Shown: one piece after another, positions 1-37,758 of the stretch
Layout: each line of letters begins with the position of its first letter
Numbering within the stretch: position 1 is the stretch's first letter
IMG/VR virus record: IMGVR_UViG_3300032308_002249
Span: 1-37,758 of that record
Direction: 5' to 3' (one strand)
From: a virus
Length of the DNA: 37,758 bases
Program-made: the position numbers and the translations under genes
Notes under the pieces: generated by a model
Told to the model about the DNA's origin: nothing
Seen by the model: the letters and a program-made list of their open reading frames with translations, nothing else
Databases searched by the model: none

Positions 1-441
1 ATCATTGAACAAAACTTGAGTTACTTGAATGCCCGGCTCACTCACTACCTGGACCGTATTGGATTGCCGCATCAAGTCATATTTCAAAACGATCTCTCAG
101 TAGAGATCACAGAACTTGGGCGTGATTTAGACTTTGATAATTTGAGTCGTGGTGAACGCAATCGATTGATTCTATCTATGTCATGGGCATTCCGTGATGT
201 ATGGGAAAGTTTGTATCATCCTATTAACCTGTTGTTTATTGACGAACTGGTTGATTCGGGCATGGACACACAGGGTGTAGAAAATAGTTTGGCCTTGCTG
301 AAGAAAATGAGCCGAGAGCGACACAAATCAATCTGGTTGGTTTCACACAGAGACGAGCTGGCTGGACGTGTAGAAAATATTTTAAAAGTTGTCAAAGAAA
401 ATGGATTCACAAGCTACAACACAGATGTGGACATTGCATAA
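1..441 (+). CDS. 46: Recombination endonuclease subunit gp46, C-terminal part (5' truncated by window edge)
   Basis: The reading frame is open from base 1, so only the last 146 or so residues of a longer protein are present. They form the C-terminal ATPase lobe of a Rad50/SbcC-type SMC protein: an ABC signature (LSRGERNR), a Walker B strand ending in acidic residues (LLFIDE), a D-loop (DSGMD) and a switch histidine in the sequence WLVSHRDE. In T4-like phages this protein is gp46, which with nuclease gp47 resects DNA ends for recombination-dependent replication and host DNA breakdown in the cytoplasm. The Walker A half, the coiled coils and zinc hook would lie upstream of the window. The frame ends cleanly at TAA. 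The next gene starts 39 nt downstream on the same strand. Identification as gp46 rather than host SbcC is inferred from the T4-like context. Confidence 0.9.
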   Translation: MIEQNLSYLNARLTHYLDRIGLPHQVIFQNDLSVEITELGRDLDFDNLSRGERNRLILSMSWAFRDVWESLYHPINLLFIDELVDSGMDTQGVENSLALLKKMSRERHKSIWLVSHRDELAGRVENILKVVKENGFTSYNTDVDIA

Positions 442-480
442 AAATACAATGTTTAACGGTAATCAGATAACTAATAGTTC

Positions 481-921
481 ATGTCATGGCTATTTGAATC
501 ACACGAAATTCAGGAACTACCCGAAGATTGCGTTGGTTTTGTTTATTTGATCACCAATAAACAAACCGGCAGGCAGTACATTGGCAAAAAATTAGCAAAG
601 TTTAAAAAAACAACATACAAAGTAGTCAAACTTAAAAACGGCAACAAGAAACGTAAACGAATTCGTGGCAAAATAGATTCAGATTGGCAAACATATTATG
701 GCAGTTCTCCGGAGTTATCTCGAGATGTTGAACTGCTAGGCATAGAAAACTTCTCACGCGAAATACTGTATTATTGCAAATCCAAATCGGAATGCAGTTA
801 TATCGAAGCTCGCGAACAATTCTCCAGACGTGTATTAGAAAGTGATGACTACTACAACGGGCACATACAAGTGCGTGTTCATGGCAGTCACATCAAAGGC
901 AAATTAAGTAGTAACGGCTAG
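481..921 (+). CDS. GIY-YIG fold putative endonuclease
   Basis: This 146-aa protein has a recognisable GIY-YIG N-terminus: a hydrophobic strand GFVYLITN near residues 19-26 followed by QYIGKK near residues 32-37. A Lys/Arg-rich insertion (about residues 38-65) follows, then a region with a candidate catalytic Glu in SYIEAREQF. GIY-YIG proteins cut DNA; in T4-like phages they include free-standing homing endonucleases (Seg type) and DNA-processing nucleases. The protein is small and has no obvious separate DNA-binding domain, so target and role are unknown. Its position right behind gp46 could mean a recombination role or a mobile passenger. No convincing Shine-Dalgarno precedes the ATG. A hairpin-rich noncoding stretch follows it. 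The fold is fairly secure; homing activity is not shown by the sequence. Confidence 0.75.
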   Translation: MSWLFESHEIQELPEDCVGFVYLITNKQTGRQYIGKKLAKFKKTTYKVVKLKNGNKKRKRIRGKIDSDWQTYYGSSPELSRDVELLGIENFSREILYYCKSKSECSYIEAREQFSRRVLESDDYYNGHIQVRVHGSHIKGKLSSNG

Positions 922-1399
922 CACAGGCCAACATCGTGTGCCCTAGACCTGGATCACGGATCACAGGGACGGAAGTCTCACCGCGCTAGTGAGCACTCAA
1001 TCAGTATCCTTGACAGGACCACGATCGCAAACTCCTGCGGTTTGATTGTTTGAATAGAGTAGATAAAAGGGAAAAAGACGTGCTAGTGATAGCACACGTT
1101 TGTATGCAATGTTAGCGTATTGTATGCAGGCCGCCGTTGTGATAAAGACGGAATGAGCAGGTAACGGATAACCGCCTGTGCAATTGAATATAGTGAATTA
1201 TAGATAACTATAGACAATTATAGTTCCAACGCTAAGTGACTGTTCGTACTCGGATGATGACAGTTTTTCACTTTGCCCGCACAGGGCAAAGTGTGACCAA
1301 GGTATCTGGATGATAACTGTTTCGCTTCGCTCATCTCTTAAACAATCATTGACGAGCACAGCGAGTCAATAGAACTTCGTAGAAGTTCTCAACAATCAG
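922..1399. other. Gene-free, hairpin-rich stretch between convergent genes (candidate structured RNA)
   Basis: No ORF of plausible size lies on either strand, and I found no tRNA cloverleaf. Several perfect or near-perfect hairpins are visible. GTGCTA/TAGCAC with a GTGA loop is at 1080-1095. A two-part stem CAGG-taa-CGG-ataa-CCG-CCTG is at about 1160-1180. AACTATA/TATAGTT is at 1206-1225. A 10-bp stem CACTTTGCCC/GGGCAAAGTG is at 1269-1293. ATTGAC/GTCAAT, with a symmetric GA/GA internal loop, is at 1348-1370. AGAACTTC/GAAGTTCT is at 1371-1389. ATCAGT/ACTGAT at 1395-1410 overlaps the stop codon of the neighbouring minus-strand gene. It could be a phage ncRNA, a long structured 3' UTR of either flanking unit, or the remnant of a group I intron. 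I do not recognise a named RNA family. Confidence 0.5.
1069..1099 (-). terminator. Possible minus-strand intrinsic terminator
   Basis: Read on the minus strand, the stem GTGCTA/TAGCAC with a 4-nt loop (1095-1080) is followed by GTC and then TTTTT (1076-1072), CCC and TTTT. This would end transcripts of the minus-strand gp26 operon, but it lies about 300 nt past the last stop codon. The operon mRNA would then carry a long structured 3' tail. The stem is short, so the call is tentative. Confidence 0.35.
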
Positions 1400-1735
1400 T
1401 TAGAACTGATCTGGCCAATCTCTAAACAATGCATGTTGTATATCTCCAGCAACAAACTGATTGAATGACTTGTGTTTGACTTCGAGTTCTCCTTCTAATG
1501 GAGCAACACGACGAAATGCCGAGTCCATTTGCCCCATGTCCTTGAACTCCATGAGTATCATCCATTCTGGCATGTCTGCAATGCTACGAAAACCCATTTT
1601 GCAACGAGTGATTCTGTATGATTCCATTTTGCCTTCTGAGATCAAGTGATCAAAGAAGCTCTTCATGCCCGTGACCCAATCTATGTCTGAGATGTCACCT
1701 TCTTTATTTGCCCATATTGTGTATAAGTCTGCCAT
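1400..1735 (-). CDS. Small conserved-type protein of unknown function (111 aa)
   Basis: Last gene of the minus-strand gp26 operon. Its ATG shares one base with the TAA stop of the preceding gene (TAATG), which indicates translational coupling. The 111-aa product has no signal peptide, membrane segment or cysteine motif. Its helix-strand alternation (a helix near DWVTGMKSFFDHLI, a strand near WMILMEFKD) is compatible with a small dimeric alpha/beta-barrel domain of the kind seen in DUF6614 proteins, but that is only an impression. Its location downstream of baseplate-hub assembly genes suggests co-expression late in infection. It need not be a virion protein. A six-base-pair hairpin overlaps its stop codon. 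Confidence 0.7.
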   Translation of the reverse strand: MADLYTIWANKEGDISDIDWVTGMKSFFDHLISEGKMESYRITRCKMGFRSIADMPEWMILMEFKDMGQMDSAFRRVAPLEGELEVKHKSFNQFVAGDIQHALFRDWPDQF

Positions 1736-2175
1736 TATGTCATTGGTCCTAGTAGTTCAAATCCTGCTATCTCTTTCTTGTAAGCCTGTGCTTGCTCAAG
1801 GTAGAGATAGTCAAACCCTCGAGCTTTGTAGATAGCACATTCTGTTTTCATTGTTTCAATGCCCAGTCTTGATTGCGGATCATGATAGGTCCATGCAAAC
1901 TGCTGGCATTCAGCATTCTTGTCATCGTACCGTCGAATCAAACTAAACGCAACCATTTGATCGTGATCAAAATATCCTATGACATCAGTCATAGGATCTG
2001 TGTAACGACTGTGGAACATGGGCATGACACTGGCAAATTTCTTGTGTATACAATAAGCTCTGTAGATAGCGTCCAATTCTGCTATTTGTTCCTTGGTGGG
2101 TATGAGATATCCCCACTCAGTGTTGATGCTGTAGTTGGTCTTGCTTAGGTCAATGCGGGCAAACTGATAGCTCAT
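1735..2175 (-). CDS. GNAT-like small protein of unknown substrate (146 aa)
   Basis: Third from the end of the minus-strand operon's direction of travel, it overlaps the upstream gene by 4 nt (ATGA) and the downstream gene by 1 nt. The central part reads as consecutive strands of a GNAT-type fold (VIGYFDHDQMVAFSLIRRYD, then a helix and DYLYLEQAQAYKK). A typical acetyl-CoA loop (Q/RxxGxG/A) is not clearly present, since the sequence there is SRLGIETMK. It may be a divergent or inactive N-acyltransferase-fold protein. No partner or substrate can be named. Tight overlap with both neighbours implies coordinated translation with the hub-assembly genes. Confidence 0.65.
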   Translation of the reverse strand: MSYQFARIDLSKTNYSINTEWGYLIPTKEQIAELDAIYRAYCIHKKFASVMPMFHSRYTDPMTDVIGYFDHDQMVAFSLIRRYDDKNAECQQFAWTYHDPQSRLGIETMKTECAIYKARGFDYLYLEQAQAYKKEIAGFELLGPMT

Positions 2176-2675
2176 GCTCGTGGATCCTGTCTGTGCTGAA
2201 ACAACTGTTTCAAATAGTCTTCAGGCCAGGTGTTGTAGAATCCTTTGTTGGCCATGGCACGGGCTTTTTGATTCAAGTCGCTTAAACTTTGTACTAAAGC
2301 CAAGGCATAGGTACCTTGATTCATTGACACACCGTTGACTATTTCGGCATCTGTGGGATGATCTTCTAGAGCAATCATGTCTTTGGGCACAAGATGATTC
2401 TTGTTGGCAAATTCAATCTGTTTGTGGAATTCTTCATAAGGGTGTTGAGCAGGATCGTACACAAAGATCAGCACACTCTTGGTCAAGGTGCCATAGCTGA
2501 CAGCGATGAGATCTTCAAAGGGATTGCGGCCCAGTCTGACTTCAAAGTCACGATCCAGTCTGGCTTTACGGGCATACGGACACGGAGCCCAGCCACCCAG
2601 TGCTGGATGTGGAACTTCTACAAAAGTCTCTATCCAGTGTTCTATGTCCGATTGTACTGTTGTTATGTCGAGCAT
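2172..2675 (-). CDS. Conserved-type hypothetical protein (167 aa)
   Basis: I do not recognise the family. The start chosen is ATG at 2675 (MLDITTV), which shares one base with the upstream TGA stop (TGATG); a TTG one codon earlier is the alternative. The protein is soluble, mixed alpha/beta, with a Trp/Pro-rich N-terminal half, a hydrophobic strand SVLIFVYDP near the middle and a C-terminal helical region. No catalytic signature is evident. It ends in a 4-nt overlap with the next gene. It belongs to the same polycistronic unit as gp26, so it is probably expressed late and may assist tail assembly; that role is inference from position only. Confidence 0.7.
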   Translation of the reverse strand: MLDITTVQSDIEHWIETFVEVPHPALGGWAPCPYARKARLDRDFEVRLGRNPFEDLIAVSYGTLTKSVLIFVYDPAQHPYEEFHKQIEFANKNHLVPKDMIALEDHPTDAEIVNGVSMNQGTYALALVQSLSDLNQKARAMANKGFYNTWPEDYLKQLFQHRQDPRA

Positions 2676-2887
2676 CAATAAAATGGTAATCCAGATTTTT
2701 TGGTAGTTTCAAGATTATCTTTGATAATATCACTCACAATGTTTCTTTCGCTGACACTGAGATTCATGCCTTCTTCGTATGTTACGCCTCCTCGCATGTA
2801 CCAACACATTTTAAGCACATCTTCTCTGATACCGAGTATTTCTTTGTCTTGCTGTTCAATGAGTTTGGTAATGCCTTCGGGACTCAT
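2675..2887 (-). CDS. Small gp51-like hub-assembly partner of gp26 (70 aa from ATG; may be a -1 frameshift extension of gp26)
   Basis: From the ATG at 2887 the product is 70 aa (MSPEGITKLI to SGLPFY), helical and charged, with the recognisable core CWYMRGGVTYEEGMNLS. Small proteins like this follow gp26 in marine T4-like phages and occupy the place of T4 gp51, a catalyst of baseplate-hub assembly that is not in the virion. The start codon lies only 2 nt after the gp26 stop. It has no purine-rich SD; the bases before it are pyrimidine-rich (CCTCC). The frame is open upstream into the 3' end of gp26, up to 2971, and is exactly the -1 frame relative to gp26. Expression could therefore be by coupled re-initiation or by frameshifting at the heptamer in the separate entry. 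The gp51 assignment rests on position and size and is uncertain. Confidence 0.7.
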   Translation of the reverse strand: MSPEGITKLIEQQDKEILGIREDVLKMCWYMRGGVTYEEGMNLSVSERNIVSDIIKDNLETTKKSGLPFY

Positions 2888-2889
2888 GG

Positions 2890-3738
2890 TCAGGAGGCGG
2901 ATACGAAAAAATTTGCAACATCCATTGTGAATGGAGTGTCGTACTGCTTGGTACATTCGTGATTCTGACAAGTGATCTTGATGGGCTTGAGCTCGCTTTG
3001 ATCTTTCAAACTCACGATATGATCTCGTATCTTCTGAAACACATCGCGTGAGCAGTTTTTAATGAACTCTTGTATAAATTCTGGCTCGACCACCATGTCA
3101 TTGCCCATGCGTATCATTGAAATACTTTGTGCAATAGCATTCATGGTCATTTCACTGAGTTTGACAAATGCTTCGTTAATGCGCTTGATTTTTTCAGTTT
3201 CTGAAAAACCTGAATCTGGCAACATTTCCAACATCTTTTGATCTTCAAACTGCAACACAGAGTTCTGGTTGGTTTCTTCGTAGCTGAGTGGTCTGAAATA
3301 TATTTCCAAATCTCCGGTGACCACAGATTCACTGTAATCGGGCATGCGTAGACCTTCCAGCACTGTACGCAAATCCAGTCCAAACGAGTTTTCGTTGGCA
3401 CAATGCGGGCACACACTGTCAAACTGTAGCTCGTGTCCGGCACTGGCAATGCGTATGGCCACCAACAGGGTGTCCATGTCAATGGAAGGAATCTTCCAAG
3501 GGTCGCGAATGTTTGGAATACAGCTTCGAATCACATTGACCACTGCTGATCCGTTGAACAAGGCATCTGCTGTGCGATAAGTGATTTCATCCATGGCGGT
3601 CATTGGATAAACCGGAAGCTCTCTGTTGGGAGGCATGTTAACAACGCCGTCGGGATAAAAATTACCATCGCTGGGTAACTTGATGTAAATTGCCGGTTGT
3701 CTAAAGAATCGGCGTAGTGGGTTTGCATTATCTGTCAT
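2890..3738 (-). CDS. 26: Baseplate hub assembly protein gp26-like
   Basis: The 282-aa product resembles the T4 base-plate protein gp26 family of tail-hub assembly factors. The N-terminus IYIKLPSDGNFYP followed by LPVYPMTAMDEI is characteristic. A central CPHC (C110, C113) and a C-terminal CxxxxC (about residues 257-262) could form one zinc ribbon. T4 gp26 is about 208 aa, so this version is longer. The start chosen is ATG at 3738, because AAGGA sits 6 nt upstream of it on the minus strand; an upstream in-frame ATG at 3753 overlaps the promoter and lacks an SD. The gene leads a five-gene overlapping operon under a late-type promoter. Its last codons contain an in-frame A AAT TTT slippery sequence. 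Confidence 0.85.
   Translation of the reverse strand: MTDNANPLRRFFRQPAIYIKLPSDGNFYPDGVVNMPPNRELPVYPMTAMDEITYRTADALFNGSAVVNVIRSCIPNIRDPWKIPSIDMDTLLVAIRIASAGHELQFDSVCPHCANENSFGLDLRTVLEGLRMPDYSESVVTGDLEIYFRPLSYEETNQNSVLQFEDQKMLEMLPDSGFSETEKIKRINEAFVKLSEMTMNAIAQSISMIRMGNDMVVEPEFIQEFIKNCSRDVFQKIRDHIVSLKDQSELKPIKITCQNHECTKQYDTPFTMDVANFFVSAS
2908..2914 (-). promoter_or_regulatory. Candidate -1 ribosomal frameshift heptamer (A AAT TTT)
   Basis: In the gp26 frame the codons are GCA AAT TTT TTC GTA, giving the X XXY YYZ heptamer A AAT TTT at 2914-2908, followed by a second overlapping candidate, T TTT TTC. A slip of -1 here would bypass the gp26 stop 5 codons later and enter the frame of the 70-aa partner. 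This layout matches the frameshifted tail-assembly chaperone pairs of many long-tailed phages (lambda G/GT). I see no clear downstream stem-loop, so efficiency is unknown. Confidence 0.55.
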
Positions 3739-3750
3739 GTTTTTCCTTAC

Positions 3751-3764
3751 CATAAATATTTAGG
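3751..3764. promoter_or_regulatory. Overlapping divergent late promoters
   Basis: The plus strand reads CATAAATA at 3751-3758 and the minus strand reads CCTAAATA at 3764-3757. The core TAAATATTTA at 3753-3762 is a perfect palindrome. It serves gp26 on the minus strand and the tape-measure gene on the plus strand. The motif matches the -10 element of T4 late promoters, which is read by the gp55 sigma factor. Confidence 0.75.
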
Positions 3765-3790
3765 TACATCCTTACTTATCGGCGTAGATT

Positions 3791-6148
3791 ATGGCAGATT
3801 TAGAAAATTCCAGCGAACTGTTGCGACAATCCTTAGATGAATTGCGCAAAACCGGCGTGCTCACAACGGCCACACTTGACAAGCTAAACAAAGCATCGGC
3901 CAAGGCTGCCAACGGCACAGCTGAACTGGGTGAAGCATCAAAAGAAGCCGCAACCAATGTCAACACCTTTGACAAAAAGTTGGTGTCAGCAGTTAAGAGT
4001 CTCACTGATGCTGGCAATGCCATACGTGACAACAGAGAAGATTTTCGCAGTTTAAATCCAGCTATACGAGCTTCGGGCATTGCACTGGGTGCCGCTGGTC
4101 GCAAGATTGGTGGTGTAGTCGAAGGAGTAGGCGATGCTGTGTCAGGACTCAGTTTACTTCTTGGGCCCAAAGGCAAACTGATTGGCATGATTGGTGGAGG
4201 ATTGCTAGGTGGGTTCGGCAAAGCCATTGGTGCCAGCTCAGATGCGGCTGCTCAGTTAGCAGTGCAGTTTGGAGAGTTTGCCACAGGTGAACTACAAAAA
4301 GTAGTCGAAGCATATCGTCAAGTAGGAGCTGTAGGCGGTATTGCTGCCGGTGGTATGACTGAACTCTACGATCAGTCCATTGCAGCCGGTTTGTCAATTG
4401 GACAGTTTGCCAAAGTCATTGCCACCAACAGCGAAACATTGGCTAAGGCCACTGGTAGCACCGCAGAAGGCGCCAAGATACTAAGTCAAATGGCACAGGT
4501 TGGTGATGCCACCACTAGACAGTTTTATGCTCTGGGTATGTCAGTTGAGCAAACCAGAGACTTTCAGGCCAAGTTTCTAGAACAAAATCGACTCACTGGT
4601 CGTATACAAAAGGGCGAGACCGATAAGCTAATAGAAGCCAGCAAGGCCTATATCTTCCAACTAGATGAATTGGCTCGCATCACCGGACTCAGCAGAGAAC
4701 AAGCTGCCAAACTACTGGAAGAACAAAACAGAAACATAAGATTCCGTGCCAGCCAGCGCATGGCCGAACGTGAGTTTGGTCCAGAAGTAAAGAAAGCCAT
4801 GCAAGATTCGGTGGCTGTGATATCCAGCGCCAGCAAAGAGTTTGGTACAGGTTTCGCTGATCTCATGGGCCCAGGTGGCGCATCCACTGAAGCCGCTAAG
4901 AATCTACAGATAGCCACAGGCGGTGCTGCCAAAGGTATTGCAGACATGGTGCGCACAGGACAGATGACAGCTGACCAAGGTGCGGCTGCTATTCAGAAAG
5001 CCATACAAGATAAACTAGCAGGTCTGGGCGGGGATGCGTATCTGGCTTTTGTGGGCGGAGTTGAAGGGCCTTTGGAAAAACTTTTGCTTCCTATGGATGA
5101 TATAGCCAAGTCTACCAACCTTACTGTGGAAGCGCAGAGAAAGGCTCGCGAAGAAGGGCAAGCGGCTCGTAATGCTCAAGACGAAAATACCAAAAAGATC
5201 ATTGATGCACAAATGGCCTTGCAAAAAATGGCCGTAGAACTTGACAAACTGGTCAAAGAAAAAATACTGCCCAGTGCGGCTGCGGCAGTACAAAAATTCA
5301 CACAAACACTGTTGGCATCGGTGGATTACATCAATCAAAAGTTGGGAATCAATCCGGGCGGTGGTGGCAAAACTCCGCCTGCTGGAGGCACTGCCTCAGG
5401 ATCCAGAGCAGGCGGCGAGACACCATCAGCTCCTGTTTCTGGAGATCTTAAGTCCAAGATCATGCAGTTGGAAAGTGGAGGCCGCAATATTGGCACAGGG
5501 CTAGGCGGAGGAACGTCTTCGGCATTTGGCTTGTATCAAATGACTCGTACTACTTTTAACAGCCTTTCACGACAGGCCAAAGAAGGTGATGCACTGTATG
5601 GTAAAACTTTTGAACAGATGCGAGAAGACGTCAATCTGCAGAGTGCAGCCATGGATGCTTTGCTTGCGGCAAATCAAGCGCAGTTGGCAAAGGCACAAGT
5701 TAGTACCAAAGACGCTGCCATGTACATGGCACATGTGTTGGGTGGAGGCACAGCTACTAAAATACTGAAAGCCGCCAACGACGTCAACATTGATGATGTA
5801 GTAATGCCTATAGCCAAAGCCAACAACCCCGGCTTATTCAAAGGTGTTAGAACAGTAGGCGATATCAAGGCCAGTTTTGATCGTGTGACCGGAGGCGGTG
5901 GTTATCAGTATGGCGGAGTAGCATCAGGGCCAAAATCTGGATACATGAGCATGTTGCATGGCACAGAAGCAGTGATACCATTGCCCGGAGGTCGTAGTGT
6001 GCCTGTGGAAATGACCGGTATGAGTGACAAAATTGGTGAGCAGGTGGGCATGATGAGTGCTCAATTGGACAGACTGGACGAAATGGTCAGTTTGATGAGA
6101 ACCAGCAACGACACCAACGCAAAAATACTTCGCGCATCGCAGAACTAG
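3791..6148 (+). CDS. Tail tape-measure-like protein with C-terminal transglycosylase domain
   Basis: This 785-aa protein begins with a helical, Ala/Leu-rich region and a glycine-rich hydrophobic segment (about residues 110-150, LLGPKGKLIGMIGGGLLGG). A long helical middle with Gln/Lys/Glu-rich stretches follows. Near residues 550-670 there is an SLT-like lytic transglycosylase module: candidate catalytic Glu561 in MQLESGGRN, then SSAFGLYQMT about 20 residues on. The tail end has GYMSMLHGTEAVIPLPGG, typical of phage tape-measure C-termini. It would set tail length inside the tube and locally open peptidoglycan during DNA entry. It diverges from gp26, which fits a hub/tape-measure role analogous to T4 gp29, though sequence similarity to gp29 is not claimed. 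The ATG follows ttatcggcgtagatt, which has only a weak SD. Confidence 0.75.
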   Translation: MADLENSSELLRQSLDELRKTGVLTTATLDKLNKASAKAANGTAELGEASKEAATNVNTFDKKLVSAVKSLTDAGNAIRDNREDFRSLNPAIRASGIALGAAGRKIGGVVEGVGDAVSGLSLLLGPKGKLIGMIGGGLLGGFGKAIGASSDAAAQLAVQFGEFATGELQKVVEAYRQVGAVGGIAAGGMTELYDQSIAAGLSIGQFAKVIATNSETLAKATGSTAEGAKILSQMAQVGDATTRQFYALGMSVEQTRDFQAKFLEQNRLTGRIQKGETDKLIEASKAYIFQLDELARITGLSREQAAKLLEEQNRNIRFRASQRMAEREFGPEVKKAMQDSVAVISSASKEFGTGFADLMGPGGASTEAAKNLQIATGGAAKGIADMVRTGQMTADQGAAAIQKAIQDKLAGLGGDAYLAFVGGVEGPLEKLLLPMDDIAKSTNLTVEAQRKAREEGQAARNAQDENTKKIIDAQMALQKMAVELDKLVKEKILPSAAAAVQKFTQTLLASVDYINQKLGINPGGGGKTPPAGGTASGSRAGGETPSAPVSGDLKSKIMQLESGGRNIGTGLGGGTSSAFGLYQMTRTTFNSLSRQAKEGDALYGKTFEQMREDVNLQSAAMDALLAANQAQLAKAQVSTKDAAMYMAHVLGGGTATKILKAANDVNIDDVVMPIAKANNPGLFKGVRTVGDIKASFDRVTGGGGYQYGGVASGPKSGYMSMLHGTEAVIPLPGGRSVPVEMTGMSDKIGEQVGMMSAQLDRLDEMVSLMRTSNDTNAKILRASQN

Positions 6149-6149
6149 C

Positions 6150-6157
6150 GGTAAATA
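6150..6157 (+). promoter_or_regulatory. Late promoter for the head operon (GGTAAATA)
   Basis: GGTAAATA ends 7 nt before the portal ATG. With T4 late geometry (-10 element at about -13 to -6) transcription would start about 2 nt before the ATG, giving a near-leaderless portal mRNA. No SD is present. Read-through from the upstream gene is also possible. Confidence 0.55.
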
Positions 6158-6164
6158 ATACACT

Positions 6165-7937
6165 ATGTCATGGAAAAAATATTTCAAGGTGGCCAACGTG
6201 TCGGGCCAAATGAGTCCTATATCTGGACAAATACCACGTGGTCCCAGCTACGGCACAGGCTACGGCACTGAAGGTCAAGCACAAACAGAGTTTGCCTTTC
6301 GTAACTATGCCAGCCGCCTGCCGGAAGTTTACACAGGTCATCCCAATCGTATGGAACGATACAACCAATACGAAAACATGGATGGCGATTCAGAGATCAA
6401 TGCATGTCTTGATATCCTAGCAGAATTTTCAACACAAACATGTGAAGCCAACAAAACACCATTTGAAGTGCAATTCACAGACACACCCACTGATCACGAA
6501 GTAGACATCATTAAAAAACAACTGCAACAGTGGTGCAAGCTCAACAAGCTAGACAACAGAATATTCAAGATATTCCGTAATACACTCAAGTACGGTGATC
6601 AGGTGTTTGTTCGTGACCCAGAAACATTTGAAATGTACTGGGTAGACATGACCAAAGTGGCTCGTGTGATTGTGAATGAAAGCGAAGGCAAGCGTCCCGA
6701 GCAGTACATCATACGTGACATCAATCCTAACTTTCAGAGTTTAAGCATTGCTGCCAAAACCACCAATGACTACAACACACAACCACCATCGGGTGGTTAC
6801 AGTGCGCCTTACAACTACACAGCACCCAATGCACCAAATTCGTCTGGTCAAAGTAGATTTCAGAAGTCAGTGAACGAAACCTGTATTGATGCAAAACATG
6901 TGATTCATCTCAGTCTCAGCGAGGGCCTGGACTACTACTGGCCATTTGGACAGAGCATATTGGAGATGATTTTCAAAGTATTCAAACAAAAAGAACTGCT
7001 AGAAGATGCTATTCTTATCTACCGTGTGCAACGTGCACCGGAACGCAGAGTGTTCAAAATTGACGTGGGCAACATGCCCAGCCACTTGGCCATGCAGTTT
7101 GTTGAACGAGTAAAAAACGAAATACATCAACGACGCATACCATCCAACACCGGTGGTCGTGAGAATGTGATGGACACCACTTACAATCCACTGTCAATCA
7201 ATGAAGATTACTTTTTCCCACAAACAGCCGATGGTCGTGGATCAAGTGTGGAAACACTGCCTGGCGGTGAGAATTTGGGTCAGATTGACGACTTAAAATA
7301 CTTCAACAACAAGATGTGCCGTGGTCTACGTGTGCCCAGCAGTTACTTGCCCACTGGTCCAGACGACTCAGATCGCCCAATGAACGACGGTAGAGTTGGC
7401 ACAGCACTGATTCAAGAATATAGATTTAACCAGTACTGCGAGCGTTTGCAAAATCAAATCTGTCAAAAGCTGGACGACGAATTCAAAATGTTCCTGCGTT
7501 GGAGAGGATTCAACATTGATGCAGGCTTGTTCTCCATTCACTTTGCGCCACCGCAGAACTTTGCCAGCTATCGTCAAGCCGAGCTGGACACCACTCGTAT
7601 GACAGCATTCCAGGGTCTAGAACAGTTGTCATACATGAGCAAAAGATTTTTAATGAAACGATATCTTGGACTCAGCGAAGAAGAGATTACTGAAAACGCA
7701 CAGCTTTGGAAAGAAGAACGCGATCAACCTGAACTGCAGACACAAAGCGGACAGGATCTACGATCAGTGGGCATTAGCCCAGCAGATATTGAATCAGACA
7801 TTGGTGTTGGTGAAGAATTTGCTGCCGTGGGCGGTGCACCTGAAGGTGGCATTGCTCCCGGAGTAGCGGCTGTGCCTGGTGGAGCAGCCGCCGGTGCAGG
7901 TCCTGCAGGTGGCGCGGCTCCTGTGCCCACAATTTAA
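6165..7937 (+). CDS. 20: Portal vertex protein gp20
   Basis: The 590-aa product is the T4-type portal, a dodecamer at the head's unique vertex through which DNA is packaged and ejected and on which the prohead is nucleated. Recognisable stretches include NRMERYNQYENMDGDSEINA near residue 60, TLKYGDQVFVRDPE near 140, a proline-rich variable loop near 205-235, and the KYFNNKMCRGLRVPSSYLP region near 380-400. T4 gp20 is 524 aa; the extra length is mostly a low-complexity Gly/Ala/Pro tail (last 50 residues). It is the first gene of the head cassette, followed by the prohead core, protease, scaffold and capsid genes as in T4. There is no SD; the start lies 7 nt after a late-promoter motif. Confidence 0.93.
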   Translation: MSWKKYFKVANVSGQMSPISGQIPRGPSYGTGYGTEGQAQTEFAFRNYASRLPEVYTGHPNRMERYNQYENMDGDSEINACLDILAEFSTQTCEANKTPFEVQFTDTPTDHEVDIIKKQLQQWCKLNKLDNRIFKIFRNTLKYGDQVFVRDPETFEMYWVDMTKVARVIVNESEGKRPEQYIIRDINPNFQSLSIAAKTTNDYNTQPPSGGYSAPYNYTAPNAPNSSGQSRFQKSVNETCIDAKHVIHLSLSEGLDYYWPFGQSILEMIFKVFKQKELLEDAILIYRVQRAPERRVFKIDVGNMPSHLAMQFVERVKNEIHQRRIPSNTGGRENVMDTTYNPLSINEDYFFPQTADGRGSSVETLPGGENLGQIDDLKYFNNKMCRGLRVPSSYLPTGPDDSDRPMNDGRVGTALIQEYRFNQYCERLQNQICQKLDDEFKMFLRWRGFNIDAGLFSIHFAPPQNFASYRQAELDTTRMTAFQGLEQLSYMSKRFLMKRYLGLSEEEITENAQLWKEERDQPELQTQSGQDLRSVGISPADIESDIGVGEEFAAVGGAPEGGIAPGVAAVPGGAAAGAGPAGGAAPVPTI

Positions 7938-7943
7938 TAAATA
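7936..7943 (+). promoter_or_regulatory. Late-promoter motif (AATAAATA) abutting the 72-aa gene
   Basis: TAAATA at 7938-7943 begins just after the portal stop codon and ends exactly 5 nt before the ATG at 7949. By T4 geometry the first transcribed base would be the A of the ATG, a leaderless mRNA. No SD exists in the 5-nt gap. Confidence 0.5.
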
Positions 7944-7948
7944 CAGTC

Positions 7949-8167
7949 ATGCTATTATTTGAATTCTTTCACAAAGATCCTGCTGGATATCAAGATGTTG
8001 AGGACGACAACAGTCAGCCCAAACTTGGTCAACTACGCAAAACCAAACTTACCTTGCGCCAGATCAACAAACTGCGCAGAATGAATGATGTGCGTACCTT
8101 TGAATACAAAGAACAACTCAAAGATGTACGCAAGCAGTACATGCCTCCGGCCGCTCCGGCCCTGTAA
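7949..8167 (+). CDS. Small basic head-cassette protein (72 aa)
   Basis: A 72-aa protein between the portal and the acidic prohead core gene, the place where T4 has gene 67. The N-terminus LLFEFFHKDPAGYQDVEDDN is acidic. The rest is basic and helical (RKTKLTLRQINKLRRMNDVRTFEYKEQLKDVRKQY). Small proteins with this LTLRQINKLR motif recur behind gp20 in marine T4-like phages, but no function is known to me. A prohead or head-maturation role is inferred from position. The start lacks an SD and sits 5 nt behind a late-promoter motif. The 113-nt gap that follows contains a weak hairpin (GGTAGAA/TTCTACC, 8183-8204) and a promoter. Confidence 0.75.
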   Translation: MLLFEFFHKDPAGYQDVEDDNSQPKLGQLRKTKLTLRQINKLRRMNDVRTFEYKEQLKDVRKQYMPPAAPAL

Positions 8168-8242
8168 CACAGGCCTTATCTCGGTAGAACATTCGTTTTC
8201 TACCACTTTTACCCCATAAACCGCATAGATTTTGGCATGTGT

Positions 8243-8250
8243 CGTAAATA
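8243..8250 (+). promoter_or_regulatory. Late promoter (CGTAAATA) for prohead core to capsid genes
   Basis: TAAATA at 8245-8250 lies 30 nt before the ATG at 8281, leaving a normal leader with a strong GGAGG SD. It is the nearest late promoter upstream of protease, scaffold and capsid genes; no other TAAATA site was seen between here and gp23. Confidence 0.7.
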
Positions 8251-8280
8251 TCACACAGAGCCATTACTTGGAGGAACCTC

Positions 8281-9147
8281 ATGAATAAATTTGAACAGCT
8301 CATTGAATACGTCATCAACGACGAAGAGCAAAAAGCACGTGATCTTTTCCACGAGATCGTAGTTGAAAAAAGCCGCGGCATCTATGAAGAATTGATGTCC
8401 GAGGAAGAAATTGAAGAAGCTGAATCCACACACGACGAAGACGAAAAAGCTGAAAAAGCTGGTCGCAAAGTCGCTAAAGACATTGAATACGATGACAAAA
8501 AAGATCGTATGGATGAAGAAGAAGAACTTGACGAAATGATGGGCGGCGATCAAGCCGATGACCTCATTGACGACATTGAAACCGAAGAACAAGGTATTTC
8601 AATGGAAGGTGAAGACGACGAAATGTCTGACGAAGAAATGTCTGACGAAGAAGACAGCGAAGAACTCGAAGATCGCGTAGTTGATCTTGAGGACAAGTTG
8701 GACGAACTCATGGCAGAATTTGAAGCCTTGATGGGCGACGGACAAGAAGGTGAAGACGAAATGGACATTGAAGTTGGTAGCGATGACATCGAAACCGACG
8801 GCATGGGCCCAGACGAAGTAGAAACCATGGACACAGAATTTGAAACCATGGAAGGCGCTGAACTTGAAGAGGCTATCAATTTAAAAGCCGCTCCTGCTCC
8901 AGTTAAGTCTGAAGAAGGCAATATCAACAAAAAATCCACTGTTGCAGCCAACAGCGGAGCAAGAGGCATGGACGGTAAGCCTGTAATGAGTCATAGCACT
9001 GAAGAAAAAGGTCGCCCAGCTCCTACAGCAAAAGACATGATTAGCGATGTGCAAAATGCTCCAGCAAAAAGCACAGTTAAACAAGGTCCAGCTACCAAGC
9101 CACACCTAGCACAGGCCACTGGTGTCAACACCAAAAGCCCTTACTAA
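8281..9147 (+). CDS. Acidic prohead core protein (gp67/gp68-like)
   Basis: A 288-aa, extremely acidic protein. The N-terminal 45 residues (MNKFEQLIEYVINDEEQKARDL onward) form a helix like that of T4 prohead core proteins. Residues 40-195 are mostly Asp/Glu with Met, including a near-repeat DDEMSDEEMSDEEDSEELE. A predicted coiled coil lies near residues 125-150 (VVDLEDKLDELMAEFEALM). The last 90 residues are Ala/Lys/Pro-rich and low in acid. Such proteins fill the prohead with scaffold and are cut to peptides by gp21. A likely cleavage triplet, LEE, lies at the junction of the acidic and C-terminal parts. T4 gp67 (80 aa) and gp68 (141 aa) are shorter; which one this corresponds to cannot be settled. 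It has a clear GGAGG SD. Confidence 0.78.
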   Translation: MNKFEQLIEYVINDEEQKARDLFHEIVVEKSRGIYEELMSEEEIEEAESTHDEDEKAEKAGRKVAKDIEYDDKKDRMDEEEELDEMMGGDQADDLIDDIETEEQGISMEGEDDEMSDEEMSDEEDSEELEDRVVDLEDKLDELMAEFEALMGDGQEGEDEMDIEVGSDDIETDGMGPDEVETMDTEFETMEGAELEEAINLKAAPAPVKSEEGNINKKSTVAANSGARGMDGKPVMSHSTEEKGRPAPTAKDMISDVQNAPAKSTVKQGPATKPHLAQATGVNTKSPY

Positions 9148-9165
9148 TAGGTCCAGTTCAAGGTC

Positions 9166-9789
9166 ATGGCTCGTTACCTAAGAGAACACCTTACTTTTGA
9201 CGCCGCTCGCATAGTTGTTGAGGGAGTCGAAGGTAAGGACCTTTATATGAAAGGTATCTGCATTCAAGGCGGAGTCAAAAACGCCAACGAACGTGTGTAC
9301 CCTGTAAATGAGATTGAACGTGCTGTCAAAGCATTGAACGAACAAATCAACACTGGATATAGTGTATTGGGTGAAGTTGATCATCCAGATGACCTAAAAA
9401 TTAACCTAGATCGTTGCAGCCATATGATCACAGAAATGTGGATGGATGGCCCCAATGGTTTTGGTAAACTCAAGATTCTCCCAACACCAATGGGTAATTT
9501 GGTACGCACCATGTTGGAGAGTGGTGTGAAATTAGGAGTTTCAAGTCGCGGTAGCGGAAACGTTAACGAGGCCAATGGACAAGTCAGTGATTTTGAAATA
9601 GTCACTGTCGATGTTGTTGCCCAACCCAGTGCGCCAAACGCATATCCCACAGCTGTCTACGAAGGCTTGATGAACATGAAATATGGTCATCGAGTTCTAG
9701 AAATGGCCAAAGATGCTGGTGAAGACAACAAAGTACAGAGATACTTAAAGAGCGAGATCTCTCGCTTGATTAAAGATCTCAAGATTTAG
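9166..9789 (+). CDS. 21: Prohead core scaffolding protein and protease gp21
   Basis: The 207-aa protein matches the T4 gp21 family of herpes-assemblin-fold serine proteases. The probable catalytic His is H73 in LGEVDHPDD. The Ser is S126 or S127 in LGVSSRGSG. A conserved strand DFEIVTVDVVAQPSAPNA follows. In T4 the protease is activated inside the assembled prohead, cuts scaffold and capsid proteins after Leu/Ile-x-Glu and then itself. The gene sits between the prohead core and scaffold genes exactly as in T4. The SD is only AAGG, three bases from the ATG, so coupling to the preceding gene is likely. Length is close to T4's 212 aa. Confidence 0.93.
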   Translation: MARYLREHLTFDAARIVVEGVEGKDLYMKGICIQGGVKNANERVYPVNEIERAVKALNEQINTGYSVLGEVDHPDDLKINLDRCSHMITEMWMDGPNGFGKLKILPTPMGNLVRTMLESGVKLGVSSRGSGNVNEANGQVSDFEIVTVDVVAQPSAPNAYPTAVYEGLMNMKYGHRVLEMAKDAGEDNKVQRYLKSEISRLIKDLKI

Positions 9790-9798
9790 GAGAAACGC

Positions 9799-10887
9799 AT
9801 GCTAGATGCCATCAAACCGTTACTAGATAGCGACCTGATCAATGAGGAAACTCGTACAGCAATCTCAGAACAATGGGAAATCAAGCTGAACGAAGCTCGT
9901 GAGACGGTACGTGCAGAACTAAGAGAAGAGTTTGCACAACGCTATGAGCATGACAAGACAGTGATGGTGGAAGCCCTAGATCGCATGGTAACAGAAGGTC
10001 TTAACGCAGAGATTCAAGCTGTGCAAGCTGAAAAGCAAGCATTAGCAGAAGATCGTGTCAAGTTCAACGTCAAGATGAAAGAATCAGCCACAAAGTTCAA
10101 CGACTTTATGGTTTCTAAACTTGCTGAAGAAATTGGTGAACTACGTAAAGATCGCAAAACACACAATGAATCAATCAATAAACTTGAAAGTTTTGTTGTG
10201 AAAGCTCTAGCTCAAGAAATTCGCGAATTTGCACAAGACAAGAAGGACGCAGTTGACACTAAAGTCCGTCTAGTCCGTGAAGCTCGCACACAGCTTGAGA
10301 CTTTGAAAGCACGATTTGTAAAAGAATCTGCTGAAAAGATGAGCCAATCTGTAGCCAAGCATCTCAAGGCTGAACTTAGCCAACTACATGAAGACATCAA
10401 AATTGCTCGCGAGAACAATTTTGGTCGTCGTATTTTTGAAGCATACGCCTCGGAATTTGGTGCAACTCATCTCAATGAGAACGCAGAAATTCGCAAGCTC
10501 AACAGCGTTATTGCATCAAAAGATCAGAAGTTGGCCGAAGCCATCAGATTTACCGAGAAGGCCAAAACCCTCGTTGAATCAAAAGACCGTGAGATTCGTG
10601 TAATCCGTGAATCCAATGAGCGTAACAAGCTCATGGACGATTTACTAGGCCCTCTCAACGAGGAAAAAGCCAGTGTTATGAAGAATCTTCTCGAAAACGT
10701 TCAAACAACTCGTTTGAAAAACGCTTTCGAAAAATATTTGCCGGCCGTACTTGCAGATAACAAACCAGTAAAAGCTAAACAAGTGATTGCTGAAAGTGTT
10801 AGCGAAGTCACTGGTAATAAATCTGCAAAGGTTGTAGCGGATGATCGCAGTAATGTGATCGATCTCAAACGCCTGGCAGGGCTTTAA
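9799..10887 (+). CDS. 22: Prohead scaffolding core protein gp22
   Basis: A 362-aa protein, almost wholly helical with long heptad-like, Glu/Lys/Ala-rich stretches (about residues 20-290), as expected of the major T4-type scaffold that directs capsid size and is then proteolysed. Near the C-terminus, IAE (residues 330-332, in KQVIAESVSE) matches the gp21 cleavage rule, leaving a C-terminal peptide that includes NVIDLKRLAGL. T4 gp22 is 269 aa, so this scaffold is longer. It starts 9 nt after the gp21 stop with a good AGGAG SD and is followed 25 nt later by the capsid gene. Confidence 0.88.
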   Translation: MLDAIKPLLDSDLINEETRTAISEQWEIKLNEARETVRAELREEFAQRYEHDKTVMVEALDRMVTEGLNAEIQAVQAEKQALAEDRVKFNVKMKESATKFNDFMVSKLAEEIGELRKDRKTHNESINKLESFVVKALAQEIREFAQDKKDAVDTKVRLVREARTQLETLKARFVKESAEKMSQSVAKHLKAELSQLHEDIKIARENNFGRRIFEAYASEFGATHLNENAEIRKLNSVIASKDQKLAEAIRFTEKAKTLVESKDREIRVIRESNERNKLMDDLLGPLNEEKASVMKNLLENVQTTRLKNAFEKYLPAVLADNKPVKAKQVIAESVSEVTGNKSAKVVADDRSNVIDLKRLAGL

Positions 10888-10912
10888 TCTTAAGAAGAAA
10901 TAAGGAGACATT

Positions 10913-12109
10913 ATGTCACAAGAACTATTAGAAAGCCGTTGGGACGAGACCAAAGAAGCCCTCATGGAAGGTTTGCAAGGTTCACGCCGCAACACAATGG
11001 GTGTAGTATTAGAAAACACTCGCAAGTATTTGAAAGAGAACGCAAGTGCTGGTTCTACAGTATCTGGTAACATCGCTACATTAAACCGTGTGATTCTTCC
11101 AGTTATTCGACGTGTTATGCCAACTGTTATTGCTAACGAGTTGGTTGGTGTTCAGCCAATGACAGGTCCAGTAGGCCAAATTCACACATTGCGTGTACGT
11201 TATGCACAAAACTTAACAGACAACTCAGCCGCACAAACATCAGTTACAGCTGGTGAAGAAGCATTGAGCCCGTTCAAGATTGCGCAAGCATACTCAACCG
11301 TAGCCCAAGCCACAGGCACAGCAACCAGCTACAACGGTGCTGCCACTGCAACTCTTGAAGGCAACGGCGGTAAGCAAATTTCTGTACAGATCTTGAAACA
11401 AGCTGTTGAAGCAAAGACACGCAAGTTACAAGCTCGTTGGACATTTGAAGCCGCACAAGATGCACAAGCTATGCATGGTATTGACATCGAAGCAGAAATT
11501 ATGGCTGCTTTGGCACAAGAAATCACAGCTGAAATTGACCAAGAGATTCTCTTGTCATTGCGCACCTTGGCATCAACAGAGTTTACATACAACCAAGCTA
11601 CTGTATCAGGTACAGCCACATTCGTTGGTGACGAACATGCCGCATTGGCAGTTTTGATCAACCGTGTTGCTAACTTGATCGCTCAGCGTACACGTCGTGG
11701 CGCTGGTAACTGGGCTGTTGTATCTCCAGCTTCATTGACAGTATTGCAATCTGCAACAACTTCAGCATTTGCTCGCACAACAGAAGGCACATTCGAAGCA
11801 CCTACAAACACCAAGTTTGTTGGTACATTGAACGGTGCAATGCGTGTATTCTGCGACAGTTACGCTAACGACAGCACACCAGTTTTGGTTGGCTACAAAG
11901 GCGCAAGCGAAACAGATGCAGCCGCATTCTACTGCCCATACATCCCATTGATGTCAAGCGGTGTTGTGTTGGATCCATCAACATTCGAACCAGTCGTATC
12001 ATTCATGACACGTTACGGTTACATTGAACTTACTAACACAGCAAGTTCTTTTGGTAACGCTGGTGACTATGTTGGCGAAATCGCTGTATCAAACTTGTCT
12101 TTCTCTTAA
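10913..12109 (+). CDS. 23: Major capsid protein gp23
   Basis: The 398-aa product is the T4-type HK97-fold capsid protein. Typical features are the N-terminal delta region SRWDETKEALMEGLQGSRR, the segment LNRVILPVIRRVMPTVIANELVGVQPMTGPVG, and the C-terminal GYIELTNTASSFGNAGDYVG. The triplet LKE at residues 40-42 is a good gp21 cleavage site and would remove a 42-residue propeptide, which is shorter than T4's 65. At 398 aa it is much shorter than T4 gp23 (521 aa) and lacks much of the surface insertion. Codon use is strongly biased (many GCA, ACA, GGT), fitting very high expression. A strong AAGGAG SD is 6 nt upstream, and a terminator follows the stop. Confidence 0.95.
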   Translation: MSQELLESRWDETKEALMEGLQGSRRNTMGVVLENTRKYLKENASAGSTVSGNIATLNRVILPVIRRVMPTVIANELVGVQPMTGPVGQIHTLRVRYAQNLTDNSAAQTSVTAGEEALSPFKIAQAYSTVAQATGTATSYNGAATATLEGNGGKQISVQILKQAVEAKTRKLQARWTFEAAQDAQAMHGIDIEAEIMAALAQEITAEIDQEILLSLRTLASTEFTYNQATVSGTATFVGDEHAALAVLINRVANLIAQRTRRGAGNWAVVSPASLTVLQSATTSAFARTTEGTFEAPTNTKFVGTLNGAMRVFCDSYANDSTPVLVGYKGASETDAAAFYCPYIPLMSSGVVLDPSTFEPVVSFMTRYGYIELTNTASSFGNAGDYVGEIAVSNLSFS

Positions 12110-12133
12110 TCCAACCCGGATCGAGAAAAACTC

Positions 12134-12157
12134 AAAAACCCGCTTCGGCGGGTTTTT
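12134..12157 (+). terminator. Strong intrinsic terminator after gp23
   Basis: A perfect 10-bp stem AAAAACCCGC/GCGGGTTTTT with a stable TTCG tetraloop. Because the stem is symmetric in A and T tracts it could work in both directions. A late promoter starts 9 nt downstream, isolating the head operon from the adhesin region. Confidence 0.92.
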
Positions 12158-12165
12158 GTTTGGCC

Positions 12166-12173
12166 GCTAAATA
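12166..12173 (+). promoter_or_regulatory. Late promoter (GCTAAATA) with predicted leaderless start
   Basis: TAAATA at 12168-12173 is exactly 5 nt from an ATG at 12179, so by T4 geometry +1 coincides with the A of the start codon. It lies directly behind the gp23 terminator and therefore must serve the downstream unit. Confidence 0.65.
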
Positions 12174-12178
12174 TCAAC

Positions 12179-12325
12179 ATGATTTCTCGTATCAATTTTG
12201 GACTAGGAACACCTGCACCTCGCCCACAAGCACCCATTGGAAATCCCATTGGGCATGCAGTGGCACAAACACTGCCACGTCCAGCAGTGCATAACTTGAT
12301 AGTACGCACCCCTTACGCAGTATAA
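12179..12325 (+). CDS. Small Pro-rich ORF (48 aa), leaderless candidate
   Basis: ATG at 12179 opens a 48-codon frame ending in TAA. The peptide is Pro/Ala/Gly-rich and weakly basic (MISRINFGLGTPAPRPQAP, then ...PYAV), with no membrane segment or cysteines. I do not recognise it. Support for its being real: it sits between a late promoter and the glycosyltransferase-like gene, only 8 nt before the latter's ATG, which itself lacks an SD. It could therefore act as a leader cistron whose translation delivers ribosomes to the next gene. It could also be a non-conserved chance ORF. Confidence 0.45.
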   Translation: MISRINFGLGTPAPRPQAPIGNPIGHAVAQTLPRPAVHNLIVRTPYAV

Positions 12326-12333
12326 GTATTGCA

Positions 12334-13398
12334 ATGCAAGACCTACACTGGCGGTACAACTACAATACTGCAGAATTTGATTTTGTAGAAAACAATCCCA
12401 ATCAGCATTATGAACCCTTGCTCAAGCATGTTCATGTGCCCACTCTGGTCATTGACATCAATTTGGTCAAACAACAAGAACTACAACAGTATGTTGCAGA
12501 TGTCATTGACCGTGCATCGGCCAGTCAAATTAAATTTGATCAAATCATTTTTGATGGCACACAGGATCCATTTCACGACTATCGATCCAAGGTTGCAACA
12601 CTAGATGCTTTTTCGCAACACAAAGGCATTCCTTGTTACCTCAGCTTAAGTCAATTTGATCTGCAACAACATACCTGTCTTAGAGAGATCAACTATCCTT
12701 CATGGTTGTTTGTTTTTAAAAAACAATCACTGCCTGAGTGGAACGATCAACCTAGAACACATGCGTTTAGCTGTCTCAATCGCAATCCCACCTTTCATAG
12801 ACTGGTGCTGTACACCATGCTCAAACAACGTGGACTGCTAGATAAATTCATCTATAGTTTTTATGATCGTTGTCCCTATCAAGGGCACAAAATTACTCCA
12901 TATCAGTACCGTGGACTGGAAAATCTTGTAGGAGCTGATCTGGCTCAAAAGTGCATGATCAACATACAAGACTTCCCCATCAGTTGGAACAGTGAAACTC
13001 TGGGCAACAACGATCATTCCATAGTCCATCCTGCTTATCAAGACACCTGGTGTAACATTGTCACTGAAACATCAGCCCTGGTATCGTTTACCAGTGAGAA
13101 GATATGGAAACCCATAGCCGCTGGACAGTTGTTTTTGGTAGCCGGTGCTCCAGGTACCTGTGCCTGGCTGAAAAAGTTGGGATTTCATACCTTTGATGAT
13201 GACTATGATCTCAAACAAAACTTTTCCAGCAGATTTGAAATGCTGGCAGACAGCGTGACAGCACATGTCGAAGACACACAAGATTGGTGGCAACAAAATC
13301 GCTTTCATATTGAACACAACTATCACTGGTTCCGTTCGGGCAATGTAGAGAAAACCCTGCTGGATTCCATGGTAAATCAACTCAATCATAAATACTAG
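12334..13398 (+). CDS. Glycosyltransferase-like protein (354 aa)
   Basis: A soluble two-domain protein. The N-terminal half has Rossmann-like strands (TLVIDINLV, QIIFDGTQDP). A mid segment, HAFSCLNRNPTFHRLVLYTML, starts the second half, and FTSEKIWKPIAAGQLFLVAGAPG at about residues 251-272 resembles the donor-binding region of GT-B enzymes such as fucosyltransferase-type families (S/T-E-K-x-W-x-P-I-x-A-G). Phages use such enzymes to glycosylate virion proteins, phage DNA or host surface. Here the gene follows capsid and precedes a decoration-like and fibre genes, so modification of virion proteins is a reasonable inference. A divergent paralogue lies at 32583-33668. The start has no SD and is probably coupled to the 48-aa ORF. 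The last codons contain a late-promoter motif. Confidence 0.65.
   Translation: MQDLHWRYNYNTAEFDFVENNPNQHYEPLLKHVHVPTLVIDINLVKQQELQQYVADVIDRASASQIKFDQIIFDGTQDPFHDYRSKVATLDAFSQHKGIPCYLSLSQFDLQQHTCLREINYPSWLFVFKKQSLPEWNDQPRTHAFSCLNRNPTFHRLVLYTMLKQRGLLDKFIYSFYDRCPYQGHKITPYQYRGLENLVGADLAQKCMINIQDFPISWNSETLGNNDHSIVHPAYQDTWCNIVTETSALVSFTSEKIWKPIAAGQLFLVAGAPGTCAWLKKLGFHTFDDDYDLKQNFSSRFEMLADSVTAHVEDTQDWWQQNRFHIEHNYHWFRSGNVEKTLLDSMVNQLNHKY
13387..13394 (+). promoter_or_regulatory. Late promoter (CATAAATA) inside the end of the upstream gene
   Basis: The motif is formed by the last codons of the glycosyltransferase-like gene. It lies 84 nt before the next ATG at 13479, which has a strong AAGGAG SD, so it would give that gene a conventional leader. 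Confidence 0.6.
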
Positions 13399-13478
13399 TC
13401 AACGTAATAATGCGTTTTATGCGGCAACCACCGCGTAGTGGCTAGAACCCACATCGGACTTCTTTAAGGAGAAAACAA

Positions 13479-14315
13479 ATGGGACGTCCTCTCAAAATCC
13501 AAAAATTTGGTACCGCACAGGGTATCACATATCCCAGCAATACATCTGCCAATGTTCCAGCAGCCAGCGTGCCTGTTGATCAAGGTTATCCACAGTTTGG
13601 TCAGTTGACTGATCCTGAATATTATTCATCATTGACAGCCGCAAACTTCTACGGTGTTGTTGGTGGTGCAAAAAGTTCTGCACTTAGCGCAACTTTTCCA
13701 ATTGTAAAAGTTGAAGTTAATATCACCAACAGTTCTTCTGGTCAAACACCAGGAGTAATTCTACGTCAAAAAGGCAGCCACAAGTATTTGGTTGCTACCA
13801 CAGCTTCAATTGATCCTGCCAACGCTGTAGCAGGTGTAGCACTGCGTATCACAGCAGTGGGCGACACCGACTGGACAGCAATGGGTCTCAATGGCACAGC
13901 TGCCGTTGGAACAATCTTTACAGCCACAGCTGCCGCCGGCGCTGGTACTTCAGGTACAGCACAAGAAGTTGGTGTTTGCGTATTGACCAGCGACATAACT
14001 CCTGATGCAGGTTTGATGAGTATCAGTTTTGCCTCAGGCGGTGACTCAACTGAAGTTGCGGTCAGCAAATTAACCAACAAGTTCTTGCAAGGTTGGGCAG
14101 GCTTTACCAATGCTGCCGGTACAGCGTTGACCACATACAGCAATACAGGCAACAACGTAGGCCCAGTAAACTACTCAGGCGAAACAACCTTTTTAGCCAA
14201 CTTCTTTACTGACGATGCAGGCGCACAAGCTACCAAGTCTGGTGCAGAAGCTGATACATTTGCCAATACCACAGGTGACATTGAGTTGGCACAGGTTGAG
14301 AAATACACATCTTAA
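13479..14315 (+). CDS. Probable virion decoration/structural protein (278 aa)
   Basis: The family is not firmly recognised. The 278-aa product starts MGRPLKIQKFG and is Ala/Gly/Thr/Ser-rich with predicted beta structure and no cysteine cluster. A module near residues 121-160 (LRITAVGDTDWTAMG followed by VGTIFTATAAAGAG) is common in phage virion surface proteins. Codon use resembles gp23, with a strong SD and its own late promoter, pointing to high late expression. The position just after the capsid transcription unit suggests a capsid or tail surface protein. It is followed by a hairpin that may terminate part of transcription. Confidence 0.6.
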   Translation: MGRPLKIQKFGTAQGITYPSNTSANVPAASVPVDQGYPQFGQLTDPEYYSSLTAANFYGVVGGAKSSALSATFPIVKVEVNITNSSSGQTPGVILRQKGSHKYLVATTASIDPANAVAGVALRITAVGDTDWTAMGLNGTAAVGTIFTATAAAGAGTSGTAQEVGVCVLTSDITPDAGLMSISFASGGDSTEVAVSKLTNKFLQGWAGFTNAAGTALTTYSNTGNNVGPVNYSGETTFLANFFTDDAGAQATKSGAEADTFANTTGDIELAQVEKYTS

Positions 14316-14329
14316 TTTGTTCTAACCCT

Positions 14330-14362
14330 AAAATCCTCACTGCTATATACAGTGAGGATTTT
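14330..14362 (+). terminator. Terminator hairpin that contains the SD of the next gene
   Basis: A 13-bp perfect stem, AAAATCCTCACTG (14330-14342) and CAGTGAGGATTTT (14350-14362), with loop CTATATA and a run of six T from 14359. It looks like an intrinsic terminator. Its 3' arm also holds the only SD (GAGG, 14354-14357) of the gene starting at 14365. The same hairpin may thus attenuate both transcription and translation. Confidence 0.8.
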
Positions 14363-14364
14363 TT

Positions 14365-14952
14365 ATGACCACAGCATTTGTACTAGGCAACGGACGCAGT
14401 CGACAGGCAGTTGATCTAGCACTGCTGAAACAGCACGGCCCTGTGTATGCTTGCAATGCCATCTACAGAGAATTCACACCTGATGTGCTAGTAGCAACAG
14501 ATCGGCCCATAGCCGAAGCCATACAGAACTCAGGCTACAGTCTCAAACATAGATTCCACACCCGGCAACCCTTGCCCGAGTTAGGAGCACTGCCGTTGGA
14601 CAAACGCTATCGAGGATTCAGCTCAGGGCCCAATGCCACGGCTCTGGCATGCCTGGACGGGTACTATAAAATCTATCTCATAGGATTTGATCTTGGAACC
14701 ACAAACGGGCAATTTAACAATCTCTATGCTGACACAGAATTCTACAAAAAAAGTGCATCGCCGCCTACGTTTAGTGGAAACTGGGTGCGCCAATTGATAC
14801 AACTTGCCGAAGAAAACGACAACAAAGAATTTGTGCGTGTGATGGGCACAGAATCAGCAATGATACCAAGTTTTAATAACATTAAAAATCTGCAGACAAT
14901 GGCAATCTCTGAATTTACAGACCTGCTAAATACATCAAAAGGCTTGCTATGA
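14365..14952 (+). CDS. DUF115/sialyltransferase-like protein (195 aa)
   Basis: The N-terminus AFVLGNGRSRQAVD followed by VYACNAIYREFTPDVLVATD matches the nucleotide-sugar-binding pattern of DUF115/Maf-like and CST-type sialyltransferase folds (N-G-x-S, then C/R-x-N and a strand ending ATD). Further motifs are SSGPNATALAC and YLIGFDLG. It may transfer a sugar or synthesise an activated sugar. The gene overlaps the next, a fibre gene, by 4 nt (ATGA), which suggests it acts on or with the fibre product. The gene at 25935-26609 shares the NGxS and LxGxD motifs. Its SD is buried in the preceding hairpin. Enzyme activity is not proven. Confidence 0.6.
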   Translation: MTTAFVLGNGRSRQAVDLALLKQHGPVYACNAIYREFTPDVLVATDRPIAEAIQNSGYSLKHRFHTRQPLPELGALPLDKRYRGFSSGPNATALACLDGYYKIYLIGFDLGTTNGQFNNLYADTEFYKKSASPPTFSGNWVRQLIQLAEENDNKEFVRVMGTESAMIPSFNNIKNLQTMAISEFTDLLNTSKGLL

Positions 14953-15575
14953 CCACTTACAAACGCATCGACGGTGATTTTTATATACAAACCGTTTACC
15001 CTCCTGAACAAAAGGTGTATATTGACACGGATACCACTGTGAGTGGTAACTTGGTTGTTCAGGGTAACTTGACCTATATCAACGTCACAGAGCTCAATGT
15101 CACTGATCCGTTTATTCTAGTCAATGCTTCCAACACAGCAACCTATTCATCAAATTCTGGTTTGCTCACACACAAAACCAGTTCAGACTATGCTGGTATC
15201 AGGTACAACAGAAATTCAAACAGTTGGGAAATAAGCACCAGCACATCATCATCGGGCATCACCGGATCCTGGAGTGCTATTGCCAGTGCTGGGTCAATTG
15301 CAGCCGGTGCCAACACAGAAATACAATACAACAACGGTGGCGCACTTGGTGCCAATGCCGCATTTAAATTTGACTATGCAACCAGCAGATTGACCATCAA
15401 CGGTACCACAGCCTTGGGATACAGCAGTGTTCCACCAACCACTGTGGCCAACACTGCTACCATGGTTGCCAATATACCAGGCAGTGGTGGAACCGGTATC
15501 TATTTCAACAACAATAGCAATCAGGATGAGCTAATCAGCAAGTCAAAAGCCATTGTGTTTAGTATAATATTCTAA
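14949..15575 (+). CDS. Short tail-fibre-like protein (208 aa)
   Basis: Overlaps the upstream glycosyltransferase-like gene by 4 nt. The 208-aa product is beta-rich. It contains the fibre module VSGNLVVQGNLTYINVTELNVTDPFILVN (about residues 30-60) that reappears in the 1219-aa and 997-aa fibre proteins, plus GANTEIQYNNGGALGANAAF, which also has a counterpart (GANTQIQYN) in the 536-aa protein. It probably forms a short trimeric fibre or a fibre-tip adapter. The C-terminus (SKAIVFSIIF) is hydrophobic. It has no chaperone-type C-terminal domain. Confidence 0.65.
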   Translation: MTTYKRIDGDFYIQTVYPPEQKVYIDTDTTVSGNLVVQGNLTYINVTELNVTDPFILVNASNTATYSSNSGLLTHKTSSDYAGIRYNRNSNSWEISTSTSSSGITGSWSAIASAGSIAAGANTEIQYNNGGALGANAAFKFDYATSRLTINGTTALGYSSVPPTTVANTATMVANIPGSGGTGIYFNNNSNQDELISKSKAIVFSIIF

Positions 15576-15585
15576 GGAAAATAAA

Positions 15586-15900
15586 ATGACGATTCAAGTA
15601 GGAAACGTAACCACATCAGCCGCATCAGTTTATACCAGTGTGGGCAATACAGCCATTACATTTTTAAGTCTGTGTAACTACACAGCAGGCAACGTTGTAG
15701 CCAATGTGTTTGTGGTACCCAGTGGCGGGTCAGCTGGCAACACAAACATAATCCTTAGCACCCTGAATATAACTGTGGGCGACACGTATCAGTTGTATGC
15801 CGGTGCAGAAAAGTTGCTGTTGGCCAATGGTGATTCAGTACAGGTCAATGCCAGTGCCAACAACGCGATTAGCACAGTCACAAGCTATACCTCAATCTAA
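15586..15900 (+). CDS. Small beta-sandwich virion protein (104 aa)
   Basis: A 104-aa all-beta protein with the pattern ASVYTSVGNTAITFLSLCN, NVFVVPSGG, ILSTLNITVGDTYQ and KLLLANGDSVQVNAS. This kind of small domain is widespread near tail-fibre genes in marine and freshwater phages and is probably a fibre-associated surface protein. It has an AAGGAA SD. The following gene begins immediately at the base after its TAA stop. Confidence 0.7.
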   Translation: MTIQVGNVTTSAASVYTSVGNTAITFLSLCNYTAGNVVANVFVVPSGGSAGNTNIILSTLNITVGDTYQLYAGAEKLLLANGDSVQVNASANNAISTVTSYTSI

Positions 15901-16323
15901 ATGGGATATTTTGTCAAAAATCGACAGCTACAGAGTGGCAGTTCCAGCGTTGTGGTTCCCTCTGGAGATTCTGCTGATCGTCCTGTGGCTCCAGTTTTTG
16001 GCAGTTTTCGATACAACACCGACATAGGTACCTTGGAGTTTTTCAATGGATCTGTGTTCAAACAAGTTGGGCTGGGTGGTGAGCTCAATGTTGATGTATA
16101 TTCAGCCACAGGCGACGGATCTACCGCCACTTTTACCATTGGCAATACCACAGTGATCACAGCCAACGATCAAGTCATTGTGTTTGTGGGATCAATATAT
16201 CAAGCACCCACAACAAACTACGCCATCACCGGAGCAGGCTACAACATTACTTTTACTTCTGCACCGCCCAGTGGCGAACCCATAAACATCATACGAAATC
16301 TAGTAGCTCCTGCCACGCCTTAA
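15901..16323 (+). CDS. Fibre-associated protein made of two shuffled modules (140 aa)
   Basis: Starts directly after the previous stop (TAAATG) without an SD, so translational re-initiation is likely. It consists of two modules. The first, ADRPVAPVFGSFRYNTDIGT with LEFFNGSVFKQVG, is residues 20-60. The second, GDGSTATFTIG with VFVGSIYQAPTTNYAITG and ITFTSAPP, is residues 70-130. The same two modules occur in the same order inside the 536-aa and 1219-aa fibre proteins, so this protein is a stand-alone version of that pair. It is likely a fibre tip or fibre-bound protein. Confidence 0.65.
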   Translation: MGYFVKNRQLQSGSSSVVVPSGDSADRPVAPVFGSFRYNTDIGTLEFFNGSVFKQVGLGGELNVDVYSATGDGSTATFTIGNTTVITANDQVIVFVGSIYQAPTTNYAITGAGYNITFTSAPPSGEPINIIRNLVAPATP

Positions 16324-16327
16324 TACC

Positions 16328-16335
16328 CATAAATA
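16328..16335 (+). promoter_or_regulatory. Late promoter (CATAAATA)
   Basis: Ends 16 nt before the ATG at 16352, with an AAAGGG SD between the two. Confidence 0.65.
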
Positions 16336-16351
16336 CTCTAAAGGGTGATCA

Positions 16352-17962
16352 ATGGCAATTCAAAGAGTTTCTGGCAACATTCTGCAGGACAATCTGCAAC
16401 GCGGTGCCAATCTATCAATACAGGGTAATCTAGCCTATTTTGACGTGACCAACAGTCGTGTTGGTATTCGCACCGCCACCCCTCGGGACGAGTTCAATGT
16501 CATAGGTGTGGCCAATGCATCCAACGTTCGTATTACATCAGCCACAGCCAACGGCATATTCTATGCTGGCAACACTTTGTTGGCCTTGACCAGTGCAAAT
16601 TTTACCTACAACGGAACAAACGTTTTTACCAGTGGCAATATTCAAGCCATAGGCAATATCGAAGGTGGTAACATCATATCCGACGGTGCTGTGATCGGCA
16701 ACGTGGAAATCAGTGGAAATCTCATAGTAGAAAATCTCACAGTGCTTGACACCTTGTCGGGCAACATAATATCTGCCACAGGCAACGTCACTGGCGCCAA
16801 CATTATATCCAATGGCATAATACAAGCATCAACTGCCAATGTCACTGGCAATGCAGCCGTGGGCAACATACTTACAGACGGTTATTATTATGCCAACGGT
16901 GCTCCAATTGATCTACAACAGCCAGCTGGTGCCAACACCCAAATACAATATAATTTTAACAGCGACTTTGGTGCATCGGCCAACTTGACCTATGATCAGA
17001 GCACAGGTATTTTTCAAGTTGGGTACAGCAACAGTGGAACAATTCAAACTGATACATTAAATGTAACTGGCAATGTCACCAGCGGCAATATACAAGCCAC
17101 CTCGCTCACTGCCAACCGTGTGGTGTATGTGGGCGCCAATGATTATCTAGTGGATTCTGCCAATTTCACATTTGACGGTGCCACAGCCAACATACAAGGC
17201 GCCTTGGTTGTTGACAACTTTACCATCAACGGCACCAGCATCACGTCCAATGCCAATGTATCTATTTCTATGGCAGCTGGTTTTTCAGCCAGCACAGCCA
17301 ACAGCGGCAACATGACATTCACGGTGGATGGCACAGGCATTGCTAGTTTTGTCAGCACCACCAGTTTGACCATACCCTCGGGCAATACACTACAGCGCCC
17401 GGTGGCTCCTCAAACAGGAGCAATACGTTTTAATACTGGACTCACACAGGTAGAAGTTTGGGATGGAGCCCAATGGGAAGTAGTGGGCAGTGACTTTGTT
17501 TCAATAACCAATCAGACCATCAACGGCGATGGAACAACTACAGTGTTTACACTGGACGAAAGTACCACAGCGGCAGCCATCATAGTGGCTACCAACGGTG
17601 TGGTACAACAGCCTGGAGTTGCCTACGCAGTGACAGGCAACTTGATTACCTTTGCTGAAGCACCGCAAATTTCAGACTCAATAGACGTGAGATTTACAGC
17701 GGCAGTGACCTATGTCAATGCCATCACAAATCTGTCGGGCAATGCAGAAATCACTGTGTCGGAACCCGGAGTGGCCAACATTGCCACCTGCGACAGCTTG
17801 CAACTACCCGGCTACACAGTGGCCAGCGCAGCCAATATTGCCACACCTGCTGCCGGACAAGTTATCTATGTCACCAATGGAGATTCAGGAAATCCTTGCC
17901 TAGCGGTATACAGCGGCGGTGCTTGGAAGCGTGTGGCGTTGGGTGCAAATATCAGCGCATAA
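16352..17962 (+). CDS. Tail fibre protein (536 aa)
   Basis: A beta-rich, Asn/Thr/Gly/Ala-rich fibre protein. The N-terminus MAIQRVSGNILQDNLQRGANLSIQGN is probably the attachment end. Residues 90-190 carry GNI/GNV repeats. A module TANIQGALVVDNFTINGTSI lies near 270-290. The QRPVAPQTGAIRFNT and GDGTTTVFTLDESTTA pair lies near 345-450. The C-terminus has AAGQVIYVTNGDSGNPCLAVY then WKRVALG, a small tip domain seen at the ends of many phage fibres. Trimeric assembly is inferred from family behaviour. It is preceded by its own late promoter and SD and shares modules with its neighbours. Confidence 0.75.
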   Translation: MAIQRVSGNILQDNLQRGANLSIQGNLAYFDVTNSRVGIRTATPRDEFNVIGVANASNVRITSATANGIFYAGNTLLALTSANFTYNGTNVFTSGNIQAIGNIEGGNIISDGAVIGNVEISGNLIVENLTVLDTLSGNIISATGNVTGANIISNGIIQASTANVTGNAAVGNILTDGYYYANGAPIDLQQPAGANTQIQYNFNSDFGASANLTYDQSTGIFQVGYSNSGTIQTDTLNVTGNVTSGNIQATSLTANRVVYVGANDYLVDSANFTFDGATANIQGALVVDNFTINGTSITSNANVSISMAAGFSASTANSGNMTFTVDGTGIASFVSTTSLTIPSGNTLQRPVAPQTGAIRFNTGLTQVEVWDGAQWEVVGSDFVSITNQTINGDGTTTVFTLDESTTAAAIIVATNGVVQQPGVAYAVTGNLITFAEAPQISDSIDVRFTAAVTYVNAITNLSGNAEITVSEPGVANIATCDSLQLPGYTVASAANIATPAAGQVIYVTNGDSGNPCLAVYSGGAWKRVALGANISA

Positions 17963-17982
17963 AACCAAAAATTCAACTTGCT

Positions 17983-17990
17983 GGTAAATA
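17983..17990 (+). promoter_or_regulatory. Late promoter (GGTAAATA)
   Basis: Ends 21 nt before the ATG of the 1219-aa fibre gene at 18012, with GGAG in the leader. Confidence 0.65.
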
Positions 17991-18011
17991 TAATCATACA
18001 GTGGAGCAGAT

Positions 18012-21000
18012 ATGGCAATTACACGGATTAAAAATAATCAGGTTACTGATGCGTCAGCAGGTAACGTATACTTAGGTATAAATGCGGCAGTAAAACTGCA
18101 GGACTTCTCAGTCACCGCAGGCAAAATTGCCAACAGTTTAGTTTACGGATCAGACCTTACTGTCACAGGAAACTTGACAGTCAACGGACAAACCACAACC
18201 ATTGACACAGTCAGCGTTGTCATTGAAGATCCTATCCTTTATCTGGCAGCCAACCAAACGGGTGCCCCAAGTTTGGACATTGGTTTCATTGGTGAACGTG
18301 GAACCAGCCAAAATATTACATTTGTATGGGACGAATCCGCAGGTGAGTTTGTCACAGGTTTCACCAATGACACCACAACCAACAGCACAGTTACAATTGC
18401 CAGCTACGCCAACTTTCATACCAAAGATGCCAACATAGGTGGCAACATTGTCATCAACGGCACCACTAGCTTTGTTGGTAACATCATTTCTGCAGTAAAC
18501 ATCACTGGAAACTTGGCCGCTGGCAACATTTCAACTCCAGGACAGATTTCAGCTGTTGGCAACATTTCTGGTGGAAATGTAAATGCAGTGGCCAATGTTG
18601 AAACAGCCAATCTGCGTGTGACATCAATGACCGCTAATCGTGTGGTGTTTACAGGTGAAGACGACTATCTTATTACCACACAGAATTTTACCTATGATGG
18701 ATTCAACGCCAACATTCAAGGTGTTTTGATTGTTGATGCCTTTACCTTCAATGGCACAGATATCACCTCCAATGCCAATATAACAATTGGATCTAGCGGC
18801 AATGCCAACATTGACATAACTCCTGCAGGCAATGGAGTTCTAAATGTCAACAATATTACCATTGCTGACAACACCATTGGATCAAGCACAGGAAATATTG
18901 TTTTAAATCCTACAGCCAACATTGTGTTGCCAGATGAAACAGCCAGCGCAGTGCTGTATCTTACTGCGCAGAAAGAAATTGAATCCAGTTCTAATTTTGT
19001 GTATGATGGCACCACTGCCAACATTCAAGGTGCGCTGGTTGTTGACAATGTCAGAGTTGACGGCAACGAAATCTCTACAACCAACACAGACGGTAACCTA
19101 ACACTTAACCCTAACGGCAATGGCTTTGTTATAGTTGATGCCTTTAATACAAATTTCACAGGCAACATAGAAACCACAGGCAATGCCTTGATTGGTGGTA
19201 ACCTGGTTGTTCAAGGCAACATCACATACATCAACATCAACGACTTACGTATTGAAGATCCAATTATCATACTTGGTACTGGTCCCAACGGTGCTCCACT
19301 CACAGTCAACGATGGTAAAGATCGTGGTATATTCATGGAATACTATACCACTGGTATTGGCAACGCATTCATGGGCTTTGACATCAGTTCTGGCAACATG
19401 GTCATTGCCAACAATGCATACTTTACTGGCAACGACGTGGTTGGCATCAACTCTTATGGCACACTGGAAGTTGGCAATATCTACGCTCAATCAGGTGTGT
19501 TTGTTGGCAACGTTGATTGTGGCAACTTAAACAGTGCAGGTGCTGTGATTGGCAACGTACAAATCACAGGAAATTTAGCTCTTGGTAATCTTTCAGTCAC
19601 TGGAGTCATTAACACCACAGGCAATATCACAGGTGGCAATCTAGTATCAAATGCAGCCATAACAGCCGCAACCACAATCACCGCTACAGGCAATATCACT
19701 GGTGGTAACTTGACCACTGCTGGACTGACATCAACTGCCACTCTCAATGCTTCAGGCAATGCCAATGTGGGCAATCTTGGCACAGCAGGACTCATAGTGG
19801 CCACAGGCAACATCACAGGTGGCAACATCAACACAGGTGCTCAAGTGATAGCCACTGGCAATGTCACAGGTGGCAATATCAACACTGGTGGACAAGTTGT
19901 AGCCACAGGCAACATCACAGGCAACAATGTTGTTGGAACAACATCAGGTAAATTTGGCAACATTGTGATTTCAGGTGATGATATCACTGACACCAACGGT
20001 CGGGTGAACTTTAACACAGCTGGCGGCGATGTGGACTTTGCTGTCAACGGTGACACAGTGGCCAACATATTCTACGTGGATGCAGGCACAGGCACAGCCA
20101 GCTTTGGCAACTCAACGCAGACCACAGGTGCAGTGGTTTCATTTAACACTTCTAACTCTGTGCTGTTACCAGTTGGTAACTCTGCTCAACGACCCGCTGG
20201 TGTCACAGGCATGGTGCGTTTCAACACCACCCTAGACAGTTTGGAATTCTACGATGCAGATGGATGGATTTCAGCTGGTACAGTGTTTACTGTCATTGAC
20301 AGTCAAGTGTTCAACGGTGACGGATCAACCGTGGCCTTTACTCTAGACTCAGACCAAACCACAGACTCTTGTATTGTGTCAATCAACGGTGTGGTACAGA
20401 TTCCTGTGGTGGCGTATGCTGTTGCCGGAGTCATACTGACATTCACTGAAGCTCCGTTGAGTCAAGACGTGATTGAAGTTCGCAAGATTACCACAACAGT
20501 CACAGTCAAAGCTATTTCTAACTCCACAGGCAACGCTGTTGTTGAAGTTGAGGATACCAGCTCCAACGTTTACATCACTGGTAATCTTGTACCAATAGCA
20601 AACAGTGCTCAGGATCTTGGCAGTGCAACTCTGCGTTGGAAAGATGGCTATTTCAGCGGTAATTCAATCACCCTGGGCAACATTGTTCTCAAGAACACAT
20701 CGGGCAACACTCTAGCGTTTTTTGGTCCGGATGGAACAACACCAGGTGTACTCAGTTCCAACAACGTTGACACCACAAGCATTGCCAATGGCAACGCCAG
20801 TGTACAAACACTGAGCTCATCTGGCAACGTGGTGGTCAGTGCTGGTGGATCAGCCAATGTACTCACAGTGTCCAGTAGCGGAATTTCTGTAGCTGGCAAC
20901 ATCAATGTGTCTGGTAACATTATTGCTCCTCAGATATTGGCAGTACAAAGTCCGTTGCTGTATCTGCAGGACGATGCTCCATTCCCCTACAACTTCGACA

Positions 21001-21671
21001 TTGGCTTCTTCTCCAACTTTACCGGTGGACCAGGCAACACCTTCCAAAACACTGGTGTGGTGCGAGACTTTGCTGACAACGAGTGGAAATTCTTCTCCAA
21101 CGTGGCAACACCTGTGGGCAACACAGTCACGTTCAACGCCAACACAACCTATGACACAGTGGCCATGGGCCAGCTTCGAGTCAACCTAATGGGCAACGCC
21201 ACTGCTATCATCAACGGCGCTTCCAACGGTGTGGGCAACATTGGTAGTGCAACCTCAGTTTTCAACACAGCATTTATCAAGGCCACATCAGCACAATACG
21301 CTGACTTGGCAGAAAACTACGAAGCCGATGCCATGTATGAACCTGGCACAGTGGTATGTTTTGGCGGTGCCAAAGAAGTCACTGTGTGCGACGTAGCAGA
21401 CTCAACTCGTGTGGCAGGTGTTATTTCAACCAACCCCAGCTACTTGATGAATTCAGGGCAAACAGGTGATCATGTGGCTGCTGTTGCTCTGCAAGGTCGT
21501 GTGCCTACCAAGGTAACAGGACAGATCCGCAAGGGCGATCTAATTGTGTCAGCTGGTGATGGTCGCGGCCGTGCCAACAACGATGCTCGCGCAGGTACCA
21601 TTATTGGTAAAGCCCTGGCAGACTTTGACGGTCAAGACGGTGTGATTGAGGTCGTTGTAGGACGAGTTTAA
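18012..21671 (+). CDS. Large tail fibre protein with C-terminal chaperone-like domain (1219 aa)
   Basis: The largest protein of the window. It is built almost entirely from repeated beta modules. 'GNLTV-x-G-...-IEDPI-x-L' units occur near residues 50-80 and 395-420, with a more distant copy near 975-1000. 'ANIQGxLxVD' units occur near 235 and 335. A 17-residue repeat ATGNxTGGNxxTGxQV lies near residues 590-640. The QRPAG/GDGST pair lies near 730-830. The last 125 residues (ATSAQYADLAENYEADAMYE to VIEVVVGRV) resemble the C-terminal peptidase-G2/intramolecular-chaperone type domain common on phage adhesins, which helps trimerise the shaft and may self-cleave. No cleavage residues are assigned here. 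It has its own late promoter and a terminator after the stop. Confidence 0.8.
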   Translation: MAITRIKNNQVTDASAGNVYLGINAAVKLQDFSVTAGKIANSLVYGSDLTVTGNLTVNGQTTTIDTVSVVIEDPILYLAANQTGAPSLDIGFIGERGTSQNITFVWDESAGEFVTGFTNDTTTNSTVTIASYANFHTKDANIGGNIVINGTTSFVGNIISAVNITGNLAAGNISTPGQISAVGNISGGNVNAVANVETANLRVTSMTANRVVFTGEDDYLITTQNFTYDGFNANIQGVLIVDAFTFNGTDITSNANITIGSSGNANIDITPAGNGVLNVNNITIADNTIGSSTGNIVLNPTANIVLPDETASAVLYLTAQKEIESSSNFVYDGTTANIQGALVVDNVRVDGNEISTTNTDGNLTLNPNGNGFVIVDAFNTNFTGNIETTGNALIGGNLVVQGNITYININDLRIEDPIIILGTGPNGAPLTVNDGKDRGIFMEYYTTGIGNAFMGFDISSGNMVIANNAYFTGNDVVGINSYGTLEVGNIYAQSGVFVGNVDCGNLNSAGAVIGNVQITGNLALGNLSVTGVINTTGNITGGNLVSNAAITAATTITATGNITGGNLTTAGLTSTATLNASGNANVGNLGTAGLIVATGNITGGNINTGAQVIATGNVTGGNINTGGQVVATGNITGNNVVGTTSGKFGNIVISGDDITDTNGRVNFNTAGGDVDFAVNGDTVANIFYVDAGTGTASFGNSTQTTGAVVSFNTSNSVLLPVGNSAQRPAGVTGMVRFNTTLDSLEFYDADGWISAGTVFTVIDSQVFNGDGSTVAFTLDSDQTTDSCIVSINGVVQIPVVAYAVAGVILTFTEAPLSQDVIEVRKITTTVTVKAISNSTGNAVVEVEDTSSNVYITGNLVPIANSAQDLGSATLRWKDGYFSGNSITLGNIVLKNTSGNTLAFFGPDGTTPGVLSSNNVDTTSIANGNASVQTLSSSGNVVVSAGGSANVLTVSSSGISVAGNINVSGNIIAPQILAVQSPLLYLQDDAPFPYNFDIGFFSNFTGGPGNTFQNTGVVRDFADNEWKFFSNVATPVGNTVTFNANTTYDTVAMGQLRVNLMGNATAIINGASNGVGNIGSATSVFNTAFIKATSAQYADLAENYEADAMYEPGTVVCFGGAKEVTVCDVADSTRVAGVISTNPSYLMNSGQTGDHVAAVALQGRVPTKVTGQIRKGDLIVSAGDGRGRANNDARAGTIIGKALADFDGQDGVIEVVVGRV
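19806..19925 (+). repeat. 51-nt imperfect tandem repeat inside the fibre gene
   Basis: The phrase GGCAA-PyAT/GT-CACAGG begins at 19806, 19857 and 19908, a period of 51 nt or 17 codons. It encodes ATGNITGGNINTGAQVI, then ATGNVTGGNINTGGQVV, then ATGNITGNN. Looser copies extend upstream to about 19600. It could promote length variation by recombination or slippage. Confidence 0.75.
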
Positions 21672-21689
21672 TCCAGTTGTATGCGTCAC

Positions 21690-21717
21690 AAAATAGGGCT
21701 AGAAGTGGCCCTATTTT
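21690..21717 (+). terminator. Intrinsic terminator after the 1219-aa fibre gene
   Basis: A 10-bp stem AAAATAGGGC/GCCCTATTTT with an 8-nt loop, continuing into a run of T (21714-21720). A late promoter follows immediately. Confidence 0.88.
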
Positions 21718-21721
21718 TTTC

Positions 21722-21729
21722 CATAAATA
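21722..21729 (+). promoter_or_regulatory. Late promoter (CATAAATA)
   Basis: Begins 4 nt after the terminator stem and ends 21 nt before the ATG at 21751, with a TAAGG SD in between. It also argues against a TTG start at 21730, which would leave no leader or SD. Confidence 0.7.
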
Positions 21730-21750
21730 TTGGGTAAACTAAGGCAACAA

Positions 21751-24744
21751 ATGGGATTAACTAGACCTCGTGCATATCAGATCTTTGACATTGACTACAA
21801 ACAGTCAGTCAGAGTAATAACCCTCTCCAACATCACACTGTCGGGCGGTGCGCCCACAGTGGTAGACAGCGTGACTCTGAGCACAGGCGATCGTGTGTTG
21901 GTTGCTGGACAAAACACAGGTTCACAGAACGGGCTTTATCAAGTCAGTGTGCTGGGCACAGGATCCAACGGCACTTGGATTAGATCCGTGGACGGCAATC
22001 AAACTGGCGAAATAGATGCTGGTATGATTGTCATGGTCACCGAAGGTGACGTTTACAAAGACACCCAGTGGAAACTCACAACCAATGATCCCATAGTAAT
22101 AGGCGTCACTGCGCTGACCTTTGAGCAGAATTCTGCATTTGCATTTGGCAACATCTTTGCCAACGGTACTGCGGTGCTGGCAGACATTGTGGGCGACACA
22201 GTCACATTCACGCCGGGCAACAATTTTATAATCACTGGCAATGCCACGTCTGACACCGTAACTTTTGCAGTAAGCGATAGTCCCACATTCACTGGCAATG
22301 TTTCAGGCAGTAATATTAGTACCGCTGGACAAGCCACGGTCACAGGCAACGTCACTGGCGGCAACTTAATCACAGCAGGCCTAGGATCGTTTGGCACCAC
22401 AGTCTCGGCCACAGGCAACATCACCGGCGGGAACATTGTATCCAATGCCAGAATTGATGGTGGCAATCTTTACTTGACATCATTGGATGCCAACAAAGTA
22501 GTGTTCACAGGAGCAAGCGGGCAACTCATTGACAGTCAAAATTTTACCTTTGATGGTGTCACAGCCAACATACAAGGCGCATTGATTGTTGACAATGTTG
22601 AGATTGACAGTAACAGTATTTCGTCAACTGTGGGCAATCTTTTGCTTGAAGCTCCTTCGGGATCTTTTGTATCTATACCTGGAAATCTTTTAATATCTGG
22701 ACCCATAACAGGAAATCTTCTTCCTTCGGCCAACATCACATACAATCTTGGATCGCCCACACAACGCTGGAACGAAATATTTTTAGCAGCCAATACCATT
22801 GACATTGGTGGTGCCACAATCTCCGCAGATATTGAAACTGGTAGCCTAATTCTTAAAGGCCCTGACGGAGCCGAGTTTGTATTAACAGGGTCTAGTCCCA
22901 CTGACTCTTTTGGTATATTTGGTGTTATCGAAGCCGGTAACTCCAGTCCAGCAACATCAACAACAACTGGTGCATTAAGAGTCACCGGTGGTGCTGGTAT
23001 AGGTGGCAATATCTACGCTGGTGGAAATATCAACGGCCCCAATCTTGTTGCTGTGTCGTCGGGTATTGTGGATGGCGGAACACTACGAGGTACCTTGTTG
23101 CTATCATCAGGGAATGTTCTAGCCAACAATCTCAATGCCAATCTTGGCGTATTCTCTACAACAATACAAGCCACTGGCAACGCCACGGTGGGTAACTTAT
23201 CCACTGCTGGTCAAATTACAGTCACAGGTAACATTACCGGTGGAAATTTAATTGCCAACGCTCAAGTGATTGCCACGGGCAATGTCAATGGTAGCAATTT
23301 GGTTACCGCGGGCATAGTTGACAGCACAGGAAACATCAGGACTGCCGCACAATTGGTCAGCACAGTGCAAGATCCTACACCACCATTGAGCGTAGCATCA
23401 TCTGTCACAGTCAACAATCTCAGTGTGCAATATCTTGATGGATATCAACGATCAACTGTGGCTGTGCCATTGTCAATCACGGCTCGAGACACCAACTCTA
23501 ACGTAGCGGCCAACAGTGTAAGCGTGGCTGAGAGAGTATTCCTAACATCAAACTCTGCTGCCAATATACATTTTGCCAACGCATCGGCTATAACTTTTAA
23601 TACCTATGGTGCGTCAGAAGGAGTTGTTGTTTCTGGTAATAATTTATCAGCAGTGGGTAATTTACTTTCCAATGGAATGGTTGCATCTGGTAATATTTCT
23701 GCAAGTTACTTCCTTGGCAATGTGGCCTGCGCTTCGGGTATTTTTACCACCAAAATATTCAGTGGAAACAGTGAAGTCAATGTTGCATCAGCAGGTGGCA
23801 ATGTCACTGTTTCCATTGGTGGGTCGCCAAACATAGCAACATTTGTACCTGGAGGTCTGAGCGTGCCAGGTACTGTGTCGTCGGGCAATCTAATCGCAGC
23901 CAATCTTGTGCAAGCCACAACAGGTACTATCACAGGTAATCTGTCAGTGCTGGGCAACCTAATTGTCACTGGTAATGTGTCCTATCAAAATCAAAGTGAT
24001 TTGATAATATCTGATCCTACAATTGAATTAGGAAGTCCAGCCAATGATGCACCACTGACCAGCAATGATGGATTCAGCCGCGGCCTAAAACTGCACTACT
24101 ATACCACGCAGGACGAACATGGTTTTATTGGATTAGCTGGTCCAAATTATGACTACTATCAATTTTTAATAGATTCTACAGAAACCAACAGCACTTTTGC
24201 AGGTACCTATGCGAATGTAAGCATGGGCAACTTGACAGCCACAGGAATATCTGCCAATGCGGCCATAGTTGCCACAGGCAATGTCACAGGGGGCAATCTT
24301 ACAACCGCCGGGCAAGTGGTAGCCGTGGGCAATATTTCAGGAAATTACTTCATAGGCAACGGATACAATTTAACTGATGTGACAACAACAGCTATCTCTG
24401 TAGGAAATGTTAGTTTAAGCGCCAACGCCACTGCGCTAACGTTCAGCGTGGCGGGCAACACTATTGCCACAGTGACATCTCAAGGCCTAATCATGGGCGC
24501 ACCCATATCCATGGGCGGCAGAAAGATCACCGGTCTAGCCAGTCCAGATGCCGACGGTGACGCTTCAAACAAAGGCTATGTAGACGGCGCAGCCGGAACC
24601 AGTAATTTCCCTGTTGGAGATTACGGAGATTTGGGCACAGCAGCCACTGATTCTTTTGGTATTCCTATTGCTCCCCTGACCACTTGGGACAACGAAGATC
24701 CTTACGGTAGTTTAGAAACCACGGATCTAGGAGTGCTTACTTAG
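21751..24744 (+). CDS. Large tail fibre protein (997 aa)
   Basis: The start chosen is ATG at 21751 (MGLTRPRAYQ), with AAGG 6 nt upstream. The first 130 residues hold a domain typical of phage fibres: ITLSGGAPTVVDSVTLSTGD, then RVLVAGQNTGSQNGLYQV and a Trp-Arg pair. GN-rich repeats follow, with ATGNITGGNIVSNARIDGG, TANIQGALIVDNVEIDS, and a late IVTGNVSYQNQSDLIISDP module near residue 745. The C-terminus has MGGRKITGLASPDADGDA then SNKGYVDGA, a common fibre-end motif, and lacks the chaperone-like domain of its neighbours. It may therefore need a separate chaperone or pair with another fibre subunit. It is about 18% shorter than the 1219-aa fibre. Confidence 0.8.
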   Translation: MGLTRPRAYQIFDIDYKQSVRVITLSNITLSGGAPTVVDSVTLSTGDRVLVAGQNTGSQNGLYQVSVLGTGSNGTWIRSVDGNQTGEIDAGMIVMVTEGDVYKDTQWKLTTNDPIVIGVTALTFEQNSAFAFGNIFANGTAVLADIVGDTVTFTPGNNFIITGNATSDTVTFAVSDSPTFTGNVSGSNISTAGQATVTGNVTGGNLITAGLGSFGTTVSATGNITGGNIVSNARIDGGNLYLTSLDANKVVFTGASGQLIDSQNFTFDGVTANIQGALIVDNVEIDSNSISSTVGNLLLEAPSGSFVSIPGNLLISGPITGNLLPSANITYNLGSPTQRWNEIFLAANTIDIGGATISADIETGSLILKGPDGAEFVLTGSSPTDSFGIFGVIEAGNSSPATSTTTGALRVTGGAGIGGNIYAGGNINGPNLVAVSSGIVDGGTLRGTLLLSSGNVLANNLNANLGVFSTTIQATGNATVGNLSTAGQITVTGNITGGNLIANAQVIATGNVNGSNLVTAGIVDSTGNIRTAAQLVSTVQDPTPPLSVASSVTVNNLSVQYLDGYQRSTVAVPLSITARDTNSNVAANSVSVAERVFLTSNSAANIHFANASAITFNTYGASEGVVVSGNNLSAVGNLLSNGMVASGNISASYFLGNVACASGIFTTKIFSGNSEVNVASAGGNVTVSIGGSPNIATFVPGGLSVPGTVSSGNLIAANLVQATTGTITGNLSVLGNLIVTGNVSYQNQSDLIISDPTIELGSPANDAPLTSNDGFSRGLKLHYYTTQDEHGFIGLAGPNYDYYQFLIDSTETNSTFAGTYANVSMGNLTATGISANAAIVATGNVTGGNLTTAGQVVAVGNISGNYFIGNGYNLTDVTTTAISVGNVSLSANATALTFSVAGNTIATVTSQGLIMGAPISMGGRKITGLASPDADGDASNKGYVDGAAGTSNFPVGDYGDLGTAATDSFGIPIAPLTTWDNEDPYGSLETTDLGVLT

Positions 24745-24746
24745 AC

Positions 24747-24754
24747 CATAAATA
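24747..24754 (+). promoter_or_regulatory. Late promoter (CATAAATA)
   Basis: Lies just past the stop codon of the 997-aa fibre gene and 17 nt before the ATG at 24772, with an AGAGGAA SD between. Confidence 0.68.
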
Positions 24755-24771
24755 TGCTAGAGGAATAATAA

Positions 24772-25938
24772 ATGCCAACCCAAGTACAGTTTAGACGCGG
24801 TAGTTCCAGCCAAAATAACTCATTCACCGGAGCACAAGGCGAACTAACCATTGATACCACAAATTATACCATACGTGTGCAGGATGGTGCCACTGCTGGT
24901 GGATGGCCCACGGTTGGACTTACACAAACACAAACTTTAACAAATAAGACACTGAGCAGTGCTGTACTCACAGGCACACTGACCGCTGGTGGCGCCGCTG
25001 GCAATTCAGGACAATATCTAGAATCAACTGGCAGTGGAGTACGCTGGAGCTCAGTGGATTCAACTACAATTGCCAATGGAACGTCCAGTATTTCTTGTAT
25101 TGCATCTGGTGGTAATGTAAGAGGAAACATTGGCGGTGCCACTGTTTCAACTCTTTATGCTGGCGGCCTGGCAGTTACTGGTAAATTGCATCGCACAGGT
25201 GATGGCAGTGCGCCTAGTATTTCTACCAATGGCATTGGAATTGTGTCAGATGCATCAACATTTACAGATAGTACCAGTTTTGGTACAGTAGCGACTGTGG
25301 CTATACATGCCATACAACAACCAACTTTGGCTGCCAGTGCAGCCACAACATGGACCAATGCCGCAACATTTTACATTGCCAATGCAGTAGTTGGTGGGTC
25401 AAATGCAACTTTGTCCAATCGTTATGCTCTTTACGTAGCTGCCGGTGCGTCAGGATTTGGTGGCGACATTTTAAATTTACAGGCCAATGGCACAGGCAAC
25501 ATTGGATCAGCCTCTACATATTTTAACACTGCTCACGTCAAAGCCACGTCAGCTCAATATGCTGACGTTGCAGAACGCTATTTGGCTGACGCTGATTATC
25601 CTGTTGGTACAGTATTGGTCATTGGTGGAGACAAAGAAGTCACACAAAGCAACACAGCGGGTCAAACTTCAATTGCTGGCACAGTATCAGAGAATCCCGG
25701 AGTGCTGATGAATCGTGGTCTGGAAGGTGAGCATGTGGCGGCAGTGGCACTGATTGGCCGAGTACCATGCCGTGTGGTTGGGGTAATAAACAAGGGTGAC
25801 TTATTGATGAGCAGTGACTTTCCAGGAGTAGCTTGTAAACTGGAAAACTATACACCGGGGTGCGTGATAGGAAAAGCACTAGAATCTTATTCAAATAACA
25901 TAGAGGGTACCATTGAAATCATGGTAGGAAGATTATGA
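24772..25938 (+). CDS. Tail fibre protein with C-terminal chaperone-like domain (388 aa)
   Basis: Residues 1-60 form a common fibre base module (TQVQFRRGSSSQNNSFTGAQ, then ELTIDT and VQDGATAGGWP). A beta-rich middle follows (TLTNKTLSSAVLTGTL and so on). The last 125 residues (ATSAQYADVAERYLADADYP to GTIEIMVGRL) are a paralogue of the C-terminal domain of the 1219-aa fibre, with conserved SAQYAD, GTV, AGTVSENPGVLMN and HVAAVAL-x-GRVP stretches. It ends in a 4-nt overlap with the following glycosyltransferase-like gene, so the two are translated together. Confidence 0.78.
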   Translation: MPTQVQFRRGSSSQNNSFTGAQGELTIDTTNYTIRVQDGATAGGWPTVGLTQTQTLTNKTLSSAVLTGTLTAGGAAGNSGQYLESTGSGVRWSSVDSTTIANGTSSISCIASGGNVRGNIGGATVSTLYAGGLAVTGKLHRTGDGSAPSISTNGIGIVSDASTFTDSTSFGTVATVAIHAIQQPTLAASAATTWTNAATFYIANAVVGGSNATLSNRYALYVAAGASGFGGDILNLQANGTGNIGSASTYFNTAHVKATSAQYADVAERYLADADYPVGTVLVIGGDKEVTQSNTAGQTSIAGTVSENPGVLMNRGLEGEHVAAVALIGRVPCRVVGVINKGDLLMSSDFPGVACKLENYTPGCVIGKALESYSNNIEGTIEIMVGRL

Positions 25939-26609
25939 TCCATAAAGAACACTACAGAGAAAATTACACAGGTGAGTTTGTAATTACAAAAATTACCTAT
26001 AAAAATGGCCAAAAGCTCACTGAAAAAGAATACATTGAAAACCCCATTGTTAACCAACACATATCTGGACGTGCAGTGATCATCAGCAATGGACACAGTT
26101 TACGTGACGATGTAGTGACTGCATTGCGTAACCATGGTGGTGGCCTGTTGGGACAAAAGAAATTACAGACCTATGGCTGTGATGGCACATGGAAAAAAAT
26201 ACAGTTGGATTTTTGTATTGAGCATGACATTCCAACACTCAATGAAATTGTCAATGCTAGATACCATGAAAATTCTGTGGTGTACACACTGACTACAAAC
26301 TGTTTGAAGATGCCGGGACAATTTTATCTTGTTCCATATTCTGTTAGACTGGTACCACCAGCACAGGCCGCATATCTTGCCGCGTTTGATGGACACAAGG
26401 AAGTGTTTTTATTAGGCGTAGACGGCACCACCTCAGAGCATCACATTGATCACAAGCACATCATTGACATCAAACAAGTGATAGAAGCCTACCCTAACAC
26501 CAAGTTTTATTTTGTCACAGATCATGCCAATCCTTGGGCCGAATGGCGTGCATTTAGAAATGTAGAAGTTTTAGACTATAAACAGTTTATAATTCACTGC
26601 GATGTCTGA
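25935..26609 (+). CDS. DUF115/glycosyltransferase-like protein coupled to a fibre gene (224 aa)
   Basis: Begins in an ATGA overlap with the 388-aa fibre gene. After a 45-residue N-terminal extension it has RAVIISNGHSLRDDVV (N-G-x-S nucleotide-sugar pattern), a middle alpha/beta part, and EVFLLGVDGTTSEHHIDHKH, which parallels YLIGFDLGTTNG in the protein at 14365-14952. The histidine-rich loop (HHIDHKH) could bind metal. A role in decorating fibre proteins with sugars is inferred from fold hints plus coupling. Its 3' end overlaps the convergent Nudix gene by 16 nt with no terminator between. Confidence 0.55.
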   Translation: MIHKEHYRENYTGEFVITKITYKNGQKLTEKEYIENPIVNQHISGRAVIISNGHSLRDDVVTALRNHGGGLLGQKKLQTYGCDGTWKKIQLDFCIEHDIPTLNEIVNARYHENSVVYTLTTNCLKMPGQFYLVPYSVRLVPPAQAAYLAAFDGHKEVFLLGVDGTTSEHHIDHKHIIDIKQVIEAYPNTKFYFVTDHANPWAEWRAFRNVEVLDYKQFIIHCDV

Positions 26610-27031
26610 CATTGTTGTTGAACAGTTGACATCTTTTGTTTGACTTCTTCAAAATTTACAGTAGACCATAGCCCTGGGTGCAAGGGTCTTGGCCATGTGG
26701 TAGAGTCAATCCATGCCCAGCCTTGATGTTCGTTGTTGAGAATAGGAGTAAATTCTTTGGCAACGCTACAGAAAAATGTGTGATACGCAAAGTTTCCGTC
26801 TGGGCTGGTAAATTTTTCTATGGGAACTAGTTTTATTTCTTGTGGCCATGAACCCAACTCTTCAATACATTCTCGACGGATGGTTTCTAACAAGGTTTCG
26901 TTGGACTTGGCCTTGCCTCCGGGCAAACCCCAGGTTCCTGGATTTCTATCATCGTTTCTCAACAGATAAAGATATCTGTCAGTGTCAACACTGTAGAACC
27001 AAACTCCAACTGCGTTCAAAGTACTAGACTC
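26594..27031 (-). CDS. Nudix hydrolase
   Basis: A complete Nudix box GX5EX7REUXEEXGU is present at residues 40-62 (GKAKSNE ... RECIEELGS), so the protein should bind divalent metal and hydrolyse a nucleoside diphosphate linked to another group. The substrate could be oxidised dNTPs, ADP-ribose, NADH, diadenosine polyphosphates or an mRNA cap-like end; sequence alone does not tell. The start chosen is ATG at 27031 (MESSTLNAVGVWFY, 145 aa), with AAGG just upstream. It overlaps the end of gp15 by 16 nt, so it is the third gene of the gp14-gp15 unit, an unusual place for a metabolic enzyme. A longer ORF start exists upstream inside gp15. Confidence 0.88.
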   Translation of the reverse strand, partial: ESSTLNAVGVWFYSVDTDRYLYLLRNDDRNPGTWGLPGGKAKSNETLLETIRRECIEELGSWPQEIKLVPIEKFTSPDGNFAYHTFFCSVAKEFTPILNNEHQGWAWIDSTTWPRPLHPGLWSTVNFEEVKQKMSTVQQQCQTSQ

Positions 27032-28404
27032 CATTCGCCTTCGGGATACAGGCCTTCGTAGCTCTTGAGCCATACATTGTCAGCCCAACGATACTGTATG
27101 CCAGTGGTTAGATTGGTCACGTATTGCACATCACTGGGTTGGCTGCTTTCAAAAGCAATGTTCCACTTTGTTCCATCGTACACAATGATATCATTGGCAG
27201 TGGCATACAATATTTCACCATTCACACCTGTCCACGCACTGGCACCGCTGCCAAAGTCTGCGGCACCTGTGTCGCCTACCAACAAGTAGCGTTGACCTGC
27301 GGCGGCAGCTGGAAGACCAGCTCCGGGTCCGTTGCGTTGTGGGTCTATGATGGCATTCACGGGTGGTAGTGTGTTTTGTGGTATGGTGTCTTGGTCCACT
27401 GTGAACAGTAAAAATCTATCATCACTGGGATGATATGCTACAGTACCCACTATTATAGCGTCATCAAACGGATTGTCAAGTCTTACTTGACTGATGCCAT
27501 TTTGTAAGTCTCCAAACAGATTGGTCACAGCATGCCACATGAGATTACTTGGAGGGCTAGAATCAGGATCAACGGTACCTTCACCAGGTACCACAGCCGA
27601 AGGCTCCAGTATTTGTAGTTGGTTACCAATCAGCAACACTTGGTAGTTGTATGGAGTAAACTTTTGTCTAGTGCCCAACAATAAATCATTGTTGACTATG
27701 GCTTCTACTGCATCGCCTTGAGCATCGTACATAGAAGCAATAATTTTTTGAACCACACCCAATTTTTTAACTTTAGCTGGGGAAGATATCCAAATTGGCA
27801 GAGTAAATCTCAAACTGGCTATGTCTATAGGATCTTCAGTGCCCACTGGTATGGTTCGTGAACTCCAGGTAGTTCCTTCTAGCTCGCACACACTTAAACT
27901 GGTCCAGTCTAGAAAGTTGTCTGTTGATTGTATCTCCAGCGCAGGATTGAACAAGGTCAATATCTGTTCCAAAATCTGTAGCTTTTGATTGGTGTTGGAG
28001 GTCCAGATGTCCAAGGTAATTTTTAAATTGAAAGGAACTGGCATCAATCGTTCCACAGTAAATGCATTGCCCTGTGTGGTTTCATAGCTTTGGCTATCCG
28101 AGTCCCAGTAGCGTTGACGCACATTGGTTTTTTCAACATAGTAAGGTTCTTGCACACGATCTCTAGCATACTCAAGCTCTGTGATGTAAAATGTCATCAG
28201 CGGAGTAGATGGCAATGAACTGGCCGAGTTATTTTGCAACACAGTCTGTGCCTGGCGGCTAGAATCACCGTAGCGTATGGGTACTCTTATGAGAGCTTTG
28301 ACTCCTTCGTCATTGCGACCGTACTCACATTGAAAGTTTGAAAAAATTCTGGTGAACTGAAGTAGAAAACGTCTTATTTGTTCGTCGTAGAAGAATTGTT
28401 GCAT
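27016..28404 (-). CDS. 15: Tail terminator / proximal sheath stabiliser gp15
   Basis: The N-terminal 250 residues match T4-type gp15: FFYDEQIRRFLLQFTRIFSN, IRVPIRYGDSSRQ, PLMTFYITELEYARDRVQEP, MPVPFNLKITLDIWTSNTNQ, and LRFTLPIWISSPAKVKKLGVV. gp15 caps the completed tail tube and sheath as a hexamer and joins it to the neck. The product is 462 aa against 272 aa in T4. The C-terminal 200 residues are an extra region with GEILYATANDIIVYDGTKWN and Trp-containing beta modules like those in fibres. The ATG overlaps the gp14 stop by 1 nt (TAATG). Confidence 0.9.
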   Translation of the reverse strand: MQQFFYDEQIRRFLLQFTRIFSNFQCEYGRNDEGVKALIRVPIRYGDSSRQAQTVLQNNSASSLPSTPLMTFYITELEYARDRVQEPYYVEKTNVRQRYWDSDSQSYETTQGNAFTVERLMPVPFNLKITLDIWTSNTNQKLQILEQILTLFNPALEIQSTDNFLDWTSLSVCELEGTTWSSRTIPVGTEDPIDIASLRFTLPIWISSPAKVKKLGVVQKIIASMYDAQGDAVEAIVNNDLLLGTRQKFTPYNYQVLLIGNQLQILEPSAVVPGEGTVDPDSSPPSNLMWHAVTNLFGDLQNGISQVRLDNPFDDAIIVGTVAYHPSDDRFLLFTVDQDTIPQNTLPPVNAIIDPQRNGPGAGLPAAAAGQRYLLVGDTGAADFGSGASAWTGVNGEILYATANDIIVYDGTKWNIAFESSQPSDVQYVTNLTTGIQYRWADNVWLKSYEGLYPEGEWSLVL

Positions 28405-29732
28405 TAGTTATCTGCCTCGGGTTTAAGAATATTACTGAGACCTTGACGCACTGGTATAGGACCTCGATCAGCTGTGTTGGTCGTTTGAGTGTTGTTGACA
28501 AAACTACTACGAAGAGTTCTGTTAAGAGGTCCTGGAGTAAGGTCAGTTCGTACACCGTCCTCAATCTTGAGCCAGGCTCTGCCGTTGTAACGGAATAATC
28601 GATTGGGGAAATAATCCAAACGCAAAGCATAATCGCCGTTGGCAGGATTGGGCGGGAATGATATTCCAGGTGTAACCGGTAGTCCGTTGGGAGCCACACT
28701 AGAACCAGTTAGATAGCCCGAAGCGTAACCTTCACTGGTTGGAGAAACATTGGCCTGATTTACATCAATATTGGTATTGTCAACGGTCAACAGAGTGTAA
28801 TCTGCTGTGGGAATGGACGCAGGATCTGCAGGAGTTCCATCAGAGTTGGTAGGAACAATGTAGAATTTAACATTGTCGTATCCTGATAGCGGAACTTCAA
28901 ATTCGGCCTGTGTGAGGATGGCATCATTGAGTTCATAATCTTTGATTCTGGTACCAATGCTTTGTTGTATGCTGGCCGGGGTGTATACTTCCCAAAAATT
29001 TGTGTTGGTAATTGGTGTGCTCACAGGAACATTTTGTTTGGCCCGGTAATACACATCGCCGTCCAATACTGTGCTGCCTCTTGGATAGTAGTTGCCCGGA
29101 TCCCAGATGTTGTCTTGGGCAAATGGCTTGTCTAGAATATCGTTGTACTCTTGAGCTCCTACCAGTGGTGTGGCTTTGATGCGCCACAGATGTGGCAGCC
29201 AAGTTTGACTGAAACCTTCGCTGGCAAATGCCGAATCCTGAATCACATAATAACGTGGTAATGCTTTGGGCAAGTCTGAGTTTAGTGGATTGTAATCTCT
29301 AAGATTGGGAAATTCCAGTACATCGCCGGCCATGAGTTTACGGCCTATGATGTCAATCATGTCGTTGTAGTGAAACGTAATAAACAGTGTGTCGTTGTTT
29401 AAGAACAATCCAAACTGAGTCAAGTCAAAGTCAATGTCCTGTTGATTGTAAACACCACGCATGACATACACATTGGAACTGTAGGCGCGATCTCTGTTTT
29501 CAATCAACAGTAGATCTTCAACAAACAGTGGATTCTCATAACTGTATGCTGGTTGGGTGGCATCTTGTGTGCCACCGGTCTGTGAACTTGAGTCATCGCC
29601 GTGTGGTTTTGGCCCTAGGTATTTGTGGACATAGATATCCAACCCACCCACTGTGTACATTTCAGCTATGGTACGGTCAATAAACTTGTAATCGTTTTGT
29701 CGGTTTGGGCGATAAAGACTTAATCTTGGCAT
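28404..29732 (-). CDS. 14: Neck protein gp14
   Basis: The N-terminus PRLSLYRPNRQNDYKFIDRT with VGGLDIYVHKYLGP is diagnostic of T4-type gp14, which with gp13 forms the head-tail neck. The region ENPLFVEDLLLIENRDRAYS and IDIIGRKLMAGDVLEFPNLR also fits. The product is 442 aa compared with 256 in T4. The C-terminal part carries an extra module, NGDYALRLDYFPNRLFRYNG followed by AWLKIEDG. Transcription should start at the late motif 7 nt upstream of the ATG, so the mRNA would be nearly leaderless. The gene heads the gp14-gp15-Nudix unit, which is on the opposite strand to gp13. Confidence 0.9.
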   Translation of the reverse strand: MPRLSLYRPNRQNDYKFIDRTIAEMYTVGGLDIYVHKYLGPKPHGDDSSSQTGGTQDATQPAYSYENPLFVEDLLLIENRDRAYSSNVYVMRGVYNQQDIDFDLTQFGLFLNNDTLFITFHYNDMIDIIGRKLMAGDVLEFPNLRDYNPLNSDLPKALPRYYVIQDSAFASEGFSQTWLPHLWRIKATPLVGAQEYNDILDKPFAQDNIWDPGNYYPRGSTVLDGDVYYRAKQNVPVSTPITNTNFWEVYTPASIQQSIGTRIKDYELNDAILTQAEFEVPLSGYDNVKFYIVPTNSDGTPADPASIPTADYTLLTVDNTNIDVNQANVSPTSEGYASGYLTGSSVAPNGLPVTPGISFPPNPANGDYALRLDYFPNRLFRYNGRAWLKIEDGVRTDLTPGPLNRTLRSSFVNNTQTTNTADRGPIPVRQGLSNILKPEADN

Positions 29733-29739
29733 AGTCCAG

Positions 29740-29747
29740 TATTTATG
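29740..29747 (-). promoter_or_regulatory. Late promoter for gp14-gp15 (CATAAATA on the minus strand)
   Basis: The motif ends 7 nt before the gp14 ATG and no SD lies between, so a very short or absent leader is predicted. It is back to back with a sigma70-type promoter on the other strand. Confidence 0.7.
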
Positions 29748-29753
29748 GGTAGG

Positions 29754-29782
29754 TTGACCAGAAAATTCAAAACTGCTAAAAT
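29754..29782 (+). promoter_or_regulatory. Sigma70-type promoter (TTGACC-17-TAAAAT, extended -10)
   Basis: -35 TTGACC at 29754-29759, 17-nt spacer, -10 TAAAAT at 29777-29782 preceded by TG at 29774-29775. The -10 ends 5 nt before the ATG at 29788, so little or no leader is expected. This indicates early or middle expression by host RNA polymerase of the two downstream genes, in contrast to the late motif facing the other way. Confidence 0.75.
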
Positions 29783-29787
29783 ACTAT

Positions 29788-30054
29788 ATGAAACTGGAAA
29801 TTTGGCAAGACTTTTCTGACCGCTTGGATCAAGCACACGCTCAGGCATTAAAGCTACATTTTGGAGTAAAAGAGCTTTGGACCATGTATCGTGCGGTGCA
29901 GAGTTTGTTGCGCCTAGCCAGCATTGAAATGGTTGAATGCCGCCGTCGCAAAAAAGCCACAGGTAAGTATGTGGAAATCATGCAACAGGCTGAAGAGGCC
30001 TTGAAGAATTTTGAAAGCCATGTTATACTTGCAACATTGATGAAAAAGGACTGA
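29788..30054 (+). CDS. Small helical protein of unknown function (88 aa)
   Basis: I do not recognise a family. The 88-aa product is almost wholly helical, with no cysteine, no signal peptide and a basic patch (ECRRRKKATGKY) in the middle. The start codon is 5 nt past a sigma70 -10 box and has no SD. It ends 1 nt before the ATG of the next gene, with which it surely forms an operon. Early-type expression suggests a regulatory or takeover role rather than a virion role; this is inference from the promoter only. Confidence 0.65.
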   Translation: MKLEIWQDFSDRLDQAHAQALKLHFGVKELWTMYRAVQSLLRLASIEMVECRRRKKATGKYVEIMQQAEEALKNFESHVILATLMKKD

Positions 30055-30055
30055 T

Positions 30056-31231
30056 ATGACCACTGCTCAAACACACAAACCTGCCAAGCCCATGCACATT
30101 CGTTCCGCAGATACCAAATATCTAGGCGAAGAACCCACATGGAAATTTCAGCCCGAATCAGAACGCCGGGTGAGTCGTTTGAGCAATGCGTTTAACTGGT
30201 ACAACTATTATCTTGGCAAGAAAGAAGTCAAAGAGTTTGTGGCAGATTGGTTGGACAGGCACGAAGATAAAAATCTTAAAGCATTTCGCAGTGTGCCAGA
30301 GCAGGGCGTACCCAGCACACTGGGTTGGATGTGTCGAATGAATACCATGGGCTTGGAGCTCACAGAACATGAGTTGTTGTACATTGAAAACACAGTGTCT
30401 GATGTGTTGGCCAAACACAAGCCCACCAAGAAGCTGTCGGTTCGCGAACAAGCATCTGTGGATGCACACGCAGAACTACAAGCAGAAACAGCTCGGGTCA
30501 CAATTCAAGATCGGTTGCGTGAAAAAGTCAGCGAGTGTGCTGGCGAGATTGAAGGCATGTTTGATGACTTTGTTGTGGCCGGGGCCAAAATGTCAGCAGA
30601 CTACAAGCCCATTACCTTGATTCGTGGCATGAACATTGCTCCGCAGATGGTGAGCACTATTGTGGATCACTGGAAACGTCGTGTGGCAGAATTTGAAGAA
30701 GTCATTGCGGGCAAAGATGCTGACCTAGTAGAAGGCTACAGCAACTGGAACAAAACACAAATGAAGAATTTTGTAAAATTTGGCGAGCAGGTCATTGCAG
30801 ACTGCGGCAACTATGTACAAATCAAGAAAGTGGAACGCAAGCCTAGAACCAAAAAAGCAGTGAGTCCAGAAAAAATTGCATCCAAGTTCAAGTTTCTCAA
30901 AGACTTTGCAGAACTCAAACTAGTGTCCGACCCCCCGGCAAAATTAGTGGGCGCCAGCGAAGCTTGGTTGTACGATACCAAAAAACGCAAACTTATTCAT
31001 GTGGTAGCAGACACGCACATAGGTACGTTTACCATCAAGGGCTCGGCTGTGGTAGGATTTGATACCATGAATACCATGCAAAAAACTTTGAGAAAGCCGG
31101 CAGAGCAACTTAAAGCACTGTTGGCCGGCGGAAAACCTGCACAGCGCAAGTATTTCAAAGACATCAAATCCACAGAAGTTAAATTCAACGGTCGCGGCAA
31201 CGAGAATTTGATCATACTCAAAGCCTACTAA
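30056..31231 (+). CDS. Protein of unknown function (391 aa) in an early-type operon
   Basis: A soluble, Lys-rich, mostly helical protein. The N-terminal 60 residues include RVSRLSNAFNWYNYYLGKKE. Residues 120-240 are helical with many charged residues. The last 130 residues look like a compact mixed domain (ASEAWLYDTKKRKLIHVVAD ... FTIKGSAVVGFD ... STEVKFNGRGNENLIILKAY). No enzyme motif is seen. Basic linkers (KKVERKPRTKKAVSPEK) could bind nucleic acid. It has an AAAGGA SD and follows the 88-aa gene within 1 nt. A late-promoter motif overlaps its stop codon, separating it in timing from gp13. Confidence 0.75.
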   Translation: MTTAQTHKPAKPMHIRSADTKYLGEEPTWKFQPESERRVSRLSNAFNWYNYYLGKKEVKEFVADWLDRHEDKNLKAFRSVPEQGVPSTLGWMCRMNTMGLELTEHELLYIENTVSDVLAKHKPTKKLSVREQASVDAHAELQAETARVTIQDRLREKVSECAGEIEGMFDDFVVAGAKMSADYKPITLIRGMNIAPQMVSTIVDHWKRRVAEFEEVIAGKDADLVEGYSNWNKTQMKNFVKFGEQVIADCGNYVQIKKVERKPRTKKAVSPEKIASKFKFLKDFAELKLVSDPPAKLVGASEAWLYDTKKRKLIHVVADTHIGTFTIKGSAVVGFDTMNTMQKTLRKPAEQLKALLAGGKPAQRKYFKDIKSTEVKFNGRGNENLIILKAY

Positions 31232-31234
31232 ATA
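31227..31234 (+). promoter_or_regulatory. Late promoter (ACTAAATA) for gp13
   Basis: TAAATA at 31229-31234 includes the stop codon of the upstream gene and ends 17 nt before the gp13 ATG. It allows gp13 to be expressed late even though the preceding operon has an early-type promoter. Confidence 0.6.
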
Positions 31235-31236
31235 CT

Positions 31237-31250
31237 GGGACAGGAGTCCC
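31237..31250 (+). promoter_or_regulatory. Hairpin displaying the gp13 SD in its loop
   Basis: GGGAC (31237-31241) and GTCCC (31246-31250) pair perfectly around the loop AGGA. AGGAG is the only SD and is 5-6 nt from the ATG at 31252. The stem could expose or restrict ribosome access, or be a target of an RNA-binding translational repressor of RegA type. Confidence 0.6.
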
Positions 31251-31251
31251 A

Positions 31252-32022
31252 ATGCCAGATCAAAACGAATCAACTTTAGACACACTTAAACAAAATCTCA
31301 TTGAGTATGTTCGCCTAACTCTAGGCGATCAGATAGTTGATCTTGAATTAGATCCTGCTCACTATGAAGCCGCTTATCGCCGCACCATGGGAACTTATCG
31401 TCAACGTGCAAACAATGCCTATGAAGAATGCTACATTTTTCTAGAGTTACAAGATGATCGCAATGTGTACACATTACCACAAGAAGTACAAAGCGTTCGA
31501 GAAGTGTTTCGCAGAACCATTGGCAATTCTCAAGGCCCATATTCAACCAGTTTTGACCCGTTTAGTTCGGCCACTATAAACACTTATCTTATGAATTATA
31601 GTTCAGCTGGTGGACTTGCTACCTATGATTTTTACACACAGTATGTGGAACTTGCCGCTCGTATGTTTGGTGGGTATATAAACTATACTTGGAATCCAGT
31701 GACCAAACAAATACAGCTCATGCGTGATCCCAAGGGCTCGGGGGAAACTGTTCTGCTTTGGGTGTATCAGCTCAAACCAGACATTGCACTACTCAGCGAT
31801 TACCAAATCAGTCAATGGGTTCGTGACTACATGGTGGCGGCCAGCAAAATGATCATTGGTGAAGCTCGTGAAAAGTTTGCTCAAATTGCTGGACCGCAAG
31901 GTGGTACCAGCTTGAATGGTGCCGCACTCAAAGCCGAAGCACAGGCCCAGATGGATATCAAAATTGAAGAACTCAAACTCTATGTGGACGGTAGTCAACC
32001 ATTGACCTTTGTCATTGGGTAA
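31252..32022 (+). CDS. 13: Neck protein gp13
   Basis: The 256-aa product fits the T4-type gp13 neck (head completion/adaptor) protein. The early part has TLKQNLIEYVRLTLGDQIVD, then LELDPAHYEAAYRRTMGTYR, ECYIFLELQDDRNVYTLPQE and VREVFRR. A central YVELAARMFGGYINYTWNP segment and a helical C-terminal half with SQWVRDYMVAASKMIIGEAR follow. gp13 joins the portal with gp14 and the tail terminator. T4 gp13 is 309 aa. It is on the opposite strand from gp14/gp15, so the neck genes are split into two units. Its SD lies in a small hairpin. Confidence 0.82.
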   Translation: MPDQNESTLDTLKQNLIEYVRLTLGDQIVDLELDPAHYEAAYRRTMGTYRQRANNAYEECYIFLELQDDRNVYTLPQEVQSVREVFRRTIGNSQGPYSTSFDPFSSATINTYLMNYSSAGGLATYDFYTQYVELAARMFGGYINYTWNPVTKQIQLMRDPKGSGETVLLWVYQLKPDIALLSDYQISQWVRDYMVAASKMIIGEAREKFAQIAGPQGGTSLNGAALKAEAQAQMDIKIEELKLYVDGSQPLTFVIG

Positions 32023-32031
32023 ATCTTCTCT

Positions 32032-32059
32032 TTGACAAAATTTAAATCCATGCTATAAT
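32032..32059 (+). promoter_or_regulatory. Sigma70-type promoter (TTGACA-16-TATAAT)
   Basis: Both hexamers are perfect consensus: TTGACA at 32032-32037 and TATAAT at 32054-32059, with a 16-nt spacer. It drives the exonuclease, glycosyltransferase-like and dNMP kinase genes. The -10 ends 5 nt before the ATG at 32065, so the message is leaderless or starts at a second in-frame ATG at 32074. Confidence 0.85.
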
Positions 32060-32068
32060 ACAGCATGG
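32048..32068. repeat. Perfect inverted repeat spanning the -10 box
   Basis: CCATGCT at 32048-32054 and AGCATGG at 32062-32068 flank 7 nt. The repeat overlaps most of the -10 hexamer and the first start codon. It could be an operator for a dimeric repressor, or a 5'-end hairpin if transcription starts upstream. Confidence 0.6.
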
Positions 32069-32586
32069 ACTTAATGATAGACATTGAAACTGTGGGCACA
32101 GGGCCGGAAGCCTGTATTCTGACCATTGCCGCCCAGGCATTTAATCCATTCACACGAGGGTATCATGACCAGCAATACTATGCCCGCATTGATATCGAAA
32201 GCCAACCCAATCGTAATATTGAACAAGGTACCATTGACTGGTGGGCTACTCAGCCCACGGCGGCTCGAGAAGAAGCATTTGCAGAAACAGGTCGTATCCC
32301 TCTTGAGCAAGCATTAGGAGAACTTGGCAAGCTAATATGGCACAGTAAACGTATCTGGGCCAATGGACCTACGTTTGACATGAACATCTTGGAACATGCT
32401 TACAAAAGCCACAGTCTGGCATTGCCGTGGAAATACTATGTGGTACGTGATGCTCGCACCGTGTACGGTCTTTGTCCAGGACTCAACAAATACCCTGCCA
32501 GTCACCATGCGCTAGAAGACTGTCGCAGGCAGATAGATTTGCTCCACGATTCTCTAGAAACACTTAAAATAAAGGAACTGACATGA
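32065..32586 (+). CDS. DEDDh-type 3'-5' exonuclease (DexA-like)
   Basis: The 173-aa product has all motifs of a DEDDh exonuclease: D6-x-E8 in LMIDIETVG, D105 in WANGPTFDMNILE, and H147/H148 with D152 in SHHALEDCRRQ. T4 DexA is the functional relative, degrading DNA 3' ends; small phage proteins of this family (Rv2179c/DUF5051-like) can also act on RNA. The start may be ATG 32065 or ATG 32074 (MIDIETVG); both are close to the sigma70 -10. It overlaps the next gene by 4 nt (ATGA). Early expression suits host DNA breakdown or DNA repair. Confidence 0.85.
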   Translation: MDLMIDIETVGTGPEACILTIAAQAFNPFTRGYHDQQYYARIDIESQPNRNIEQGTIDWWATQPTAAREEAFAETGRIPLEQALGELGKLIWHSKRIWANGPTFDMNILEHAYKSHSLALPWKYYVVRDARTVYGLCPGLNKYPASHHALEDCRRQIDLLHDSLETLKIKELT

Positions 32587-33668
32587 CATTTGTACATGCC
32601 AGAGAAATTGACGAGTTAGGATGGTCATCAGACCAAAGGACCCAGGATATTATAAATGATATTGTGTTGCAGTTTGCCGACCAGCCTGGACCACGTGTTT
32701 TTGTTGGTCGGTTGCTATGGGAAATTCTGCGCCCTACACAGAACTTAGAAGTTCTGATACACGCCTTGGAAAAACAAAATATACAAACAATATTGCTTGT
32801 CAACGAAGCTCAATCACAGGACCAATGGATACACTCTGTCAGTTCTAAATGTACTGATATCATGTTCTTTGATTTTTTTCTATATTCTACCTACCAAGAA
32901 ACAATACTAAAAAATCACAACGATTGTAACACCAGTTGGAACAGTCAAGCCACTAAGTTTTTGTATCTAACAGGTGCTCCTCGACGAGAAAGATTACGAC
33001 TGTTCTATAAACTTTATCAGATTGATATGCTTCCTAGGATGACCTGGTCGTTGATAATCCCAGATAATAAAGATACCATAGACCCAACTTGGATCCCAGA
33101 AATACCTTTAGACCAAGTCTACAATTTTTTTAAAAAATACGAAGGCACAGCAGATGGAATGGAGCCAGTTTGTTACCCAGACGGTCATAAGACAGTGAGA
33201 AACAGTTTAAAATATGACAAAGAACTTTGGAAAAATGCCAGATTCCGACTCATCACAGAATCTGAATCATTTGAGATGTACCCCAAGAATCCTTTGTTTA
33301 GAGTAACTGAAAAAACCTGGATCACAATGGCTAATAAACTACCCTTTCTAATGTTGTCTAAACCACAACTGTTAAAAAAGCTAAAAGAAAAAAACTTCAA
33401 GACCTTTGAAGAATATACCAAAGTAACAAACTATGACAGTATTCGTGACACAGAAAACAGAATAGATGCGTTAATTGAAAATGTTTGTTTTTGGATGAGT
33501 CATGACATGCCTGTAGAACAGATACGTAGCGACATCGAGCACAACTATCAACTCTTGTTGACACAAGGTCAGTACATAGAACAACAGATACTGAAACTTA
33601 TAAAAAAACACAAACTAAATCTTGCTGTTGAGCAACTAGTGCCAACATCACACAACTTAAACTTTTAA
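32583..33668 (+). CDS. Glycosyltransferase-like protein, divergent paralogue (361 aa)
   Basis: A 361-aa protein with the same plan as the gene at 12334-13398: LYLTGAPRRERLRLFYKLYQ corresponds to CLNRNPTFHRLVLYTML, and RVTEKTWITMANKLPFLMLS corresponds to FTSEKIWKPIAAGQLFLV, followed by an 'LKEKNFKTFEEY' counterpart of 'LKKLGFHTFDDD'. The C-terminus carries IEHNYQLL, paralleling IEHNYHWF. It is likely of GT-B-like fold, but the substrate is unknown. It appears more AT- and Lys-rich than its neighbours, which may mean separate acquisition. It is coupled to the exonuclease by an ATGA overlap and has an AAGGA SD within that gene. Confidence 0.6.
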   Translation: MTFVHAREIDELGWSSDQRTQDIINDIVLQFADQPGPRVFVGRLLWEILRPTQNLEVLIHALEKQNIQTILLVNEAQSQDQWIHSVSSKCTDIMFFDFFLYSTYQETILKNHNDCNTSWNSQATKFLYLTGAPRRERLRLFYKLYQIDMLPRMTWSLIIPDNKDTIDPTWIPEIPLDQVYNFFKKYEGTADGMEPVCYPDGHKTVRNSLKYDKELWKNARFRLITESESFEMYPKNPLFRVTEKTWITMANKLPFLMLSKPQLLKKLKEKNFKTFEEYTKVTNYDSIRDTENRIDALIENVCFWMSHDMPVEQIRSDIEHNYQLLLTQGQYIEQQILKLIKKHKLNLAVEQLVPTSHNLNF

Positions 33669-33677
33669 GGAAATAAA

Positions 33678-34319
33678 ATGATCATTGGAGTATGTGGATT
33701 TATTGGATCAGGCAAAGATACCATTGCTGACTATCTAGTAAACATTCATGAATTTCGCCGAGAAAGTTTTGCCAACACCCTCAAAGATGCAGTAGCGGCT
33801 GTGTTTGGTTGGGACAGAACCATGCTGGAAGGCCGCACAAAACAGGCCCGTGAATGGCGCGAACAAGTGGATCCTTGGTGGAGTAAGCGCCTGGATCGTG
33901 CAGTAACTCCCCGCTGGATTCTACAGTATTGGGGCACAGAAGTTTGTCGTCGTGGGTTCCATGATGACATCTGGATTGCTAGTTTGGAAAACAAACTACG
34001 AAACAGCTCTGATGATGTGGTAATTTCAGACTGCCGTTTTCCCAACGAAATCAAGGCCATAAGAAATCAAGGTGGCATAGTGTTAAGAGTGGTGCGTGGA
34101 CCTGAACCTGAGTGGTATGATCTTGCAGTCGAGTCCAACCTTGGATCGTTTGACCATATGAAAACAGCATATCCTGATGTACATGCCAGTGAAACTGCCT
34201 GGGTTGGCACAGAGTTTGATGCAGTGTTGGACAACAATGCCACCTTGGATCAGCTGTACAAACAGGTCAACGATCTTCTTCAAGATCTCCGCGCCGCCAA
34301 GGCAAGTCGCTTCGAGTAA
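33678..34319 (+). CDS. 1: Deoxynucleoside monophosphate kinase (gp1-like)
   Basis: The 213-aa product has a Walker A P-loop GFIGSGKDT (residues 7-15), the downstream FANTLKDAVAAVFGW lid/helix region, PRWILQYWGTEVCRRGFHDD, and DVVISDCRFPNEIKAIRNQGG, which matches the T4 gp1 dNMP kinase family. It phosphorylates dNMPs, including those recovered from host DNA, for phage DNA synthesis; the exonuclease in the same operon would supply substrates. It has an AAGGAA SD. Its last 53 nt overlap the 3' end of a convergent gene. Confidence 0.9.
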   Translation: MIIGVCGFIGSGKDTIADYLVNIHEFRRESFANTLKDAVAAVFGWDRTMLEGRTKQAREWREQVDPWWSKRLDRAVTPRWILQYWGTEVCRRGFHDDIWIASLENKLRNSSDDVVISDCRFPNEIKAIRNQGGIVLRVVRGPEPEWYDLAVESNLGSFDHMKTAYPDVHASETAWVGTEFDAVLDNNATLDQLYKQVNDLLQDLRAAKASRFE

Positions 34320-34614
34320 CTTCAATACTACAGTTCAAGCAAATACTTTTTAAATTACGAAGTTCAGAATTGTTGAGATTGCCGTCCATGTGATATACCA
34401 GTATTTGTGCAGTGCTTTTTGCTCTGAATCCACAACGATCACAGACCATTTTTTTCTTATAGCCAGTTGACTGCCATCGAGGCACAGCTGGTTTTTGTTT
34501 GCGTCCTTTGCGAATACAAGCGTCACATCTACTACGATAGTATACTCGATCGTTGCGATGACAGTTGATGGCAGCTGGATTCCTGGCGCAGGCCTTGCAA
34601 ATGGGTCTAGACAT
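34267..34614 (-). CDS. Zinc-binding HNH-like protein (115 aa)
   Basis: Two CxxC pairs at the N-terminus (ICKAC, RCDAC) and a second set MVCDRCGF with SICLNC frame an HNH-like segment: ILVYHMDGNLNNSELRNLKS resembles the H-x-DGN-x-x-N core of HNH nucleases. The first catalytic His-Asn arrangement is degenerate, so it may be a DNA-binding or structural zinc protein rather than an active nuclease. The gene is convergent with the kinase gene, overlapping its end by 53 nt. Its ATG is exactly 5 nt past a TAAATA late motif with no SD, so it is a leaderless candidate. It is divergent from gp18. Confidence 0.72.
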   Translation of the reverse strand: MSRPICKACARNPAAINCHRNDRVYYRSRCDACIRKGRKQKPAVPRWQSTGYKKKMVCDRCGFRAKSTAQILVYHMDGNLNNSELRNLKSICLNCSIEVTRSDLPWRRGDLEEDR

Positions 34615-34619
34615 GCAGA

Positions 34620-34627
34620 TATTTAGT
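34620..34627 (-). promoter_or_regulatory. Late promoter (ACTAAATA on the minus strand), leaderless geometry
   Basis: TAAATA at 34625-34620 is followed by TCTGC and the ATG at 34614. By T4 geometry +1 equals the A of the ATG. Confidence 0.62.
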
Positions 34628-34676
34628 GTAAAACCTTACGTAAGGGCAAGGTTAGACGGTGGTTTTGATGCCTGCC

Positions 34677-34684
34677 GCTAAATA
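34677..34684 (+). promoter_or_regulatory. Late promoter (GCTAAATA) for the tail sheath gene
   Basis: Ends 33 nt before the gp18 ATG, leaving a normal leader with an AAAGGA SD at 34704-34709. Confidence 0.72.
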
Positions 34685-34717
34685 TGAATAGCACTTTTTA
34701 TTTAAAGGAACAGACAC

Positions 34718-37700
34718 ATGGCACTAGTTTCCCCAGGCGTAGAAGTTACAATCATTGACGAAAGTAACTACTTACCAGCCCCAACTAATTCAGTACCGTT
34801 CATCTTGATTGCAACAGCGCAGAACAAGATCAGCGGTAGCGGTGTAGGCGTAGCAGCCGGCACCACAGAGATCAACGCAAACAGAGTTTATTTAATCTCT
34901 AGTCAGCGAGATTTGGTCAACACATTTGGTAACCCATTCTTCTACAAAACCACAGCTGGTACACCCATCAACGGATACGAACTCAACGAATACGGTCTGC
35001 TTGCGGCCTATTCAGTGTTGGGCATCAGCAATCGTGCTTATGTACAACGGGCCAATATTGACCTAAGCGAACTCACTGCTACTTTAACACGTCCCACAGG
35101 CGAGCCAGACAATGGCACATACTGGTTGGATACCTCTTCAACAGCCTGGGGAATTTTTGAGTGGAGCTTGACTACTTCAGCATTTACTCTGAAGAATCCT
35201 ATTGTGATCACTGACTCCACTGATCTCGATGGTGGTTTTCCAAAGGATTCCATTGGCAACATTGGCGACTATTGTGTCAACGCTGTTAATGCCAACAACT
35301 ATGGTTATTTCAAAACTCCAGGACTAACTGTGACAGACTCCGGCGGGTCCGATGAAATTGTACCGGCTAACACATGGGTACTAATTGGCAGCGACGACTG
35401 GAAAAATTCTTGGCCAACTGTGATTGCTGCCAATGCAAGTCCAACATTGACCATTGGTCAGTCAATTCGTCTCAACGACAACGTTGTCACTGCCACAGGT
35501 ACAACAGTGACACAGTTTGCCATAAACATCAACAACGCAAACATTCCAGGTGTCAAAGCCAAAGTAGTCAGCAACAAACTACAGATCTATGTTGACTCTG
35601 CTGGCAGCAATGACGGCTCAACTGACAACGGCAACGGCATTCTCAGCATTGAAAACAACAGTGGTACTCTGTTGACAGCATTGGGTATCACATCTGCTGT
35701 GTATTATGCACCTGTGCTACAACAGTCACCAAGCTACACTGTTCCGCAGTGGAGATCCACCAGCACTGAACCACATCCAACTGGTTCTGTTTGGAACAAA
35801 ATTAACAATGTAAACCTAGGTACTGATCTTGTTGTTAAAAAATACGACAGTGCAGTGGGATTATTTGTGCAACAAAACTGCCCATTGTATGAAAATGATC
35901 AAAGTGCAAACAAAGCATTGGATCCTGCAGGCGGTGGCAAAAATATCACAGTAGGCAGCACATACGCACAGTATGACGTGGAAGAAAACGATACGTTTAC
36001 TATGAAAATTTTTGAACGTGTGGCTGTTGGAAATACAATCATCACAGGTATTACAACAAGTCCTGTGTTTGTAAACAACAACACTTTTGCTATTTCTTAT
36101 AGCAATAAAAACAGTGATGTACTGTCAACACCAGTCGTTGCAACCATCAGTGGTACTAATGCCACTGCATTTGTTACTGCGTTTTTGGCAGCAATTCCAA
36201 GTGGAGCACCTGTCACTGCTGGAGTAACATCAGACGGTGCAGTTCAAATACAGCACACACAAGGCGGAGTGATTGTTCTCAAAGATATTTCGGGCGATCC
36301 AATCGCTGATGCAGGTATCAACACTACCATTGTGGGTGTTCGTGCTGGTACAGACAGCGATTTGATTTTGAGTAACTGGGCAATTTTGAGTCCAGATTAT
36401 TTCCCACAAAACACAGCACCAGATCAAGATCCAGCAGACGGTCGTTTATGGTATTACTCTGCTACAAATCAGGTAGATATCATGATTCAAAACAACAATG
36501 CATGGGTTGGCTATCAAACAGTTGATTCAGATGTTCGTGGTTTTGATTTGTCGATCACTGACCCCAACGGTCCTATCATATCAGTGAGCGCCCCAACTAA
36601 ACAAAGTGACGGCACAGATCTTGAATATGGTGACCTTTGGATTGACACCAGCGACCTTGAAGCTTATCCAATTATCAAGCGTTGGGAGTCTGTCAGCGGT
36701 CAAGATCAGTGGGTGTTGATTGACAACACAGATCAAACCACAGAAAACGGCGTGTTGTTTGCTGATTTCCGTTGGGCCACAAACGGATCAACTGATCCTA
36801 TCACTGATCCAATCCCAACTATCACTAGCTTGTTGACATCTGATTATCTTGATCCAGATGCACCAACACCAACTTTGTATCCCGAAGGTATGTTGGCATT
36901 CAACCTACGTCGTTCAGGTTTCAACGTCAAGAGCTTCCAGGTCAATTATTTTAACACCACTGACTACCCAGACATGAATCCAGCTGTAGTAACACAAACA
37001 AATGCATGGGTAACTGCCAGTGGGTTGCAAAGCAATGGTGCTCCATACATGGGTCGTAAAGCAGTTCGTAACATAGTGGTACAGGCCATGAAGGCAGGCA
37101 TTGATGGCAATCAAGATCTGCGTGAAGAACAGCGTCAGTTCAACTTGATAGCCACACCTAACTATCCAGAGTTGATTCCTAACATGGTAGCACTCAACAA
37201 TGAGCGTGCTCAAACTGCATTTGTTGTGGGCGACACACCAATGCGCTTGCCAGACAATGCCGATGCTATCACTGCATGGGCAACCAATGCCGCCGGTGAG
37301 GGGCTTGACAGTGAAGACGGATTGGTCACTTCCGATCCATACTTGGGTACATTCTACCCAAGCTGTGAAACAACAGACTTGTCTGGCTCCACAGTGGTGC
37401 AACCTCCAAGCCACATGATGCTACGCACTATCTTGCGCAGTGATGAAGTGAGCTTTCCATGGTTGGCACCAGCTGGTACACGTCGTGGTATTGTTGACAA
37501 TGCATTTGCATTGGGTTACGTAAATGCACAAACAGGACAGTTTGTATCCACAGCTATCCGTCAAAGCATTCGTGACACCTTGTATGAAAACAAGATCAAT
37601 CCGATCACATTCATACCTGGTGCAGGAATTACCAACTATGGTAACAAGACTGAAGCCGCAACACCAAGCGCACTTGATCGCATCAACGTAGCACGATTGA

Positions 37701-37758
37701 TTTGTTTTGTTCGTGCTAGACTTGAAAGCATTGGCAAGAGCTTTGTGTTTGAACCCAA
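34718..37758 (+). CDS. 18: Contractile tail sheath protein gp18 (3' truncated by window edge)
   Basis: An uninterrupted frame runs from ATG 34718 to the window end, at least 1013 codons without a stop. The N-terminus MALVSPGVEVTIIDESNYLP and the C-terminal part (NLRRSGFNVKSFQVNYFNTT, FPWLAPAGTRRGIVDNAFAL, INPITFIPGAGITNYGNKT, RLICFVRARLESIGKSFVF) are characteristic of T4-type gp18, the subunit of the contracting sheath. T4 gp18 has 659 aa; here the protein already exceeds 1000 aa, the excess being a large central insertion (roughly residues 120-720). Repeated Trp modules occur in it (GTYWLDTS, GRLWYYSA, GDLWIDTS). Codon bias like gp23 suggests very high expression. It has a good AAAGGA SD and a late promoter. 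Confidence 0.95.
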   Translation, partial: MALVSPGVEVTIIDESNYLPAPTNSVPFILIATAQNKISGSGVGVAAGTTEINANRVYLISSQRDLVNTFGNPFFYKTTAGTPINGYELNEYGLLAAYSVLGISNRAYVQRANIDLSELTATLTRPTGEPDNGTYWLDTSSTAWGIFEWSLTTSAFTLKNPIVITDSTDLDGGFPKDSIGNIGDYCVNAVNANNYGYFKTPGLTVTDSGGSDEIVPANTWVLIGSDDWKNSWPTVIAANASPTLTIGQSIRLNDNVVTATGTTVTQFAININNANIPGVKAKVVSNKLQIYVDSAGSNDGSTDNGNGILSIENNSGTLLTALGITSAVYYAPVLQQSPSYTVPQWRSTSTEPHPTGSVWNKINNVNLGTDLVVKKYDSAVGLFVQQNCPLYENDQSANKALDPAGGGKNITVGSTYAQYDVEENDTFTMKIFERVAVGNTIITGITTSPVFVNNNTFAISYSNKNSDVLSTPVVATISGTNATAFVTAFLAAIPSGAPVTAGVTSDGAVQIQHTQGGVIVLKDISGDPIADAGINTTIVGVRAGTDSDLILSNWAILSPDYFPQNTAPDQDPADGRLWYYSATNQVDIMIQNNNAWVGYQTVDSDVRGFDLSITDPNGPIISVSAPTKQSDGTDLEYGDLWIDTSDLEAYPIIKRWESVSGQDQWVLIDNTDQTTENGVLFADFRWATNGSTDPITDPIPTITSLLTSDYLDPDAPTPTLYPEGMLAFNLRRSGFNVKSFQVNYFNTTDYPDMNPAVVTQTNAWVTASGLQSNGAPYMGRKAVRNIVVQAMKAGIDGNQDLREEQRQFNLIATPNYPELIPNMVALNNERAQTAFVVGDTPMRLPDNADAITAWATNAAGEGLDSEDGLVTSDPYLGTFYPSCETTDLSGSTVVQPPSHMMLRTILRSDEVSFPWLAPAGTRRGIVDNAFALGYVNAQTGQFVSTAIRQSIRDTLYENKINPITFIPGAGITNYGNKTEAATPSALDRINVARLICFVRARLESIGKSFVFEP

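Follow-up and report, generated by a model that had tools for sequence, protein, structure and literature searches.

Gene 26 of the window (the whole stretch of DNA that was analysed, 37,758 nucleotides) was identified on the minus strand, based on the match of its product to Pfam family PF12322 (E 9.3e-15, 55.3 bits against a curated cut-off of 24.5). For this protein, gp26, only T4_baseplate or baseplate hub matches were found in Pfam and PHROGs. The 3' end of the gene reads GTT GCA AAT TTT TTC GTA TCC GCC TCC TGA on the minus strand and includes two overlapping heptamers, A_AAT_TTT and T_TTT_TTC, both of them in the correct zero frame. On the same strand the -1 frame is open from position 2971 to a stop codon ending at 2675, and a long product made by a -1 shift would read ...N-F-F up to the junction and R-I-R-L-L-T-M... 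beyond it. The first-pass annotation had described both heptamers and the open -1 frame, as well as the ATG of a small downstream partner placed just past the gp26 stop and lacking a Shine-Dalgarno sequence, and all of these elements were confirmed. The features of the locus are listed in Table 1.

Table 1. Features of the gene 26 locus (positions in the window; ranges in brackets run in the direction of the minus strand)
Feature	Position	Strand	Remarks
gp26 zero-frame ORF (short product, 287 aa)	2890..3753	-	PF12322 / phrog_150 match
Slippery heptamer T_TTT_TTC	2905..2911 (2911-2905)	-	Zero-frame codons TTT 2910-2908 and TTC 2907-2905
Heptamer A_AAT_TTT	2908..2914 (2914-2908)	-	Overlaps T_TTT_TTC; present here, not conserved
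Zero-frame stop TGA	2890..2892	-	Four sense codons past the slip site
-1 frame extension, 76 codons + stop	2675..2905	-	C-terminus of the proposed long product
In-frame ATG of the partner	2885..2887 (2887-2885)	-	2 nt past the gp26 stop; no Shine-Dalgarno sequence
Structured mRNA, putative stimulator	2785..2904	-	Excess folding directly 3' of the slip site
Possible long-range helix, CGCCTCCT with AGGAGGCG	2899-2892 with 2792-2785	-	
Divergent neighbour, tape-measure-like protein (785 aa)	3791..6148	+	phrog_14121, E 3e-6

The run T6C occurs 14 times in the window against 9.1 expected, and the heptamer by itself is not rare; the case therefore rests on comparison with relatives. What goes beyond chance is conservation, that is, of position, frame and heptamer among the relatives and of the protein encoded by the -1 ORF.

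A scan of IMG/VR with gp26 as query gave 53 loci, and a second scan gave about 40 more. In all loci of the first scan with an intact region, except two (L047 and L048), the sequence NNT TTT TTY was followed by a stop within a few codons, with the -1 frame open for 70-80 codons. The loci of the second scan had the identical pattern, and the -1 extension was open in all relatives unless the end of a contig cut it. The site and the extension were also identified in the cultured jumbo phages Atu_ph07, Phosso, PA5oct, 121Q, RaK2, CBB, GAP32, Vibrio 2.275, BF, XaC1, Munch and RAS14. A DNA-level search in phages found nothing.

The relatives, cultured jumbo phages among them, were collapsed to 61 representatives, less than 90% identical to one another. 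All 61 carry T_TTT_TTY, which has the X_XXY_YYZ form of -1 frameshift heptamers (T_TTT_TTC in 58, T_TTT_TTT in three); these sequences are related by descent, and the product of their probabilities is not a p-value. The codon preceding TTT TTY is AAT in 26, AGT in 16, GAT in nine, CGT in six, CAT in three and TAT in one, its final T being the only invariant base. The first-pass annotation had taken A_AAT_TTT for the canonical heptamer; it is indeed present in frame, but with AAT at this place in fewer than half of the representatives it was rejected as the functional heptamer, the conserved one being T_TTT_TTC. The distance from the slip site to the zero-frame stop is one or four codons in 54 of the 61, with a maximum of 11. 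Elsewhere in these genes 64% of the Phe codons are TTT, and FF dipeptides are encoded by all four codon pairs.

The extension shows the signature of a coding sequence. Its open frame runs across the zero-frame stop, and the median pairwise dN/dS was 0.12 in the -1 frame; the two remaining frames gave 1.4 and 2.5. An R.RLL motif, encoded past the slip site but ahead of the zero-frame stop, is conserved in the -1 frame, whereas both the tail sequence read in the zero frame and the stop position vary among relatives. Neither the heptamer nor the open frame was lost in close relatives, which was the outcome named by the first-pass annotation as speaking against its proposal of a -1 frameshift linking gp26 to the partner, and the proposal is supported by these data.

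Another explanation is that the partner, a protein of 70 aa, is made separately by translational coupling, the ribosomes stopping at the TGA and restarting at the ATG that follows it. An ATG in this position is found in the window, in its close relatives L001 and L002, and in L020; TAATG overlaps are found in D524, KVP40 and D480; and public records annotate such ORFs, some of them as 'baseplate hub assembly catalyst'. However, the position of the window ATG is common only to the loci just named, and ATG, GTG and TTG are all absent from the first 15 residues of the extension in 40 of the 61 representatives and from the first 32 in 12 of them. The partner is therefore, in general, not an independent gene, and a free partner starting from ATG 2887 was rejected as the general mechanism. 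Judged from the relatives, most of which lack it, the ATG of the window is a local accident. Coupling also has no need of an invariant heptamer, does not account for the R.RLL kept in the -1 frame upstream of the ATG, and is at odds with the in-frame fusion of the extension in phages with two copies of the gene (see below). As the sole source of the partner it is very unlikely. Since an ATG is located at or near the stop in KVP40, D480, RHph_I34 and many cyanophages, reinitiation may nevertheless add a free partner in some phages.

The segments of 120 nt right after the slip site were more strongly folded than codon-shuffled sequences with an unchanged translation (mean z -1.77, with 41% of the values below -2), compared with a mean z of -0.04 to -0.81 for control segments placed 30, 60 and 90 nt further on or, seven of them, in gp26. 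A downstream stimulator of some form is likely, the structured segment being the putative one. No single conserved helix was found by RNAalifold over all relatives, and no match was found in Rfam. The helix CGCCTCCT/AGGAGGCG was weakly supported across relatives, with a mean z of -0.69. As a conserved stimulator, the GCCTCC/GGAGGC long-range helix was rejected, being only modestly better than codon shuffles; this modest signal arises because the codons for RLL and RGG have complementary sequences in any case. The region flagged by the first-pass annotation, taken alone, gave z -0.97 by dinucleotide shuffling, which is not exceptional.

Based on established knowledge of frameshifting, most ribosomes would stop at the TGA and give short gp26. 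A fraction would slip one base back on T_TTT_TTC, where the same tRNA-Phe could re-pair in both sites (UUU to UUU and UUC to UUU), and structured RNA just downstream would help the slip. The slipped ribosomes would produce gp26 with the 76-aa helical extension, at a set ratio to the short form. Slippage of RNA polymerase on the T6 run would likewise result in a fusion, the two products then coming from mRNAs of altered length. Six T residues, however, are short for efficient transcriptional slippage. It is the exact T_TTT_TTY that is conserved and not longer runs, which fits tandem tRNA slippage; the base ahead of TTT TTY is T without exception, which the heptamer calls for; and the RNA structure 3' of the site also argues against slippage of the polymerase, which we consider as improbable as coupling. 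That only short gp26 matters, and that the -1 ORF is decayed, a fortuitous overlap or a sequencing artefact, would agree with the frequency of T6C in the window, but hardly with purifying selection in that frame only, with conservation in both cultured and uncultured genomes, or with the homology, described below, between T4-type extensions and the T4 gp51 C-terminus; it can practically be dismissed. We put at about 0.87 the probability that gene 26 is a conserved -1 frameshift gene encoding short gp26 and a long fusion, the chaperone role and the duplication in T4 (see below) included.

Complete phage records were searched with PF12322 for the copy number of the gene. One gene each was identified in P-SSM2, S-PM2, HTVC008M, phiM12 and KVP40, and two in T4 (gp26 and gp51). 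The gp26 genes of these five phages end with NNT TTT TT[CT] and have a -1 extension of 55-62 codons. In cyanophage-type IMG/VR loci, T_TTT_TTC is located exactly one codon before the stop in 79 of 80. This site is also present in Cronobacter S13, Desulfovibrio 7757 and Vibrio D480 (no relatives were found in IMG/VR with the last as query), and in Rhizobium RHph_I34 it takes the form T_TTT_TTG. T4 gp26 ends with KEFFELL and has no slip site.

A profile was built solely from the frameshift-only extensions of T4-type (cyanophage/KVP40-type) phages. It matched the C-termini of gp51 from phiAS4 (4e-12), SFHK24 (2.5e-10), RB43 (3e-7) and T4 (9e-7), the best of 200 shuffled sequences giving E 0.06. 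Based on this match, the T4 pair consists, at the level of sequence, of gp26 as the short form and gp51 as the long one, in which the extension is encoded in frame. The first-pass annotation had treated T4 gp26 and gp51 as separate factors, a view that does not agree with both belonging to PF12322 and gp51 being the long form. Profile-profile comparison related the window-clade extension to the T4-type extension in the C-terminal half only (E 1.2e-4), and the jumbo-phage set to the T4-type with E 5.6e-6. In the predicted structure, the window-clade extension differs from the T4-type by an additional long helix. A common origin of both types of extension is supported by their identical placement at the slip site; the sequence comparison by itself is suggestive.

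In the two-copy records (T4, phiAS4, SFHK24, RB43, G001 and G002) the heptamer is absent from both copies, one copy is short and the other is fused in frame to the extension. In L047 and L048 the slip site is absent and gp26 and the extension are encoded in one frame, and a second PF12322 gene, which is short and has neither heptamer nor extension, is located just downstream in these records. Among the records examined for copy number, of which those from IMG/VR may be incomplete, the site was missing where there were two PF12322 copies and present where there was one, barring D524, L194, BRock and LR756508. In a maximum-likelihood tree, the deepest branches of which are long and the midpoint root of which serves for drawing only, this latter pair (G001) was placed inside the clade of the window, apart from the pairs of T4 type. 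In T4 and close relatives of it, duplication of the gene appears to have taken over from the slip, gp26 serving as the short form and gp51 as the long one; a marine lineage within the clade of the window would have taken the same step independently.

Vibrio phage D524 (L146, 2001-2850) has no heptamer, and a TAATG overlap provides the start of its partner ORF, which suggests that translational coupling has taken the place of the frameshift. In L194 (2501-3367) the loss of 2 nt at the slip site fuses a cyanophage-type gp26 in frame to the extension. A sister sequence, 92% identical, differs by this deletion, and a single PF12322 copy was found on the 236 kb contig; the fusion in L194 is either genuine and constitutive or a product of misassembly. 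BRock (L068, 2854-3937) and LR756508 (L066, 3001-4020), which have distant PF12322 genes, carry an extension-like ORF in the +1 frame. These ORFs follow CTG TTT C and AAC TTT C, respectively, with no nearby start codon, and +1 frameshifting at TTT_C is a candidate mechanism for both.

gp26 and the extension were modelled separately. The AF2 model of gp26 had a mean pLDDT of 92, and the 76-aa extension was predicted to be helical with a pLDDT of 91. In BFVD the gp26 model matched its own family only. No match was found in fold and sequence searches of the PDB with gp26, or in the fold search with the extension. In view of the missing PDB match, we do not assign gp26 to any known fold family of tail chaperones.

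In the window and in jumbo phages gene 26 is adjoined by a divergent tape-measure-like gene, and the RaK2 protein of the same phrog family, whose gene has the corresponding divergent position, carries an annotation of similarity to a tape measure protein. The product of this gene in the window is probably the client of the chaperone. The gene order is tube - gp26 - extension - tape-measure-like gene in BRock and tube - gp26 - extension - large tail gene in D480. In CBB, gp26 is annotated as 'structural protein'. In the PA5oct record the neighbours are marked 'ESI-MS/MS' and gp26 is unmarked, a weak hint on its absence from the virion.

T4 gp26 and gp51 are hub assembly chaperones (PMC3004832). 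By sequence, the predicted short and extended products of gene 26 have a common N-terminus, as do lambda gpG and gpGT. Based upon T4 genetics and the lambda analogy, gp26 and gp26-extension would be the short and long chaperones of hub and tape-measure assembly; the domain present in both perhaps binds the tape measure, and the extension may recruit a second partner. The frameshift could also be real and its products hub-specific assembly factors, not tape-measure chaperones of the G/GT kind, as the role known for the T4 proteins and the lack of a fold match of the gp26 model to known proteins would allow. We regard this as rather unlikely, since the T4 tape measure, gp29, is itself a hub component (PMC3004832) and since the genes of BRock and D480 occupy the usual place of a tail chaperone. 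With less confidence than in the frameshift as such, we lean towards a wider reading of the G/GT-like pair, in which the -1 frameshift of gene 26 goes back to the ancestor of the T4 superfamily as a whole, the T4 proteins gp26 and gp51 form a split G/GT pair serving as chaperones of the tape measure gp29, and duplication has replaced the slip at least twice independently.

The likeness to lambda gpG/gpGT (PMC5009743) consists in a short protein and a C-terminally extended form, predicted here, made through a conserved slippery heptamer close to the 3' end of the gene. Tail assembly is the probable function of gp26 as well, and the tape-measure-like gene beside it would be a further parallel. 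Unlike the lambda proteins, gp26 belongs to PF12322, has a larger short product (~210-290 aa) and no fold match in the PDB, and its slip has probably been replaced by duplication. The known cases explicitly exclude T4: the tail frameshift is described as widely conserved 'except T4' (PMC5009743). T4 gp26 and gp51, for their part, are of the same family as the proteins described here and correspond to the short product and to the long product with its C-terminal extension, but are encoded by two separate genes with the extension in frame and no slippery site. Judged from sequence comparison, the majority of T4-type phages would make both forms from a single gene by way of the slip. The presence of these two genes in T4 offers an explanation for T4 as the listed exception.

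Cyanophage gp51 has been described as ~20% of the usual length, with the first ~200 residues missing and a similar C-terminus, and frameshifting was not mentioned (PMC3037559). These short 'gp51' ORFs, and phrog_634 ('baseplate hub assembly catalyst'), correspond to the -1 extension annotated as a free-standing gene. We read them as the C-terminus of a gp26 fusion and not as an independent protein of ~50 aa, a reading that accounts for the ~200 residues seemingly missing from cyanophage gp51. Both phrog_634 and phrog_18291 are pieces of the extension. In the open-licence full-text literature, neither a frameshift in gp26 nor a description of gp26 and gp51 as short and long forms was found.

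Few features of long-tailed phages are as well conserved as the frameshifted tail chaperone, and the best studied of these phages, T4, is its listed exception. If the present reading is true, T4 is exceptional only through having traded recoding for two genes, and a concrete role can be proposed for gp26 and gp51. The exchanges of frameshift for duplication would be natural experiments, in which the need for both products and for their ratio is directly testable. Many public phage records omit or truncate the predicted long protein. The extension has no CDS in the records of RaK2 and PA5oct and is a short 'hypothetical' CDS in those of CBB, GAP32, BF and Munch.

Elsewhere in the window, a DUF6614 protein (Pfam, E 3e-20) is encoded at 1400-1735, downstream of gp26 and on the same strand. 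The region 12334-26609 is a long stretch of repetitive structural genes, including two for large proteins rich in GNITGGNxxxxG-like repeats. The ORFs at 18012-21671 and 24772-25938 have C-terminal segments in common.
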